A DNA stretch of 64,000 nt from Mycolicibacterium gilvum (GTDB lineage Bacteria > Actinomycetota > Actinomycetes > Mycobacteriales > Mycobacteriaceae), in contig NZ_UGQM01000001.1 of NCBI RefSeq assembly GCF_900454025.1, positions 3,534,001 to 3,598,000 of the forward strand. Direction: 5' to 3'. Numbering within the stretch: position 1 is the first letter of the stretch; every line of letters starts with the position of its first letter. The notes beneath the pieces are model-generated. The model did no database searches. It had not been told where the DNA came from and was given only the letters and a program-made list of their open reading frames with translations. Positions 1-64,000 of the stretch are shown here, piece by piece. The position numbers were made by a program, and so were the translations under genes.

Positions 1-1
1 C

Positions 2-334
2 TGGTGGCTGGCCCGGCTGGAATGGGAGCTCGTGCTGGCGGTGGTCACGGCGGCGCTGTTGTGCCTGTTGTTCTGGCAGCGGCGGTTCTTCGCGGCATCG
101 GCACCGACGTTCGGCGTTCCGATTCCCCCTGGTTTGGCCGAGGCCATGCTCTACGTCGGGACCGCCGCCTGCGCGCTTGCGCTCAGTCTGTTGTCCGCGA
201 ACGGTTTCGCGCCCGACGGGCACTTCCCGGTGATACCGGTCGCGTTGTTCGTCACCGGCACGTTGCTGGTCGGCGCGCGGCCGCGGGTCACGGCGCGGAC
301 ACCACCAGTTCGCCGCGATCAGACACACACGTGA
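2..334 (+). CDS. C-terminal end of a membrane protein (partial, 5' end outside window)
   Basis: The reading frame is open from base 2 to the TGA at 332-334, so the start lies outside the window and about 110 residues remain. Three hydrophobic stretches are visible: one rich in Ala/Leu/Val straight after an Arg-Leu-Glu-Trp-Glu segment, one around a Gly-Thr-Ala-Ala-Cys-Ala-Leu run, and one near the end. A hydrophilic Arg/Thr-rich tail follows. This is the pattern of the last membrane spans of an integral membrane protein. I do not recognise the family. It is convergent with the nitrate reductase gene, so it is probably not part of the nitrate operon. Confidence 0.5.
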   Translation, partial: WWLARLEWELVLAVVTAALLCLLFWQRRFFAASAPTFGVPIPPGLAEAMLYVGTAACALALSLLSANGFAPDGHFPVIPVALFVTGTLLVGARPRVTARTPPVRRDQTHT

Positions 335-350
335 GCGGCACACCCACACG

Positions 351-414
351 CCGCGAGCGTGCGCAAAGTCGCAATTCTGCGCGGCGTGTCGGCCGCGGAC
401 ACGCACGCTCGCGG
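351..414. terminator. Perfect 13-bp inverted repeat between convergent genes
   Basis: CCGCGAGCGTGCG at 351-363 is perfectly complementary to CGCACGCTCGCGG at 402-414, with a 38-base spacer. It sits between the stops of two convergent genes. Its place fits a bidirectional terminator, but the long spacer and lack of a T tract also fit a dispersed intergenic repeat. From memory, similar GAGCGTGCG palindromes occur in mycobacterial intergenic regions; I cannot check that here. Confidence 0.45.
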
Positions 415-427
415 AGTTAACGGAGGG

Positions 428-3400
428 CTAGTACACGTCGCGCACGTAGCGCTTCTCGGCGACCATCTCACGCTTGTACTCGCGGGCGGCATCCGAGCTC
501 ATCCTGGCGTGGGTGCGCAGGATCTCGGTGAGCGCGTCGTCGACGTCCTTCGCCATCCGGGTGGCGTCCCCACACACGTAGAAGTGCGCGCCGTCGTCGA
601 GCCAGCGCCACACGTCTGCGCCGTAGTCGAGCATCTTGTGCTGGACGTAGATCCGTTGCCGCTGATCGCGGGAGAACGCGAGGTCCAGCCGGTTGAGGAA
701 GCCGTCGTCGACCATGTCGAGCAGATCGTCTCGGTAGTAGAAGTTCTGATCGCGGTGCCGGCCGCCGAAGAACAGCCAGTTCGGGCCGCGGTGGCCGAGC
801 GCGCGGCGCTCCTGCAGGAATCCGCGGAACGGTGCGATACCGGTTCCGGGGCCGACCATGATCATCGGGGTGTGCGGATCCTCGGGCGGCCGGAAGTGCG
901 GGGACCGCTGCAGGAACACCCGCACCGGGGTGCCGTCGGGCAGGTCGGCCAGATACGTCGAGGCCACCCCGCCGCGCGCGGTGCCGTCGGCGCCGCGGTA
1001 GCGCACCACCGAGACCGTCAACTGCACCTCGTGCGGACTCACCAGTGGACTCGACGAGATCGAGTACTGGCGCGGCGTCAGGCGCACCAGCACCTCCTGC
1101 CACAACGCCGGGTCGGCGCGGATGCCGAACTCGCGGACCAGATCCAGACCGTTGCGGTCGACCAACCACGTGTCGAGCGCGCCACGGTCGTTGCGAAGAC
1201 GCTTGGCGGTGGCGGCGTCGGGGCAGTGCTCGGCGACGAACGTGACCAGGTTCGACGTGACCTTGCAGACGTCGTAGTGCCGGGTGAGCGCCTCGCGCAA
1301 CGAGATCTGTCGCCCGTCGACGATCACGGCCTCGGCGCCGTGGAAACCGGTTGCAGAAAGCCAACTCTCGACCACGGCGTCCGAGTTGACCACCCAGACG
1401 CCCAGGGAGTCACCGACCGAGTAAGCGAGATCCTGCCCGCTGATGTCGAACCCGAACTGGCGCACGTCTTTGCCGGCACCGTCCGGAGTCAGCCTGACGT
1501 TGCGGCACAGGGGCGCCTGCGCGGGATTGCCCCGGGTGAACGGCGCGGGAGCCGCCGGGACCGCGGGCTGCGTCGGTGCCGGCGTGACCGGGGTCGACAT
1601 CAGGCCGACGACGGAGTCGGCCCAGGCCGCCATCGGCTGCTCGTCGTAGGCCTCGCAGTCGGCCCGGTCCAACATCCGGGTCGCGCCCAGGTCGGCCAGT
1701 CGGGTGTCGAGGGACTTCGCATGGCCGCAGAAGTTGTCGTAGGACCGGTCGCCGATGCCGAGCACGGTGTAGCGCACCCCGTCCAGGGCCGGGGCGTCGG
1801 CCGATTCGAGACGCTCCCAGAACGCCGTGCCGTTGTCGGGGGGCCCGCCGTCGCCGAAGGTGCTCGTGACGATCACCACCTCACCGGCATCGGAGAGCTC
1901 GCTCAGGTCGGTGTCGTCCATCGCGCGCAGGCGCGCTCCCGCGAGGCGCTCCCCCAGGCTGCCGGCGAACTCCTCGGCGGTGCCGGTCTGCGACGCCCAC
2001 AGCACCAGCGGCCCGCCCCGCGGCGATGCGGACGGCGCCGCGGTCTCCAGACGCGAGTAGCGCCCGGCGAGCAGCCCGTCGACCCACAGCCGGGCACGCG
2101 CGCCGACCGGGGCGCCGGCCGGCAGCACAGGGACTCCGGGCCGTCCCTCGTCGACACCGGCGAGAAAACCTGCGATGTAGAGCTTTTCGTCATCGGTCAG
2201 ATCGGGTGCTCCGTCGGCGGCGGGAACCGGCGTCAGCCGCACCGCACACACCTTGAACTCGGGCTGCAACGAGTCCGGGTCGACGGCGTCGTTGGTCAGC
2301 GCGTTGATCGTCAGGTTCTCGCCGTGTTCGTCGTTCCAGTGAAACGGCGCCCAGGTGTTGCCGGGCCTGACACGCTCGGTGAGGACAGCGGGAAGCACCG
2401 CGCGGCCGCGGCGTGTGCGCAACTCCAGGTCCTGACCGTCGGTGATTCCGAGGGCCGCAGCGTCGCTCGGGTGTATTTCGACGAACGGCGCGGGGTTGAG
2501 TTTGGTGAGCTTGGCGACCCTGCCGGTCTTGGTCATGGTGTGCCACTGGTGCTGCAGACGGCCGGTGTTGAGGATGAACGGATAGTCGTCGTCAGGCAGC
2601 TCCGCGGCGTCGAGGTGCGGACGCGGATGGAACACCGCCCGCCGCGACGGCGTCGCGAACGCCAACCGGGGAATGTGGCCGTCGTCATCGACGTGCAGGT
2701 CCTGCGACACCCCGTCGTTGAGGTACCGGATCGGGTTGCGGTCGGGGGCGTCCTCCGACGGGCACGGCCATTGCACGGGGGTGGCCCGCAACCGCTCGTA
2801 GGTGACGCCGCGCAGGTCGTATCCCGTTCGCGGGTTGTGGAATCGGCGGATCTCGTCGAAGATCTCCTCGCTCGACTTGTGGTCGAACGCGTCGCCGAAC
2901 CCGAGGTGACGCGCGACGCCGCAGATCAGTTCCCAGTCCGGCCTGGCGTCACCGGCGGCAGGGACCGACTGCGCGAGCAGAGTGAGGGTCCGGTCGGAGT
3001 TGACCATCACCGCATCGGCTTCGGCCCACAGGGTGGCCGGCAGCATGATGTCGGCGTAGCGATTGGTGGCGGTGTCGACGTAGGCATCCTGGGTGATGAC
3101 CAGCTCGGCCGACTGCAGACCGGTGATCACGGTATCCCGATTCGCCACGCTGGCAACAGGGTTGGTGCAGATGATCCACACCGCCTTGATGTCGCCGCCG
3201 GCGATCCTCCGGAACATCTCCACCGTCCCAGGGCCCACCTCGGTGCGGACCGTGCCGGGTTCGAGGTCCCACTGGGTCTCGACGAACGACCGGTCCTCTG
3301 CCGAGAGCACGGCACGCTGCCCGGGCAGTCCCGGTCCCATGTAACCCATCTCGCGGCCGCCCATCGCGTTGGGCTGGCCGGTCAGTGACATCGGCCCGGC

Positions 3401-4381
3401 GCCCGGTCGGCAGATCGCGCCGGTGGCCAGGTGCAGATTGCAGATCGCGTTGGTGTTCCAGGTGCCGTGCGTGCTCTGATTGAGGCCCATCGTCCAGCAG
3501 CTGATCCAGTCCCCCGCCTCGGCGATCATCGCTGCGGCCGAGCGGATGTCGGCTTCGGCCAGACCGGTGATCTCGGCGACGCGGCTGGGCGGATAGTCGG
3601 CCAGGAACGCCGGCATCGCCTCCCAGCCCTCGGTGTGCTCGGCGATGAACGCCTCGTCGATGGCCCCGTCCTGCACGAGGACGCGCAGTATCCCGTTGAG
3701 CAGCGCCAGATCCGTTCCCGGCCGGATGGGGAGATAGAGGTCGGCCTTGTCCGCGGTGGCGGTTCGGCGCGGGTCGACGACGATGAGCCTGGCGCCGGCC
3801 TTGAGCCTGTCCGCCATCCGTAGGTACAGGATGGGATGGCAGTCGGCCATGTTCGACCCGATCACGAAAAACAGGTTCGTGCAGTCGAAATCGGTGTAGG
3901 ACCCCGGCGGTCCGTCCGAGCCCAGCGACTGCTTGTAACCGGTGCCGGCGCTGGCCATGCACAGCCTCGAGTTCGATTCGATGTGCACGGTGCGCAGGAA
4001 ACCCTTGGCCAGCTTGGTAGCCAGATACTGCGCCTCGATCGACATCTGGCCTGACACGTAGAGCGCGACCGCGTCGGGACCGTGCTCGTCGACGATCGCT
4101 CTCAACCTCGAACCGGCTTCCGCCACCGCGTCGTCGACGTCCAGCGCGACGGGGTCGGCGTCGCGCGATGGACGCACCAGCGCCGTCGTCAGACGGCCGT
4201 CGGTGGCCGCCATCATCTCGGCGTGGGTGGCGCCTTTGGTGCACAGCCGTCCGAAGTTGGTCGGGTGCAGCTTGTCTCCGGATACCCGGGCGATGACCGG
4301 AACACCCGAGGCGGGGTCGGTGCGGGTCTCGACCGAGATCCCGCACCCGACCCCGCAATACGAACAGGCGGTTCGGGTCAC
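428..4381 (-). CDS. Assimilatory nitrate reductase fused to a flavodoxin/FAD-NADPH reductase module
   Basis: A 1317-residue multidomain enzyme predicted to reduce nitrate to nitrite in the cytoplasm for assimilation. The N-terminus has Cys6, Cys9, Cys13 and Cys47 (CSYCGVGC...LC), the 4Fe-4S site of molybdopterin oxidoreductases. The Mo-bisMGD domain fills roughly residues 1-720. From about residue 790 comes a flavodoxin-like FMN domain (ASQTGTAEEF, TSTFGDGGPPDNG). A CPR/sulfite-reductase-type module follows: FAD motif RQYSISSSP near residue 1108 and nucleotide motif GPGTGIAPFRGF near residue 1180. Electrons can therefore pass from NAD(P)H to FAD, FMN, FeS and Mo in one chain. This architecture matches the actinobacterial NasN-type assimilatory enzyme. 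The start is GTG, three bases after the narK stop, so the two genes form one transcript. Confidence 0.9.
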   Translation of the reverse strand: MTRTACSYCGVGCGISVETRTDPASGVPVIARVSGDKLHPTNFGRLCTKGATHAEMMAATDGRLTTALVRPSRDADPVALDVDDAVAEAGSRLRAIVDEHGPDAVALYVSGQMSIEAQYLATKLAKGFLRTVHIESNSRLCMASAGTGYKQSLGSDGPPGSYTDFDCTNLFFVIGSNMADCHPILYLRMADRLKAGARLIVVDPRRTATADKADLYLPIRPGTDLALLNGILRVLVQDGAIDEAFIAEHTEGWEAMPAFLADYPPSRVAEITGLAEADIRSAAAMIAEAGDWISCWTMGLNQSTHGTWNTNAICNLHLATGAICRPGAGPMSLTGQPNAMGGREMGYMGPGLPGQRAVLSAEDRSFVETQWDLEPGTVRTEVGPGTVEMFRRIAGGDIKAVWIICTNPVASVANRDTVITGLQSAELVITQDAYVDTATNRYADIMLPATLWAEADAVMVNSDRTLTLLAQSVPAAGDARPDWELICGVARHLGFGDAFDHKSSEEIFDEIRRFHNPRTGYDLRGVTYERLRATPVQWPCPSEDAPDRNPIRYLNDGVSQDLHVDDDGHIPRLAFATPSRRAVFHPRPHLDAAELPDDDYPFILNTGRLQHQWHTMTKTGRVAKLTKLNPAPFVEIHPSDAAALGITDGQDLELRTRRGRAVLPAVLTERVRPGNTWAPFHWNDEHGENLTINALTNDAVDPDSLQPEFKVCAVRLTPVPAADGAPDLTDDEKLYIAGFLAGVDEGRPGVPVLPAGAPVGARARLWVDGLLAGRYSRLETAAPSASPRGGPLVLWASQTGTAEEFAGSLGERLAGARLRAMDDTDLSELSDAGEVVIVTSTFGDGGPPDNGTAFWERLESADAPALDGVRYTVLGIGDRSYDNFCGHAKSLDTRLADLGATRMLDRADCEAYDEQPMAAWADSVVGLMSTPVTPAPTQPAVPAAPAPFTRGNPAQAPLCRNVRLTPDGAGKDVRQFGFDISGQDLAYSVGDSLGVWVVNSDAVVESWLSATGFHGAEAVIVDGRQISLREALTRHYDVCKVTSNLVTFVAEHCPDAATAKRLRNDRGALDTWLVDRNGLDLVREFGIRADPALWQEVLVRLTPRQYSISSSPLVSPHEVQLTVSVVRYRGADGTARGGVASTYLADLPDGTPVRVFLQRSPHFRPPEDPHTPMIMVGPGTGIAPFRGFLQERRALGHRGPNWLFFGGRHRDQNFYYRDDLLDMVDDGFLNRLDLAFSRDQRQRIYVQHKMLDYGADVWRWLDDGAHFYVCGDATRMAKDVDDALTEILRTHARMSSDAAREYKREMVAEKRYVRDVY

Positions 4382-4384
4382 GTG

Positions 4385-5815
4385 CTAGCCGACGGGGACC
4401 GGGGCCGAGGTGCGCCCGATGTGCTCACCGCTGTGGGCGCGGTGCTCCTGCAGGCGCAGGAACACGAACCACGTCACGAACGCACACACCACGTAGAAGG
4501 CGAGGAAGACCCAGAACGCCGCTGTCGCCGATTTCGCGTCGCCGACGTAGGACGCGCGCAGCACCACGTTGATGAACACTCCGCCGAGTGCGCCGACGGC
4601 TCCGGCGAATCCGATCAACGCGCCCGACATCGCTCGCGACCACGCGGCCTTGCCCTCCTTGTCGAGGTCGTCGCGGCCCTGCGCCTTGGCCTCGAAGATC
4701 GACGGGATCATCTTGTAGGTGGACCCGTTACCCAAACCGGACAGGATGAACAGAAGGATGAAACCCGCGACGTAACCGATCATCTGGGCGCTGGTGGGGG
4801 CTCCGGCCGCGGCGTCGTCCATCACGCCCGTCGCCACCAGGACGCCGGCGGCGAAGATCATCGCGACGAACACGTAGAGGGTGATCCTGCCGCCACCGAC
4901 CCGGTCGGCGAGCTTTCCGCCGAACGGGCGTGAGATGGAGCCGAGAAGCGGCCCCAGGAAGGCGATCTGGGCGGCGTGCAGTGACGCCTGCGCGGGGGTG
5001 TCCCCGCCGGCGAGGTAGTTGATCTGCAGCACCTGGCCGAAGGCGAACGAGAACCCGATGAACGAGCCGAAGGTGCCGATGTACAGGAAACTCATCACCC
5101 ACGAGTGCTTGAACCGCATCGCCTCGACGAGTGCGCCGAAGTTCGACTTCTGGTTGCGCAGGTTGTCCATGAACAGCGCCGCGCCCACCGCCGCGCCACT
5201 GATCGCGACAAGGTAGATGGCACAGACGATCTCGGGTCGCGTGTTGCCGACCGCGGCGATCACCATCAGTCCGATCAGCTGGATCACCGGAACTCCGATG
5301 TTGCCGCCCCCGGCGTTGAGCCCCAGCGCCCAGCCCTTGAGCCGCTGCGGGTAGAACGCGTTGATGTTGGTCATCGACGACGCGAAGTTCCCGCCGCCCA
5401 GACCCGCGAACGCGGCGATCACCATGTAGGTGGTGTAGGACGCCGGGTTCTTCATGTAGTAGTACGCCAGCACCGTCGGGATGAGCAGCAGCAGGGCGCT
5501 GACGATCGTCCAGTTGCGGCCACCGAAGCGGGCCGGGGCGATGGTGTACGGGATACGCATGAAGGCGCCGACCAGCGTCGGCACCGCCACCAGGTAGAAC
5601 TTGCCCGCCGCGTCGATGCCGTAGACGTCCTGCGGCATGAACAGCACCATCACCGACCAGATCGACCACACCGAGAAACCGACGTGCTCGGCCACGATCG
5701 ACCAGATCAGGTTGCGTTTCGCGATCGCTTTGCCCGGCACCTTGCCGCCTGTGCCTTCCCAGGCAGCCACATCCTCGGGATCCCAGGTGTCGATATCGCG
5801 CGTTCGTTTCGCCAT
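4385..5815 (-). CDS. narK: NarK-type nitrate/nitrite transporter (MFS)
   Basis: About 476 residues with twelve hydrophobic segments, including a Gly-rich AGLGGGNFASSMTNINAF stretch like the nitrate-signature motif of NarK/NNP transporters and a second Gly/Asn-rich segment (GLGNGST). It should import nitrate or exchange nitrate and nitrite at the inner membrane for the reductase encoded next. I prefer the ATG at 5815 (MAKRTRDIDTWDPED), which matches the usual N-terminus of the family. An in-frame ATG at 5839 would add eight residues. The stop is three bases before the nitrate reductase start. Confidence 0.88.
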   Translation of the reverse strand: MAKRTRDIDTWDPEDVAAWEGTGGKVPGKAIAKRNLIWSIVAEHVGFSVWSIWSVMVLFMPQDVYGIDAAGKFYLVAVPTLVGAFMRIPYTIAPARFGGRNWTIVSALLLLIPTVLAYYYMKNPASYTTYMVIAAFAGLGGGNFASSMTNINAFYPQRLKGWALGLNAGGGNIGVPVIQLIGLMVIAAVGNTRPEIVCAIYLVAISGAAVGAALFMDNLRNQKSNFGALVEAMRFKHSWVMSFLYIGTFGSFIGFSFAFGQVLQINYLAGGDTPAQASLHAAQIAFLGPLLGSISRPFGGKLADRVGGGRITLYVFVAMIFAAGVLVATGVMDDAAAGAPTSAQMIGYVAGFILLFILSGLGNGSTYKMIPSIFEAKAQGRDDLDKEGKAAWSRAMSGALIGFAGAVGALGGVFINVVLRASYVGDAKSATAAFWVFLAFYVVCAFVTWFVFLRLQEHRAHSGEHIGRTSAPVPVG

Positions 5816-5991
5816 GGCCCCAGTGAAAGCCCAGGTCATTCCCGGTCGATTGCACGTCGATGACCGCGGTGAAAACTCACCCTCACACCGGGGTGCGCCT
5901 CACGGTGAGGCCGCGGATGTGTGATCGACGGGATGCACAGGCGACTTGCGGGGGAAACGACCCGGAAACACGGTGCTCCTAACTTCGAGCC
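5816..5991. promoter_or_regulatory. Divergent promoter region between narK and the nirB operon
   Basis: It holds two short palindromes on the narK side, GGTGA-AAAC-TCACC (5868-5881) and CCTCACGGTGAGG (5898-5910). On the nirB side GAAAC is repeated at 5954-5958 and 5965-5969 with a six-base gap. GlnR boxes of actinobacteria are built from GTNAC/GAAAC half-sites six bases apart, so the second pair is a candidate GlnR site for nitrogen control. That reading is inference from spacing and sequence only. Confidence 0.35.
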
Positions 5992-6345
5992 ATGACCGAC
6001 GGAAGCACGCCCCGGTTCCTGCAAGGCGCGTTCGAGTTCGTCGGCGCCGGCTACGACAAGCCGGTGCCACTGGACGGGTCGTTGCGGTATGTGGTGCCGC
6101 CGGGGGCCACCACGCAGCCGGTGTACTTCCGCGGCGGGAACTCCGCCAAGCAGATGGTGACGGTCGTCCTGTTCCGCGACGGCGTCGCGATGCGCTACTT
6201 CCCGATCGCGGCGAAAGGGGCCACGCACGTCGCGCTGCGTGTGGTGGAGGACCTGCTCGCCGACACGGTGCTGGAGTTGTCTGTGGCCGCGCCGGACGGG
6301 GTGAAGGGCACGGTGATCGTCGACCTGGGTCTGGTGGAGTTCTAG
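5992..6345 (+). CDS. Small conserved protein of the nirB locus
   Basis: A 117-residue soluble protein starting MTDGSTPRFLQGAFEFVG, predicted mostly beta, ending VDLGLVEF. There is no signal peptide, membrane segment or metal-binding motif. The stop is two bases before the nirB ATG, so it is co-transcribed and translationally coupled with nitrite reductase. I recall small genes of this type beside nirB in mycobacteria, but I know of no proven function. A role in assembly or regulation of nitrite reductase is only a guess from position. Confidence 0.65.
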   Translation: MTDGSTPRFLQGAFEFVGAGYDKPVPLDGSLRYVVPPGATTQPVYFRGGNSAKQMVTVVLFRDGVAMRYFPIAAKGATHVALRVVEDLLADTVLELSVAAPDGVKGTVIVDLGLVEF

Positions 6346-6347
6346 CC

Positions 6348-7082
6348 ATGGCGCAGCGTCTGGTGGTGGTCGGCAACGGCATGGCGGGGATCCGCGCGCT
6401 GGAGGAGGTCCTCGCGCGCGGCGGCGGAGATCACCGTGAGATCACCGTGTTCGGCGACGAGCCCTACGGAAACTACAACCGCATCCTGCTGTCCAATGTT
6501 CTTGCCGGGGTGGATGATCCGGCCGAGATCTACCTCAACACGATGGACTGGTACACCGACAACGGCATCGACCTGCGCGCCGGGGTGCGGGTGGTCCGGT
6601 TGGACACGTTCGCCCATCTCGTGCACGCGGACGACGGCACGACGCTGCACTACGACAAGCTGATCCTGGCCACCGGCAGCCGCTCGTTCTTCCCCCCGAT
6701 GACGGGGCTGTGGGCCGACGACAAGACCCTGACCGACGGCGTGTTCGGGTTCCGCACGCTCGACGACACCGCGACCATGATCGCCGAGGCCGCCAACCGC
6801 ACGAAGGCCGTCGTGATCGGCGGGGGGCTGCTGGGACTGGAGGCTGCCCGCGGGCTGCAGAACCGGGGCCTGACCGTCGACGTTGTGCACGCCGGACCCA
6901 CGCTGATGAACGCCCAGCTCGACGATCCCGCTGGGGCGATCCTGCGAAAATCCGTGGAGAACCTCGGAATCGGCGTGCACACGGGTAAGCGCACCACCGA
7001 GGTGATCGTCGGCGACGACGGCAGACTGGCGGGCATCTCCTTCGCCGACGGGTCCGCGCTGGACTGCGACATGCTGGTCATC
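6348..7082 (+). pseudogene. nirB: nirB, NAD(P)H nitrite reductase large subunit, truncated at its 3' end
   Basis: The first 245 or so residues of NirB, against a usual length near 850. The FAD motif VVVGNGMAG, the pyridine-nucleotide motif VIGGGLLGLEAA and the ATGSRSF segment are intact. After DMLVI the frame runs straight into a transposon protein, so the rest of the nucleotide domain, the NirB [2Fe-2S] region, the sirohaem domains and nirD are missing. The remaining piece cannot reduce nitrite to ammonia. Unless another nitrite reductase exists elsewhere, the intact transporter and nitrate reductase beside it would make nitrite that cannot be assimilated. Confidence 0.88.
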
Positions 7083-7668
7083 ATGTACTGGTTCTCGCGT
7101 TCACAAGGCCATGTCAGCTTTGAGTCGCGGTTCGAGATGACTGCCCTGATGACGGTCGACTTTCGGGGCGACGCAATCGCGGTCAGCTCCAACCCATTCT
7201 GGCTGCTGTGGCCGAAGGGCCAGACGCACCACCGGCACGGCCCCGGACTTTTTCATCCGACGACGCGACGGATCAGCTCTCGTTGTCGACGTCAAGCCAG
7301 CAGATCGTCTCTGCGAGAAGGATCGGCTCCAGCATCAACGCACTCGCGATGTATGTCGCGAGTTGGACTGGGAGTACGAGGAATTCACAATGATAGACAA
7401 GACTGCAGAACGCAACCTACGGCTGCTATGCGCCTACCACCATCCGCGGTTCGCACCGTCAGCAGAAGCACGATCCGCTATCACGATCTGCGTGAATCGA
7501 TCGGGGCGAAACGGCGTGCAATTCGGCGAGCTGATCGACAACGCTTCGGAAGGAGCTGAATTCGACGAAAGCCATCTCATCTGCAGCACGTACCACATGA
7601 TCTGGAACAGAGAGATTCACGTCGACCTTGCCCGCCCGCTGACCTGGACCACGGTGATCACCTCGTGA
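7083..7668 (+). pseudogene. TnsA-like transposase endonuclease subunit, N-terminally truncated and frameshifted
   Basis: The frame from 7083 encodes MYWFSRSQGHVSFESRFEM and then SNPFWLLWPKG, the core of the TnsA-like endonuclease of actinobacterial Tn7-like elements. One extra base near 7239 shifts the frame. After the shift the protein continues APDFFIRRRDGSALVVDV and LDWEYEEF to a stop at 7668. His, Glu, Asp and Lys of the expected nuclease core (HVSFES, PDFF, VVDVKP) can be traced across both frames. The usual N-terminal stretch of about 50 residues is absent because nirB sequence is joined in its place. The stop overlaps the start of the next reading frame (GTGATCG). Confidence 0.7.
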
Positions 7669-8243
7669 TCGAACTGCATATCGGCGACATCATCGAACTC
7701 CGTGGCCAGAGCTGGCATATCCGCGACAGCGACGGACTGGCCCTTCGACTCAAATGTCTCGATGACGGCAGCGACCTGACCTTGCCGGTAGCGATGTTGC
7801 TTTGCGACGATTCCTTCGTCGGTCCCGACGCCTCTGGACCAAGCATCGCCGATCAGAGGCTGCTCGACCTCGCCACCGACGAACAGCGACGAGATGCCCA
7901 GTTCTGGTATGAGCACCTCTCCGGTATCAAACACGCCATGGAACAGCCGGCTCAAAGACAAGCCACTCCGCGTACCCCGATCACGACTGTACAAGAACGA
8001 CTTTCGGACAAGCGTGCCGAGTTACGAACCCTGGGGCGGCAGGTCTCCATGACCACTATGTGGCGTAAGTGGCAACGCTTCAACACTGCGGGCCTGCTCG
8101 GATGTATCGATCAGCGCGGCATGCCGGGTCACGTCCGTCTGCCCGGGGTGCACGAGCGTGTGATCATCGTCCTGGAGATGGTGAAGGCGCACTACGTAGA
8201 CAAGTCGACGCCTACCAAGAAGCAGATCCTCGAACTCGCGGAG
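7665..8243 (+). pseudogene. TnsB-like DDE transposase, N-terminal fragment
   Basis: About 193 residues beginning IELHIGDIIELRGQSWHI, with a small N-terminal beta domain and a helix-turn-helix-like part near the end (MWRKWQRFNTAGLLGCIDQR, then TPTKKQILELAE). This resembles the DNA-binding N-terminus of TnsB/Mu-type transposases that follow TnsA-like genes in actinobacteria. The frame breaks at the left end of the IS3 element (about 8244), so the catalytic DDE domain is missing. It overlaps the tnsA-like stop by four bases, as in an operon. The family call rests on context plus general resemblance. Confidence 0.55.
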
Positions 8244-8313
8244 GGGTCTGCTGCACGACTAGGTGACATCTGAGTTGGCTTGCCCGTGACGGGTGGGCTG
8301 GAAGGATGTCCTT

Positions 8314-8622
8314 GTGCCTAGGCCTTACCCCCGCGAGTTCCGCGACGATGTCGTCCGGGTCGCCTGCAACCGCGGCGATGGTGTGACGATCGAGCAGATC
8401 GCCACCGATTTTGGTGTCCACCCGATGACGCTGACCAAATGGATGCGCCAAGCCGATATCGACGAGGGCACCAAGCCCGGCAAGAGCACCAGTGATTCCG
8501 CGGAGTTGCGGGAACTTCGTCGCCGAAATCGGTTGCTGGAGCAGGAGAACGAAATCTTGCGCCGGGCGGCCGCGTACTTGTCGCAGGCCAATCTGCCGGG
8601 AAAAGGCTCTACCCGCTCGTAA
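8314..8622 (+). CDS. IS3-family transposase OrfA
   Basis: About 102 residues from a GTG at 8314 (PRPYPREFRDDVVRVA), with a helix-turn-helix around GVTIEQIATDFGVHPMTLTKW and a leucine-zipper-like tail (LRELRRRNRLLEQENEIL). It binds the IS ends. Near its 3' end GGGAAAAGG at 8598-8606 is a likely slippery site: a -1 shift enters the orfB frame (KRLYPLVSELAADGIPV) to make OrfAB, as is known for IS3 elements. Confidence 0.85.
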   Translation: MPRPYPREFRDDVVRVACNRGDGVTIEQIATDFGVHPMTLTKWMRQADIDEGTKPGKSTSDSAELRELRRRNRLLEQENEILRRAAAYLSQANLPGKGSTRS

Positions 8623-9263
8623 GTGAGCTCGCCGCCGACGGGATTCCCGTGGCGGTGACGTGCCGGGTACTCAAGCTCGCCCGCCAGCCCTACTACCGCT
8701 GGCGGGCCCATCCGGTCACCGACGCCGAAATCGTCGAGGCCTACCGGGCCAACGCGCTGTTCGACGCCCATAAAGACGATCCCGAGTTCGGGTACCGCTA
8801 TCTGGTCGAGGAGGCCCGCGATGCTGGTGAGCCGATGGCCGAGCGCACCGCATGGCGGATCTGCTCTCAGCAGGGGTTGTGGAGCGTGTTCGGAAAGAAG
8901 CGCGGCAAGAACGGCAAACCCGGCCCACCAGTGCACGATGATCTGATCGAACGCGACTTCACCGCTAGTGAACCAAACGCGTTGTGGCTCAGTGACATCA
9001 CCGAGCATCGCACGGGTGAGGGCAAGCTCTACCTGTGCGCGATCAAGGACGTGTTCTCCAACCGCATCGTCGGGTATTCGATCGACTCCCGGATGAAGTC
9101 CCGGTTGGCTACTGCCGCGCTCAGTAGTGCGGTGGCACGCCGCGGGGATGTGGACGGTTGCATTCTGCACAGCGACCGCGGCAGTCAATTTCGAAGCCGA
9201 AAGTTCGTCCACGCCCTGCACCATCACGGCATGGTCGGCTCGATGGGTCGTGTCGGGGCGTGC
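8600..9263 (+). pseudogene. IS3-family OrfB, N-terminal part (catalytic Asp residues)
   Basis: Downstream of the frameshift site the frame encodes the IS3 integrase domain. It includes the first catalytic Asp in LWLSDITEH and the second in CILHSDRGSQF. After VGSMGRVGAC the sequence is replaced by the Tn554-like element and stops at a TAA inside it. The third catalytic residue, Glu of NAAMESFF, lies 3.4 kb downstream at about 12689. The transposase is therefore inactive unless the inner element excises precisely. Confidence 0.85.
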
Positions 9264-9361
9264 CTGTTGACCGGCTAATCGGGGACGGTACTGGCATGTA
9301 AACGACACGCCAGCAAGGAAAATGCTTGACCGGTGGGGGCCGGCGGGGTTGCACTTGTCTT

Positions 9362-10444
9362 ATGACGATTCAGCATCAGCTGCGTCTGCAAGCAGGCACC
9401 GATGTCGCCTGGGTGTTGTCCGGTCCGGGTTGCGGGAAGTATGCGTTGGTCAACGAATACCTCAGGTATCTGGCCGACCGGAATTACTCTCCTCGCACGC
9501 TGCGGGCCTACGGCTATGACCTGTTGGCATTCTGCCGGTGGCTCGGCAGCGTCGACGTCGAGTTGAGTTCAGTGACCACCGAGACCGTGCTCGACTTCAT
9601 GCGGCACTGCAGGCAGACTCCGATCGCGGGACGCCCCACCAACGTGGTGTCGATGACCGGCACGCGTCTCGACCGTTACTCGTCGACCACCATCAATCAC
9701 CGGCTTGCCGCGTTGACGGGGCTGTTCACCTTCCGGGAGCTGCGTGACCCCGGACTGCGTACCCCAATCCCCAGCGGCCGCGAAGCGCGGCGGGTCAGCG
9801 CCGAGGAACGCAACGGCCTGCTCGGACATCTGGTGAGGCCGAAACGCCGATCGGCGCTGCGCCTGCGTGAACCGCGGCGGCTTCCGCGGGCTTTGAATCG
9901 CCGCGAGACCGCCGAGCTGTTATCGAGCCTGCGAACCTGGCGTGACCGAGCGCTGGCCGGGCTGATGTTGTTGTCCGGGTTGAGATCCGGGGAACTGCTC
10001 ACCCTCGACGTGACTGACGTCGATATCGGAGCCCGCTGGGTGAAGGTGATGGGCAAAGGCGCCAAGGAACGCCGCGTGCCCCTCGATGTGGAGGTCGCAG
10101 GGCTGATCCAAACGTATCTTCTCGTCGAGCGACCCGAATCGGACAGCAACCGCCTTTTCCTGGTCGCCAAAGGCCCCCACCGGGGTCAGCCGTTGACCGC
10201 GGCCGGACTGCGCACCATCTTCCGGTATCACCGGATCAAGTCCGGAGTGCTCGCCGGTCACCCGCATGCGTTACGTCATACCTTCGGCACCGCGATGGCC
10301 GAGGCCGGTGTGGATCTAGCGGTGATGCAGGCACTGCTCGGACACGCCCACATCGACACCACAGCCCGCTACATCCATCTGGCACCCACCCATGTCAAGG
10401 CGGAATACGATGCTGCCCGAACACGATTACGCTCCCACACCTGA
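9362..10444 (+). CDS. Tyrosine recombinase, TnpA-like (Tn554 family)
   Basis: 360 residues from ATG 9362 (MTIQHQLRLQ). The N-terminal core-binding domain (LVNEYLRYLADRNYSPRTLRAYGYDL) precedes a catalytic domain with Arg in SGLRSGELL, the HxxR box HALRHTFGT, a second conserved His in LLGHAHIDTT and the Tyr nucleophile in TARYIHL. All hallmark residues are present, so it should be active in cutting and rejoining element ends. Its 3' end overlaps the next gene by 35 bases, which implies coupled translation. Confidence 0.9.
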   Translation: MTIQHQLRLQAGTDVAWVLSGPGCGKYALVNEYLRYLADRNYSPRTLRAYGYDLLAFCRWLGSVDVELSSVTTETVLDFMRHCRQTPIAGRPTNVVSMTGTRLDRYSSTTINHRLAALTGLFTFRELRDPGLRTPIPSGREARRVSAEERNGLLGHLVRPKRRSALRLREPRRLPRALNRRETAELLSSLRTWRDRALAGLMLLSGLRSGELLTLDVTDVDIGARWVKVMGKGAKERRVPLDVEVAGLIQTYLLVERPESDSNRLFLVAKGPHRGQPLTAAGLRTIFRYHRIKSGVLAGHPHALRHTFGTAMAEAGVDLAVMQALLGHAHIDTTARYIHLAPTHVKAEYDAARTRLRSHT

Positions 10445-12323
10445 AACACCGGCGCAGATCTACGCCGCCTACCTGGTGCACCTACAACGCCGGGACCGCG
10501 GCAACACCGCCTACGCCCAGGCCGCCCGATCGTTCCTGCGGCGCTGGCCCCGAGTCCAGTCATGGGCCGACATCCCACTCGATGAGCAGCTGGCGGCGAA
10601 CTGCTCGACACGCCCATTCGTCACCTTCTTGATGGTCAGCCGACGGTTGCAACCGGGCTACGACTACCTCGTTCACCGCAAGCTGTCGAGTCTGTGGCAT
10701 GAGCTGACCGACAGTTGCCTGCAACCCGACCTCGATCAGTTCATCAGCGCAGCACTGGAACTGGGTTTCACCGAACGGGTCGCCTCGGCCATCGGCTCGC
10801 AGATCATCGCCCGGCTGCTGATCCAGACCGGCCGCCCCTTGACCGGCCTGCGGGAAAGCGACCTGCAGGAGTTGCTGCACGCCTGCCATGTTCGCCAAGA
10901 ACGTACCGGACGCGGCGCCAAGCACTATCGCAGCACCACCCACAGTGCCCGCCAGATTCTGTTCCACCTCGGCATTCTTGATACACAGGCACGGCCGGCG
11001 GTCACTGCGTTGACCCTCGAGCAGCGGATGGTCGACGTTCCTGTCGCGCTGCGACCGGCGTTCGTGGCCTACCTGAACCGCAAATACGCCACCTGCGTGC
11101 CCAAAACGGTCAGTTCCCTGGCCACCCGATTGGCCCATTTCGGCCGGTACCTCGCCGCCGCCGACCCCAGCTTGACCTCCCTGAACCAACTGGACCGCCG
11201 CAGGCACATCGAACCGTTCATCACCTCGCTGACCACAGCCACCAACAGCGTCACCGGTGAGCCGATCACCGTCGCAGACCGGATCAGACGCATCCACGCG
11301 GTGGGAAACTTCCTAGCCGAGATCACCGAATGGGGATGGGACGACGCGCCACCGCGGCGCCTGATCTTCCGCACCGACCTGCCACGGCCACCCCGCTGCC
11401 TGCCCCGATACCTGCCCGTCGACTCCGACCGCAAACTCACTGCCGCACTGGCAAAATCACCCTACCGACTGGCCGCTGACGCACTGCTGGTGCAGCGAGC
11501 ATGCGGACTGCGCATCGGTGAACTGCTCGACCTCGAACTCGACTGCATCCACGAGATCCCCGGCCAAGGATCCTGGCTCAAAGTTCCCCTCGGCAAGCTC
11601 AACTCCGAACGCATGATCCCCGTCGACGACGAGGTCCTCACCCTCGTGGACCGGATCACCACAACCCGCTCATCGGGCCGACCGATGATCCACCCCCGCA
11701 CCGGAGCCCCAGCCGACTTCCTGTTCACCCACCACGGAAAACGACTCTCCCAGAACGCAGTACGTGAAGAATTGAACCGGGCAGCACAGGCCGCCAGCCT
11801 GGGACACATCACACCGCACCAACTGCGACACACCTACGCCACCGCGCTGATCAACGCCGGAGTCTCCCTGCAAGCACTCATGGCATTACTCGGCCACGTC
11901 TCCACCCAGATGAGCCTGCGCTACGCCCACCTCTTCGACCACACCGTACGCACCGAATACGAACGCGCCCTGGATCTGGCGAAGAGCCATATCGGAGCGC
12001 TGCCGAAAACCGCAGTCGGGCTGCCCATCACCGACATCACCGGCACCGGATGGAAGGACACACCGGCCATCAAATCCCGCCTCGCCGGCGGATACTGCCT
12101 ACGCGCACCCGCGCAAGGATCCTGCCCCTACGCCAACATCTGCGAACACTGCCCAAGCTTTCACACCGACTCCACCCACCTGGCCGTCCTCGCCGCCCAA
12201 CGCATCGACGCCCAAGATCTGGCAGCAGACGCAGAAAAACGAGGATGGATCGACGAAGCAGAGCGCCACCACAACCTCGTCTCCCGACTCGACGCACTCA
12301 TCACCGGATCGGCATCCGCATGA
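10410..12323 (+). CDS. Large tyrosine recombinase, TnpB-like (Tn554 family)
   Basis: About 637 residues from ATG 10410, chosen for the AAGGCGG ribosome-binding site six bases upstream; an ATG at 10392 is an alternative. The catalytic domain in the C-terminal half has Arg in ACGLRIGELLDL, the HxxR box HQLRHTYAT, the LLGHVST motif and Tyr in SLRYAHLF. A Cys cluster near residue 570-590 (C-x8-C-x5-C-x2-C: CLRAPAQGSCPY then CEHC) looks like a zinc site and is typical of the TnpB branch. It works with TnpA in element integration and excision. Confidence 0.9.
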   Translation: MLPEHDYAPTPETPAQIYAAYLVHLQRRDRGNTAYAQAARSFLRRWPRVQSWADIPLDEQLAANCSTRPFVTFLMVSRRLQPGYDYLVHRKLSSLWHELTDSCLQPDLDQFISAALELGFTERVASAIGSQIIARLLIQTGRPLTGLRESDLQELLHACHVRQERTGRGAKHYRSTTHSARQILFHLGILDTQARPAVTALTLEQRMVDVPVALRPAFVAYLNRKYATCVPKTVSSLATRLAHFGRYLAAADPSLTSLNQLDRRRHIEPFITSLTTATNSVTGEPITVADRIRRIHAVGNFLAEITEWGWDDAPPRRLIFRTDLPRPPRCLPRYLPVDSDRKLTAALAKSPYRLAADALLVQRACGLRIGELLDLELDCIHEIPGQGSWLKVPLGKLNSERMIPVDDEVLTLVDRITTTRSSGRPMIHPRTGAPADFLFTHHGKRLSQNAVREELNRAAQAASLGHITPHQLRHTYATALINAGVSLQALMALLGHVSTQMSLRYAHLFDHTVRTEYERALDLAKSHIGALPKTAVGLPITDITGTGWKDTPAIKSRLAGGYCLRAPAQGSCPYANICEHCPSFHTDSTHLAVLAAQRIDAQDLAADAEKRGWIDEAERHHNLVSRLDALITGSASA

Positions 12324-12619
12324 ATGAACCCGCCCTGCTCCGAGTCGAGCGCGTCTGCGCCGAACTCGCCACCTCAGGCCAACCCATCACCTTCACCACC
12401 GTGGCCGAACACGCCCAGATCAGCCGCGCGACGCTCTACCGCGACCACCAGCTCCGCGCCATCGTCGACGAACACCGCACCCGACAAACCGACGCCCGCA
12501 CCCTGACCGGCCTGGCCACCGAAGTCGCACACCTGCGCACCGCCGTCGAAGCACTCGCCGCAGGAGTCAAACGCCACGAAGAACAAATCCGCAAGCTCAC
12601 CAAACCACCCCGACGATGA
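12320..12619 (+). CDS. Small TnpC-like protein of the recombinase trio (DUF6262-like)
   Basis: 99 residues whose ATG overlaps the tnpB stop (ATGA). The first half looks like a small DNA-binding region (ITFTTVAEHAQISRATLYRD), similar to a TetR-type helix-turn-helix. The second half is a coiled-coil-like helix (LATEVAHLRTAVEALAAGVKRHEEQIRKL). In Tn554, tnpC influences the efficiency and orientation of insertion; a similar accessory role is inferred here from position and size. Confidence 0.75.
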   Translation: MNEPALLRVERVCAELATSGQPITFTTVAEHAQISRATLYRDHQLRAIVDEHRTRQTDARTLTGLATEVAHLRTAVEALAAGVKRHEEQIRKLTKPPRR

Positions 12620-12671
12620 ACCATTCCGCCCAACACCGCGAGTCCATGAGCCCGGATTAGCCGGTCAAGCC

Positions 12672-12884
12672 GGCGACAACGCGGCCATGGAGAGCTTCTT
12701 CAGCCTGCTGCAGAAGAACGTCCTGGACCGCCGTCGGTGGGACACCCGCGAGCAACTACGCATCGCCATCGTGATCTGGATCGAACGCACCTACCACCGC
12801 CGCCGACGACAGCTCACCCTCGGGCGGTTGACCCCGATCGAATTCGAAGCAATCATGACCACGCCGGCCAGTCAGGCCGCGTGA
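12672..12884 (+). pseudogene. IS3-family OrfB, C-terminal part (catalytic Glu)
   Basis: The frame GDNAAMESFFSLLQKNV carries the catalytic Glu of the DDE triad and continues through IERTYHRRRRQLTLGRLTP to the stop. It is the natural continuation of the OrfB piece ending at 9263. It has no start of its own in the correct context. Confidence 0.85.
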
Positions 12885-12916
12885 CGCAATCTGTCACCTG
12901 ATCGTGCAGCAGACCC

Positions 12917-13713
12917 ACCGTCTCGTTCACCGCATTGCCGACGCCGGCCGGTCCCCCGCCGACCGAAATGCCCTTGTAGCAAGCGATGAGGCCGGCACTG
13001 AGGCCGAACAGTGCCGCCTTGATGATGGAGATGATCACGTCGGCTCCCCCGGTGATCAACGTCAGTCCTGCGATGAACGCTCCTGGCGTCACGTGTTGGA
13101 TGAACACGGCGAACGAGAAGCTTCCTGTCAGACCGACCAGGATGACGATCGAGGACAGCAGTGTCGCGACGACGGTCGCCGCGAGAACGCGGGGCACGAC
13201 CAGGGCCTGAATCGGATCGATGCCCATAACCTTCAGCGCGTCGAGTTCCTCGCGGATGGTCCGCGCACCTAGGTCGGCGCACATCGCGGTCGCGCCCGCG
13301 CCGGCTACCACCAGTACGGTCACGACGGGCCCTAGCTGGGACACGACGCCGTAGGCGGCGCCGGTGCCTGACAAGTCCGCCGCACCGAGCTCGACCAGCA
13401 AGATGTTGAACGTGAACACGAGCAACACGGTGAACGGGATGGCCAACAGTATGGTCGGAAGTAGTGATACGCGGGCAACGAACCACGCCTGCAGCAAGAA
13501 TTCTCGCCAGGCAAACGGCTTCGTCACGATCGCCACGACGGTGTCCAACGACATTCCGACGAAACCGCCGAAGGCGCGGACCGGTTTGGACGCAATGGTC
13601 TCGTAACGGCTCCGCAGCTGGCCCGCGCCACCCCGGCGATGCCGAGATACCTGGTCGGGCACTTCCGAGAATGCAGCCGGGACGGCGGGTTCACCCAACT
13701 GCAACCCACCCAT
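12917..13713 (-). pseudogene. YrbE/MlaE-family permease of an mce locus, C-terminally truncated
   Basis: About 265 genuine residues from ATG 13713 (MGGLQLGEPAVP), preceded by the strong ribosome-binding site AGGAGGT. Several membrane segments and the MlaE signature region (ALKVMGIDPIQALVVPRVLA, EELDAL just before) mark it as YrbE-A type, the permease of Mce lipid/sterol importers. After AVNETV the coding sequence runs into the IS3 terminal repeat and ends about 20 residues later, losing the last membrane segment. No yrbEB or mce genes follow. It is a severed first gene of an mce operon, so import through this system is lost here. Confidence 0.85.
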
Positions 13714-14049
13714 CTTGTGAACCTCCTGAGACGACGCCGTCGCGGGCAACAGAGCCACCACCTGTCGCGTTACAAAAACTAAATTAGACTTAGCTCACAA
13801 CGATTGCAACATCCGCGGCATTACTTGGGACGATGGCGCGCACAGGCGCCCACCTTACTGACGTCGCAGCTTATTTTTCGGTTCCCAGTTAGGTACGGCT
13901 TCCGATCCGGCTGGGCTCGCCGGTGCCGCGCTCGCCGGCGCCCATCAAGCGAGGGTGACCACTCCAGCAGAAGCCGCCCGTATCGGACGCAGCCTGCTTG
14001 CCATGTACCAAATGCTAACTAGAATATTGGCAGCTGCATAGGCGATGGA
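13714..14049. promoter_or_regulatory. Region upstream of yrbE with an operator-like motif
   Basis: No gene is visible. An AT-rich sequence CTAAATTAGACTTAG lies at about 13779-13793, some 70 bases before the yrbE start, in otherwise GC-rich DNA. It resembles the CTAA...TTAG motifs near other operons of this window and may be a TetR-type operator for yrbE. The remaining bases up to the next gene show no feature I can support. Confidence 0.35.
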
Positions 14050-14817
14050 TTGGGGAGAGACTTGGGTAACGCGTGGTCACAGCGCATTTGCGTCTGGAGC
14101 GGGGTGCTGTTTGCCGTCTTATTCTTCGTCGGTTTTGGTCTGATCGCACGGTACATTCCGCCCCCCGATCCGGCCCGCTCGGCAATTGACGTTGCATCCT
14201 TCTACCGCGACCACGCCAACGCCATCCGGGCCGGGATGATCCTGAGCATGTACGGGCTGGTGTTCTTTGTGCCCTTTACCGCGGCAATCTCGGTGCAGCT
14301 GAAGAGAATCGAGGGACAGCACACGCCGCTGTCCTATGCACAGCTCGGAATCGGTTGCACATTGCCGGTGGCGTTTTTCCCGGCGCTCTACTATTTCCAG
14401 GTCGCCGCCTATCGGCCGGAGCGGTCCGCGGAGGCGGTTCAGACACTTAACGACATGGGATGGCTCCCCTTCACCGGAATCGTCTACGCGATTTTCGTGC
14501 AGAACCTCGTCATCGGTATAGCGGTGCTATCCGACCGGCGGGGCAGCCCGGTGTTCCCGCGGTGGTATGGCTACTTTTGCCTCTGGACGGCGCTGCTGTA
14601 CTGCCCAGCGAGTTTAGATGTGTTCTTCCAAGCAGGGCCGCTGGCATGGAACGGACTGTTCTCCTGGTGGCTGTCGTTGGTGGCATTCTTCGCCTGGATC
14701 GTGGTGACCGTTGTGATCACGCTGCAGGCCATCACCAGACAACATCTCAGCGACCAGGCTCAGACGGAACCGACGGATTCGCCAGCGTCCGTGGGCAGTG
14801 AGCCTTCGCGCGCCTAA
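14050..14817 (+). CDS. Hypothetical integral membrane protein
   Basis: 255 residues from TTG 14050, or 251 from TTG 14062, which has GGGGAGAG just upstream. About six hydrophobic spans are visible, beginning with VLFAVLFFVGFGLIARYIPPP and ending with SLVAFFAWIVVTVVITLQAI, followed by a Gln/Thr/Ser-rich cytoplasmic tail. I see no catalytic motif. Such small membrane proteins are common near catabolic clusters of mycobacteria, but I do not know a function. It is divergent from the yrbE fragment and convergent with the monooxygenase gene. Confidence 0.65.
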   Translation: MGRDLGNAWSQRICVWSGVLFAVLFFVGFGLIARYIPPPDPARSAIDVASFYRDHANAIRAGMILSMYGLVFFVPFTAAISVQLKRIEGQHTPLSYAQLGIGCTLPVAFFPALYYFQVAAYRPERSAEAVQTLNDMGWLPFTGIVYAIFVQNLVIGIAVLSDRRGSPVFPRWYGYFCLWTALLYCPASLDVFFQAGPLAWNGLFSWWLSLVAFFAWIVVTVVITLQAITRQHLSDQAQTEPTDSPASVGSEPSRA

Positions 14818-15276
14818 CCTCGCTGCCCGCCAGTCCAGCCACACCGCGTGTGGCCTCATCCATACGCGGCACCGCCCTCCCACGCCGCAGCGACGCATCA
14901 GCGGCGTGCACTCGTGGCGTACTCATGACTCTGGAGCCCTGTCATGAGATTCGTCTTGCCGACTGGCGTCGGTGCGGCAACGAGGATGCAGGCACCGGTT
15001 CCCACGCCGCGGAACCAAAGGCAGCCGGCGACCCGCACCCCAGGGAATCTGCAGCCGCGCAGCCTGATTCGGTAGTACGCGCACGACGGGCTACCGCCGG
15101 CCACCCGGTTTCAAGACGTGCATTGCATGGGTCTAAGCGCGGTCTAAGCGGCCGCATCGACTGACCGGACACGGAAAGTCGAGGAGCCGGCGACCCACGC
15201 AGTGCGGATGCCGCGCCACCACGCCGAAGCCAGCGATGGGGTGGCGGATTCGGCGTGGTGGGCCACGGGCGTGGCG
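14818..15276. other. 459-bp stretch without a supportable gene
   Basis: It lies between two convergent genes. Short open frames exist on both strands, but they lack ribosome-binding sites and have composition typical of chance frames in high-GC DNA. I see no clear terminator hairpin, tRNA or repeat. Confidence 0.5.
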
Positions 15277-17214
15277 TTAGTGCGCTGACTCGAGGTTGTC
15301 GCGCAGCGCGTCCTCGGTGACGAAATCCGTGAGGTCGGCATCGTGTGTCATGAGCCAATAGTCGACGACTCGGTACGGCGAGTTGGTGACGACTCGACCG
15401 CGGCTGTTTCGGTAGTAGGTCGTCATGCCCGGGTGGCTCCACACCAACTTCGAATGTTGCGTGTCGACTTCATTTACCCAGCGGTCGTGTATCTCTGGAC
15501 GGCATTCCACTGCGCCGAGGCCGGCGGCAATCATCTTGGTGATGACATCGATGATGTAGCGGGCTTGGGATTCCCCGATGAAGAAGTAGGAGCCGCCGGA
15601 ACCGGAATTCGTATTGGGTCCATACATCAGGAACAAGTTCGGGAAGCCCGGCACGGTTATGCCGAGGTGCGCCGTGGCATCGTCTTCGCCCCACGCCTCA
15701 TGTATCCGTTTGCCCTCGCGCCCAATGAATTCGATCGGTTGCAGGTAGCTGGTCGTCTCGAAACCGGTCGAGAAAACCAGAATGTCAGCGTCGAACTGCT
15801 CACCAGCGGTGGTCACGACCCCGGATTCGGTGATCTCTGCGATACCGTCCGTGACGAGGGTCACGTCGTCGCGCTTGAGCGCAGCGAACCACCCATTGTC
15901 GAGGAGCATGCGCTTGCCGAAGGGCGGGTAATCCGGGAGGCACTTCTCGATGAGATCCGGCCGCCCCTCGAGCTGATCGACCAGATAGCGCGTGAAGTAG
16001 CGGCGGTGGCCGTCGTTGATCGGGTTGAGCGATCGCTTCGAATCGCCCCATTCCGGATCGATCGTCAGCGACGGATGGATACGATCGTTGAACGTCCATG
16101 CCAGCCGGAATCGGTACCAGGCGTGGTAATTCGGGACGTGCTTCATCAGCCAGTGCACGTCTTCGGGGATCGCAGCGAAGTACTCCGCGCAGGGAGCAAC
16201 CCACTGCGGGGAGCGCTGGAAGATGGTCAGTTGTTCCACCTGGTCGACGATGGCAGGCACTAGCTGCATTGCGCTCGCGCCGCTTCCGATGACGGCAATC
16301 CGCTTTCCGCTGATCTCGAGGTGTTCGGGCCAGTCGGCGGTGTGAAACTTAGGTCCTCGGAATTTGTCTAGCCCCGGGATATCTGGTGTCTTGGGCTTAT
16401 CGAACAGCCCGACACCGCTGATGACGACGTTGCCGCAATGGGCCTTGACGCTGCCGTCTTCAGAACGCGCATACACCGTCCAGCGTTGGGTGTCCTCATC
16501 GTACTCCGCGCGCTCGACTCGGGTGCCGAAGGCGATGTCGCGCCGAATGTCAAAGTGGTCCACGGCTTCTTGGATGTAGGCCACCATTTCGTCGCGCTTA
16601 CCGAAGTGCATTGACCAATCACGGGGGAAAAAGGAGAAGGAGTACAGATAGCTCGGCGTGTCGACGCCGGCCCCCGGATAGCGGTTGGTGAGCCACACTC
16701 CACCGACATCGCTGCTGCGTTCGAGGATGACGAACGGAATCCCGAGTTGGCGTAGCCGGGCCGCGGCGATGATGCCTGAAATCCCGGCGCCGATGATGAC
16801 GACCGAGAAATCCTCGACCGCTAGGGGTTCGGGGTCGGGCGTCGGCGCTAGGCCCATCTCCTCGCGCATCACTCGCTCGTACTCCGGCGGGACGTCCTCA
16901 TCGACACAGATGCTAAGCATCTTGCGCAGCAGCTCGGGATCGGGCAGCGGGACCGCCGCCGACTTACCCGCCGACCATGCTGAAATGGCCGATACCGCGC
17001 ACCGGCGAATCTCGTTGGCCACATCGGGGTCAAAACCGCCGGAATCGTTGGGACTCAGCCCTGATGAACGGGTGGGACGGAACGGATCGTTGAGCCAGCG
17101 TTCCTCGCCGGTGAGCTGATACAGAACCATGGTCAGCGTGGGCAGGTTGGCAGCATTCACGGCGTGCTCCAAACGCCGCTCGTCGATCGGGCTATCCGGC
17201 GGGGTCATCGACAT
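15277..17214 (-). CDS. Baeyer-Villiger-type flavin monooxygenase
   Basis: 645 residues from ATG 17214 (MSMTPPDSPIDER), chosen because AAGGAG lies just upstream. It should insert oxygen next to a ketone to give an ester or lactone, using FAD and NADPH. Motifs: FAD-binding GAGISG near residue 141, the Baeyer-Villiger fingerprint FRGPKFHTADWP, and a second nucleotide motif GSGASA. The roughly 140-residue N-terminal extension before the first Rossmann fold marks it as one of the long forms of the family. It follows the aldehyde dehydrogenase gene after a 238-bp gap that holds a palindromic operator-like site, so it can be controlled separately. Confidence 0.9.
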   Translation of the reverse strand: MSMTPPDSPIDERRLEHAVNAANLPTLTMVLYQLTGEERWLNDPFRPTRSSGLSPNDSGGFDPDVANEIRRCAVSAISAWSAGKSAAVPLPDPELLRKMLSICVDEDVPPEYERVMREEMGLAPTPDPEPLAVEDFSVVIIGAGISGIIAAARLRQLGIPFVILERSSDVGGVWLTNRYPGAGVDTPSYLYSFSFFPRDWSMHFGKRDEMVAYIQEAVDHFDIRRDIAFGTRVERAEYDEDTQRWTVYARSEDGSVKAHCGNVVISGVGLFDKPKTPDIPGLDKFRGPKFHTADWPEHLEISGKRIAVIGSGASAMQLVPAIVDQVEQLTIFQRSPQWVAPCAEYFAAIPEDVHWLMKHVPNYHAWYRFRLAWTFNDRIHPSLTIDPEWGDSKRSLNPINDGHRRYFTRYLVDQLEGRPDLIEKCLPDYPPFGKRMLLDNGWFAALKRDDVTLVTDGIAEITESGVVTTAGEQFDADILVFSTGFETTSYLQPIEFIGREGKRIHEAWGEDDATAHLGITVPGFPNLFLMYGPNTNSGSGGSYFFIGESQARYIIDVITKMIAAGLGAVECRPEIHDRWVNEVDTQHSKLVWSHPGMTTYYRNSRGRVVTNSPYRVVDYWLMTHDADLTDFVTEDALRDNLESAH

Positions 17215-17266
17215 AGGAATCTTCTCCTTGGTACGCCCGGGGCGGCCTGCGCAACCCGGCACTTGT

Positions 17267-17284
17267 ATCTAAATCAGTTTAGAT
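17267..17284. promoter_or_regulatory. Palindromic operator-like site upstream of the monooxygenase gene
   Basis: ATCTAAATCAGTTTAGAT is an inverted repeat with 7-base arms and a TCAG centre, 53 bases upstream of the monooxygenase ATG. It is strongly AT-rich against its surroundings, as expected for a TetR-family operator. The binding protein is not known. Confidence 0.55.
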
Positions 17285-17452
17285 TATGAATGCCGGGAGT
17301 GCAGCAATCTCATCCAGGACTTAGCAGGTATGGCTTGTAGATAAGTGTTTTCGCCGACGCGCCGGAGTGAACGCGCAGCAAAATAGACTCAGAAAGTTGT
17401 CTGACGACGCCCACCTGGTCGTGCGGACCAGGAACTCGCGGGTGATACCGGG

Positions 17453-19027
17453 TCAGCGTCTGTTCGCGCGACCCATCCTGCGGCGCCAATCGTGGGCGCC
17501 GAGCAGTCGCACCAGTTTGGCTTGCAGTTTGCTCTTCGTCGGGATGTAGGGATACCAGTGCGGCTCGGAACTGAGGGTGAAGCGCTCTGAGACCACTGAT
17601 TGTTGCCGGCAGAACTTGAGGATCCCGGCGGGGCCGCCCGAGCGGCTGCCCAGACCTGATTCCTTCCAGCCACTCATCGGAATGGTCAATTGAAAGGTGC
17701 TCATCATGACGTTGTTCTGATTGACTGCGCCGGCATCGAGCTTGCGGGTGATGCGATCGGCACGGTCCGGGTCGCGGGTCCATACGCTAGCGCTCAACCC
17801 GTAGTGCGAGTCGTTGGCCAACCGGATGGCCTCATCTTCGTCGGCGACCTTCATGATCGGCAGTGTGGGGCCGAAGGTTTCGTCGCGCATGCACAGCATG
17901 CTGTGGTCGACGTCCACGAGAACGGTGGGTTCGAAGAATTGTCCGTGGGGGCCACGTTTTCCGCCGGCCAGGACGGTAGCCCCCTTGGCCACGGCGTCCT
18001 GGACGTGATGTTCGACGATGTCCAGTTGCGCCGGGGTGCACATGGCTCCCACATCAGTGCTGAAGCTGCCGTCGGGATCCATGCCCTGGCGGAGCGCCTT
18101 GACCTTCTCGGTCACTTTCGCAACGAACTCGTCGTATACCGGAGTTTCGACGTAGACCCGCTCGACGGAAATGCAGATTTGTCCCGAGTTCCACATCGAG
18201 CCCCACGCGGCGGCGCCGGCCGCTCGGTCGATGTCGGCATCTGCCAAGACGATCATCGGGTCCTTACCGCCCAGCTCAAGGCTGCACGGAATCAATCGCT
18301 CGGCCGCACGCGCGGCGATCTTGCGTCCGGTGCTTGTGGATCCGGTGAACATCACCATGTCGACTTCGTCGACGACGGCCGCACCGGTCTGCGGGCCGCC
18401 GGTCACGTTGGCCATCACTGGGGGGGCGCCGATGTCCTCGAGCCAACCTCTGGTGGCTTCTTGCCATGTCAAGGGCGTGAATTCAGAGGGCTTGAAAAGC
18501 ACTGCTGCACCGGCCATTAGCGCTGCCACACCGTCGAGCATGGGGCCGCCCAACGGGCCGTTCCAGGGCGTGAGCATGCCTACCAGTTGATAGGGGCGGG
18601 TAAAGACCCGCAGCTTCTTGGTGACGGCGTTGGGTCCCCAGCCTGCGACCTTGCGATCGGCGAGGAATTCGGCGGCGTGTCCGCTGTAGTAGTTGATCAG
18701 GTCGACAGCCATGGAGATTTCCAGTGCTGCATCCCCCCACGATTTGCCGGTCTCTTCCTGCATGATGCCGACCAGGTGAGTTTCGTTGTCCAGGATCCAG
18801 TCGAGGAAATTGCGCATGTGGGCTGCGCGTCCGGTTGGTCCGAGGTCTTCCCATGCCGGCTGGGCGGCGCGCAGTCGCGTCGCCGCGCTCGCCACTTCGG
18901 CCGGTCCGAGGTCGGGCACACTGGCGATCAGGCGTCCATCGGCGGGGCAGCGCACCTCGATGACAGCACCGCGAGCGCCGTTGACATCGCTGTCGTCGGG
19001 CCGGGAAGCAGTCTGTGCTGTAGCCAT
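17453..19027 (-). CDS. NAD(P)-dependent aldehyde dehydrogenase
   Basis: 524 residues from ATG 19027, with AGAGGAG upstream. It oxidises an aldehyde to the acid. The catalytic Cys is in NSGQICISVERV, the general-base Glu in SLELGGKDPM and the cofactor loop in MFTGSTSTGRK. The C-terminal tail after QFTL-like motifs is longer than usual and rich in Arg (HDWRRRMGRANRR). It lies 30 bases after the MaoC gene, so it probably belongs to the P450-led transcript. It could act after an alcohol oxidation by the SDR or GMC enzymes of the window. Confidence 0.88.
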   Translation of the reverse strand: MATAQTASRPDDSDVNGARGAVIEVRCPADGRLIASVPDLGPAEVASAATRLRAAQPAWEDLGPTGRAAHMRNFLDWILDNETHLVGIMQEETGKSWGDAALEISMAVDLINYYSGHAAEFLADRKVAGWGPNAVTKKLRVFTRPYQLVGMLTPWNGPLGGPMLDGVAALMAGAAVLFKPSEFTPLTWQEATRGWLEDIGAPPVMANVTGGPQTGAAVVDEVDMVMFTGSTSTGRKIAARAAERLIPCSLELGGKDPMIVLADADIDRAAGAAAWGSMWNSGQICISVERVYVETPVYDEFVAKVTEKVKALRQGMDPDGSFSTDVGAMCTPAQLDIVEHHVQDAVAKGATVLAGGKRGPHGQFFEPTVLVDVDHSMLCMRDETFGPTLPIMKVADEDEAIRLANDSHYGLSASVWTRDPDRADRITRKLDAGAVNQNNVMMSTFQLTIPMSGWKESGLGSRSGGPAGILKFCRQQSVVSERFTLSSEPHWYPYIPTKSKLQAKLVRLLGAHDWRRRMGRANRR

Positions 19028-19057
19028 TTTCGACTCCTCTGCTGTGAACGACTCGTG

Positions 19058-19543
19058 TCAGCCGTCAGTGGTTGCCGACGGGGGGCTGCAGATCACCAGC
19101 GCAGCCCGTCGCGCGGTGCATACCATTGCTCCGCGTTGGTTGGTGCCGCGGTGCTCAAAGGTTACGACCCCTTGTCCTGGCCGCGAGGTGGACGGGCGTT
19201 TGTCGAGGATCTCGGTCTCGGCAGTCAGGGTGTCACCGATCAGGACTGGCGCGGGAAACCGGATGTCGGAGAATCCGAGGTTGGCGACGGTCGTTCCTTC
19301 GGTGAGGTCGGCGACGCTGAGACCCACCACGGTCGATAGCGTGAACAGACTATTGACGAGGCGTTCACCGAACTCTTGTGTCGCGGCGAACGCCGCGTCC
19401 AGATGCAGACTCTGGGTGTTCATGGTCAGCGTGGTGAACAGCACGTTGTCGGCCTCGGTCACAGTGCGCCCGGGCCGATGCTCGTACACGTCGCCGACGA
19501 TGAGCTCCTCGAGATACTTCCCGCGCCGACGGTAGATGGTCAC
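19058..19543 (-). CDS. MaoC-like acyl-CoA dehydratase
   Basis: 161 residues, GTG start overlapping the CoA-transferase stop (GTGA). Hot-dog fold family with a single MaoC domain: YLEELIVGDVYEHRPGRTVTEADN at the N-terminus is typical of the mesaconyl-CoA hydratase-like branch, and the segment NTQSLHLDAAFA replaces the classic GDxNPLH hydratase motif but keeps the His. It may hydrate an enoyl-CoA. The exact substrate cannot be told from sequence. Confidence 0.8.
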   Translation of the reverse strand: MTIYRRRGKYLEELIVGDVYEHRPGRTVTEADNVLFTTLTMNTQSLHLDAAFAATQEFGERLVNSLFTLSTVVGLSVADLTEGTTVANLGFSDIRFPAPVLIGDTLTAETEILDKRPSTSRPGQGVVTFEHRGTNQRGAMVCTARRAALVICSPPSATTDG

Positions 19544-20793
19544 GGCGTGCCCTGGGCGAGAGCTGTCAACGTGTGCCGGTGGTCGGGATGGGCGATCTCG
19601 ATCAGCGCCTGTCGCCGCTCGGCGAGGCTGCGCCCGTCGAGGCGCGCCACGCCGTATTCCGTCACCACCACATCGACCATGGAACGGGGAATGGTGACCG
19701 CGGCAACCGAACCCACGATGCGCGAGAACCCTTTGGGCGTGGCCGAGGGCAGCGCAATTATGCGCAACCCGCCGGCCGAGCGGCTGGCGGCGTCGACGAA
19801 GTCGAGGCTGCCACCCACTCCGGAGATCTGCCTTCCCCGCAGCACCTCGCTGTTCACCTGGCCGTTGATATCGACCTCGACGGCGGTGTTGATCGAGACC
19901 AGTCGTGGTGTACGAGCCAATATCCGGGCATTATGTGATGTTGCGGAGGGATGGACCGCGACGGCGGGGTTATAGTCGGCGAAACGCATGAGGCGCGTAG
20001 TGCCCATCAGTTCCGGTGACAAGATTGCAGGTTGGTCGCCATCGACTGGAATAACACCCTGATCGAACAGATTCACCATCTCGTCGGTGGCCATTCCGGT
20101 GAACCGCACCGTGCCGAGGTTCGCGCCCGCCAGGGAGTTGACGACCGCTTCGGGAATGGAGCCGATGCCGATTTGCAGAGTTGGATGCTCGGGCAACAGG
20201 TTCACGATGAGTTCTGCGATGCGATTACTGATCTCGCTGGGCGGTGCGGATTGGTATTGCGGTGTCTGCTCGGCGGTGTCGATCAGCGCATCGAACAACG
20301 ATTCATGGACGGTGGTATTGCCAAGAGTCCATGGCAGGTCTGGGTCGATCTCGCCAATGCGGACCCGGGCCAGCCGCAGGGCGTCGAGGTTATAGCCGGC
20401 GGAGGGTCCTAGCGAGCAGTAGCCGTGCCGGTCCGGGGGGGTTATCCGCACCAGTGCGACGTCCACCCCCCAGGCCTCCAAGAGCGCGGCGATCCGGGAG
20501 GCGCGCGTCGGCACGAATTTGGCAACGCCGTCGGCAATCAGATCCGCGATCGGCGCCATGACATGCCAAGTGCAGTACTGGAGGTCTCCGGCGCGGACCG
20601 CGTCGAGGAACGGATAGTCGCCCAGCAGAAGCCCCGAGCTCAGGGTCCAATCCCGACCGTGGGCTTCTTTGCTCAGCGCCTGCAGCAGGGTGGTTGGTGC
20701 GCCGCAACCGGGTGCGGCCACCAGATGTGCACCGTCGCCGGCCAGCATCAGCGCGTCGGCGGGCTCCATCGTGCGCGAAGTCGCTCGCCTCAT
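19540..20793 (-). CDS. Acetyl-CoA hydrolase/transferase family CoA-transferase
   Basis: 417 residues from ATG 20793 (MRRATSRTMEPADAL), whose ATGA overlaps the preceding gene's stop. The family moves CoA between acetyl-CoA and an acid such as 4-hydroxybutyrate, or hydrolyses acyl-CoA. Motifs: IGIGSIPEAV mid-protein, and SEVLRGRQISGVGGSLDF, the C-terminal Gly-rich segment that follows the catalytic Glu region. It could activate an acid product of the aldehyde dehydrogenase or release a short acid. An upstream in-frame extension to 20916 lies inside the preceding gene and has no ribosome-binding site. Confidence 0.85.
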   Translation of the reverse strand: MRRATSRTMEPADALMLAGDGAHLVAAPGCGAPTTLLQALSKEAHGRDWTLSSGLLLGDYPFLDAVRAGDLQYCTWHVMAPIADLIADGVAKFVPTRASRIAALLEAWGVDVALVRITPPDRHGYCSLGPSAGYNLDALRLARVRIGEIDPDLPWTLGNTTVHESLFDALIDTAEQTPQYQSAPPSEISNRIAELIVNLLPEHPTLQIGIGSIPEAVVNSLAGANLGTVRFTGMATDEMVNLFDQGVIPVDGDQPAILSPELMGTTRLMRFADYNPAVAVHPSATSHNARILARTPRLVSINTAVEVDINGQVNSEVLRGRQISGVGGSLDFVDAASRSAGGLRIIALPSATPKGFSRIVGSVAAVTIPRSMVDVVVTEYGVARLDGRSLAERRQALIEIAHPDHRHTLTALAQGTP

Positions 20794-21218
20794 TGCGGCT
20801 GCGCCATCGCGGCTTCGACCGCGGTTTTGGAGAATGCCTCGTCGAATGCCCGCTCGTCGGACTGGAATTCGTCGACTTCGACGATCCGGCCGTTGGCGAT
20901 GCGATACACCAGGCACTCCCGCAGGCGCACCGTCTTGCCGCCGACGTTCACGATGCCGTACTGGTATGCGGCGGCGTACTCGGCGCTGGTGGTGATGTCG
21001 ATGATCTCGAATTGTGCTGGGCCGGTGAATATCCGCTTCATTTTGCCGAACAGCGCAAAGATGGCGCTGCGACCGGCATAGACGCCCGAGAGTGCGTTGG
21101 CGCCGGGCACTCGCCAGATGCAGCTCTCGTCGAGTGCGGCTTCAATCCCCGCCCGGTCCTGACCGGATAGCGCGGCCATGAGGCGGCGCACGAGCTGTGC
21201 GTTCGGATGTTCGGTCAT
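20790..21218 (-). CDS. SnoaL/NTF2-like protein
   Basis: 142 residues from ATG 21218, with AGGAAGGAACC upstream. It has the cone-shaped NTF2 fold: an N-terminal helix pair (NAQLVRRLMAALSGQDRAGIEAALDE), a Trp-containing strand (CIWRVPGAN) and C-terminal strands (RIVEVDEFQSDE). Members are isomerases, epoxide hydrolases or simple binding proteins. No catalytic set specific to ketosteroid isomerase or limonene-epoxide hydrolase is clear. It sits 20 bases after a MaoC gene and overlaps the CoA-transferase gene. Confidence 0.7.
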   Translation of the reverse strand: MTEHPNAQLVRRLMAALSGQDRAGIEAALDESCIWRVPGANALSGVYAGRSAIFALFGKMKRIFTGPAQFEIIDITTSAEYAAAYQYGIVNVGGKTVRLRECLVYRIANGRIVEVDEFQSDERAFDEAFSKTAVEAAMAQPQ

Positions 21219-21238
21219 CGGTTCCTTCCTCACAAAAG

Positions 21239-21661
21239 TCAGACGCGGGCCGTCGCATCGCCCGACAGCACAACTACGCCGTGATGATTGGTTGTGCGGA
21301 TCTCGAAGTCGACCTCATCGCCGTGCGCACTGCTGCGTACGGCGACTGCCGTTGCCACTGCGTGTAGTGCGTCACCTGGCCACACGGGGTGCACGAAACG
21401 TGCTCGGTATCGCACCAGTCGATTTCGGCCTACCCACTCGGCCAGCAGCGTTTCGGTGGCCGCCATCGTCAACATGCCGTGGGCCATGACGCTGGGGTAT
21501 CCCGACAGCTGCGCCCACGGTTCGTCGGTGTGCAGCGGGCTGTAGTCACCGGAAGCAGCTGCATACTGGACGATTTGGGTGCGGGTCACTTCGGCGTCCA
21601 CCACCGCCTCGCGGCGGGCGCCGATGACGAATTTCTGGTCGGTGTGGAGATCGCTACCCAT
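21239..21661 (-). CDS. MaoC-like hydratase, C-type subunit of a pair
   Basis: 140 residues from ATG 21661 (MGSDLHTDQKF), overlapping the previous stop by eight bases (ATGGGTAG). The hydratase motif is YAAASGDYSPLHTDEPWA, with the catalytic Asp and His spaced as in R-specific enoyl-CoA hydratases but Ser in place of the usual Asn. Together with the neighbouring N-type protein it probably forms a heteromeric hydratase of the kind used in mycobacterial sterol side-chain breakdown (ChsH1-ChsH2). Confidence 0.82.
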   Translation of the reverse strand: MGSDLHTDQKFVIGARREAVVDAEVTRTQIVQYAAASGDYSPLHTDEPWAQLSGYPSVMAHGMLTMAATETLLAEWVGRNRLVRYRARFVHPVWPGDALHAVATAVAVRSSAHGDEVDFEIRTTNHHGVVVLSGDATARV

Positions 21662-22106
21662 GGCCGGCGTCGACCTCATTAGCGGCGAACTCGGTGTCGA
21701 CCAGAACCATTCGCGAACGCAGAACCAGCTCGCCCGCAGTATTTCGATACTCCCTGATGAGCTCTCGGAATTTCAGCGTCCCGGGCCGCCGACTTTGCTT
21801 TTGCCAGCTGGCGCCTTCGTATTCTGTGACCGCAAGGCGATCTCCCACGTGCATGCCAGCGAAGTACTCGAATTCTTGCTCAGCGTGAAGCACGCTGCCG
21901 CCCGGCGTTGAACTACCAACTGCCAACGCCCCCGTGGGGCGTAGGCCCCGCATGTGTTGGGGATCGAATTGGATTGACGCGGCGGGGAAGGTCAGCGGCA
22001 CCACAGTCCCGTTTTCCGGCACTTCGCGAGCGAGTCGCTGGTCGCCAACAGCTCGAGCAAACGCCAGAACATGACCCGGCTCGATCTCGAAAGTGTAAGT
22101 CCCCAT
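21654..22106 (-). CDS. MaoC N-terminal-like (FAS1-type) dehydratase subunit
   Basis: 150 residues, TAATG overlap with the DUF35 stop. The sequence TYTFEIEPGHVLAFARAVGD, the Asp-containing SIQFDPQHM and HAEQEFEYFAGMHVGDRL are typical of the substrate-binding half of split MaoC hydratases (MaoC_dehydrat_N). It lacks the catalytic Asp-His motif of its partner, so it should contribute the acyl-binding tunnel. The same two-gene order occurs again at 55341-56272. Confidence 0.82.
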   Translation of the reverse strand: MGTYTFEIEPGHVLAFARAVGDQRLAREVPENGTVVPLTFPAASIQFDPQHMRGLRPTGALAVGSSTPGGSVLHAEQEFEYFAGMHVGDRLAVTEYEGASWQKQSRRPGTLKFRELIREYRNTAGELVLRSRMVLVDTEFAANEVDAGHG

Positions 22107-22528
22107 TACGGCTCCGGAGTGACTGGCCGAAAGCGGGGCAGAGCACCGTCACCACCGGTGGCGCAGAACACCACCTCCACAGGTTGGCCGATCGACAACT
22201 CGGTGGGATCGCAGCCGATGATGTTGGTCAGCATCTTGGGACCCTCATCGAGTTCGACCATGGCGAGTACGTAGGAGCCGGCGTCTGCGTATTCCAGGAT
22301 TCCGCGGGTCGTCACCGTGTGGCTGTAAATGCTGCCCCGGCCGCTGGCCTCGATGTAGGCCAGGTTGGTGTGGTGGCAATTCGCGCAGACGTATCGGGGG
22401 TAGTAGCCGGCGAGTCCACAGTCTGCACACCGCTGCAGCAACAACTTCCCGTCCAGCGTCGCGGCCCAGAACACCGAGGTGTCGGGTGTGACACCCGGCG
22501 GCGGCGACGGTAATTGGGGTGCGCTCAT
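22106..22528 (-). CDS. DUF35 zinc-ribbon/OB-fold protein, partner of the thiolase-fold enzyme
   Basis: 140 residues, ATGA overlap with the thiolase-like gene. The zinc ribbon is C-x2-C...C-x2-C (RCADCGLAGYYPRYVCANC) and is followed by an OB fold (GRGSIYSHTVTTRG). DUF35 proteins partner thiolase-fold enzymes. In ChsH2-Ltp2 the DUF35 domain is required for retro-aldol cleavage of a sterol side chain. The gene order thiolase > DUF35 > MaoC pair matches such a hydration plus aldol-cleavage module. Confidence 0.88.
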   Translation of the reverse strand: MSAPQLPSPPPGVTPDTSVFWAATLDGKLLLQRCADCGLAGYYPRYVCANCHHTNLAYIEASGRGSIYSHTVTTRGILEYADAGSYVLAMVELDEGPKMLTNIIGCDPTELSIGQPVEVVFCATGGDGALPRFRPVTPEP

Positions 22529-23691
22529 GCGTCCTCCCGGCCTAGAACGACGGTCGCGTTGCCCATGCGTGTGCTCAGCCAGCCCCCGGTTCCGTGGGCC
22601 AGCGCAAGGTTGCAGTCAGAGATCTGCACGGCGGGATGGGCTTCGCCGCGCAGCTGACGGACTGCCTCGATGATTTTCGTCATTCCCCCGCGGTTGGCCG
22701 GGTGGTTGTTACATAGGGATCCGCCGTCGGTGTTGAACGGCAGTCGGCCATGGGGAGCCTGCAGCGCACCGTCGAGGACGAACGTGCCGCCGTCGCCCTT
22801 GGCGCAGAAGCCCAAGTCTTCGAGCGCCAACAACACGGTGATGGTGAACGAGTCGTACAGCCCGACGTAATCGATGTCGGCAGGACGCACCCCGGCCTCG
22901 GCGAACGCGTCGCTGCCCGACCGCACACCACCGGTCACGGTGATGTCTTGCCAGCCGCCGCGGGTGTGCTCGACGGTCTCTCCGTGTCCGAGGATTTTCA
23001 CGCAGTCGCGGTCCAGCGTGGAGGCGACGTCGTCAGCGACGATCACGAGGGCTCCCCCACCGTCGGTGACTACGCAGCAATCAAGGCGATGCAGCGGCGT
23101 CGACACCATCGGGGAATTCACCACGTCCTCGACAGTGACGACCTTCGGCAACAGGGCGTGTGGGTTGTGTTGAGCGTGTGTTGAGGCGGCCACTTTGATT
23201 TCGGCGAGTTGCTCGCTGGTGGTCCCGTATTGATACATGTGCCGTTGCGCCGCAAGGGCGTATAGCGCACTGACGTTAGCTCCGAAAATCGGTTCGAACG
23301 ATTTTTCCGGCGGATCGCCCATCAGCTGCCCGGGGGCCCGCAGCGAGGTCGTGCGGGGGCGCCCTCCCAAAGTGATGAGCGCGATCCGGCATTTCCCGGC
23401 GGCGACGGCTGCCGCGGCATGCCCCACGTGGGACATGTACACCGAGCCACCCATGTCGGAGCTGTCCATGTAGCGCAATTTGAGGCCGAGGTAGTCGGCC
23501 ATCGCCAGACCCCCCAGCCCAGGGGCGTCGCCCCCGCAGAAGTAGCCGTCGACATCGGCGAGGTCAAGGCCGGCGTCGGCCAGGGCACCCAGGGCTACTT
23601 CGGCGTGAATCTGCGGGATCGACTTGTCGGGCAGTTCGCGTCCGGGATGTTCGAAAGCCCCTGCGATGAAAGCTTTTCCTTTGATGGACAT
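22525..23691 (-). CDS. Thiolase-fold lipid-transfer-protein-like enzyme (Ltp2-type aldolase candidate)
   Basis: 388 residues, ATG overlapping the SDR stop (TGATG). It resembles SCP2-type thiolases: GYFCGGDAPGLGG near residue 50, CNNHPANRGGMTKIIEAVRQ in the C-terminal half and AHGTGGWLST near the end. At the position where thiolases carry the nucleophilic Cys the sequence reads MDSSDMGGSVYMSHVGH, with no Cys. The same lack is known for Ltp2-type retro-aldolases. With the DUF35 and MaoC neighbours, the likely reaction is cleavage of a beta-hydroxyacyl-CoA to a shorter ketone or aldehyde plus acetyl-CoA or propionyl-CoA. Confidence 0.82.
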   Translation of the reverse strand: MSIKGKAFIAGAFEHPGRELPDKSIPQIHAEVALGALADAGLDLADVDGYFCGGDAPGLGGLAMADYLGLKLRYMDSSDMGGSVYMSHVGHAAAAVAAGKCRIALITLGGRPRTTSLRAPGQLMGDPPEKSFEPIFGANVSALYALAAQRHMYQYGTTSEQLAEIKVAASTHAQHNPHALLPKVVTVEDVVNSPMVSTPLHRLDCCVVTDGGGALVIVADDVASTLDRDCVKILGHGETVEHTRGGWQDITVTGGVRSGSDAFAEAGVRPADIDYVGLYDSFTITVLLALEDLGFCAKGDGGTFVLDGALQAPHGRLPFNTDGGSLCNNHPANRGGMTKIIEAVRQLRGEAHPAVQISDCNLALAHGTGGWLSTRMGNATVVLGREDA

Positions 23692-24581
23692 CAGATGAAC
23701 GGGTTCGGCGGGGCCGCTTCGGTGATGGGACGGAATTGTGTCTCCACCTCTTTGGCCATTTCCTGCAGATCCCAGGGGCCCTCCGAGCGCAGGGTCACCA
23801 GTGGTTCGGGGTCGCTGTAGAGCGACACCTCATAGCCCCGCGCGTGCACCACGTGACCGTTGAGCCATCCGGATTGCTCAGAGCCCAGGTAAGCGGCGAT
23901 GGGGGCGATACTGTCGGGCGAGAGTTCGTTGCCACCCGTGCTGTAGGCGTCGTCTTTGATGGTCGCCGTCATCCGCGTTGCCGCTGCCGGCGAGACGGCG
24001 TTGGTCGTCACTCCGTACTTCTTGAGCGCGAACGCGCACGAATAGGTCAGTCCGACGATCCCCATCTTCGCGGCGGAGTAATTCGGCTGTCCGGGGGCCC
24101 CGTGCAGGCCGGCCCTCGAGGTGTAGTTGATGATTCTGTGTTGGGCGTTGGGATTGTCGAGTTTGCGCCAGTAAGCGGCGGCAGGCCTGATGGTGTTGAA
24201 ATGCCCTTTGAGGTGGACCCGAATCACGGCGTCCCACTCCTCTTCGGTCATGTTGAAGATCATCCGATCACGCAAGATTCCGGCGACATTCACCAGTACA
24301 TCGAGCTTTCCGAACCGCTCGATGGTTGACTCGACGAGATCGCGGGCAGCCTCGTGGTCGGAGATGTCGGCCCCGTTCGTGATCGCGGTGCCGCCATTTT
24401 GCTCAATCTCATGCGCCAGTTCGAGTGCTGGGTTGCCGTCGCTTTCCAGCCCACTCAGCGACGCCCCAATGTCATTGATGACGACCGTGGCTCCCTCGCG
24501 GGCGAACAGCCGGGCGACCGCGCCGCCGATGCCGCGGCCACCACCGGTGACGATGGCTACACGCCCCTCCATAATTCCCAT
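23691..24581 (-). CDS. Short-chain dehydrogenase, 3-hydroxyacyl-CoA dehydrogenase type
   Basis: 296 residues. The NAD-binding motif TGGGRGIGGAVARLF, the NVAG strand and the catalytic YSAAK with upstream Ser (NYTSRAG) are all present. The length and the C-terminal stretch (YSDPEPLVTLRSEGPWDLQEMA) resemble the dehydrogenase part of the 17-beta-HSD4/MFE-2 group that oxidises 3-hydroxyacyl-CoA esters. Start ATG 24581 is three bases after the P450 stop. It could oxidise either a hydroxyacyl-CoA or an alcohol made by the P450. Confidence 0.85.
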   Translation of the reverse strand: MGIMEGRVAIVTGGGRGIGGAVARLFAREGATVVINDIGASLSGLESDGNPALELAHEIEQNGGTAITNGADISDHEAARDLVESTIERFGKLDVLVNVAGILRDRMIFNMTEEEWDAVIRVHLKGHFNTIRPAAAYWRKLDNPNAQHRIINYTSRAGLHGAPGQPNYSAAKMGIVGLTYSCAFALKKYGVTTNAVSPAAATRMTATIKDDAYSTGGNELSPDSIAPIAAYLGSEQSGWLNGHVVHARGYEVSLYSDPEPLVTLRSEGPWDLQEMAKEVETQFRPITEAAPPNPFI

Positions 24582-24584
24582 AGA

Positions 24585-25817
24585 TCAACGCTCCAGAAAG
24601 ACCGGCAGTGCAATGGGGCCACGGGCGAATGCCGGTCGATACTTCACTTCGTAGCCGGGTTGGAGCTGAAAGACACTCAACTCACTAATCGCGCGGACTG
24701 CTGCTTTGAGCTCCCGCCGCGCCAGGTGATTGCCAAGGCATCGATGGATCCCGGCGCCGAAAGCCAGGTGCGCCGAACCATTCGGACGATTGAAATCGAG
24801 GGTGTCTGGATCGGGGAATTTCTCCGGATCATGGTTGGCCGCAGCCCAATTCAGCAAGATGCGGTCGCCACTTCTCATCGGGCAGCCGCGAACTTCGGTG
24901 TCGGCGGTCAGCGTCCGCCCGGCCGTGGGAACCGGTGTTTCCAGCCGAAGGAATTCCTCGACATGCTTGTCCAGCACTTTGTCGCTGGCACCGCGCAGGC
25001 TTTCACGCAGATCGTTGTCCGTGCTCAGGATGCGGGCGATGCCGGCCAACGCCCCCATCGTGGTCTCCATGCCGCCCATGATTGCCATGTTCAGCGTCTC
25101 CATCCTGGTCCGGTCGTCGAGTTCGAGCCCGTCGTCGAATTCCCCGGTGCCGAGGTGGGCGATCACCCCCGCCAGGTCGTCGGTTCGCCCCTCGTCGCGG
25201 CGCTTCTGCAGCAGCTCGATGCAGAACATGAACAATTTCGGGGCGACTTCGAGCGCTCTGTCGGGTTGTGTCAACAGGACGTCGAGGACCTCCAGAACCC
25301 AGCCGATGTCGGTGGACTTCTGGTCCAGGAAGCTTTCGAAAAATACGATCGGCGGCAGTTGGGAGGTGAAGCCGGCAATGAAGTCCGCGGGGCTCTGCTT
25401 CACACAGTTGTCGATCAGGCGGTCGACGGTCGCACGGATGCTGGGCTCGGCTGCGGCTAGCGCCTCGGGCGTGAACAATGGGTTGAGCGCCTTGCGAACA
25501 CCGCGATGCAGAGGCGGATCGGTCTCCAGCGGCACCATCCGGAGGATGTCGAGATCGAACTGGACTGGCGCCGCGCCCTCAGCACTGCTGAAGACGTTCC
25601 AGTTGACCGCTGCATCCATCACGTCTTGGTACTTGTTGATCACCCAGAAGCCCGTGTCCTCCGCACTCCAGTGCGCGGTGCTGAACACGACCGGACATGT
25701 CTCCCGCAACGCGTTGACCCGAGGCCAGAAGTCGTCGGCGAGTTCGAGGTCGAGCGGATTGAAGTCGACGGGCGATGTGCCGACCGGTGCCGGTTCGGCG
25801 ATGTCGTGCTCGGTCAT
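24585..25817 (-). CDS. Cytochrome P450 (first gene of the catabolic operon)
   Basis: 410 residues from ATG 25817 (MTEHDIAEPAPVG), with CAGGAG upstream. A soluble bacterial class-I P450: I-helix motif MGGMETTMG (acid-Thr pair, with Glu), ExxR in EEFLRLETP and the haem-Cys loop FGAGIHRCLGNH. It needs ferredoxin and ferredoxin reductase, both encoded divergently at 26129-27738. It probably does the first hydroxylation of the substrate. I cannot assign a CYP family from sequence alone. Confidence 0.92.
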   Translation of the reverse strand: MTEHDIAEPAPVGTSPVDFNPLDLELADDFWPRVNALRETCPVVFSTAHWSAEDTGFWVINKYQDVMDAAVNWNVFSSAEGAAPVQFDLDILRMVPLETDPPLHRGVRKALNPLFTPEALAAAEPSIRATVDRLIDNCVKQSPADFIAGFTSQLPPIVFFESFLDQKSTDIGWVLEVLDVLLTQPDRALEVAPKLFMFCIELLQKRRDEGRTDDLAGVIAHLGTGEFDDGLELDDRTRMETLNMAIMGGMETTMGALAGIARILSTDNDLRESLRGASDKVLDKHVEEFLRLETPVPTAGRTLTADTEVRGCPMRSGDRILLNWAAANHDPEKFPDPDTLDFNRPNGSAHLAFGAGIHRCLGNHLARRELKAAVRAISELSVFQLQPGYEVKYRPAFARGPIALPVFLER

Positions 25818-25934
25818 GTTGCAGCTCCTGTCTGAAGTCTCGCCCTGCACATTGAATCCCGTGTCGGCCGGCGGGTCACGTCGGCGGCCCGATTCCGGAT
25901 CATCCGCATCCTGAGATCAAATCCTACGCAGATT

Positions 25935-25953
25935 TAGAACTACTTGGTTTCTA
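25935..25953. promoter_or_regulatory. Operator-like inverted repeat between the P450 and ferredoxin operons
   Basis: TAGAA (25935-25939) and TTCTA (25949-25953) form a short inverted repeat in an AT-rich patch, 118 bases upstream of the P450 ATG within the 311-bp divergent region. Its place suits a TetR-type repressor controlling both directions. Confidence 0.35.
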
Positions 25954-26128
25954 TACTTCTGGGCCTGAAGCTGTCAAGCGCGTCACATCTGCGGCAAGAA
26001 ACGCTGGAAGTTGTGCTCGCGGTGCCGATCACCCCGCCGGACCGGCACCGCGAGTGGTCTGGGCGTTGGTGCAACAGATTCGGTTTTCGTTTAGACTGCC
26101 CACTACGAGCGTGCAGGAGGTAGCAGTC

Positions 26129-26452
26129 GTGGTGAAAGTGACATACATCCGCCCCAGCGGCGACGCGGTGATCGTGGAGGTGGCCGAGGGAATCTCGGTC
26201 ATGCAAGGCGCGATCGCCAACGAAGTTTCGGAGATCGTCGCCGAGTGCGGGGGCACTCTGGCGTGTGCCACATGCCACGTGTATGTCGATGGGGACCATG
26301 CAGAGCGGCTGGCCACACCCAGCGAAGACGAACAGGAGATGCTCGACTACACCGCGTCGCCTCGTATGGCGAACTCTCGGTTAAGTTGTCAGATCTTAGT
26401 CGGACCCGAAGTTGACGGCCTCGTCGTGCGAGTGCCGCCCACCCAGTTATGA
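26129..26452 (+). CDS. [2Fe-2S] ferredoxin, adrenodoxin/putidaredoxin type
   Basis: 107 residues from GTG 26129 (VVKVTYIRPSG), set by AGGAGG eight bases upstream. Cluster ligands follow the C-x5-C-x2-C pattern (CGGTLACATC) with the fourth Cys in RLSCQI. It carries electrons from the next gene's reductase to the P450. It overlaps the reductase gene by four bases (ATGA). Confidence 0.93.
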   Translation: MVKVTYIRPSGDAVIVEVAEGISVMQGAIANEVSEIVAECGGTLACATCHVYVDGDHAERLATPSEDEQEMLDYTASPRMANSRLSCQILVGPEVDGLVVRVPPTQL

Positions 26453-27738
26453 CATCGGCGCTTATGCCAGCCACCGTTGTCATAGCCGGCGCGGGCCAAG
26501 CCGGTGCCAGCACGGCTGCAGCACTGCGCGAGTTCGGATTTCCGGGACGGATCGTGCTTGTCGGTGACGAACCGTATTTGCCGTATCAACGGCCGCCCTT
26601 GTCCAAAGGCCACCTCGCTGGCGTGAACGCCCAGGAAGGCCTCTGGCTGCATCCCAACAGCTTCTACGCGCACCACGAGATCGACTTGATGCTCGACGAT
26701 TCGGTACGCCGGATTGATCGCAACAACGCTCGGGTCGAACTCGCGAGTGGGGCGGTACTGGACTACGACCGTCTGGTGCTCGCCCTTGGGGGGCGTAACC
26801 GCGCCTTGCCTGTCGCTGGAGCCGACCTCGACGGTGTTGTCGGACTGCGGAGTCTGGATGAGGCCGACGACATTCGGGATCGGCTAAGTCGCGCCCGCAA
26901 TGTCGTGGTGATTGGCGGCGGCTTCATCGGACTCGAAGTCGCCGCGACAGCGGTAAAGCTGGGCGTGGATGCCGTCGTAATCGAGGTCTCCGACCAACTG
27001 ATGGGGCGCGTCGTGTCGCCTGAGATGGGCCGCATTCTTCTGGACGCTCATCGAGCTCGCGGATTGCACGTTGCCTTGGGCACGAGTGTCCGCGCGATGA
27101 CGGGGGTGGCGGGCCGCGTCAACGCTGTCGTGACGAGCGACGGCCACGAACTCCCCGCCGACCTGGTGCTGGTGGGGATCGGCGCGATTCCCAACACCGA
27201 GATCGCCGAGCGCGCTGGGCTTCGCGTTGACAACGGGATTGTTGTTGACGAATACCTCGCCACTGACGACACGCAGATCTCGGCGGTGGGCGATTGCGCG
27301 GTCTGTCCCAACCCATTCGCCAGCGGGCGCAACGTGCGACTGGAGTCGGTACACAACGCCACGGCGCAGGCACGGTTTCTGGCCGCGCGTCTTGTCGGCC
27401 GGGCCGAACCCTACGTGAGCGTTCCATGGTTCTGGAGCAATCAGGGCGATCTGAAACTGCAAATCGCTGGACTTCGCGGTCCGTCAGGCCACAACGTCTT
27501 TCGCGGAGATCCGGCCAGTGGCCGGTTTTCGGTCTTCTGTTTCGAAGGCGACGTGCTGCGTTGCGTCGAGTCCCTCAACCGACCAGGCGACCACATGGCT
27601 GCGCGCAAGCTGTTAGCGGATGGTGTCGCCCTAACCCCCGATCAAGCGAGCGACCTCACTGTTGACCTTCGCACACACCTCGCTGAGGCCACCGTCGAGC
27701 CGGTCCTCACCGATGACCGGACTCCCGCGCGGGGCTAG
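26449..27738 (+). CDS. FAD-dependent ferredoxin reductase (putidaredoxin/rhodocoxin type)
   Basis: 429 residues. FAD motif VVIAGAGQAGASTA near the N-terminus, NAD(P)-binding VVVIGGGFIGLEVAA mid-protein, and the second FAD contact STDDTQISAVGDCA-like segment (ISAVGDCAVCPNPF). This is the standard architecture of oxygenase-coupled ferredoxin reductases. It passes electrons from NADH to the ferredoxin encoded immediately upstream, completing a three-component P450 system. Confidence 0.93.
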   Translation: MTSALMPATVVIAGAGQAGASTAAALREFGFPGRIVLVGDEPYLPYQRPPLSKGHLAGVNAQEGLWLHPNSFYAHHEIDLMLDDSVRRIDRNNARVELASGAVLDYDRLVLALGGRNRALPVAGADLDGVVGLRSLDEADDIRDRLSRARNVVVIGGGFIGLEVAATAVKLGVDAVVIEVSDQLMGRVVSPEMGRILLDAHRARGLHVALGTSVRAMTGVAGRVNAVVTSDGHELPADLVLVGIGAIPNTEIAERAGLRVDNGIVVDEYLATDDTQISAVGDCAVCPNPFASGRNVRLESVHNATAQARFLAARLVGRAEPYVSVPWFWSNQGDLKLQIAGLRGPSGHNVFRGDPASGRFSVFCFEGDVLRCVESLNRPGDHMAARKLLADGVALTPDQASDLTVDLRTHLAEATVEPVLTDDRTPARG

Positions 27739-28364
27739 CTTTCGCCATGAGTGTGGTTGGCAGCGCGATGGTTTCGAAGGGATCATGTAGTCGCCGTGTT
27801 CGGCAGGGCTTCATGTGAGAGCCGTGATGGCGGTCCAGGACGAAGCGTTCTGCAAGCGAAGTTTGCGCCGTCGAGCGGCTTAACACTCACGGCCCTCATG
27901 GTCCGTTGCTCAGCGTTCCTTGGCGATTCAATCCCCCTTCATCGAAGGGGCTGGGATCGCAACGGTCGGTAAAGCACGCGGCACGCCTGGCGCCCGGACG
28001 AGCACGACATTCGGTGAACGACAGCGAGTTCTGAGCCCGACCCCGTGTGATGCCCACCGAGGCGTCGCGGTCCTCGGCCGGTCCTGGTCGCGGGATTGAA
28101 CCGAGGCGGTTCAGCGGTGCCGACTGGTAGTAGGCCGGCGCCAAACGCACTGCCGAGTGTGAGGTGTTCGCATCGACCAAGCGTTCAATCGGAAGGGCTA
28201 TCGCGGCCGATGCCGCCGTTCGAACCGGACGCAAGTCGGGCGGGAAGGCTGGTCCGGATCTGGCCATCGGTCTGGGCGAGTATAAGCCGTGCTCTCGGCA
28301 CGACGGCAGTGATGATTGTTCGGAGTCGACCGTTGCGGTGTGGGTCGCGATTTAACGGTGAGTA
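27739..28364. other. 626-bp stretch without a recognisable gene; one imperfect long-range inverted repeat
   Basis: Open frames here give low-complexity Arg/Ala-rich translations with no family resemblance. GAGAGCCGTGA (27817-27827) and TCACGGCCCTC (27887-27897) pair with one mismatch around a 59-base loop, possibly a small structured RNA or degraded mobile-element ends. TGAGTA at 28359-28364 is the left target duplication of the IS21-A element. Confidence 0.4.
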
Positions 28365-28418
28365 TGTCGGCTCCGGTCGAATCCTGCGCAGTTTCTTCCG
28401 GTCGAAAAGTGAGCAGGT

Positions 28419-30449
<2,031 letters not shown>

Positions 30450-30553
30450 ACTCCAAACGTTGAAGGGTGCTCACTTTTCGACTGTCGACCGTCGCGTAAT
30501 TCCCCCGGGGTGTCCGTCATGTAATTCCGCCACCGGTGGGCCTCGGTGTAGGT

Positions 30554-31333
30554 CTACCGGGTGGGCTTGGCGTTGTCTACCGGCGCGCTAGCGCCGGGTC
30601 TTTTTCGGGGTCGGTAGCTGGGTCCGTCCATCAGGATCTGGTGGCTGGTGTTGATCAGGCGGTCGAGCAGCGACTCGGCGACGACGGGGTTGGGGAACAG
30701 GTTGTACCAGTCCTTCGGTGATCGGTTGGAGGTCAGGATGAGGGGGCGGCCGTTGACGGCGCGATCGGAGATCAACTCGTAGAGGTCGTCGGCGTGCATC
30801 GCGGTGTGTTCGCGCATGGCGAAGTCGTCGAGGATCAGCACGAGCGGTTTGGTGTATTCGCGGATGCGTTGACCCCAGCTGCGATCGGCGTGACCGCCGG
30901 CGAGGTCGGAGAGTACCCGGGAGGTCTTGGCGAATCGGACGTCGCCGCCGCGGCGGGCCACTGCGTGCCCAAGCGCTTGTGCCATATGGGTTTTCCCGAC
31001 TCCGACGGGTCCGTAGAGGATCACTGATTCGGCGGCGTCGAGCCACCGCAGTGCGGCCAGGTCGCGCAGCATCGCCGCGGGCAGCTTGGTGTTGGCGGTG
31101 AAGTCGAAGGATTCGAATGTCGATTGTTCCTCGAAGCGGGCTCGGCGGATGCGCCGGGTGAGGGCGGCGGATTCTCTGCGGGCGATCTCGTCTTCGCAGA
31201 GCACCTGGAGGAAGTCGAGGTGCCCGAGGGTGCCGTCGCGGGTCTGCGCCAGCCGGGCATCCAGGGTGTCGAGCATGCCGGTGAGTTTGAGGGTGCGCAG
31301 CGCATTGCGTAGTGCGGGGTCGAGGATGCTCAT
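30554..31333 (-). CDS. istB: IstB-like ATP-binding protein of IS21-B copy 1
   Basis: 259 residues. Walker A GPVGVGKTHMAQ, Walker B LVLILDDFAM, followed by ILTSNRSPKDW. AAA+ transposition helper. It starts 63 bases after the istA stop and is intact, with the same sequence as the copy-2 protein. Confidence 0.93.
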   Translation of the reverse strand: MSILDPALRNALRTLKLTGMLDTLDARLAQTRDGTLGHLDFLQVLCEDEIARRESAALTRRIRRARFEEQSTFESFDFTANTKLPAAMLRDLAALRWLDAAESVILYGPVGVGKTHMAQALGHAVARRGGDVRFAKTSRVLSDLAGGHADRSWGQRIREYTKPLVLILDDFAMREHTAMHADDLYELISDRAVNGRPLILTSNRSPKDWYNLFPNPVVAESLLDRLINTSHQILMDGPSYRPRKRPGASAPVDNAKPTR

Positions 31334-31396
31334 GGTGGTGATGTCCTTAGGTTCAGATCGAATGATGTTGGTTGCCAGCTGGATACGATGCGTTGA

Positions 31397-32959
31397 TCAC
31401 GCGATCTCGCCGGTGGTGGTGTCGAAGGCTTGCGGCCCGCGCAGATGCGCCGCGGCTTGCGGGGCGGCGGATTCGATGATGCCGTCGAGTTCGGTGCCGG
31501 CGGCCAGGATGCCCTTGACCGTGCGGTAGCTCGGGTCGCCGACGGTGATCGCCCGCGCGCAGGCGGCTTCCAGGCGGTCGTGGCCGACGGTCTTGAGCAA
31601 GGCGAGGACGCCTTGAGCGCTGCGCAGTCGGTGGATGGCGTTGACTTCCATGAATTCGGCGATCACCTGGGTACAGGCCGGTCCGACCTCGGCGGCTACT
31701 CGGCGACACCAGGTCGGGTTGCGCATCGTGAAGGCGATCTTCTCCGGCGGGTAGTGCTCGAAGTCGGTGGCCCGCCCACGGTGATGGGTGACGTGGGTGG
31801 CCACGACGTCGCCGTCGTGCACGATCTGCACCAGGTCGCCGCACGTGCGGGCGTGGACCTGTTGGCCCATCAGCCGCCACGGCACCGAGTAGAGCGCCTT
31901 GCCGACTTTCACGTGGCAGTCGGCGGCGACCTTGCCCGTCGACCACACCGCAAGTTGGAAATCACTGTGCGGCAACGGCAACAGGGCATGCTGTTCAACG
32001 GTGGAGAACACGAACCCTGGTTGCTCACCGTCGAGTGCCCGAGAGTTTCGCGCCCCGGCTACCTCACGGCACCAGACCAGCGCGGCGGCCTGCATCTGCT
32101 CCAGCGAGGTGAACTCGCGGCCCCGCCAGAACGAGTCCCGAATGTATTGCATCGGGCGCTCGACGCGTGGTTTGTCCTTCGGCTTGTTCGCCCGCGCCGG
32201 GTCGATCAGGCAACCGTAGTGGGCACCCAGTTCGGCGTAGGCCTTGTTGATCTTCGGGTCATAGAGATCCGGTCGAGTGACACCGGTCTTCAGGTTGTCC
32301 GGGACCAGCCGGGCCGGGACGCCACCGAAGAACTCGAACGCTGCCACATGCGAAGCGCACCAGGAGGATTGATGCATCTTCAGGACCGGTTGGACGAACA
32401 GATGCCGCGAATGGGCCAGCACCATCACGAACGCCCACACCGTCACGCGTCGACCACTGACTGGGTCGAACCACATCCCGAGGCGGCCGTAGTCGATCTG
32501 GGCCTCGCTGCCCGCTGGCACCGATCCGCGGGCCACGGTCACCTTCTCCCGCGTCGCCTCTTCGGAGAGGTTCGCCGAGATCCACCTGCGCACTGAGGAT
32601 TCCGACGCGGCAACGCCATAGTCGTCACGCAGCCGCTGCGCCACGGTCGCCGCACTGACCTCGGCCTTGAGCCAGTCACGGATCCGGTCGCGGTGCACTT
32701 CGATGCCCGGCCAGGTCGTGGCCCGCAGACCGGGGTCGGCGACCTCGGGAAACCACCGACCAATGTGCGCCGCCCACTCGGGCTCGGTGACCGGCTCCCC
32801 GCCCGGGGTCAGCGACTCGGCGATCGCCGGCGCCAAATACTTCGCGATCGTCTTGCGGTCGATGCCCAAACTCTCCGACAGCTGGCGCTGAGACCGACCC
32901 GCATGCCAATGGGTCAACAACTCGATCAGGTCGAACACGTCGAAACTTCTCCTCGCCAT
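31397..32959 (-). CDS. istA: IstA transposase of IS21-B copy 1
   Basis: 520 residues from ATG 32959 (MARRSFDVFDLIELL), preceded by AGGAAGGGCGCCGA. It has a helix-turn-helix (QRQLSESLGIDRKTIAKYL), DDE core Asp in AQIDYGRLG and LVPDNLKTG, and Glu in KPRVERPMQYIRD. It is complete and probably active, given the identical second copy. Confidence 0.93.
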   Translation of the reverse strand: MARRSFDVFDLIELLTHWHAGRSQRQLSESLGIDRKTIAKYLAPAIAESLTPGGEPVTEPEWAAHIGRWFPEVADPGLRATTWPGIEVHRDRIRDWLKAEVSAATVAQRLRDDYGVAASESSVRRWISANLSEEATREKVTVARGSVPAGSEAQIDYGRLGMWFDPVSGRRVTVWAFVMVLAHSRHLFVQPVLKMHQSSWCASHVAAFEFFGGVPARLVPDNLKTGVTRPDLYDPKINKAYAELGAHYGCLIDPARANKPKDKPRVERPMQYIRDSFWRGREFTSLEQMQAAALVWCREVAGARNSRALDGEQPGFVFSTVEQHALLPLPHSDFQLAVWSTGKVAADCHVKVGKALYSVPWRLMGQQVHARTCGDLVQIVHDGDVVATHVTHHRGRATDFEHYPPEKIAFTMRNPTWCRRVAAEVGPACTQVIAEFMEVNAIHRLRSAQGVLALLKTVGHDRLEAACARAITVGDPSYRTVKGILAAGTELDGIIESAAPQAAAHLRGPQAFDTTTGEIA

Positions 32960-33585
32960 TCGGCGCCCTTCCTCACGAGTCGAACCGTGAGTCGAGCGAA
33001 CCTGTGTACGAGGCCCACGACCGGCTGCCACACCGCCCCAGGGTGGGGGAATTACGTGACAGACGGGGTGGGGGAATTCCGTGACGGACAACCCCTCAAG
33101 CTGGAGGAATTACGTGACCGCTGACATTCGACCGGAACTACCTGCTCAATTTTCGACCGGAACCGACATGAGTACGCTCATCGGCGCCCAGCCCACGGCG
33201 GTACCGCATCGCAGCGGCACAGCGACTCCACGACCGTCTGCCGGCCACAACGGGTTGCCACCTTGATGAACCCTCTACGCCACGGCGGTGCAATGACTGT
33301 CGCCCGGTTGTGCAGCTGCTGAAAATTCCCCTGCGTACGAACGGACTTGGTATCCGACGCCGCATGATCACTCCGAAGCAGGATGGCGATGTTCGAGCTC
33401 AGCAACGCACGGTCGATGCAACCTCTGTCGCCTGCCATGAGGATGGGACCAGTGTGACCTGATTTTTGCCAGGGTGATGGGACCACCTGGATTGCCAGTT
33501 ATGGGACCACCGGCGCGTCGCGTCGGTGGTCTTTTCATTTGTTCGTTCGATCGCCGTGACAGCTCAAGTCACGGAGGTCGCCGGC

Positions 33586-35208
33586 ATGGCTTTTCGGGAG
33601 GTCAGTGTGAACGAGATCAGGGAAGTTCTGCGGGTGTGGCTGGGCGTGGCGGGGTTACCGGCGCCGGGGTACCGGACGATCGCCGCGCATTGCGGTGTGG
33701 ATCGCAAAACGGTGCGCCGTTACGTCGAGGCCGCCCACGCGGCCGGTCTGCGCCGCGGCGACGACGCCGGCGCGATCGACGACGGTCTGATCGGGATGGT
33801 CGCCGAAGCGGTGCGCCCGGTTCGCCCCGATGGTCACGGCGCGGCGTGGGAGCAGTTATTGGGGTTCGAGGATCAGATCACCAAGTGGGTGGCCGGCTCT
33901 GGTGAGCAGCGGCCGTTGACAGTGACCAAGATCCACACTCTGCTGGGAAGGCAGGGCTGTGTGGTGCCGTATCGGACGTTGCACCGATTCGCCAGCCAGC
34001 GTTGCGGTTTCGGCCGCAAAGATCTCACGGTGCGGGTCGCTGATGGTGATCCCGGGGTGGAGTGCCAGGTCGACTTCGGCTATCTGGGGATGCTCACTGA
34101 CGTCGATGATGGGCGCCGCCGCAAGGTGCATGCGCTGATCTTCACCGCGGTGTACTCCCGGCACATGTTTGTGTGGCTGTCCTACTCGCAGACTCTGGCC
34201 GCGGTGATCGCCGGCTGCGAGGCGGCCTGGGAGTTCTTCGGCGGCGTGTTCGCCGTGCTGATCCCCGACAACCTCAAACCGGTGATCGCCGCCGCCGATG
34301 CGGTCAACCCGCAGTTCAGCCAGGGCTGGCTGGACTACGCCGGGCATGTCGGGTTCCTGACCGACCCGGCGCGGGTGGCCTCGCCGAAGGACAAGCCGCG
34401 AGTGGAACGCGCCGTGCAGTACGTGCGCCGAAACTTCTGGGACGGTGAAACATTCACCAGCCTGGCCCATGCGCAGCAGGCGGCGACGGTGTGGTGTCGT
34501 GACACCGCGGGCACCCGCACACACGGCACCATCTGCGCTCGTCCGCTGGAGGTGTTCACCGCCGAGGAACAGTCCCGGCTGTTGCCGGTGCCAGGGGTTT
34601 ATGACGTGCCGGTGTTCAAGACGGTCAAGGTGCACCGCGATTTCCACGCCGAGGTCGCCAAGGCGCTGTATTCGCTGCCCGAGTGCTGGATCGGTCAGTA
34701 CCTGGACGTGCGGGCCGACACCGAGTTGGTGAAGTTCTATCGCCGCGGCGTGCTGGTCAAGGTCCATCCTCGCCAGCCGGCCGGTGGGCGCAGCACCGAC
34801 CCCGCTGATCTGCCCGAACACAAGACCGGCTACGCGCTGCGCGATGTGACGACATTGATCGCCACCTGCGCCGCGCACGGCCCCAACGTCGGGATCTACG
34901 CCGAACGCATCCTCGATGACCGGCTGCCCTGGACGAAGATGCGCACCGTCTACCGGCTGCTGGGCCTGGTGCGCCGCTACGGCGCCGACCGGGTCGAACA
35001 GGCCTGCGCACTGTCGCTGGATCTTGATGTCGTCTCGGTGAACAAGATCGCCTCCATGCTCGAGCGTGCCACCGAGACCAGCACACCCGCGCTGCCGAAG
35101 GCCGTCCGCCACACCGCCACCCGCTTCGCCCGCGATCCATCCGAATTCAGCTCCACCCCAACACCATTGACCATCATCACGACCACCGTTGCCGAGGAGA
35201 ACCGCTGA
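33586..35208 (+). CDS. istA: IstA transposase of IS21-C
   Basis: 540 residues from ATG 33586 (MAFREVSVNEIREVL), with GGAGG nine bases upstream. Helix-turn-helix GYRTIAAHCGVDRKTVRRYV, DDE Asp residues in CQVDFGYLG and LIPDNLKPV, Glu in KPRVERAVQYVRR. It is only distantly related to the other two IstA proteins in the window. Confidence 0.92.
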   Translation: MAFREVSVNEIREVLRVWLGVAGLPAPGYRTIAAHCGVDRKTVRRYVEAAHAAGLRRGDDAGAIDDGLIGMVAEAVRPVRPDGHGAAWEQLLGFEDQITKWVAGSGEQRPLTVTKIHTLLGRQGCVVPYRTLHRFASQRCGFGRKDLTVRVADGDPGVECQVDFGYLGMLTDVDDGRRRKVHALIFTAVYSRHMFVWLSYSQTLAAVIAGCEAAWEFFGGVFAVLIPDNLKPVIAAADAVNPQFSQGWLDYAGHVGFLTDPARVASPKDKPRVERAVQYVRRNFWDGETFTSLAHAQQAATVWCRDTAGTRTHGTICARPLEVFTAEEQSRLLPVPGVYDVPVFKTVKVHRDFHAEVAKALYSLPECWIGQYLDVRADTELVKFYRRGVLVKVHPRQPAGGRSTDPADLPEHKTGYALRDVTTLIATCAAHGPNVGIYAERILDDRLPWTKMRTVYRLLGLVRRYGADRVEQACALSLDLDVVSVNKIASMLERATETSTPALPKAVRHTATRFARDPSEFSSTPTPLTIITTTVAEENR

Positions 35209-35209
35209 C

Positions 35210-36007
35210 ATGACCACCACCGCCCGTGGCGCCACCGACCCGATCGGCGCTGACCTGCTCCGACTGCTCAAGACCCTCAAACTCGGCGCGATGGCCGACA
35301 CCCTGCCCGAACGCGCCGCTCTGGCCCGCCAACACAAACTCAGTCACATCGGGTTCCTGGAAACGCTGCTGGCCGACGAGGTCTCCCGACGCGAATCCCG
35401 CTCCGCCGCGTTGCGGGCGACCAAAGCCGGACTCGACCCCACCATGCGGTTTGATACCTGGACCGCACACGAGGACCTGCGCTATGACCGCACCCTGCTG
35501 GGGGATCTGACCTCACTGCGGTTCCTCGACGCCGGCCAGTCCGCGATCGTCCTCGGGCCCGTTGGTGTTGGCAAGACGCATCTGGCAACAGCATTGGGAC
35601 ACATGGCCATTCGACGCAGACACACCGTAGTCTTCGGCCGGGCCGACAAACTGTTCACCCGACTGCGCGCCGCAAGGCTCGACCACACCGTCGACGCCGA
35701 GATCCGCCGCCTGGCCGCCGTCGACGTCCTCATCATCGACGACTTCGCGCTACGCCCGCTCGACGCCACCGAAACCAGCGACTTCTACGAAATCGTCGTC
35801 GAGCGCCACCGCGCCAAGACCACCATCGTGACGTCGAACCGCGAGCCCGCTGAATGGCTGACCATGACCGCCGACACCCTGCTGGCTCAATCAGCCATCG
35901 ACCGGCTGACCTCCGCCGCGCACACCCTGGTCATCGAAGGACCGTCCTACCGCCAACGGACCCGGCCCCAGCTTGACCCAGACCCCGCCGACGAGCATCC
36001 TCAGTAA
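35210..36007 (+). CDS. istB: IstB-like ATP-binding protein of IS21-C
   Basis: 265 residues from ATG 35210, one base after the istA stop, with GAGGAGA upstream. Walker A GPVGVGKTHLAT, Walker B VLIIDDFAL, then IVTSNREPAEW. Complete AAA+ helper. Confidence 0.92.
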   Translation: MTTTARGATDPIGADLLRLLKTLKLGAMADTLPERAALARQHKLSHIGFLETLLADEVSRRESRSAALRATKAGLDPTMRFDTWTAHEDLRYDRTLLGDLTSLRFLDAGQSAIVLGPVGVGKTHLATALGHMAIRRRHTVVFGRADKLFTRLRAARLDHTVDAEIRRLAAVDVLIIDDFALRPLDATETSDFYEIVVERHRAKTTIVTSNREPAEWLTMTADTLLAQSAIDRLTSAAHTLVIEGPSYRQRTRPQLDPDPADEHPQ

Positions 36008-36073
36008 CGCGCCACGGTGGTCCCATCCCCCTGGCAATCAGGTGGTCCCATCACCCTGGCAAGCGACAACCTC

Positions 36074-36246
36074 CCCGTGGCTTCGATCGCAATCAACGGC
36101 GCGTTCAGCCCGTGCTTCTTCATCACATCGTTAAGCTCAGCGATCCCGTCTCGAGACATCGACCACGACATCGGCATCCCACAGACAAGGGCGTGCTGAT
36201 CGGTACCTGACTGAGCGCCTTGCCCAGACCCAGGGGCGACAATCAT
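36074..36246 (-). pseudogene. IS110-like transposase remnant split by IS21-C
   Basis: On the minus strand the frame MSRDGIAELNDVMKKHG then LNAPLIAIEATG resembles the RuvC-like N-terminal region of IS110-family transposases. When IS21-C and one target duplication are removed, it continues into 33425 as GRLHRPCVAELEHRHPAS, the expected next segment of the family, before a stop. Both pieces are short and degenerate. The family call is from memory of the EATG-LHRPW-AELERR pattern. Confidence 0.45.
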
Positions 36247-36964
36247 CCGAGAGCGATCAACGCAACCTCATACCGACGTGAACAGCCTCTTCCGAACCGG
36301 ACCTCCGAGAGGATCCGCCCCCTAGCCTCTGTTGGCCTATCAGCTCAACGCACCCGCGCTTGTCGAGGAGGACGGTCGGTGCTCAATATCGAATGGTGTT
36401 CGCCGGCGAAGGCTTCCCAGGCAGCGATAACGAGCTGGATCGAGGCCTCCGGGTGGGCGGCGGCGACCGCGGCAATCGCCGAGACCGTTTGCGGCCCAAG
36501 GCCTGCTGGACTCCCGGGTACGCGCCCTGACGCGATAGCACCGTGCAGCAGTCGTTGAAACTGGCGCCGCTCCCCCGGTACGGTCATCCGGCCACGTCAG
36601 GCTCGTGTCGGTCAGACAAGGGTGTAGTTGCTACCCCACGGACTGCGGTCGGCGCCTCCTTGGTGAGCCTTAGCCCGGGGACGCGTATATCGATCACCGC
36701 CAGATCGGTTGTGTGGCGGCCGGCGGCCTGCGGCGCAGTACGCTGCAACCGCGCCCCGCCACGACCGAACGACCGGACCAATCTCGCCGAAACTCGTCGG
36801 GGCATTGCGGGTTTCATCGTGAGTTCAAGCCGCCACAATCGGGATGCTGAATTGGTCACTTGGAACACCTTCATTGTTCGCGGCGTCGTCACCGCCGCAT
36901 CCGTTCCCCCGTGCGTACCAAGCCGAGTACTTGAGGCTGCCGGGACGCAGTTCAGGAATACGCG
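36247..36964. other. 718-bp stretch with only degenerate reading frames
   Basis: No intact gene is supportable. On the minus strand around 36650-36750 a short frame reads TTDLAVIDIRVPG, reminiscent of the phospho-acceptor region of a response regulator, but there is no full receiver domain or start. Another minus-strand frame at 36345-36587 is low in complexity. This is most likely decayed DNA between the IS110 remnant and fadD. Confidence 0.35.
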
Positions 36965-37819
36965 TTAGGAACGTCGCCGGTCACCGCGGGCGACGACCAG
37001 TCCCAGTTCTTCAAAGTCGAGGGTGGCTTCGCTGATACCGCGTTCACGCAGTATGAACTTTTGCACACGGCCATTGGCGTTGGTCGGTAGGGAATTAAGT
37101 ACCTCGACGTAACGCGGAATGGCATAGTAGGGCATCGACTTTCGAAAGAATTCGAAAAGTTCCTTTGGCTGGATTTCGCAGCCGTCGATCAGCACCAGGC
37201 AGACCTTGACGTCGTCCTCGCTGAGATCAGATGGCACGGCGTGCACGGCCGCTTGAGCGATCGAGGGGTGTGCGGCGATGGCCTGCTCGAGTTCGATGGA
37301 GGATACGTTTTCGCCTCGGCGACGCAACGAGTCCTTCTTTCGGTCTGCAAACCAAAAGTATCCGTCGGCGTCGACACGGCCGCAGTCCCCGGTGTGGTGC
37401 CACAGATTCCGAAAAGTACTCACTGTCGCGGCATCATCGTTCCAGTATCCGGAGAACAGGCGGAACGGCTCGTCGGGGCGGACTACAATCTCGCCGGCCT
37501 CACCAGCTGGCACCTCCCGGTCGTGATCGTCGACGACCTTTACCTGCAATCCTCGCGTCAGTTTGCCCATGCTTCCGGGGTGGCGCTTGTCTCGCGGATC
37601 ACCGAGCAGGACTGGCCAGCATTCCGATTGGCCGAACACTTCCGCGAATGGGCTTATGCCGAAGCGCTTCTCGAAGCTGTCGATGAAATCGGCAGTCGAG
37701 GGCATAAACGTAATATGGCGCAGCGTGTGGTTGCGGTCGTCTTCGTGGGGTGGCTGGGCCATGATCGCCATACCCATCGCCCCCATTCCGAGGGCAGCGG
37801 TGGCGCCCGTCTCCCTAAT
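36965..37819 (-). pseudogene. fadD-type acyl-CoA ligase, C-terminal half (split by IS1380)
   Basis: Contains the second half of an AMP-binding ligase: EVFGQSECWPVLLGDP, the adenylation motif GYFWFADRKKDSLRRRGENVS (shown in part) and the C-terminal Lys segment NANGRVQKFILRE. It joins to the N-terminal half at 39491-40257 when the IS1380 element and one CTAAT are removed. The joined gene is exactly 1617 bases, in frame, giving 538 residues, a normal length. Such enzymes make acyl-CoA from an acid with ATP. Confidence 0.88.
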
Positions 37820-39490
37820 CCTTGATCCACCGATCGAATAGGAGTTGGGGCGGGTTGTAAAAACGAAATGCCCTGTCGCGGTGAAAGAATGGGATTTGTC
37901 TAGGATCACATTCGGTCAGAACGAAGGGCATCTCGTAGATGCAACTATCTCACACTCGTCCTGTGGCGTCAGCCCGCTTTGATGACCCCAATCTGGTGTC
38001 GTGTGCCGGGCTGGTCCCGATGGCCGCTCTGGCTCATCAGTGCGGGTTGAGCAGCCTGGCTGATGAGCACATCACGGTGCCGACCGACAAGGGCGCCAAC
38101 GCCGGGGCGAAAGTCTTGTCGCTGGTCGCGGGCATGGTAGCTGGTGCTGACAGCATCGATGACATGGCCTTGCTGCGCCACGGCGCGATGGGCACCGTGT
38201 TCGACCGCCCGTACGCCCCGTCGACGCTGGGATCGTTCCTGCGCGAATTCAGCTTCGGTCATGTCCGCCAACTCGACGCCGTGGCGGCGCGGTTGCTGGC
38301 CGGTCTGCACGAACGCACTCCGGTGCTGGCCGGTGTTGACGGTCCGGTGTGTGTTGATCTCGATGACACCATCATCGAAGTGCACGGCTACACCAAACAG
38401 GGATCTGGTTACGGATACTCCGGGGTCCGTGGGTTAAATGCGCTGATCGCCACGCTCACCACTGAGCATGGTGCACCGATCATCTGCGGCCAACGCCTAC
38501 GCAAAGGCGCCTGCGGATCAGCACGTGGAGCTGCCCGCATCGTCGGCGACACGCTGGCCACCGTGACACGACTGCGCTCTTCGGCGGCAGCCACCCGGCC
38601 GCTGCTGCGAGCCGACTCGGCGTTCTACGGCTACCCAACCGTGGCGGCTGCTCTGCGCGGTGGTGCCGACGTGTCGATCACCGTGCGCCTGGACCCAAAA
38701 GTCAAAGCCGCCATCGCCGCCATACCCGAGGACGCCTGGATCCCGATCCAGTACACCGACGCGATCTACGACGAGAACACCCAGCGCTGGATCTCGCGCG
38801 CCGAGGTCGCCGAGATCGACTTCACCGCGTTCAGCTCCCGCAAAACCAGCGAGCAGATCCCCGGCAGGCTGGTGGTGCGGCGCATCCCCGACCTCAACCC
38901 CGCCAGCGGCGAGGGGCAGACCACCCTGTTCGACACCTGGCGCTTCCATGCCTTCTTCACCACCACCGACCTCGATACCGTCACCGCCGACAAGACCCAC
39001 CGCGGCCACGCGCTCATCGAGCAGGTCCACGCCGACCTCAAAGACTCTGCTCTGGCCCATCTGCCCTCGGGGCGATTCGGCGCCAACGCCGCCTGGCTGG
39101 TGTGCGCAGCGATGGCGTTCAACCTCACCCGCGCCGCGGCCACCCTGACCGGACCAGCGCTGGCCAAAGCCCGCACCGGCACCATCCGCCGCACCCTGAT
39201 CAGCGTGCCGGCACGCATCGCCTCCTCGGCCCGACGCCTGACCCTGCACCTGCCACGCAACTGGCCCTGGGAAACCGCGTGGAACACCCTGTTCCACAGT
39301 CTGTTTGGCCGAAACCGGCCACTGCTGGCCTAACAGAGCAACCCCAACCGCCCGCACGAGACGAAAGACCCACAGGAACAAGCCGATACCGAGATCGGGC
39401 CATCACACACACCCACCTCACGGCACACCCCGGGCCCAACGCACACAATCGAAATCGACTTCACACCGACAGCTCACCGGTGGATCGAGG
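37820..39490 (+). mobile_element. IS1380-family insertion sequence in the fadD gene
   Basis: 1671 bp. Ends CCTTGATCCACCG (from 37820) and the complement of CCTCGATCCACCG (to 39490), one mismatch in 13. The 5-bp target duplication CTAAT is at 37815-37819 and 39491-39495. One transposase gene lies inside. Perfect flanks and an intact transposase indicate recent insertion. Confidence 0.92.
37939..39333 (+). CDS. IS1380-family transposase
   Basis: 464 residues from ATG 37939. DDE transposase: Asp in CVDLDDTIIEVHG, Asp in LLRADSAFYG and Glu in HALIEQVHADLKD, with the typical YGYSGVRGLNAL segment. Length is normal and the frame is intact. Confidence 0.93.
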   Translation: MQLSHTRPVASARFDDPNLVSCAGLVPMAALAHQCGLSSLADEHITVPTDKGANAGAKVLSLVAGMVAGADSIDDMALLRHGAMGTVFDRPYAPSTLGSFLREFSFGHVRQLDAVAARLLAGLHERTPVLAGVDGPVCVDLDDTIIEVHGYTKQGSGYGYSGVRGLNALIATLTTEHGAPIICGQRLRKGACGSARGAARIVGDTLATVTRLRSSAAATRPLLRADSAFYGYPTVAAALRGGADVSITVRLDPKVKAAIAAIPEDAWIPIQYTDAIYDENTQRWISRAEVAEIDFTAFSSRKTSEQIPGRLVVRRIPDLNPASGEGQTTLFDTWRFHAFFTTTDLDTVTADKTHRGHALIEQVHADLKDSALAHLPSGRFGANAAWLVCAAMAFNLTRAAATLTGPALAKARTGTIRRTLISVPARIASSARRLTLHLPRNWPWETAWNTLFHSLFGRNRPLLA

Positions 39491-40257
39491 CTAATGCGTG
39501 CCATATAGGTGCTGGCATGGAAGGCCGGCTCTACGATCGCCGATCCGCGAACGGCCAATGCTGCTGTGACGAGCCAGGTTTGACCGCTGAAGTGAAACAG
39601 TGGGTTTGCTCCGAAGACAATGTCACCCTTCTCATACCACCCGTTCTCGACGAACACATTGATCAGATTGCAGTAGTAGCCGTGGGTGATGGTGCAGCCC
39701 TTGGAAGGACCGGTTGTGCCGGAGGTGAAGATGATGGCGCACACGTCGGCAGGCTCGATCTCGGGTTCGACCAGCGGCGCATCTGCGTTGAGAAGCTGCG
39801 CGTAGTGCGTGTCGGGCTGAATCGTCGCGTCCTGGGCGCCGTCCCCAACAAGGATCAGTTGTGGTCGGCGAGGAAGGGAGTCGAGAATCGGCGACAGTAG
39901 CTCGAGGGCTTGGCTGTCAGCGATGTACACCGTCGGGTCTGTTTGCAGCAGCTGGTGACGCAGAAAATGTCCACGCAGGTACGTGTTGAGCGGGACCTGG
40001 ATAGCGCCAGCTTTGGCCAGGGCGTAGATGAGCACTATGTACTCGATGCGGTTAGGGAGGTTGATGGCGACCCGGTCGCCTTTGCCGACCCCGCACGCTT
40101 GCAGCGCCGCCGCGACGCGATCGGACTGCGTGTCGAGTTGACCGAGCGTGACCCAGTCGCTGTCGCATTGCACGAACGGCCGCCCAGGGTCCAGCGCCGC
40201 TTCCTCGCGCAGCCACCCGCCGAGGATTCGTCCAACCTGGTGTTCATCGTGAGACAT
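39491..40257 (-). pseudogene. fadD-type acyl-CoA ligase, N-terminal half (split by IS1380)
   Basis: Start ATG 40257 (MSHDEHQVGRILGG), overlapping the GMC oxidoreductase stop by 14 bases. The P-loop-like AMP motif IIFTSGTTGPSKG is present, and the frame runs to HASTYMARI before entering IS1380 DNA. The remaining half lacks the adenylate-binding lid and C-terminal domain, so no ligase activity is expected. As the ligase of the GMC-ALDH operon, its loss should block activation of the acid product unless another ligase replaces it. Confidence 0.88.
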
Positions 40258-41884
40258 GAGGGAATCCGTTTCGGTTTGCGCTGCCAGACAGGATGAGCTC
40301 GGCGGCCCGTTCACCGATCATCATCGACGGGGCATTGGTGTTGCCGGTAGTGATGGTGGGCATGATGCTGGCATCGGCCACACGCAGGTTGTTGATGCCG
40401 TGTACTCGCAGTTCAGGGTCGACGACCGCCAGGTCGTCCACACCCATCTTGCAGGTACCCACTGGGTGATAAGAGGGGGTCACGGCGGCGCGCACATAGT
40501 CCTGCCAATCGCTGTCGTTGCGACAGTTGGCCTCTGGTTCGAGTTGCCCGTCGGTGATCGCTGTCATCGCCGGTTGGGCCATCACCCGCTGCATCTCGCG
40601 CAAGCCGAGCAGGCAGTCGCGCACGTCGTCCGGGTCGGCGAGGAACTGGTAGGAGATGCGCGGTGTCGCGTCAGGCGCTGACCCGCGCAGCGTGACAGAT
40701 CCGCGGGTGCGCGGTCGCAGGAAGGTCGACGACGCCAAGAAGCCCTCCTCTTTTGCCGGCTGCACGTTAAACATGCCGTTCTCGTCCACGGCGCGGGTGA
40801 TGGCGAATGGAACAAATTGCAACTGCAGGTCTGGGGTCTGCAAGCTGGGTTCAGTGCGCGCCATGCATTGAACCTGCACCATCGTCATAGCCAGCAGACC
40901 GCTACCGTCGCGCAGATAGTCGGCGAGGCCTTTGGCGGCTGTCCCGACTCGCATCTTGTTGATGGTGGGTATTTTCGACCGCCAACGCTGCATCAAGTAA
41001 GGGTGTTCGTGCAGGTTTTCGCCGACACCGGGCAGATGCAGCAGCGTTTCCACCCCGGCAGATGACAGCGCGGCCTTCGGGCCGATACCCGAGAGCTGCA
41101 GCAAGCGTGGGGAGCCGATCGCTCCTGCGCTGAGGATGACTTCTTCTCGGACCCGGGCCTCCATGACCGTGCCGTGATGGCGGTACTGGACTCCCACGGC
41201 AGCGCCGCCATCGACCAGGATGCGATGCACATAACTGTGGGTCCGCACGGTGAGTTTGCCTCGCAGGGCCACGCGACGCAGGTACTCGCGCGAGGATTGG
41301 GACCGGGTACCGCGGCGATGATTGACTTGGGCGAGTCCGACCCCGTCTTGGTCACGACCGTTGTAGTCGGGGTTTACCGGGTAGCCGGCTTGTCGACAGG
41401 CCTCCATAAACGCCATGTTGGCCTGGCCGTGATTGGTTTGTACGTTGACTGCGATGGGACCGGAACCACCCCGAAACTCGCTGGCTCCCCCCGCCCAGGT
41501 CTCCATTCGTTTGAATGCAGGTAAGACCGAGTCGTAATCCCAGCCCGTGCAACCCTGTTTGGCCCAGCCGTCGTAGTCGGCGCGGTTTCCTCGAACGTAG
41601 ACACAGGAATTGATCGAGCCGCCGCCACCCATCACCTTGCCAGCCATCCAAGCTTCTGGACGTCCGGTGCGCGACGGGTCGGGCTCGGCCGGATACTTCC
41701 AGTTGACTTTCTGATAGGCGAGCGCGACTGCCGCAGGGATCCGCACGTCGATGCGCCGGTCGCTGACACCGGCTTCCAGCAGCAGAACGTCAGCGCCTGC
41801 CTCGGCAAGCCGTGCTGCCACCACCGATCCCGCCGATCCTCCACCTACGACGATGTAGTCGAAGACTGTTTCGGTCTTGGTCAA
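40244..41884 (-). CDS. GMC-family FAD alcohol dehydrogenase (choline-dehydrogenase-like)
   Basis: 546 residues. FAD motif VVGGGSAGSVVAARLAEAG at the N-terminus with LLEAG, the GMC signature GKVMGGGGSINSCVYVRG near residue 85, and the C-terminal active-site region with His in PSYHPVGTCKMG and Asn in TGNTNAPSMM. It oxidises a primary alcohol to an aldehyde, a suitable substrate for the neighbouring aldehyde dehydrogenase. It follows the FadE gene by 30 bases and overlaps the fadD start. Confidence 0.9.
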   Translation of the reverse strand: MTKTETVFDYIVVGGGSAGSVVAARLAEAGADVLLLEAGVSDRRIDVRIPAAVALAYQKVNWKYPAEPDPSRTGRPEAWMAGKVMGGGGSINSCVYVRGNRADYDGWAKQGCTGWDYDSVLPAFKRMETWAGGASEFRGGSGPIAVNVQTNHGQANMAFMEACRQAGYPVNPDYNGRDQDGVGLAQVNHRRGTRSQSSREYLRRVALRGKLTVRTHSYVHRILVDGGAAVGVQYRHHGTVMEARVREEVILSAGAIGSPRLLQLSGIGPKAALSSAGVETLLHLPGVGENLHEHPYLMQRWRSKIPTINKMRVGTAAKGLADYLRDGSGLLAMTMVQVQCMARTEPSLQTPDLQLQFVPFAITRAVDENGMFNVQPAKEEGFLASSTFLRPRTRGSVTLRGSAPDATPRISYQFLADPDDVRDCLLGLREMQRVMAQPAMTAITDGQLEPEANCRNDSDWQDYVRAAVTPSYHPVGTCKMGVDDLAVVDPELRVHGINNLRVADASIMPTITTGNTNAPSMMIGERAAELILSGSANRNGFPHVSR

Positions 41885-41914
41885 TCTCGGTACCCCTCAT
41901 CAATTCCGTTGTAG

Positions 41915-43081
41915 CTAGTAGCTTTTGGGTAAACCGAGCACATGCTGGCTGACGTAGGCCAGGATCATTTCCTGTGGGATGGGCGCAATTTTCATCAGCC
42001 GCGCCTCGCGCCAGTAACGTGCAATGTGGTATTCCTCGGCATAACCGAAACCGCCGTGTGTCTGCATGGCGGTGTCCGCGGCCTGGAAGCCGGCATCGGC
42101 CGCCAGCAGCTTGGCCATATTGGCTTGGGGGCCAGCTGGCACACCATGGTCGAGCATCCATCCGGCCCGCCGGGTGATCAGTTCGGCGGCCTCCAAGCGA
42201 GCGTGCGCCTCGGCCAAGGGAAACGCCACACCTTGGTTTTGGCCGATGGGCCTGCCATACACCACGCGTTGGTTGGCGTAGCCGATGGCGCGGCGCAGCG
42301 CCGCTTGCCCGGTGCCGATCGCTTCCGATGCGATGAGCACCCGCTCAGCGTTCAGCCCGTCGAGGAGATAGTAGAAACCTTTGTCCTGTTCCCCGACCAG
42401 GTCGGTGGCCGATACAACCACGTCGTTGTAGACGGTTTCGCAGGAGGAGACAGCGTTGCGCCCGGCTTTGGAAATGGGGGTAATGGTTACGGCCGGGTCG
42501 TGCAGGTCGACCATGAACAAGCTCAAGCCGTCGGTGCGGCGGGCGCACTGCTCGGCGGGTGTAGTTCTCGCCAGCAGCAGCACCCGGTCAGCGTCGAGCG
42601 CCTTGGACGTCCAAACTTTCTGTCCCCGAATCACATACGAGTCACCATCGCGAACCGCTCGGGTTTTGATCGCTAGTGTCTCGGTGCCGGCGTCGGGCTC
42701 GGTGACACCGAAGGCGACATGGAGTTCTCCGGAGGCGACTCGCGGAAGGTAACGCTGTTTGATGTCGTCGGATCCGTGCAGGATGAGCGGATGCATGCCA
42801 AAGATCGACAGGTGGATGGCGCTGCATCCGTTCATCGCCGCGCCCGAGGCGGCAACTTCCTGCAAGATGATCGACGCCTCAAGCAATCCACGGCCGCTAC
42901 CGCCGTAGGCCTCTGGTATGGCGATACCGATCCAGCCGCCGTCGGCGAGGGCGCGATAAAAATCCCACGGAAATTCGTGACGCTGGTCGCATTGAGCCCA
43001 ATAGTCGTCATCGAACTTCGAGCAGACCGCGCGCACGCCCTCGCGAATCAGATCAAGATCGGTGTCATCCGAGAAGTCCAC
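41915..43081 (-). CDS. Acyl-CoA dehydrogenase (FadE family)
   Basis: 388 residues. FAD/substrate motif VTEPDAGTETLAIKT, KVWTSKALDADRV, and THGGFGYAEEYHIARYWREARL. The usual catalytic YEGT motif is replaced by APIPQEM. A Glu in DGLNAERVL lies where isovaleryl-CoA and long-chain acyl-CoA dehydrogenases hold their catalytic base, so activity on branched acyl-CoA is plausible. It lies 18 bases after the aldehyde dehydrogenase gene. Confidence 0.88.
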   Translation of the reverse strand: MDFSDDTDLDLIREGVRAVCSKFDDDYWAQCDQRHEFPWDFYRALADGGWIGIAIPEAYGGSGRGLLEASIILQEVAASGAAMNGCSAIHLSIFGMHPLILHGSDDIKQRYLPRVASGELHVAFGVTEPDAGTETLAIKTRAVRDGDSYVIRGQKVWTSKALDADRVLLLARTTPAEQCARRTDGLSLFMVDLHDPAVTITPISKAGRNAVSSCETVYNDVVVSATDLVGEQDKGFYYLLDGLNAERVLIASEAIGTGQAALRRAIGYANQRVVYGRPIGQNQGVAFPLAEAHARLEAAELITRRAGWMLDHGVPAGPQANMAKLLAADAGFQAADTAMQTHGGFGYAEEYHIARYWREARLMKIAPIPQEMILAYVSQHVLGLPKSY

Positions 43082-43099
43082 TGTTTGGCACCTTTCTGG

Positions 43100-44536
43100 T
43101 CACCGTTGGTTCGGCGCGTTCTGCACAGACTTCAGTTCGTAGAACTCGCTGAGTCCGTAGACACCGAGCTCGCGGCCGTTGCCGGATTGCTTGTAGCCAC
43201 CGAACGGCGCGAGCAAGTTGAAAAAGGAACCGTTGATGTCGACGGCGCCGGTCCGCAAGAGTCGCGCAACTCGCAGCGCGCGGTCGGGATCGGCTGACCA
43301 TACGGCCCCCGCAAGGCCGTACTCGGTATCGTTGGCGATCGCGAGGGCGTCGTCTTCGGTGTCATACGGCAGAATTGAGAGCACCGGTCCAAAGATTTCC
43401 TCGCGGGCGATGCGCATGTCCTGCCGTACGTTGGAAAACGCGGTGGGCGTGACGAAGAAGCCCGTCGGCACGTCCTGCGGTTCGTCTAGACCGCCATAGA
43501 TGAGGTCGGCCCCCTCGGCCAAGCCGAGACGAATGTAGTCTCGTACCCTGTCGCGCTGGGTTGCCGAGGCCAGTGGTCCCATCGTGGTGGCCGGATCGAG
43601 CGGATCGCCGATTGTGTAGCTCGCCAGACGCGCGCGGACGAGATCTTCGACCTGGCCCAGCTGCGATCGGGGTACGAGCATCCGGGTGAGCGCGGTGCAG
43701 GTCTGGCCGGTGTTGGTGAAACAGTTCGCCACCCCGACTTTGACGGCCTGCGCCAAGTCCGCGTCATCCAGGATGACGTTGGCGGATTTGCCGCCCAGCT
43801 CGAGCGCGACTCGCTTGACGGTGCGTGCAGCGACCTCGCCGATTCGCCGTCCCGCGGTGGTCGAGCCGGTGAAGGTGACCATATCAACGTCGCGGTGATC
43901 GACGAGCTGTTCTCCCACGGTGGCGCCGCGGCCCGATACGAGATTGAACACCCCCGCCGGCAGACCAATCTCGTCGAGAATGTCGGCGACTATGAATGCG
44001 CTCAGTGGCGCCACCTCGGAGGGTTTCACCACCACCGTGCATCCGGTCGCCAACGCCGCAGCGACCTTGCCCAGCACCTGCTGCAGGGGATAGTTCCAGG
44101 CGGTGATCGCCGCGACGACGCCGATCGGCTCGCGGATGATCAACGACTCGCCAAGTTGTTCCTCGAGCTCGAACCGCGTCATGAGGTCGCGGTAGCTCTC
44201 CAGGACCCGCCGGGGCAGTCCTACCTGCACCGCCTTCGACACCCGCAGCGGTGTGCCGATCTCGCGGCACAGTAGTTCGGTCAGTTCGTCAGAGCGTTCG
44301 TCGATGACGGCGGCCAAGCGTGTGAGGTAGCCGAGCCGGGTGTCCATTGCCGCCTGCGACCAGGCCGGAAAGGCCCTGCGCGCAGCGGCTACCGCGTCGT
44401 CGACCTCGTCCGACGTTGCATCGGGAATGCGCCCCAGGACGGTGCCGTTGATGGCCGAGTGCACGTCGATGCGACCGCCTCGGGAAGACCTCCAGCTCCC
44501 CGCAATGTAGACAGCGTCCCGCTTGCAAATGGTCAT
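43100..44536 (-). CDS. NAD(P)-dependent aldehyde dehydrogenase
   Basis: 478 residues. Cofactor site TAWNYPLQQVLGK and VTFTGSTTAGRR, catalytic Glu in ALELGGKSANV, catalytic Cys in NTGQTCTALTR. Its start overlaps the SDR stop (ATGA). With the GMC alcohol oxidase and ligase of the same operon it forms an alcohol > aldehyde > acid > acyl-CoA series. It is only moderately similar to the aldehyde dehydrogenase at 17453. Confidence 0.92.
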   Translation of the reverse strand: MTICKRDAVYIAGSWRSSRGGRIDVHSAINGTVLGRIPDATSDEVDDAVAAARRAFPAWSQAAMDTRLGYLTRLAAVIDERSDELTELLCREIGTPLRVSKAVQVGLPRRVLESYRDLMTRFELEEQLGESLIIREPIGVVAAITAWNYPLQQVLGKVAAALATGCTVVVKPSEVAPLSAFIVADILDEIGLPAGVFNLVSGRGATVGEQLVDHRDVDMVTFTGSTTAGRRIGEVAARTVKRVALELGGKSANVILDDADLAQAVKVGVANCFTNTGQTCTALTRMLVPRSQLGQVEDLVRARLASYTIGDPLDPATTMGPLASATQRDRVRDYIRLGLAEGADLIYGGLDEPQDVPTGFFVTPTAFSNVRQDMRIAREEIFGPVLSILPYDTEDDALAIANDTEYGLAGAVWSADPDRALRVARLLRTGAVDINGSFFNLLAPFGGYKQSGNGRELGVYGLSEFYELKSVQNAPNQR

Positions 44537-45339
44537 GAGGTCAGACCCGGGGTTTTAGCGTGTAGCTTGCGCATCTTGGCGATCCATCCGTCGTAATCGG
44601 CCGCTTTGCCGCGGAAGTATTTTTCCACCAGCGGGTGGGTGAGGATAAGGAACTGCTCGGTCCGCATGCCCTCCACGACACAGTCAGCGGCCTCCTCGGC
44701 AGAGATTGCGCCGGCCACCGCGAACCACTCCCCCTGGGCGCCGCGCAACATCGCAGTTCGGACGCCTTCGGCGACGATGCACGATACGCGGATACCGCTG
44801 CTGCCGTAGTGAATTGACAGCCATTCCGTTAGCCCCAACACGGCGTGCTTGCTGGTTGCATAAGGGGCGTTACCCAACGCCGTGAGAAGCCCTGCTGCGG
44901 AGGCATTTTGAATAAGGTAGCCAGTTCCGCGTTCAAGCATGTGCGGCAACACCGCCCGTGCGGCGTAGACCTGCGGCATGACATTGATGTCCCACACCTG
45001 TTGCCAGGCTTCGTTGGAAGCCCACGGGTTGCCGCGTTCATGCAGTGGCGCGACTCCGTCATGGGGCTCACCCCACAAGACCCCGGCATTAGACACAAAC
45101 ACATCCACGCGGCCGAATTCTGCGAGGGTGGTGCTGACGAGGCCCTTGATCTGGACCTCCTCTGAAACATCGGTGACCACGCCCAAGGCGCCGATCTCGT
45201 TGGCAACCCGTGCGGTGCCGGCCGTATCGATGTCTGCGACAACCACCCTGGCGCCCAGGGCGGCGAACCGGCGGCACATCGCTTCGCCCATGCCCGCAGC
45301 ACCGCCGGTGACGATGACGACTTTGTCTGCTGGCTCCAC
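44533..45339 (-). CDS. Short-chain dehydrogenase/reductase
   Basis: 268 residues from GTG 45339 (VEPADKVVIVTGGAAG), four bases after the amidohydrolase stop. Motifs: TGGAAGMGEA, NAGVLWG and catalytic YATSKH with upstream Ser in QNASAAG. The C-terminal part has an unusual length of acidic/aromatic residues (KYFRGKAADYDGWIAKMRKL). An extension upstream to 45630 is inside the amidohydrolase gene and is rejected. Substrate unknown, probably an alcohol or ketone of the pathway. Confidence 0.86.
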   Translation of the reverse strand: MEPADKVVIVTGGAAGMGEAMCRRFAALGARVVVADIDTAGTARVANEIGALGVVTDVSEEVQIKGLVSTTLAEFGRVDVFVSNAGVLWGEPHDGVAPLHERGNPWASNEAWQQVWDINVMPQVYAARAVLPHMLERGTGYLIQNASAAGLLTALGNAPYATSKHAVLGLTEWLSIHYGSSGIRVSCIVAEGVRTAMLRGAQGEWFAVAGAISAEEAADCVVEGMRTEQFLILTHPLVEKYFRGKAADYDGWIAKMRKLHAKTPGLTS

Positions 45340-45343
45340 TCGC

Positions 45344-46525
45344 CTACGCCAGCTTCGTGAGTTTCGCCGCGGTGTCCCACATGACTTTGCGCTCGGCGAC
45401 CGGGTCATTGAGCTCGGCGGCGACCTTCTCATACTGCCGGGGTTCGGCCAATCCTTCAGGGTGCGGATAGTCCGAACCGAACAGGACGTGATCGACGCCC
45501 ATGTGTTCAACGACCTCGAGCAGGTTGTCCTCCCAGAAGGGGGCCACCCAAATATGCTCGCGGAACTGCTCGACGGGATCGGAGGCGAAATAGCCCGGCC
45601 GTTGGAAGCCCGCCCGGTTGAGCCCGGCAACCGAGAGCGGTAAGAACTCGGCGCCGTTCTCCACCGAGGCCACCTTCAGGTTGGGGAAGCGCTCAAAGAG
45701 CTTGTCGCACGTCAGGGCTGCCAGATAGTTGGCGATCGCACGCTCGTGGCCGACGGCGATCTGCAAGGGGGAGGCGATGTCGCCGATGATGTTGGTGCGG
45801 TGCTGGACGTACTTGTCGAGGCCCGATCCGCCGACCTCGCCGACGTGCACGACCACCACAGCGCCGGCCTCCTCTAAGCGGGCCCAGATCGGGTCGAAAA
45901 CCGGGTCGCCGGGCGAACGCCAACCGTCGTCGGTGTAGGTCGCCTGGGCACGCACCACGAAAATACGAGCGTCGTTGGCCAGCCCGTGTTCGATCTCACC
46001 GATGGCGGTTGGGATGTCGGCGAAGGTCAGATAGGGCGAGCTGAAGATGCGGTCTTTGTAGTTATAGCCCCAATCGTCGAGCAGCCAGCGATTGAAGGCC
46101 TTGAACGCTTGCGCGGCGGCGGGGGGGTCGAGCTGCAGTCCCTCTTCGTAACCCATCGCCAGCGAGGGCAGCATCCAAATCGCTTGCAGGCCGTGCTCAT
46201 CCATCTTGACCAAGCGGTCGTCACGGTCGCGGTAGTGGCTCGGAATGGGCTCACGTTCGGAGAGGATGTCCAGAAGCGAACGCTTGTGCGGGTTGCCGCG
46301 GAAGTATTCGGCCATCACTCCGGGCTTGACGATGGGGTCGAAGGTGGGATTGGTCACGGTGTTGTCGATCTTCCCGCCAACGATCTGGCGGGTCCGACCG
46401 CCGATCACCGCTGTTTGCACGGTGCGCTCGCGCCACTCTTTGGGGCAGTGCCGGGTGAAGGCGTCGAGCGGCTCGTAGTAGTGCTGGTCAACGTCCAGGA
46501 CGGGAAGTTGATCGATGTCGGTCAT
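45344..46525 (-). CDS. Amidohydrolase-2 family metal-dependent hydrolase
   Basis: 393 residues, TIM-barrel family that includes ACMSD and LigI. The N-terminal metal motif is DVDQHYYEP. A second His is in VVVVHVGEVG, an active-site region in NLKVASVENGAEFLP and the C-terminal Asp in VLFGSDYPHPEG. Members hydrolyse lactones or C-C bonds or decarboxylate. Here a lactone or ring-opening step is possible, which would fit a lactone made by the Baeyer-Villiger enzyme, but this is inference. It is the first gene of a six-gene operon, ahead of which lies an operator-like repeat. Confidence 0.85.
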   Translation of the reverse strand: MTDIDQLPVLDVDQHYYEPLDAFTRHCPKEWRERTVQTAVIGGRTRQIVGGKIDNTVTNPTFDPIVKPGVMAEYFRGNPHKRSLLDILSEREPIPSHYRDRDDRLVKMDEHGLQAIWMLPSLAMGYEEGLQLDPPAAAQAFKAFNRWLLDDWGYNYKDRIFSSPYLTFADIPTAIGEIEHGLANDARIFVVRAQATYTDDGWRSPGDPVFDPIWARLEEAGAVVVVHVGEVGGSGLDKYVQHRTNIIGDIASPLQIAVGHERAIANYLAALTCDKLFERFPNLKVASVENGAEFLPLSVAGLNRAGFQRPGYFASDPVEQFREHIWVAPFWEDNLLEVVEHMGVDHVLFGSDYPHPEGLAEPRQYEKVAAELNDPVAERKVMWDTAAKLTKLA

Positions 46526-46602
46526 GTGGTCCTCCAGATTCGGCGTTGGTCAAAATGCGCTCACGGGGAGCAACGCAGCGCGCAAGCACGCAGTATGTAC
46601 CT

Positions 46603-46618
46603 AAATCTACTAAGATTT
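46603..46618. promoter_or_regulatory. Operator-like inverted repeat upstream of the amidohydrolase operon
   Basis: AAATC-TACTAA-GATTT, preceded by CT, is a 5-bp-arm inverted repeat in AT-rich sequence 78 bases upstream of the amidohydrolase ATG. It overlaps the stop codon of the preceding synthetase gene. It resembles the 17267 site in its CTAAATC half. Confidence 0.4.
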
Positions 46619-48730
46619 TGGTATCGAAACAAGGGGTAGTGATCCGGCGCAGACGCACAGCGCGTCGACGATCGCGCCGCCCTGAGCGTTCACAATTGCG
46701 GGATTTACCTCGATCTCTGAGAAATCACATGTGTCGAGCAGGTCGCCCATCCGATTCAGTGTCTCGGCGATCCATGCCTCGTTCACAGCGCTTCCGCCGC
46801 GGAAACCGAAGAGCAATTCGGCGAGCCGCAGGCGGCTCAGGGCCTGATGCAGGGAGTCAGGGTCGCACGGCAGCGGAACGTGCTCCACATCTCGGTACAC
46901 CTCGACGGCAGCGCCGCCGACTCCGACGGTGCCGAACACACCGAGGCCTTCGGCGGCGCGCACGGTCAAGATGAGCTCCACTCCTGCGGTCACCATCTTT
47001 TGCACGAGCCACGTTGAGTTCGCGGCCCCGTCGCTGGTGGACATCCGTGATACCGCTTCCTCGACTTGAGCGGCAGTGGACAGGTTGACTGCCACCAAGC
47101 CCAGCTCGGTGCGGTGCGTGATGTCCTCAGCGGCAGACTTCACGACCACCGGGAAGCCCAGCGCTTCGGCCGCGTGGGGTGCAGACGTGCTGTCGCACAC
47201 CGTCATCGGTGCAATATCCAAATCATGGTCGGCCAGCAGTTGAAGTGCTTGCCCTCCGCCGATCGTCACCGCCGTTGATTGAGACTGGCCGGCGGACGCG
47301 GGCGCGGTGTTGAGCACCTGACCAGGCCCGAGGAGCGCGCTGACGAGTCGCCCCAGGTCCGAAGGGCTCTGGGCCACAAGGACGCCGGCCGCGCGCAGTT
47401 GGTGGATGTAAGGGTCGACTGCGCGTCCCCCGTACCACAGCACGACGCACGGTTTGCCCGTCTTGTTCCCGACCGCGAGGATGTCGGCCACACTCTGGGA
47501 ATTCCATCCGCGCGCTCCCATCGGCAGCGGAACGCAGACCACCTCGACGGCGGGATCCTCAGCGACGGCCATCAGATACCCGCCGAAGTGGACGGGCATC
47601 GAGCCTGGCCCGACGTCGAGCGGATTGGGGGTGGCAGCGAAGCTGGGCAACTGGGCTTTGAGCCGCGCAGCGGTGGACTCGCCCAGCGGGGGAAAGACCA
47701 CTCCGGCGCTGGATAGCTGTTCGGTGGCCAATACCGCCATACCGCCTGAGTAGGCGACCATCCCCCATTGCCGAGGGAACGTGCGGTGCCGCGGCGGGGT
47801 CATCGCGCCCAACACCCACAGGTCGTCGGGGTCGTCGACCACGGTGACCTCGAGCGCCCGTAGCAGTGCCAGCTCCAGACCTCCTCGGCCGATGATCTTG
47901 CCGGTGTGGCTCGCCGCGGCCTGCTCACCCGCCGCGGTGCGGCCACCTAGATAGGTGATCAGCCGTTTGCCGGCGGCGTGCAATTCGTGCACCGCCGCCG
48001 AGAAGCGGCGGCCGTCGCGAATCGATTCCATGTATAGGGCAACGGCGTGTACCTCAGGGAGCCCCGCGAAATAGGAGATGAAGTCGGGGATGTCCATGTC
48101 GCGCTGGTTACCGGTGCTGACGATATGGGAGATGCCGACCTCGGCGTCACGGGCCCGCTCGACGATGGTGCTGCCGATCGCGCCGCTCTGAGCGATCACC
48201 GCGATACCCCCGGCGGCGATGGGAACGCCTTCGGTAAGAACCGATGTCATGCTCATTGCGAGGCCGGTGCGCACGTTGACAAGTCCGGTGCTGTTTGGCC
48301 CGACGATACGGATTCCCTTCTCGGCGGCGAAGTCGAGCAGGCTGCGCTCCAGTTCGTGGCCGGTCTCCCCCATGTCGGCGAATCCCGCCGTCAAGATCAG
48401 GGCCTGCCGCGCACCCACGTCAGCGCATTCAGCCAACACGTCTTTGACCGAATGGGCCGGCACCGCAATGACGACGACGTCCGGCACCGTGGGCAGTTCG
48501 CGCAGGGAGGGAAATGCCGGAACGCCGTCAACTGCGTCTGCCGAGGGATGGATCACCGAGACCTCACCGGTGTACCCGTAGACCTTCAGGTGTTCGAGGA
48601 CCGCGCGACCGCCGGCCTTATAGGCCTGGCCGGAACTGGTCGATACACCGACAATGGCGACCGAGGCCGGCTCCAGGAACAACTTGGCGACGTCGGCACG
48701 AGGGGCGAGGATAGCCATGGTTTCAGTCAC
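46610..48730 (-). CDS. ADP-forming-type acyl-CoA synthetase (CoA-binding plus ATP-grasp)
   Basis: 706 residues from GTG 48730; ATG 48718 is an alternative. The order is: CoA-binding Rossmann domain (SVAIVGVSTSSGQAYKAGG), succinyl-CoA-ligase-like domains with IAQSGAIGS and the phospho-His candidate in AAASHTGKIIG, then an ATP-grasp domain (GFPVVVKSAAEDITHRTELG, EIEVNPAIV). This is the single-chain acetate-CoA ligase (ADP-forming)/Pat-like architecture. It could activate a carboxylic acid as CoA ester and so back up the broken fadD. No acetyltransferase domain is seen. It overlaps the P450 stop by eight bases. Confidence 0.85.
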   Translation of the reverse strand: MTETMAILAPRADVAKLFLEPASVAIVGVSTSSGQAYKAGGRAVLEHLKVYGYTGEVSVIHPSADAVDGVPAFPSLRELPTVPDVVVIAVPAHSVKDVLAECADVGARQALILTAGFADMGETGHELERSLLDFAAEKGIRIVGPNSTGLVNVRTGLAMSMTSVLTEGVPIAAGGIAVIAQSGAIGSTIVERARDAEVGISHIVSTGNQRDMDIPDFISYFAGLPEVHAVALYMESIRDGRRFSAAVHELHAAGKRLITYLGGRTAAGEQAAASHTGKIIGRGGLELALLRALEVTVVDDPDDLWVLGAMTPPRHRTFPRQWGMVAYSGGMAVLATEQLSSAGVVFPPLGESTAARLKAQLPSFAATPNPLDVGPGSMPVHFGGYLMAVAEDPAVEVVCVPLPMGARGWNSQSVADILAVGNKTGKPCVVLWYGGRAVDPYIHQLRAAGVLVAQSPSDLGRLVSALLGPGQVLNTAPASAGQSQSTAVTIGGGQALQLLADHDLDIAPMTVCDSTSAPHAAEALGFPVVVKSAAEDITHRTELGLVAVNLSTAAQVEEAVSRMSTSDGAANSTWLVQKMVTAGVELILTVRAAEGLGVFGTVGVGGAAVEVYRDVEHVPLPCDPDSLHQALSRLRLAELLFGFRGGSAVNEAWIAETLNRMGDLLDTCDFSEIEVNPAIVNAQGGAIVDALCVCAGSLPLVSIPKS

Positions 48731-49976
48731 GCTCGGTCCTGAAGGGCAACGTGATCAGGCTGCGCGTCTGGCCACCGTGGGCAGCAAGCCGAGCGTCGTG
48801 GGGAACGGAAAACCTTGGCATTTTTTTGAAGATCTCCTCGAAGGCGATGTTCAGCTCGAGCCGCGCTAAGTGGGAGCCCACGCAGCGGTGGTTACCGGCG
48901 CCGAAGACCATCGATTTGGCGGGGTTTCGGTCGATCACCAGTTGATCGGCCTCGGGGTAGACGTCTTCGTCGCGGTGCGCGGACGCCAGCGGTATGACGA
49001 CGCGATCGCCGGGATGTAGTTCAACCCCGCCGAGGACCGTCTGTTCGGTCACGGTACGGCTGCCGTGAACAATCGGCTCGTAGCGCAGAAGTTCGTCGAT
49101 CGCGGTCGGAATCAGTGACAGGTCAGCGGCGATTCTGTCTTGCAAGTCGGGTCGACGGGCAAGGTGCAGGAAGCTGAAACCGATTGCGGTGGAAACAGTA
49201 TCGAGTCCTGCCAACACCATGACGTAGGCGAAGTTCAGAATTTCGCGGTAGTCAAGCTTGCGCGCCCCGGGCATCTCCGCGGTCGTCAAGAAGGAAATGA
49301 TGTCGTCGCCAGGGTTTTTCAGGCGGTCGTCGAGCAGCTCACGCAGAAAATTGTTGAGCGCCTTTCCTGCCTCGAGTCTTGCGGCGGTCTGAGCATCGAC
49401 ATCGCCGTGCTCAACACCGTTGGTGGTGGTGTGGAGGATGGTGCTCGCCCAGCCGCACAACTGATCACGTTGAGCCGCATCAAAATCCAATCCGACCAAG
49501 CGTAGGAACACCGAGCTCGGGTAGGGCTCGGCGAATTCCTTCATGAAATCGAATTCCCGCTTGGCTACCATGGCGTCGACAAGTTCAGCTGCATATCGGC
49601 GAACTTCGTCGGCGATATGCTCAATCGCCCTAGGACGGAACAGGGGGTCGATGATCGTCCGGTAGCGGCGATGCTCCGGCGGATCGACCTCCAGGGGAAT
49701 GAGCGCCCGGGTGTGGCCCGGGGTGGGAGGAGTGTCAGCTGGCCACGACGAGAAGACTTGCGCGTTATGAAGGACGGTAGCGATGTCGTCGTACTTGCTC
49801 ACCACGTAGAACCCGCCGTAGTTATCCGTGTGCGCTACTGGGCATTTGGCCCGAAGCGCCGCGTAGTCCGGATGCGGGTTGAGGGCGAAATGCGGATCGT
49901 AGTGGTCGTATTCGTGGCCCAGTGCCTGCAACGCCGTGCAATCACCCGGTCGTTCCCCGTGCTGATGTTGGCTCAC
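48723..49976 (-). CDS. Cytochrome P450 (second)
   Basis: 417 residues from GTG 49976 (SQHQHGERPGD), the GTGA overlapping the previous stop. I-helix VMVLAGLDTVST with the Asp-Thr pair, ExxR in AIDELLRYEP and haem loop FGAGNHRCVGSHLA. Soluble class-I P450. No ferredoxin gene is adjacent, so it may share the ferredoxin pair at 26129-27738. A longer in-frame start at 50216 would lie inside the SnoaL gene and is not supported. Confidence 0.92.
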   Translation of the reverse strand: MSQHQHGERPGDCTALQALGHEYDHYDPHFALNPHPDYAALRAKCPVAHTDNYGGFYVVSKYDDIATVLHNAQVFSSWPADTPPTPGHTRALIPLEVDPPEHRRYRTIIDPLFRPRAIEHIADEVRRYAAELVDAMVAKREFDFMKEFAEPYPSSVFLRLVGLDFDAAQRDQLCGWASTILHTTTNGVEHGDVDAQTAARLEAGKALNNFLRELLDDRLKNPGDDIISFLTTAEMPGARKLDYREILNFAYVMVLAGLDTVSTAIGFSFLHLARRPDLQDRIAADLSLIPTAIDELLRYEPIVHGSRTVTEQTVLGGVELHPGDRVVIPLASAHRDEDVYPEADQLVIDRNPAKSMVFGAGNHRCVGSHLARLELNIAFEEIFKKMPRFSVPHDARLAAHGGQTRSLITLPFRTERD

Positions 49977-50449
49977 GTGAGCGCACCTCGATTCATTTGA
50001 GATGTGTTGGACGACAACTGCCCAGAGGGCGGAGAGCCCCCGCTCGGGTCGGCGGACTCGCGGCACAGCTCCGTCAGCGCGCCGGGATCTTTGTAGTGCA
50101 CGTCGACGCGGACGATCTTGTCGCCGCTTAGCCGGTAGATGTCGACACACTCGACCGGCATGCTGCGACCGGTTCGCCGCGAGGTGAACGTGCCGTGCAC
50201 GACTACCGCGACCCAATTGTTAGCCCCGGCGATCTCTGGCGGATCCAGCTCCACACGAAAGTCGCGACCAACGTTGCCCAGCAGCTGCCGGAAGCCTTGA
50301 CCGCCCACGTAGTCGCCGCCGAACGGCAAGCTTGCGGACTCGGAAAATACGTTCGCATCGTCGAGTAACGCGATGCAAGCGTCGAGGTCGCCGCTCGCCA
50401 GTGAGGTGGTGAACCGTCGCACCAGCTCGACGCCGTCTCGCTCAGACAC
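49973..50449 (-). CDS. SnoaL/NTF2-like protein
   Basis: About 158 residues from GTG 50449 (VSERDGVELVRRF); an ATG at 50479 would add ten residues. The NTF2-like fold pattern is visible (LASGDLDACIALLDDANVF, then VHGTFTSRRTGR, then VECVDIYRLSGDKIVRVDVHYKDP). The long hydrophilic tail after the last strand is unusual. Possible isomerase, dehydratase or hydrolase. It leads the SnoaL-P450-synthetase transcript. Confidence 0.72.
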   Translation of the reverse strand: MSERDGVELVRRFTTSLASGDLDACIALLDDANVFSESASLPFGGDYVGGQGFRQLLGNVGRDFRVELDPPEIAGANNWVAVVVHGTFTSRRTGRSMPVECVDIYRLSGDKIVRVDVHYKDPGALTELCRESADPSGGSPPSGQLSSNTSQMNRGALT

Positions 50450-50621
50450 CTTTGCCCACCTCTCTTCGCGCATCCCCACGTGGCTCGCGCGGACACGCAG
50501 CCGGTATTTTTTCTACACGGATTTTGATAACAAGTCAACGCTCAATGGGGATATTGTGGCTATTCCTGGGCACCATAGTCTGTGCTAACTTAGAATCCAC
50601 ATCGAGGACGGGAGAACACCG
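50450..50621. promoter_or_regulatory. Divergent promoter region with operator-like motif
   Basis: An AT-rich interval between a minus-strand operon and a plus-strand FadE gene. GCTAACTTAGAATCC at about 50584-50598 shares CTAA/TTAGAATC with the sites at 59798 and 62884. It lies 24 bases upstream of the FadE start, where a bound repressor would block transcription. Confidence 0.4.
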
Positions 50622-51746
50622 TTGACGTTCGCGCTCTCCGACGAACAGCAGCAACTGCAGCAGATCGTCCGCAAGTTCTGTGAGGCCAAGTCACCGATAG
50701 CGGAGGTCCATCGGTTGATGGACACCCCTGACGGCTTCGACGCCGCGGTGTGGTCCCAGATGGGCAGTGAACTTGGCCTGCCGTCGCTCGCCATCCCGGA
50801 GCGATTCGGAGGAGCGGGCTTTTCGTTGGTTGAGTTGTGCCTGGTCATGGAGGAGATGGGCCGCGCGCTGCTGTGCGCCCCGTTCTTCTCCTCAATTGCC
50901 TTGGGAGCAGACGCGATTCTGGAGTGCGGTACCGATGAGGACTGCGAGCGCCTGCTGCCGGGTATCGCGTCGGGAGAGGTTCGAGCCGCACTGGCGTTCG
51001 CCGAACGAACCGACGCGTGGACGCCATGGGAGGCTGACACCGAAGCTACTCCAGACGGTGCGATCTATCGGCTACGGGGAACGAAGACCCTCGTTGTCGA
51101 TGGGCATACCGCCCAACTGATCGTTGCCTCTGCGCGCCGAACCGATTCCGGCACGGTATCTCTGTTCACCGTGGAGACCACCGAAGCGGAGGGCCTGCGG
51201 CGCACGGCGATACCGACGCTGGACATGACCCGCCAGGTGGCTGAGGTGGCGTTCGACGACACACCGGCCCGACTCTTGGGCAACGTCGAGGAGGACAGCA
51301 CCGAAGCGCTGGGGCGCACTTTGCAGCGGGCGGCGGTCTGTCTGGCTGCCGAACAGCTCGGCGGTGCCGCATATTGCCTGGACGCCTCGGTCGACTACGC
51401 GAAGATGCGCACACAGTTCGGGCGGCCTATCGGCAGCTTCCAGGCCATCAAGCATCGGTGCGCCGACATGTTGGTCGACGTGGAATCCGCCCGCTCGGCC
51501 GCCTACTATGCAATGACCGCGATCATCGAGGGCTACGACGAGGCACTGGCGTCGTCGCTGGCCTACGCACATTGTTCAGAGGTATTCGCTTCTGCGGCAA
51601 GCGCTATGGTTCAAATCCATGGCGGCGTCGGATATACCTGGGAACACCCCGCACATCTGTATCTGAAGCGAGCCAAAGCATCTGAGGCCTTGCTGGGCGG
51701 CGTCGGCTACCACCGCGAGGTCATCGCTGCAGCGATGAATATCTGA
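50622..51746 (+). CDS. Acyl-CoA dehydrogenase (FadE family, short form)
   Basis: 374 residues from TTG 50622, with GACGGGAG upstream. FadE pattern: FALSDEQQQLQQIVRKFCE at the N-terminus, YAKMRTQFGRPIGSFQAIKH and IHGGVGYTWEHPAHLYLKRAK at the C-terminus. It lacks the TEP-GSGSD-type central motif (FAERTDAWTPWE instead) and the YEGT catalytic motif. Forms like this act as one subunit of heterotetrameric acyl-CoA dehydrogenases in mycobacterial sterol breakdown. The partner may be the FadE at 56269. Confidence 0.87.
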   Translation: MTFALSDEQQQLQQIVRKFCEAKSPIAEVHRLMDTPDGFDAAVWSQMGSELGLPSLAIPERFGGAGFSLVELCLVMEEMGRALLCAPFFSSIALGADAILECGTDEDCERLLPGIASGEVRAALAFAERTDAWTPWEADTEATPDGAIYRLRGTKTLVVDGHTAQLIVASARRTDSGTVSLFTVETTEAEGLRRTAIPTLDMTRQVAEVAFDDTPARLLGNVEEDSTEALGRTLQRAAVCLAAEQLGGAAYCLDASVDYAKMRTQFGRPIGSFQAIKHRCADMLVDVESARSAAYYAMTAIIEGYDEALASSLAYAHCSEVFASAASAMVQIHGGVGYTWEHPAHLYLKRAKASEALLGGVGYHREVIAAAMNI

Positions 51747-51954
51747 GCCGTCTGCTGAGCTTCGCTTCGAGCGGGGTCAGTGACTGCTGGTACCCACGGG
51801 CCGGCGCTTGGGGTGGCTGTCCCCGAAGAGAATCCGGTCGCTGTGGCAGAGAGGCCAGGACGGTCCGATCGTGGCTCTCCCGCTCCGAAACGGCCGGTCG
51901 GTCACACACCCCAGGCCGACCGCCGACAGATCGGGAATGAGAACAACCCAGCGA

Positions 51955-52045
51955 TCAGACTGAATAGCCGCCATCGACCCGAAGGGTTTGTCCGGTGACG
52001 TAGGCCGCTCCAGGCCCGGCGAGGAACGCCACGACGTCGGCCAGC
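51955..52045 (-). pseudogene. Short-chain dehydrogenase, C-terminal end (split by IS21-B copy 2)
   Basis: The minus strand encodes ADVVAFLAGPGAAYVTGQTL then RVDGGYSV and a TGA, the classic C-terminus of a FabG-like SDR. It continues the frame broken at 54690. With IS21-B and one GCCAGC removed, the joined gene is 744 bases, in frame, and encodes 247 residues. Confidence 0.88.
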
Positions 52046-52212
52046 TGTCAGCGGTCACGTAATTCCTCCAGCTTGAGGGGTTGTCCGTCACGGAATTCCC
52101 CCACCCCGTCTGTCACGTAATTCCCCCACCCTGGGGCGGTGTGGCAGCCGGTCGTGGGCCTCGTACACAGGTTCGCTCGACTCACGGTTCGACTCGTGAG
52201 GAAGGGCGCCGA

Positions 52213-53775
52213 ATGGCGAGGAGAAGTTTCGACGTGTTCGACCTGATCGAGTTGTTGACCCATTGGCATGCGGGTCGGTCTCAGCGCCAGCTGTCGGAGA
52301 GTTTGGGCATCGACCGCAAGACGATCGCGAAGTATTTGGCGCCGGCGATCGCCGAGTCGCTGACCCCGGGCGGGGAGCCGGTCACCGAGCCCGAGTGGGC
52401 GGCGCACATTGGTCGGTGGTTTCCCGAGGTCGCCGACCCCGGTCTGCGGGCCACGACCTGGCCGGGCATCGAAGTGCACCGCGACCGGATCCGTGACTGG
52501 CTCAAGGCCGAGGTCAGTGCGGCGACCGTGGCGCAGCGGCTGCGTGACGACTATGGCGTTGCCGCGTCGGAATCCTCAGTGCGCAGGTGGATCTCGGCGA
52601 ACCTCTCCGAAGAGGCGACGCGGGAGAAGGTGACCGTGGCCCGCGGATCGGTGCCAGCGGGCAGCGAGGCCCAGATCGACTACGGCCGCCTCGGGATGTG
52701 GTTCGACCCAGTCAGTGGTCGACGCGTGACGGTGTGGGCGTTCGTGATGGTGCTGGCCCATTCGCGGCATCTGTTCGTCCAACCGGTCCTGAAGATGCAT
52801 CAATCCTCCTGGTGCGCTTCGCATGTGGCAGCGTTCGAGTTCTTCGGTGGCGTCCCGGCCCGGCTGGTCCCGGACAACCTGAAGACCGGTGTCACTCGAC
52901 CGGATCTCTATGACCCGAAGATCAACAAGGCCTACGCCGAACTGGGTGCCCACTACGGTTGCCTGATCGACCCGGCGCGGGCGAACAAGCCGAAGGACAA
53001 ACCACGCGTCGAGCGCCCGATGCAATACATTCGGGACTCGTTCTGGCGGGGCCGCGAGTTCACCTCGCTGGAGCAGATGCAGGCCGCCGCGCTGGTCTGG
53101 TGCCGTGAGGTAGCCGGGGCGCGAAACTCTCGGGCACTCGACGGTGAGCAACCAGGGTTCGTGTTCTCCACCGTTGAACAGCATGCCCTGTTGCCGTTGC
53201 CGCACAGTGATTTCCAACTTGCGGTGTGGTCGACGGGCAAGGTCGCCGCCGACTGCCACGTGAAAGTCGGCAAGGCGCTCTACTCGGTGCCGTGGCGGCT
53301 GATGGGCCAACAGGTCCACGCCCGCACGTGCGGCGACCTGGTGCAGATCGTGCACGACGGCGACGTCGTGGCCACCCACGTCACCCATCACCGTGGGCGG
53401 GCCACCGACTTCGAGCACTACCCGCCGGAGAAGATCGCCTTCACGATGCGCAACCCGACCTGGTGTCGCCGAGTAGCCGCCGAGGTCGGACCGGCCTGTA
53501 CCCAGGTGATCGCCGAATTCATGGAAGTCAACGCCATCCACCGACTGCGCAGCGCTCAAGGCGTCCTCGCCTTGCTCAAGACCGTCGGCCACGACCGCCT
53601 GGAAGCCGCCTGCGCGCGGGCGATCACCGTCGGCGACCCGAGCTACCGCACGGTCAAGGGCATCCTGGCCGCCGGCACCGAACTCGACGGCATCATCGAA
53701 TCCGCCGCCCCGCAAGCCGCGGCGCATCTGCGCGGGCCGCAAGCCTTCGACACCACCACCGGCGAGATCGCGTGA
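52213..53775 (+). CDS. istA: IstA transposase of IS21-B copy 2
   Basis: 520 residues from ATG 52213, identical in sequence to the copy-1 protein at 31397-32959. DDE residues in AQIDYGRLG, LVPDNLKTG and KPRVERPMQ. Intact. Confidence 0.93.
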   Translation: MARRSFDVFDLIELLTHWHAGRSQRQLSESLGIDRKTIAKYLAPAIAESLTPGGEPVTEPEWAAHIGRWFPEVADPGLRATTWPGIEVHRDRIRDWLKAEVSAATVAQRLRDDYGVAASESSVRRWISANLSEEATREKVTVARGSVPAGSEAQIDYGRLGMWFDPVSGRRVTVWAFVMVLAHSRHLFVQPVLKMHQSSWCASHVAAFEFFGGVPARLVPDNLKTGVTRPDLYDPKINKAYAELGAHYGCLIDPARANKPKDKPRVERPMQYIRDSFWRGREFTSLEQMQAAALVWCREVAGARNSRALDGEQPGFVFSTVEQHALLPLPHSDFQLAVWSTGKVAADCHVKVGKALYSVPWRLMGQQVHARTCGDLVQIVHDGDVVATHVTHHRGRATDFEHYPPEKIAFTMRNPTWCRRVAAEVGPACTQVIAEFMEVNAIHRLRSAQGVLALLKTVGHDRLEAACARAITVGDPSYRTVKGILAAGTELDGIIESAAPQAAAHLRGPQAFDTTTGEIA

Positions 53776-53838
53776 TCAACGCATCGTATCCAGCTGGCAA
53801 CCAACATCATTCGATCTGAACCTAAGGACATCACCACC

Positions 53839-54618
53839 ATGAGCATCCTCGACCCCGCACTACGCAATGCGCTGCGCACCCTCAAACTCACCGGCATGCT
53901 CGACACCCTGGATGCCCGGCTGGCGCAGACCCGCGACGGCACCCTCGGGCACCTCGACTTCCTCCAGGTGCTCTGCGAAGACGAGATCGCCCGCAGAGAA
54001 TCCGCCGCCCTCACCCGGCGCATCCGCCGAGCCCGCTTCGAGGAACAATCGACATTCGAATCCTTCGACTTCACCGCCAACACCAAGCTGCCCGCGGCGA
54101 TGCTGCGCGACCTGGCCGCACTGCGGTGGCTCGACGCCGCCGAATCAGTGATCCTCTACGGACCCGTCGGAGTCGGGAAAACCCATATGGCACAAGCGCT
54201 TGGGCACGCAGTGGCCCGCCGCGGCGGCGACGTCCGATTCGCCAAGACCTCCCGGGTACTCTCCGACCTCGCCGGCGGTCACGCCGATCGCAGCTGGGGT
54301 CAACGCATCCGCGAATACACCAAACCGCTCGTGCTGATCCTCGACGACTTCGCCATGCGCGAACACACCGCGATGCACGCCGACGACCTCTACGAGTTGA
54401 TCTCCGATCGCGCCGTCAACGGCCGCCCCCTCATCCTGACCTCCAACCGATCACCGAAGGACTGGTACAACCTGTTCCCCAACCCCGTCGTCGCCGAGTC
54501 GCTGCTCGACCGCCTGATCAACACCAGCCACCAGATCCTGATGGACGGACCCAGCTACCGACCCCGAAAAAGACCCGGCGCTAGCGCGCCGGTAGACAAC
54601 GCCAAGCCCACCCGGTAG
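53839..54618 (+). CDS. istB: IstB-like ATP-binding protein of IS21-B copy 2
   Basis: 259 residues, identical to the copy-1 IstB. Walker A GPVGVGKTHMAQ and Walker B LVLILDDFAM. Intact AAA+ helper of transposition. Confidence 0.93.
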   Translation: MSILDPALRNALRTLKLTGMLDTLDARLAQTRDGTLGHLDFLQVLCEDEIARRESAALTRRIRRARFEEQSTFESFDFTANTKLPAAMLRDLAALRWLDAAESVILYGPVGVGKTHMAQALGHAVARRGGDVRFAKTSRVLSDLAGGHADRSWGQRIREYTKPLVLILDDFAMREHTAMHADDLYELISDRAVNGRPLILTSNRSPKDWYNLFPNPVVAESLLDRLINTSHQILMDGPSYRPRKRPGASAPVDNAKPTR

Positions 54619-54689
54619 ACCTACACCGAGGCCCACCGGTGGCGGAATTACATGACGGACACCCCGGGGGAATTACGCGACGGTCGACA

Positions 54690-55348
54690 GCCAGCTCAGC
54701 GGCCGAACCGAATCGCCGCATCGGAATCGCGCGCCGGGCCGCCTCCAGTGCCTGTTCGTGATAGTCGCCGCTAGCGATGAGGTCGTCGAGGATGCCGGCC
54801 GCGATAACGCCCACCCCTACGCAGTTGGCGCGCACCCCATTCTTGCCCTCTTCGGCGGCGATGGCCCGGACCAACTGTTCCACGGCGGCTTTGGGGCAGG
54901 CTGATAGGAGATCTCGGGTGGCGTACCGCAGCAACGCGGTCGTCACCAGGGCCACGATCGAACCCCGACTGACGCGCAACGGTTGGATCGAGGGGCGCAG
55001 CAGGTTGAAGCAGGCCACCGCATCGGCCGATAGTTGATGAGCGAACTGCTGCGGCGTGATTTGGGCGGTATACCCCATCGGGATTGGGGGCCCCGCGGCA
55101 TAGACCACCGTGTCTAGCCGCGGCATCCGCTCCACCAGCGCGGCCGTGGCATCGGCGTCAGTGAGGTCGAGCTGATGCACCGATGCCTCGGCACCGGCCG
55201 AGCGCACACCGTCGGCTGACTGGGACGCGGCTTCGGCGTTATGCCGGTAGGTCAGGGCGACGTCGAAGCCGTCGCAGGCCAGGGCGTGGCAGATCGCAGA
55301 TCCGATCCCACCACTGCCGCCGGCGACCAGGGCTAGCGGCCTATCCAT
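54690..55348 (-). pseudogene. Short-chain dehydrogenase, N-terminal part (split by IS21-B copy 2)
   Basis: Start ATG 55348 (MDRPLALVAGGSGGIGSA), overlapping the MaoC stop by eight bases (ATGGATAG). NAD motif AGGSGGIGS; the active-site Tyr/Lys pair is not the standard YxxxK (the region reads LLSACPKAAVEQLVRAIA), so catalysis may have been atypical even before disruption. It runs to RRFGSAAELA and then into the insertion sequence. It was the last gene of the CaiB-HMGL-FadE-MaoC operon. Confidence 0.86.
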
Positions 55349-55769
55349 CCGGCGGGCCTTGGGCCTGCAGTTGTGCATAACCGGTCATGACCAACTCACC
55401 GTGCTGGTTGAGCGTCGATAGCTCTAGGTCAACGGTGCGCGATCCGTGACGGTCGGTTATGCCACTGACCGTGGCGATCGACGTCAGGGTGTCGCCAGGC
55501 CAGACTTGTCGCCGAAACCGCACCCCGAAACCACGCAGCTCGGCGTCCTCGATCCAGTCCGTTATCACCTTTGCGGTCAGGCCCATGGTGAGTTGACCGT
55601 GGGCGATCACGCTGGGATAGCCTGCCACTTCGGTGGCGTACACCTCGTCGGTGTGCAAGGGGTTGTAGTCGCCAGATGCACCGGCGTACATCACGATTTG
55701 GGTGCGTGACAGCTGCTCTACGACGACTGTCTCATGTCGATCTCCGGTCGATAATTCGATGAGCTTCAC
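55341..55769 (-). CDS. MaoC-like enoyl-CoA hydratase, C-type subunit
   Basis: 142 residues. The full hydratase motif YAGASGDYNPLHTDEVYA is present (catalytic Asp, Asn and His), so this is the catalytic half. ATG overlaps the stop of the N-type partner (ATGA). It is paralogous to the 21239 protein, but with the canonical Asn. Confidence 0.86.
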   Translation of the reverse strand: MKLIELSTGDRHETVVVEQLSRTQIVMYAGASGDYNPLHTDEVYATEVAGYPSVIAHGQLTMGLTAKVITDWIEDAELRGFGVRFRRQVWPGDTLTSIATVSGITDRHGSRTVDLELSTLNQHGELVMTGYAQLQAQGPPDG

Positions 55770-56272
55770 GGTGCCACCGCTCTTTCGGTGATTACGCGTA
55801 CCCGGCGCGCGGTGACCGCGATCTCACCCCGCTGATTGACGAAGCGGGTGATCTCCTCGGAGAAGGACAGGGTTCCACCGCGCGGGCTGTGTTTCTCCCA
55901 GGTCCGGCCCGCTTGGCGGGAGACGGTCAACACGTCGCCGGGGCGCACCGAGGTGTGAAACTCGTAGTGCTGCTCGGCGTGAAGGCTTGTTCCGGCTCCC
56001 GACGACGGCGGGGCGAAGCCGGGACCACGGCCCGAGCCGTTCCAGGCGACACCGGGCTTGGGGCGGTAGGGCCATTCGGGGTCGAACTGCGCGGCTGCTG
56101 CGACGAACGTCGGCGGGGCCACCACGCCTCCCCGGCGGCAAGTGAGCTCATCGTCGTCGTCGAAGTAGACGGGATTGTCGTCGCCCAGCGCCCGGGCGAA
56201 CATCTGGATGTGCCCACGCTCAACCGGGAATTGGAAGGCGTCGGTATTGGGTGCCATGCCCTTGGAGCTCAT
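55766..56272 (-). CDS. MaoC N-terminal-like (FAS1-type) dehydratase subunit
   Basis: 168 residues from ATG 56272, overlapping the FadE stop (ATGA). Features FPVERGHIQMFARALGDDNP, VVAPPTFVAAAAQFDP and HAEQHYEFHTSVRPGDVL are those of the substrate-binding subunit of split MaoC hydratases. Paralogue of the 21654 protein. Longer upstream frames lie within the FadE gene and are rejected. Confidence 0.86.
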   Translation of the reverse strand: MSSKGMAPNTDAFQFPVERGHIQMFARALGDDNPVYFDDDDELTCRRGGVVAPPTFVAAAAQFDPEWPYRPKPGVAWNGSGRGPGFAPPSSGAGTSLHAEQHYEFHTSVRPGDVLTVSRQAGRTWEKHSPRGGTLSFSEEITRFVNQRGEIAVTARRVRVITERAVAP

Positions 56273-57534
56273 CGCGGCTGGGTCTCCTGCACTCGGGGCT
56301 CGCGGGGAAGTCCGAGTACCTGCTCGCCGATGATGTTGCGTTGCACCTCGCTGGTGCCGGCATAGATGGTGCCCGAGTGAGCGACCAGAAAGGTGTCTTG
56401 CCATCGTCCCAGGCGGTAGTCGGGTCCGGGTGGGCGCAGAATGGCTGACGGGCCGGCGATCTCCAGAGCCAGCGCCCCCAGCCGTAGGTGATATTCGCTC
56501 CACGCCAATTTCCAGGTGGACATCTGCCGGCCGGGCTGGCCGCCGGCCTCGACCTCGGCCACCGTCCGTTGCCAGCTGCTGCGCATGATCGCGACCTGGG
56601 TTTTGGCCCAGGCCAGCTCGCGCCGCACCCACGGATCACGGGCCCGGCCTTGCTGTCGCGCCAGGTCGACGAGTTGTTCGAGTTCACGTTCGCGGGCCTG
56701 CAGGACCATCGTGGTCGCGCGACCGGCTCCCCCCCGCTCGAATCCGAGGGTGGACTGGACGACCTGCCAGCCCCGGCCGAGACCGCCGATCACCCCGGAC
56801 AGGGGTGCCTCGGTGTTGTTGAAGAAAACTTCCGCGAATTCCTCGGCGCCGGTCAACTGCCGGATCGGGCGGACCTCGACGCCGTTGTGGCCTGGGGTGA
56901 ACGCGGTGATCGCGTAGGACAACCCGCGGTGTTTGGCCGCGGTGGGATCGGTGCGGCACAGAACGAAGATCATGTTGGCCGTGGTGAACCTGGAGGTCCA
57001 CACTTTCTGACCGGTGATCAAGAGCCGATCACCCTGCACCACTGCGCGGGTGCGTACCGATGCGAGGTCCGATCCCGATCCGGGCTCGGAGAACCCTTGG
57101 CAGTAGCGGTGTTCCCCGGAGATGATCCGCGGCAGGTAATAGGCTTTTTGTTCCTCGGTGCCGTGCAGAATGATCGACGGTCCGACCATCGACTCGCCCT
57201 GCACCCGGTCGACCCGCGGGACGCCGGCGCGGTAGAACTCCTCGTCGAGGACGGTCATCTGCGGTGTGTCCCAACCACGTCCGCCATATTCGGTCGGCCA
57301 CGCGGGGCAGATCAGCCGCGCCTCGGCGCAGCGCCGTTCCCACTCCTGAAAGACGGGGTCCGCGTGTGCCGCGGCGAGGTCGGATTCACTCTGCAGGCTG
57401 CTCACCGAGCCAGGCAGGTCGGCGCGCAGCCGCCAATCAATTAAATCCGTCAGGCCGGCGGGGGCGTTGTCGGCGATCCACCCGCGCAACGCGTTCCGTA
57501 GCTCGCTGAGGGGCACGTCGAGATTTCCCATCAA
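56269..57534 (-). CDS. Acyl-CoA dehydrogenase (FadE family, long form)
   Basis: 421 residues. N-terminal helices, FSEPGSGSDLASVRT (FAD/substrate motif), KVWTSRFTTANMI, and C-terminal HSGTIYAGTSEVQRNIIGE. Ala replaces the catalytic Glu of YEGT, as in FadE proteins that work in heterotetramers or use another base. Start ATG 57534 overlaps the HMG-CoA-lyase-like stop. Expected to introduce a double bond into an acyl-CoA for the MaoC pair encoded next. Confidence 0.9.
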   Translation of the reverse strand: MMGNLDVPLSELRNALRGWIADNAPAGLTDLIDWRLRADLPGSVSSLQSESDLAAAHADPVFQEWERRCAEARLICPAWPTEYGGRGWDTPQMTVLDEEFYRAGVPRVDRVQGESMVGPSIILHGTEEQKAYYLPRIISGEHRYCQGFSEPGSGSDLASVRTRAVVQGDRLLITGQKVWTSRFTTANMIFVLCRTDPTAAKHRGLSYAITAFTPGHNGVEVRPIRQLTGAEEFAEVFFNNTEAPLSGVIGGLGRGWQVVQSTLGFERGGAGRATTMVLQARERELEQLVDLARQQGRARDPWVRRELAWAKTQVAIMRSSWQRTVAEVEAGGQPGRQMSTWKLAWSEYHLRLGALALEIAGPSAILRPPGPDYRLGRWQDTFLVAHSGTIYAGTSEVQRNIIGEQVLGLPREPRVQETQPR

Positions 57535-58514
57535 CTGACCGCCACCCCTTCAGCGGCGGGCGCCGACTGCTGTTGCCGGTCATCGCCCGCCAACGCGCGC
57601 ACCGTACGGGATACGCATGGCTTTCCGAGACGTTCGGCCATCCAGAGGCTTGTCGATACGAGCTGCGCTAAGTCGATGCCTGTCGCGATTCCCAGGCCCT
57701 CCAACATCCACACCACGTCTTCGGTGGCCAGGTTGCCTGCCGAGCTGTCCGCGAACGGACAGCCGCCCAACCCACCTGCCGAGGAGTCCACCGTGCTGAC
57801 GCCGGACTGCAATGCCGCGAACACATTGGCCAGCGCTTGCCCGTAGGTGTCGTGAAAGTGCACGGCGATCGCGTCAATGTTGATGCCCGCCGCCACGACC
57901 GCGTCGATGAGGGTTCGGACCTGGCCGGGTGTTCCGACTCCGATCGTGTCGCCCAGCGCCAGCTGATCGCACCCCAGGTCCATCATTCGCGTCGCGACAT
58001 CAACCACTTGTTCCACCGCAACCGGACCCTCCCAGGGATCCCCACAACACATGGAGACGTAGGCGCGCACGCTGACGCCGGCCTCTCGCGCCCGCTGCAC
58101 CACCGGGGCGAACATCGCCAACGACTCGTCGATGCTGCGACCCAAGTTGCGGCGTGAGAACGTTTCAGTCGCGCTGGCGAACACAGCGATGTCGCGAACT
58201 CCGTGGTTCAACGCCCGATCAAGTCCGCTGACCGTTGGAACCAGCACCGGGTAACGTCGGCCTGCGTCCAGATCTAGTCCGTCAATCACCTTTTCGGCGT
58301 CGGCGAGCTGCGGGACGCGGCCCGGGTGCACGAACCCGGCCGCCTCGATGGTCTGCAGGCCGGCGGCGCCCAATCGTTGGATGAACTCAATCTTGGTATC
58401 TGCTGTGATGACGGCTTTTTCGTTTTGCAGACCGTCTCGCGGGCCGACCTCGTAAATGGTCACCTGGGTGGGCAGTGCGGTTAACGGCACGGGGCTGGGT
58501 GCACGCATCACCAT
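57531..58514 (-). CDS. Hydroxymethylglutaryl-CoA lyase-type enzyme
   Basis: 327 residues, DRE-TIM fold. The DRE-type motif is EVGPRDGLQNE; the metal-binding His pair is in AVHFHDTYGQALAN; the catalytic Cys is in the signature GGLGGCPFADSSAGN. It should cleave a 3-hydroxy-3-methyl-dicarboxylyl-CoA to acetyl-CoA and a keto acid. That is a normal way to remove methyl-branched carbons from leucine, isoprenoid or alicyclic intermediates. It starts two bases after the CaiB stop. Confidence 0.9.
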   Translation of the reverse strand: MVMRAPSPVPLTALPTQVTIYEVGPRDGLQNEKAVITADTKIEFIQRLGAAGLQTIEAAGFVHPGRVPQLADAEKVIDGLDLDAGRRYPVLVPTVSGLDRALNHGVRDIAVFASATETFSRRNLGRSIDESLAMFAPVVQRAREAGVSVRAYVSMCCGDPWEGPVAVEQVVDVATRMMDLGCDQLALGDTIGVGTPGQVRTLIDAVVAAGINIDAIAVHFHDTYGQALANVFAALQSGVSTVDSSAGGLGGCPFADSSAGNLATEDVVWMLEGLGIATGIDLAQLVSTSLWMAERLGKPCVSRTVRALAGDDRQQQSAPAAEGVAVS

Positions 58515-58516
58515 GG

Positions 58517-59755
58517 TCAGATGACGCCACGCTCGTGAAGCGCTGCCACATCGGCTGCGCTATAACCGATTTCGGCAAGGACTCTTTCGGTGTGTTCACC
58601 CAGGGCGGGTGCCGGCCGTGTGATGTCGAAGGGTTGGCCGCTGACCGGGGCGGGCCAGCCCGTGCTGGTGTAGGGACCGGCCACCGGATGATCGGAGTGG
58701 TGGATGATCTCGCGAACGAGCAGATGGGGGTCGCTCAACGCGTCGGTTTTCGAGTTCGCCGGACACAGCGGGATGTCGTGCACCCGGGCGATGTCCATCC
58801 ATTCCGCGGCGGTGCGGGAACGGAACACCGGGATCAGCTCGTCGAGAAGGTCGGCTTTGCCGCCGTCCGCGAAGTCCACGGCGAACGTCTTGTTCTGGGC
58901 GTCCAGCAGGTCCTCGCGGTCGATCGCCCGGCAGAAATTTTCCCAGAACTTGTGCTCGATAGCAGCGATGAGCACGATCTTGTCGTCTTTGGTCTGGTAG
59001 TAGGTGTACTTCGGGCGTCGCCGCGGATCGAGCCCGACCGGCGGTGGGGGGTTGCGCCGATCGGTGATGCGGTCGCGATTCCATGCCAGCACCGCGTCCA
59101 GGCTCTGGTTGGCCAGCACCGCGTCGGCACCTGCAGCGTCGATGTAACAGCCCTGTCCGGTCGTGTCTCGGTGTCGCAGTGCAGCCACGGCGGTGAGGGC
59201 GGCGTAGAGCGCAGTCGACAACGGCCCGTCGATCGAGCCGGAAAAATACAATCCCTGGGGATTGACCACCTCGGTGACCACACCGTCATCGGACACCTGA
59301 AGCTGTGACTGTCCGGCAACCGCGCCCATCATGTAGCCGTGGACGGGGATTTGACTGTAGCTGCCGCGGGTGCCGAACCCGTTGGCCTGGCAATAGATGA
59401 TGTCGGGCTTGCTCGCTCGCTGCGCGGGGTACCCGATACCCAGTTTGTCGCAGGCGTCACCGGCGAATCCATCCACGAAGATGTCGGCGGTCTTGAGCAG
59501 TTCGAAGAAGACTCCGCGTCCCTCATCACAGCGGAGGTTCAGCTCGACGCTGCGCTTGTTGCGGTTGCAGAACAGGTGAAACACGCTGTTCTGGTCGGTG
59601 ATACGGTCACCGAGCTCGCGCAGGTAGTCGCCGGTTCCCGGTCGCTCGATTTTGATGACGTCGGCTCCAAGATCGCCGAGCAGCCTGCTGGTCTGGTCAC
59701 CCGTGGGCAGCATTGCGCACTCGAGTACGCGGATGCCCTCCAACAGCTTGATCAT
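58517..59755 (-). CDS. CaiB/BaiF (family III) CoA-transferase
   Basis: 412 residues from ATG 59755 (MIKLLEGIRVLECAM), preceded by AAAGGAG. Typical opening LEGIRVLE, GADVIKIERPGTGDYLR and the Asp-containing DIFVDGFAGDACDKLGIG near residue 110. It transfers CoA between acyl-CoA and a dicarboxylate or other acid, with no ATP needed. First gene of the minus-strand operon CaiB > HMGL > FadE > MaoC pair > SDR. Its promoter is shared with the TetR gene. Confidence 0.92.
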   Translation of the reverse strand: MIKLLEGIRVLECAMLPTGDQTSRLLGDLGADVIKIERPGTGDYLRELGDRITDQNSVFHLFCNRNKRSVELNLRCDEGRGVFFELLKTADIFVDGFAGDACDKLGIGYPAQRASKPDIIYCQANGFGTRGSYSQIPVHGYMMGAVAGQSQLQVSDDGVVTEVVNPQGLYFSGSIDGPLSTALYAALTAVAALRHRDTTGQGCYIDAAGADAVLANQSLDAVLAWNRDRITDRRNPPPPVGLDPRRRPKYTYYQTKDDKIVLIAAIEHKFWENFCRAIDREDLLDAQNKTFAVDFADGGKADLLDELIPVFRSRTAAEWMDIARVHDIPLCPANSKTDALSDPHLLVREIIHHSDHPVAGPYTSTGWPAPVSGQPFDITRPAPALGEHTERVLAEIGYSAADVAALHERGVI

Positions 59756-59797
59756 GTGGCGTAGCGCTCCTTTCGGCGGCTCCACCCGAGCCAGGGA

Positions 59798-59825
59798 ATT
59801 CGATTCTAACCTAATTCAGATTCGA
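59798..59825. promoter_or_regulatory. Operator-like motif between the CaiB operon and the TetR gene
   Basis: GATTCTAACCTAATTC followed by AGATTCGAG lies 43 bases upstream of the CaiB ATG. The reverse complement GAATTAGGTTAGAATC matches GAATTAGATTAGATTC at 62898-62913 in 14 of 16 positions. The site is well placed for control of the CaiB operon, possibly by the TetR protein encoded next door. Confidence 0.5.
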
Positions 59826-60000
59826 GTCAACTGCGCATCAGACACCTCTGCCCGGGCGAGCCTCTAGCTGACCAGCGAGGAAACGCACGATGCGGCGATA
59901 ATCACTGCGCTGCAATCTCCGGCATTGGCCAAAACTCGCATAGAATCGTCTGCGATGTTGATGGCCCACAAATGGGAACCAAGGAGCGTGTTGTTCACTG

Positions 60001-61296
60001 ATGGCTAATCGACGAACCCGCCCCGGGAAGAAGGCCGTCGCGACCCGGGCCCGGATCCTGGACTCCGCCGCCCTCATATTCCGCAACAAAGGTTACGCGG
60101 GCACCCGGTTGTCGGATGTCGCGGCCGCCGCCAACACTCAAACCGGCAGCCTTTACTACCATTTCCCGTCACGCGAACAACTCGTCGAAGAAATGCTGCG
60201 CGTCGGTCAGGAACGCACCAGTGGCTTCGTCCGGCGACGCGTCGCCGGGCTGGCTGACGACGCTCCCGATCTCGACCGGCTCCGCGAAGCCATCTCCGCG
60301 CACCTCGACGCCGTTCTCGAGATCGGTGATTACACCGCGGCAACAATTCGGATTATCGGGCAGGTGCCGGAAGAGATTCGCAAACGCCGTATTCACGAGC
60401 AGCGCGAATACGGCGAGTTCTGGCGCTCGCTCGTCGACCACGCCCGGAAAGCGGGACAGTTCCGCACGGACCTTGACGGCTCCACACTGCGTCTGCTGCT
60501 GCTCGGCGCGATCAACTCGGTGCCCGATTGGTTTCACCCCAGAGACGGCGGGATGTCCAGCGCCGAGCTCAAAGAGCAAGTGGATTCCTTATTTCTCGAC
60601 GGCCTGGCCGTACATCGGCAAGCCACCCGTTCAATCGCCGAGGGTCTCGCCGCCTACACGCTGGCCGAGGAAAAAGTCCTTCGCGACGGCAGCAGCGAAC
60701 ACGTGAAGGCCGAAGGGGCTCAACGGATCCTCGACGCAGCCGCCGACGTTTTCCGAGACAAAGGTTACGCCGGTACTCGCTTAGTCGACGTGGCGGAGGG
60801 CGCCGGCATTCAGACCGGCAGCATGTATTACTACTTCAAGTCCCGCGAGGATTTGGTCCTGCAGATGGTTCTGGTCGCCTGGAAACGCACGGACGATCTG
60901 GCCCGCCTGAGCGTGGCCTCGCTGCCGGCCGGGGCCACCGCACTGACACGCCTGTCCACAGCTTTGACAGCCCACCTGATGTCGGTGTTGCGAAACACGA
61001 CGTACACCTCAGCGCTCGTCCGCATCCTGGGCCAGATCCCCGACAGTGTTCGTGAGCAGACAGTCGCCTATCAGCGTGCATACCTCGATTACCTTCGCGG
61101 GCTGCTCGAGGATGCCATCGCCTCCGGCGAAGTCAGAAGCGATGTTGACCCTGCGGTCACCACCATGTTGATCACCGGCACATTGAACTGGGCGGTCGAG
61201 TGGTACCGGCCGGGCGGCGCGTTATCGCCGGAGGACCTGGCTCGACAGGTCGCCAGTCTTGTTTTCGACGGGGTAACGGAGATCACGCCTAAGTGA
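60001..61296 (+). CDS. TetR-family regulator with two complete TetR units in one chain
   Basis: 431 residues from ATG 60001. Two helix-turn-helix domains are visible: GTRLSDVAAAANTQTGSLYY at residues 34-53 and GTRLVDVAEGAGIQTGSMYY at residues 258-277. Each is followed by its own ligand-binding-type helical region (AAINSVPDWFHP and TGTLNWAVEWYRP are equivalent). The protein is thus an internal duplication of a normal 200-residue TetR repressor, likely folding as a single-chain dimer-like unit. It is divergent from the CaiB operon and probably represses it, with an acyl-CoA or pathway acid as inducer. Confidence 0.9.
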   Translation: MANRRTRPGKKAVATRARILDSAALIFRNKGYAGTRLSDVAAAANTQTGSLYYHFPSREQLVEEMLRVGQERTSGFVRRRVAGLADDAPDLDRLREAISAHLDAVLEIGDYTAATIRIIGQVPEEIRKRRIHEQREYGEFWRSLVDHARKAGQFRTDLDGSTLRLLLLGAINSVPDWFHPRDGGMSSAELKEQVDSLFLDGLAVHRQATRSIAEGLAAYTLAEEKVLRDGSSEHVKAEGAQRILDAAADVFRDKGYAGTRLVDVAEGAGIQTGSMYYYFKSREDLVLQMVLVAWKRTDDLARLSVASLPAGATALTRLSTALTAHLMSVLRNTTYTSALVRILGQIPDSVREQTVAYQRAYLDYLRGLLEDAIASGEVRSDVDPAVTTMLITGTLNWAVEWYRPGGALSPEDLARQVASLVFDGVTEITPK

Positions 61297-61343
61297 CCAT
61301 CCGGGTGCAGCGACGTTATACCGTTACCCCGTCTTACTGCCAT

Positions 61344-61360
61344 GGGGGTGCTAAACCCCC
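61344..61360. terminator. Hairpin at the meeting point of two convergent genes
   Basis: GGGGGT-GCTAA-ACCCCC is a perfect 6-bp stem with a 5-base loop, overlapping the stop codon of the FadE gene (minus) and 48 bases after the TetR stop (plus). No long T tract, so it is only a candidate bidirectional terminator. Confidence 0.4.
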
Positions 61361-62493
61361 AAGTCGCGCCCGATGATGTCTTTCATGATTTCGGTGGTAC
61401 CTCCGAAGATGGTTTGGACACGGACATCGACGTAGTCTTTGGCCACTTTGTATTCGTTCATGTAGCCGTAACCACCGTGCAGCTGCACGCACGCGTCGAC
61501 AACCTTCTTGGCCAGCTCGGTGCACCACCACTTGGCCTTCGCGGCCTGGACAGCATCCAAGTCGCCGTCCACCACGCCGCGTAGACACCGGTCGAGAAAC
61601 TGCTCGGCTATGTCCAACTCGGTGTCCAACTCGGCAAGCACAAACCTGTTGTGCTGAAAACTTCCGATGGGCTGTCCGAAGGCCTTGCGGTCCTTGGCAT
61701 ATTGCAGCGTTTGCCGCCACGTCTCCCGCGCCGCGGCCACCGCGCCCAAGGCGATGGACAGCCGCTCAGCGGGCAGGTTGTGCATGAGATGGTAGAAGCC
61801 CCTGTTCTCCTCGCCCAGGAGGTTTTCGCCGGGCACACGCACATCGTCGAAATGCAGTTCGGCAGTGTCCTGCGCGTGCAGGCCCATCTTGTCAAGCTTG
61901 CGGCCGCGGCTGAATCCCGCCATATCACGCTCGACGACCAGCAGTGAAAATCCCTTATGTCCCGCCTCGGGGTCGGTACGAGCCACCACGATCACCAAGT
62001 CAGAATTGAAGCCCGCCGAGATGAAGGTCTTCGAACCAGACAAGATCCAGTCGTCGCCGTCGCGTACGGCGGTGGTTCGTATCCCGGCCAAATCGCTGCC
62101 AGCGCCCGGCTCGCTCATCGCAATCGCGCCGATGATCTCGCCTGTGACATAGCCGGGCAGCCAGCGTGCCCGCTGCTCTTCGCTAGCAAGCGATTTGAGG
62201 TAGGGGGCAACGATGTCGTTCTGTAGATTAAGCGCCGGGGTCGCGGAGCCGAACTTGGCAAGCTCCTCGACGATCACCGCATTGAAGCGAAAGTCGTCAG
62301 TGCCGCCGCCGCCATACTGCTCCGGTAAATTGAAGCCGATGAGGCCGTACTTGCCAGCTTCGATGTAGGCCGAACGGTCCACGAGCCGATCGCGTTCCCA
62401 CTTCTGGGCCTGAGGTGCCACGACCTGGTCGATGTACAGGCGCGTCGTTTCGCGCAGCTGTTCGTGTTCGGACTCGAAAATCAGTCGCTTCAT
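61351..62493 (-). CDS. Acyl-CoA dehydrogenase (FadE family)
   Basis: 380 residues from ATG 62493 (MKRLIFESEHEQLRET); an ATG at 62514 would add seven residues. Motifs: MSEPGAGSDLAGIRTTA, SGSKTFISAGF and LHGGYGYMNEY with QTIFGGTTEIMKDII. FGGT replaces YEGT, but Glu in LPAERLSIALG lies at the base position of isovaleryl- and long-chain acyl-CoA dehydrogenases. It is probably active on medium or branched acyl-CoA. Transcribed away from the thiolase-fold gene at 62919. Confidence 0.9.
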   Translation of the reverse strand: MKRLIFESEHEQLRETTRLYIDQVVAPQAQKWERDRLVDRSAYIEAGKYGLIGFNLPEQYGGGGTDDFRFNAVIVEELAKFGSATPALNLQNDIVAPYLKSLASEEQRARWLPGYVTGEIIGAIAMSEPGAGSDLAGIRTTAVRDGDDWILSGSKTFISAGFNSDLVIVVARTDPEAGHKGFSLLVVERDMAGFSRGRKLDKMGLHAQDTAELHFDDVRVPGENLLGEENRGFYHLMHNLPAERLSIALGAVAAARETWRQTLQYAKDRKAFGQPIGSFQHNRFVLAELDTELDIAEQFLDRCLRGVVDGDLDAVQAAKAKWWCTELAKKVVDACVQLHGGYGYMNEYKVAKDYVDVRVQTIFGGTTEIMKDIIGRDLGV

Positions 62494-62918
62494 GCAGCAG
62501 ACCCTGCCTTTCATTAGTGACGTGGTTGGCGGTCACATATGCGCGTGTCGGTCGCCTTGGCCCTTCGGCCCTTGGCCGCGAAGGCGCCCCTGCCGCTGGG
62601 CAGCAGTCATACGGTGCGGTCGTTACGCCCAGACCGCGATCGTCGCTGGAGGCATTGATGTTTCACAGCGTCGGGCAACTGCCCGCCAGGTACCCATACG
62701 ATGCCCACGCAATGACGAATCGTGTTGAGTATTAGACCGATACGCTTGATCGAGGGAGCGCGGGCGCGGCGCTGAGGTTCACCAGACCAGCTCGGCAGGA
62801 CCGTCGATCCTCGCCCTGGGTTCGCCACCGTGAGGGCCGGCCCGGGGTCTTGCTCCTCCTTTCATGATCGATGCACATGCGGTTGAATCCTAACCGGAAT
62901 TAGATTAGATTCTATCGC
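62494..62918. promoter_or_regulatory. Divergent promoter region with AT-rich operator-like sequence
   Basis: About 425 bases without a gene. At 62884-62913 two motifs are adjacent: GAATCCTAACC and GAATTAGATTAGATTC. They end only six bases before the ATG at 62919. The second is nearly the complement of the 59798 site. It is likely an operator for the plus-strand gene. The rest shows nothing recognisable. Confidence 0.45.
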
Positions 62919-64000
62919 ATGTCGAATTCCTCAGGGAGCTCCACACGGGGCGTGGTCGGATGTGCGGCCTACTTGCCCCACTACCGCCTGCGCCACAGCG
63001 AAATCGGATCCGTCTTGGGTGGTGCGCAGCCCGCCGGCACTCGGTCGGTGGCGTCTTACGATGAGGACACCACGTCCATGGCTGTGGAGGCGGCGCGGGC
63101 GGTACTACGCGGCCTAAGCCCCGTGGCGACACCGACACGGCTGTATTTCGCCACCACCGAGCCTGCATACCTCGACAAGTCCAATTCGGCGATCATCCAC
63201 GCCGCGGTCGGTCTTCCCCGCGACACGCTCGCCGTGGACTTCGGCGGCGCGCCACGCTCGGCGGTCGGCACACTGCTGGCAGCGGCTGATTCAACTGACA
63301 GCGTCTTGGCTGTGTTTGCAGACATTCGTTCCGGACTGCCCGGCAGCGCAGACGAGAAACACGGCGGGGACGCGGCAGCAGCGGTCCTGTTCGGTCCCGA
63401 AACCGACGACGCACCTGTCCTGGCCGAACTGCTCACCACCGCCTCAGTTACTGACGAATTCCTTGATCGGTGGCGCACTCCGGGCGCTACGACCTCGCGA
63501 GTATGGGAAGAGCGCTTCGGCGAGCATGTCTACGTTCCGTTGGCCATGGAGGCGTTTTCCGCTGCACTCAAGCAAGCCGACCTGACCGGGGATGGAATTG
63601 ACCATCTCATCGTCTGCGGGTTGTCGGTGCGAGCCAACCGCCAATTCGCAGCCAACAGCGGTGTGCCGCGTGATGCCGTGGCCCCCGACCTGACCTCGGT
63701 GATCGGCAACTCAGGAACCGCCCAGGTCGGCGTTCTCCTGGCCGACGTGCTCGAACGCGCCAAGCCGAACGAGGTGATCGCAGTGGTCGTCCTGGCCGAT
63801 GGCGCATCGACGCTGCTGCTGCGCACCACCGAGGCTCTCGGACGCCGGCGATCGCAAGGACCCACTGTCGGCACGCAGATTCTTTCCGGGGACGACTCGT
63901 TGAGCTATGCGACGTTTCTGACCTGGCGCGGAATGCTGCGCCGGGAACCACCGCGCCGGCCCGAGCCCGATTCGCCCGCCGGGCCGCCGAGTCATCGGTC
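62919..64000 (+). CDS. Thiolase-fold (KASIII/HMG-CoA-synthase-like) protein, probably DUF35-fused (3' end outside window)
   Basis: The frame is open from ATG 62919 (MSNSSGSSTRGVVGCAAYLP) to the window end, 360 residues so far. N-terminal GVVGCAAYLPHYRLR, then SYDEDTTSMAVEAAR and HGGDAAAAVLFG resemble HMG-CoA synthase/KASIII proteins. The region that would hold the nucleophilic Cys reads VDFGGAPRSAVGTLL, without Cys. The tail YATFLTWRGMLRREPPRRPEP is typical of the linker to a C-terminal DUF35 domain in actinobacterial relatives; that domain would lie beyond the window. A C-C bond-cleaving or -forming role is inferred. Confidence 0.78.
   Translation, partial: MSNSSGSSTRGVVGCAAYLPHYRLRHSEIGSVLGGAQPAGTRSVASYDEDTTSMAVEAARAVLRGLSPVATPTRLYFATTEPAYLDKSNSAIIHAAVGLPRDTLAVDFGGAPRSAVGTLLAAADSTDSVLAVFADIRSGLPGSADEKHGGDAAAAVLFGPETDDAPVLAELLTTASVTDEFLDRWRTPGATTSRVWEERFGEHVYVPLAMEAFSAALKQADLTGDGIDHLIVCGLSVRANRQFAANSGVPRDAVAPDLTSVIGNSGTAQVGVLLADVLERAKPNEVIAVVVLADGASTLLLRTTEALGRRRSQGPTVGTQILSGDDSLSYATFLTWRGMLRREPPRRPEPDSPAGPPSHR

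Follow-up and report, generated by a model that had tools for sequence, protein, structure and literature searches.

A candidate retro-aldolase module of thiolase-fold, DUF35 and paired MaoC proteins in a catabolic gene cluster of Mycolicibacterium gilvum

Some thiolase-fold enzymes are known to break C–C bonds of steroid side chains by retro-aldol cleavage, and genetic work has led to the inference of a similar reaction in the degradation of ibuprofen. Such thiolase-fold aldolases are wanted as biocatalysts, according to an excerpt of PMC12329534. Close described systems include ChsH1-ChsH2-Ltp2, which acts on the sterol C3 side chain (4W78, 6OK1) and in which Ltp2 splits a 17-hydroxy steroid-CoA by retro-aldol reaction, Shy-Sal, the hydratase-aldolase for the C5 side chain of bile acids (9MYR), and IpfD-IpfE of pIBU218, which acts on ibuprofen. 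In this work, a four-gene module of M. gilvum was compared with these systems within a window of 64,000 nucleotides (contig NZ_UGQM01000001.1, positions 3,534,001 to 3,598,000), whose coordinates are used throughout. The module probably encodes a heteromeric hydratase whose product passes to a retro-aldolase bound to DUF35, ChsH1-ChsH2-Ltp2-like in outline and a separate variant in its details.

Organization of the module and the surrounding cluster

Four ORFs were located on the minus strand between 21239 and 23691, exactly where the sequence-only reading had put them, with successive overlaps of 4, 1 and 26 bases. The GC content by codon position was coding-like in all four, with third-position values of 0.66-0.79, the signal being weakest in the ORF at 21654.

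22525..23691, minus strand: thiolase-fold protein (388 aa) without the nucleophilic Cys, family NF006010/PRK08142 (NF006010, 8e-192), proposed retro-aldolase
22106..22528, minus strand: DUF35 protein (140 aa), zinc ribbon plus OB fold, separate gene (OB_ChsH2_C, 2e-19; zf-ChsH2, 5e-10)
21654..22106, minus strand: FAS1_DH-type MaoC-fold subunit (150 aa) without the catalytic His (FAS1_DH_region, 6e-10)
21239..21679, minus strand: MaoC hydratase subunit (146 aa) with Asp45/His50 in SGDYSPLH (MaoC, 7e-25)

These ORFs, their overlaps and domain scores far above chance bear out the sequence-only reading of overlapping thiolase-fold, DUF35 and split MaoC genes. The module is part of a cluster of approximately 50 kb that includes two P450s, a GMC oxidoreductase, acyl-CoA dehydrogenases, an HMG-CoA lyase, and a Baeyer-Villiger monooxygenase. 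The cluster has a second copy in the same genome, and its core is also located on two Rhodococcus megaplasmids, pRB98 and pDK3; the four genes of the module stand in this order in copy 2, pRB98, pDK3, and Protofrankia as well. The aldehyde dehydrogenase gene of copy 2 carries one insertion.

15277..17262, minus strand: Baeyer-Villiger-type flavin monooxygenase, matching steroid monooxygenase and cyclohexanone monooxygenases best in the PDB
17453..19027, minus strand: aldehyde dehydrogenase
19058..19543, minus strand: third MaoC protein, a relative of the RipB/Ich (R)-enoyl-CoA hydratases (155 bits against a cut-off of 340)
19540..20916, minus strand: CoA-transferase of the acetyl-CoA hydrolase/transferase family
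20790..21233, minus strand: SnoaL/NTF2-like protein
23691..24581, minus strand: SDR oxidoreductase, overlapping the thiolase-fold gene by 1 base
24585..25850, minus strand: cytochrome P450 no. 1, with a CYP125 ancestor and CYP142 as its best matches among solved structures
26054..27738, plus strand: divergent 2Fe-2S ferredoxin and ferredoxin reductase, presumed P450 redox partners
36965..40314, minus strand: AMP-dependent acyl-CoA ligase gene, divided into 36965-37909 and 39418-40314
37939-39333, plus strand: IS1380-family transposase gene, which splits the acyl-CoA ligase gene
40244..50216, minus strand: GMC oxidoreductase, acyl-CoA dehydrogenase, aldehyde dehydrogenase, SDR, amidohydrolase_2, ADP-forming-type acyl-CoA ligase, and P450 no. 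2; gene order identical on pRB98 and pDK3
50622..51746, plus strand: acyl-CoA dehydrogenase, IpdE2-/pimD-like, both below cut-off (IpdE2: 190 bits, cut-off 450)
54581..62514, mixed strands: distal part, with SDR, acyl-CoA dehydrogenases, and a class III CoA-transferase among its genes
55341-55769 and within 55766-56632, distal part: second MaoC + FAS1_DH pair
57531-58514, distal part: HMG-CoA lyase
60001-61296, plus strand: tandem TetR regulator

A Cys-containing thiolase with a DUF35 match is situated directly to the right of the window. Among the genes listed, the IpdE2-like acyl-CoA dehydrogenase, the P450, and the Baeyer-Villiger monooxygenase have distant or below-cut-off links to steroid enzymes, which are the nearest solved structures in the latter two cases. 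The sequence-only reading had placed the module behind a P450 and ahead of CoA-transferase and aldehyde dehydrogenase genes. All three genes are present, but the SDR gene intervenes between the P450 and the thiolase-fold gene, and SnoaL-like and third MaoC genes also lie between the MaoC pair and the aldehyde dehydrogenase, which is followed by the Baeyer-Villiger monooxygenase gene.

The DUF35 gene adjoins the thiolase-fold gene, as expected of DUF35-associated Cys-less thiolase-fold proteins, and its product is presumably the partner of the 22525 protein. Its zinc ribbon ligands are C34-x2-C37-x10-C48-x2-C51, and its best PDB match is 6ok1_B, the DUF35 part of ChsH2 (7.7e-19). In the rule taken from an excerpt of PMC11321319, one MaoC subunit bears the hydratase dyad and the other lacks it. 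Such is the case here, with Asp45/His50 in the 21239 protein and a GD but no following His in the 21654 protein, as in the ChsH1-ChsH2 type. By analogy, the 21239 protein would be a ChsH1-like catalytic subunit and the 21654 protein a ChsH2-N-like substrate-binding partner. A BLAST comparison of the 21654 protein with ChsH2-N gave no match, the connection going via the distal paralogue; a search of PDB sequences returned none at 0.1, and among 198 genomes from the genus just 4 contained any match to this protein. The ChsH1/ChsH2/Ltp2-like arrangement suggested earlier holds for the similarly built MaoC pair, but the thiolase-fold protein is not an Ltp2, and DUF35 and the inert MaoC protein, fused in ChsH2, are encoded here by separate ORFs with a 1-base overlap.

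Active site and relatives of the thiolase-fold protein

The 22525 protein matched NF006010/PRK08142 ("thiolase domain-containing protein") with 637.1 bits over residues 1-386, above the cut-off of 462, and reached 195.9 bits with PRK07855, the model of Ltp2-type steroid aldolases, below its cut-off of 469. The nucleophile position is Gly82 in 87/87 family rows, compared with Cys in all 6 rows of the thiolase clade. The nucleophilic N-terminal Cys of SCP2-type or degradative thiolases is thus missing, and an assignment as an ordinary thiolase was rejected for this reason. The description "Cys-less" is accurate for this position but not for the whole protein, which has 8 other Cys. Two further segments, Tyr279-Asp-Ser281-Phe (279-282) and Asn329-His330-Pro (329-331), were likewise invariant in the 87 rows.

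For comparison, the Ltp2 residues were used as given in an excerpt of PMC12329534. Tyr279 retains the catalytic base that Ltp2 has in its YDxF motif and that is also present in Sal, while the His of the Ltp2 YDHF motif and the acid Tyr344 correspond to Ser281 and His330 in the MAFFT alignment. The equivalence of His330 and Tyr344 depends on the alignment, since phmmer leaves a 3-residue gap at His330 and sets Tyr344 opposite Asn333; neither alignment puts a Tyr at this place. His330 aligns with Gln352 of Sal and, via Sal, with Tyr344 of Ltp2. As for the YDCY motif of Sal (Tyr302, Cys304), the Tyr is retained and the Cys is replaced by Ser281. Orthology to Ltp2 was rejected given the failed PRK07855 cut-off and the difference at two of three active-site residues; the search for Ltp2-type residues proposed by the sequence-only reading hence recovered the base Tyr and not the other two. 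Neither observation that would have spoken against that reading, a nucleophilic Cys with thiolase activity in the 22525 protein or clear orthology to a known non-aldolase thiolase, was made.

In a 33-row tree, the Cys-less proteins, including Ltp2 and IpfD, split from the Cys thiolases (100/99), which supports the grouping of the 22525 protein with Ltp2- and IpfD-type proteins. The tree took 15 of the 87 family rows, near-relatives apart, and 16 of 18 non-family rows; two L014 rows with YVPF and YAPF instead of YDxF were left out, and the labels "Cys" and "Cysless" were assigned from motifs. The pIBU218 protein, recorded as hypothetical, was taken as IpfD on the basis of its neighbors (DUF35, AMP-ligase, and dioxygenase genes), in what we take to be the ipf gene order. 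The predicted single-chain model has pLDDT values below 50 at 114-138 and 325-333, the latter stretch including His330. Sal gave the highest structural Z (44.9), against 41.8-42.3 for TbSLP and 41.6 for 7yvy, a Pyrococcus thiolase; these values do not decide function, because TbSLP and the Cys-bearing 7yvy score hardly lower.

Family members at 60-93% identity were located at 80 or more loci in actinobacteria and proteobacteria, and relatives also occur on haloarchaeal plasmids. Among the matches listed, a DUF35 gene adjoins the thiolase-fold gene in 78 of 80 loci and a FAS1_DH partner gene is found in one (two by a looser criterion); the pair is common on its own, nearly always without the FAS1_DH partner. 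Flanks of 5 kb in both directions were available at 54 of these 80 loci, where raw counts without a background rate were 53 for DUF35, 28 for SDR, 15 for MaoC-like proteins, 14 for acyl-CoA dehydrogenase, 13 for class III CoA-transferase, 2 for P450, and 1 for Baeyer-Villiger monooxygenase. Deriving a function from these neighborhoods was abandoned, as no partner besides DUF35 stands out. We know of no activity for any NF006010/PRK08142 member. In the open-licence literature, searched by names other than PRK08142, no work on this cluster was recognised, nor any non-steroid Sal/Ltp2-like system except that for ibuprofen.

Proposed reaction and alternative explanations

In the proposed sequence of reactions, the P450s with ferredoxin and reductase, the GMC oxidoreductase, aldehyde dehydrogenase, CoA ligases, and acyl-CoA dehydrogenases would convert a methyl group into the acyl-CoA entering the module. 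An acyl-CoA dehydrogenase of the cluster would form the alpha,beta-enoyl-CoA on a bulky substrate, and the MaoC pair would hydrate it, with the dyad in the 21239 protein and a roomy binding half in the 21654 protein, roles modeled on ChsH1/ChsH2. DUF35 would dock on the thiolase-fold dimer, as in 6OK1 and 9MYR, and the dimer would split the beta-hydroxyacyl-CoA by a retro-aldol reaction, yielding an acyl-CoA together with a ketone or aldehyde that the aldehyde dehydrogenase or the Baeyer-Villiger enzyme may process. Tyr279 would accept the beta-hydroxyl proton and His330 would protonate the acyl-CoA enolate, with Ser281 at the third position, which is occupied by His in Ltp2 and by Cys in Sal. 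Classical thiolysis is unlikely, since no acyl-enzyme can form there without the nucleophilic Cys. According to an excerpt of PMC12329534, changing Cys304 of Sal to Ser abolishes activity, so Ser281 is no simple stand-in for that residue. The His-Pro motif may be ancestral rather than aldolase-specific, as it is common to Cys thiolases (GHP). The substrate would, as a guess, be a bulky branched terpenoid-like compound; the nearest solved structures of the P450s are too distant to name one.

A different cleavage, independent of Cys, would proceed by hydration, SDR oxidation, and hydrolysis or unusual thiolysis of the resulting beta-ketoacyl-CoA. A coupled SDR oxidising the beta-hydroxyl could point to such a substrate, and this pathway would suit the 1-base overlap of the SDR gene, whose product scores best with models of SDR/3-oxoacyl reductase families without reaching their cut-offs, as well as the retained thiolase-like His-Pro and the SDR-type genes within 5 kb in 28/54 full-flank loci, among the matches listed. 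We regard it as quite unlikely, given the absence of the nucleophile Cys from 87/87 rows, YDSF instead of an HDCF-type motif, and SDR matches that are unspecific, with counts lacking a background rate; the SDR could instead oxidise a ring or side-chain alcohol. Ordinary thiolysis is already covered by the Cys-containing thiolase next to the window. A thiolase-fold protein devoid of catalysis, forming no more than a scaffold together with DUF35, is very improbable: the nucleophilic Cys is gone, but the Tyr, Asp, Ser, Asn, His, and Pro of the active-site loops are invariant in all 87 rows, which argues for selection on catalysis.

Regarding the substrate, the module might belong to an accessory sterol cluster and attack the side chain of a steroid or triterpenoid, an option we consider improbable. 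The solved structures best matching P450 no. 1 (CYP125/CYP142) and the Baeyer-Villiger enzyme (steroid monooxygenase), the IpdE2-like acyl-CoA dehydrogenase (190 bits against 450), and the sterol genes of the host are consistent with it, but the three leads from the window are all distant. A scan of 48 distinct window ORFs, 42 by NCBIfam (some with strict E-value limits) and 6 by Pfam alone, gave none at the cut-off of any steroid-ring enzyme model, among the matches listed. In line with the first reading of a module outside a sterol-ring cluster, sterol genes of the host are found elsewhere in the genome, at a locus about 1.6 Mb away that carries Ltp2, 3-oxosteroid 1-dehydrogenase, and the steroid thiolase. 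The genome's own PRK07855 protein is L015:9350-10648 (713.9 bits), surrounded by what we take to be an igr-type order including ChsH1, ChsH2, and two dehydrogenases. Moreover, just 4 of the 198 genus genomes match the 21654 protein, though sterol use is common in the genus. An aryl or phenylpropanoid-type substrate, cleaved to an aromatic aldehyde or phenol plus acetyl-/propionyl-CoA in the manner of IpfDE with ibuprofen, has a similarly low probability. The presumed IpfD belongs to the Cys-less set too and has a DUF35 gene next to its own, and S2-17 reportedly degrades benzophenone-3. DK17 degrades alkylbenzenes, as stated in an excerpt of PMC11984191. On the other hand, no ring-hydroxylating or ring-cleaving dioxygenase was present among the scanned window ORFs, IpfD has Tyr where the NF006010/PRK08142 family has His, and the GMC oxidoreductase, HMG-CoA lyase, and Baeyer-Villiger monooxygenase in our judgement better fit an alicyclic isoprenoid.

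A more far-reaching form of the retro-aldolase proposal, put forward tentatively and with considerable doubt, is that PRK08142 may comprise widespread DUF35-bound retro-aldolases whose active site, with Tyr/Ser and the retained thiolase His but no Cys, is of a third class. Here they would clip an isopropyl- or 2-methylacyl-derived side chain off an alicyclic terpenoid, releasing propionyl- or acetyl-CoA and a ring ketone for the Baeyer-Villiger enzyme to open, so that the strategy of sterol side-chain degradation would be used on non-steroids. If so, a widespread family labelled thiolase or acetyl-CoA acetyltransferase would need a new label, a third catalytic solution would be added to those of the thiolase-fold aldolases, and the mobile catabolic cluster common to Rhodococcus and Mycobacterium would receive its first mechanistic reading.

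Comparison with described systems

Like ChsH1-ChsH2-Ltp2, the module combines a candidate aldolase without the nucleophilic Cys, a C4 zinc-ribbon DUF35, a MaoC pair with one inert half, and an acyl-CoA dehydrogenase in the cluster. It differs in having YDSF and His where Ltp2 has YDHF and Tyr (about 31-34% identity), in its separate DUF35 and inert MaoC genes, and in having no steroid-ring genes nearby. Shy-Sal gives the top structural Z and has the Tyr base and Gly at the Cys position in common with it. In contrast to Sal (YDCY plus Gln), Ser281 replaces the essential Cys304 and His330 replaces Gln352; the DUF35 zinc ligands are C4 rather than C3H1, and the hydratase is a hetero-pair rather than a homodimer fused to DUF35. 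IpfD-IpfE, whose action in ibuprofen degradation gives propionyl-CoA (excerpt of PMC9195938), likewise consists of a Cys-less thiolase-fold protein and a separate DUF35 gene; however, IpfD has YDAF and a Tyr at the Ltp2-Tyr344 place (35% identity), and the two act with a ring dioxygenase and have no adjoining MaoC pair. Benzoylsuccinyl-CoA thiolase BbsAB (7PXP) also joins thiolase-fold and DUF35 subunits but is described as a thiolase, and the 22525 protein reached 142.6 bits against the BbsB cut-off of 750. Finally, the Sphaerobacter thermophilus protein 4U4E, whose entry title, "putative thiolase", gives no function, resembles the 22525 protein at 43-44% identity, with YDSF, His-Pro, and Gly for Cys in the alignment.

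The four-gene module and its neighbours

The module of four overlapping genes proposed by a sequence-only reading was found to be real, and the positions given for its ORFs were exact. All four are minus-strand genes and overlap one another by 4, 1, and 26 bases.

Features of the module and the divergent redox genes (module domains by hmmscan)
22525-23691, minus strand, thiolase-fold protein: NF006010/PRK08142 (637 bits, cut-off 462) and Pfam Thiolase_C_1
22106-22528, minus strand, DUF35 protein: zf-ChsH2 and OB_ChsH2_C
21654-22106, minus strand, MaoC-fold protein: FAS1_DH_region
21239-21679, minus strand, MaoC protein: MaoC_dehydratas
26054-27738, divergent, ferredoxin and ferredoxin reductase

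Upstream, on the same strand, the module is preceded by an SDR gene (1-base overlap) and a P450 gene; downstream lie a SnoaL-like gene, a CoA-transferase, a third MaoC gene, an aldehyde dehydrogenase (ALDH), and a Baeyer–Villiger-type monooxygenase (BVMO). Elsewhere in the cluster are genes for CoA ligases of the AMP- and ADP-forming types, for acyl-CoA dehydrogenases, for a GMC oxidoreductase, and for an HMG-CoA lyase, which scored 377 bits against a cut-off of 246. The cluster also encodes additional ALDH and SDR proteins, an amidohydrolase, a class III CoA-transferase, a tandem TetR regulator, a second FAS1_DH/MaoC pair, and a second P450.

Cluster copies, mobile elements, and distribution

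With IS elements, a few short ORFs, and P450 no. 1 set aside, the genes at 12853-62514 recur in unchanged order in a second cluster copy at 334-372 kb of the same contig (C1), with protein identities of 71-94%; the exception is an antisense ORF at 55889, itself doubtful, which shares 50% identity with its counterpart. Over the stretches compared, the second copy was 99.6-99.9% identical to the one in G039, a different genome of this genus. In the window, an acyl-CoA (AMP-) ligase gene (36965-40314) is split by an IS1380-family transposase gene; the ligase gene is uninterrupted in the second copy, in G039, and in two Rhodococcus plasmids. A transposase protein 100% identical to the one splitting the ligase gene is encoded in the second copy (L104, 4650-6041), which bears one insertion within an ALDH gene and another, with the same IS1380 transposase, directly behind it, both absent from G039. 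P450 no. 1 was not at its expected place in the second copy or G039, and a homologue (59%) is located at C1:328 kb (L123, 5275-6471), about 30 kb from the P450-less place in the second copy.

The whole cluster arrangement is rare. Its core, from P450 no. 2 to the BVMO, is present on pRB98 of Rhodococcus oxybenzonivorans and pDK3 of Rhodococcus sp. DK17, with 89% identity between their thiolase-fold proteins and that of the window; DK180 is a third record with a match, Protofrankia coriariae carries a related gene set (83%), and a Mycobacterium pinniadriaticum contig stops directly behind the thiolase-fold gene. A word-limited search with the 21654 protein retrieved 52 proteins, its own included, out of 5.8 billion. 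At 1e-15, the genus yielded matches in 4 genomes out of 198, of which three were close (identity of 70% or more, counting its own). Among 397 genomes sampled from the order, 9 had a match, and the only close one was its own.

Two inverted IS21-type copies of 2645 bases, 100% identical (30482-33126 and 52046-54690), flank a 19-kb part of the cluster, and two tyrosine recombinase genes (9326-12323) lie at its left edge; such genes are also found beside the pRB98 copy (L099, 28296-31009). The tandem TetR repressor (60001-61296; 431 aa), in which TetR_N and TetR_C_24 stretches each occur twice, is 78% identical in the second copy. Nitrate assimilation-type genes occupy 428-7559, where NarK- and NirB-like genes adjoin one for a 1317-aa protein that couples a molybdopterin nitrate-reductase-like part with a flavoprotein part resembling CysJ.

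Proposed pathway and substrate

From gene content, gene order, and residues, all of them observed, we infer every reaction of the most likely pathway. A P450 would oxidise a methyl group, followed by the GMC oxidoreductase and ALDH; after CoA activation and dehydrogenation, the MaoC pair would hydrate the product, and the DUF35-bound thiolase-fold enzyme would perform a retro-aldol cleavage to an acyl-CoA and a ketone or aldehyde, with the released products possibly processed further by the BVMO or ALDH. The strongest rival for this chemistry would have the coupled SDR act first, with subsequent cleavage of a beta-keto substrate. The retro-aldol mechanism, put forward in the sequence-only reading, is the best supported of those weighed, but we reject Ltp2 as the identity of the enzyme. 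An isoprenoid ring compound is our tentative first guess for the substrate, because an HMG-CoA lyase, a GMC oxidoreductase, and a BVMO occur in the cluster. The substrate may also be a steroid-like or triterpenoid compound, since one acyl-CoA dehydrogenase of the window is IpdE2-like (190 of 450 bits), the nearest solved structures to P450 no. 1 are a CYP125 ancestor and CYP142, and that to the BVMO is a steroid monooxygenase; against this, a scan of 48 window ORFs (42 with NCBIfam; six with Pfam only) gave no hit above the cut-off of any steroid-ring enzyme model.

Sterol genes of the host genome at locus L015, about 1.6 Mb from the window
3-oxosteroid 1-dehydrogenase: 986 bits, cut-off 788
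PRK07855 Ltp2: 714 bits, cut-off 469
Steroid 3-ketoacyl-CoA thiolase: 756 bits, cut-off 515

The genes between these three matched no NCBIfam family at 1e-60; by gene order and weak similarity, we take them to be ChsH1, ChsH2, dehydrogenases, and a P450.

Putative active site and hydratase pair compared with known systems

The thiolase-fold protein represents a sister class to Ltp2 with its own active-site signature, situated in a mobile catabolic cluster; a search of the open-licence literature, with queries other than the name PRK08142, found no characterised member. Tyr279, Asp280, Ser281, Phe282, Asn329, His330, Pro331, and Gly82 are invariant in 87 of 87 family rows (the window protein and 86 ORFs above 400 bits, near-duplicates kept), and Gly82 aligns with the nucleophilic Cys of Cys thiolases. 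According to PMC12329534, TcLtp2 uses Tyr294 as base (YDHF), His296 in the oxyanion hole, and Tyr344 as acid, and the bile-acid side-chain aldolase CtSal uses Tyr302 and Cys304 with Gln352, which is equated with Ltp2 Tyr344; Sal likewise has Gly in place of the nucleophilic Cys. His330 faces Sal Gln352 in an ungapped alignment with 9myr, and MAFFT places Ltp2 Tyr344 opposite His330; direct phmmer alignment with Ltp2 instead leaves a gap at His330 and pairs Tyr344 with Asn333. An ibuprofen-plasmid protein taken for IpfD shows YDAF with Tyr. Because the C304S variant of Sal is inactive (PMC12329534), Ser281 probably does not act as the acid, which leads us to propose Tyr279 and His330 as the putative catalytic pair, although the His-Pro motif is present in thiolases too and the predicted model is uncertain around His330.

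The host genome has 20 DUF35 OB-domain matches and 25 thiolase-like matched stretches, in some cases two from a single gene. Directly right of the window (C1:3598131-3599535; L011, 1379-2590), a thiolase that contains the Cys (HDCF, GHP) adjoins a DUF35 match, and a comparable pair of matches occurs in the second copy, at C1:331413-332763. Among the proteins aligned, motifs at the YDxF place include YDHF, YDCY, YDCF, YDAF, YDGF, YDPF, HDCF, and others. A Sal-like YDCY protein with an adjoining DUF35 match is encoded in this actinobacterial genome at L012, 7439-8647. The ibuprofen plasmid pIBU218 carries a second, Ltp2-like pair (L108, 10939-12503; YDHF, Tyr; lipid-transfer protein and OB-fold protein), about 11 kb from its ipfDE-type genes.

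In a nine-sequence comparison, the DUF35 protein resembled the C-terminal part of the host's own ChsH2 (1e-12), the 21239 MaoC protein resembled ChsH1 (2e-4), and the distal FAS1_DH protein resembled ChsH2-N (3e-6). The proximal FAS1_DH protein (21654) was linked to ChsH2-N solely by way of its distal counterpart (37% identity, 3e-25). The predicted 21654 model (pLDDT 73) showed moderate likeness (TM about 0.5-0.65) to HadA and itaconyl-CoA hydratase, with ChsH1-ChsH2 at rank 45 among its structural matches. The 21239 protein keeps Asp45 and His50 (SGDYSPLH), as do its counterparts in the second copy, pRB98, and Protofrankia (4 of 4 rows). At the corresponding place, the 21654 protein has GD, the Asp of which varies among relatives, without the following His. 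According to PMC11321319, the dyad is present in ChsH1 and absent from the MaoC domain of ChsH2; the 21239 protein thus resembles ChsH1 in bearing the dyad, and the 21654 protein resembles the ChsH2 MaoC domain in lacking the His.
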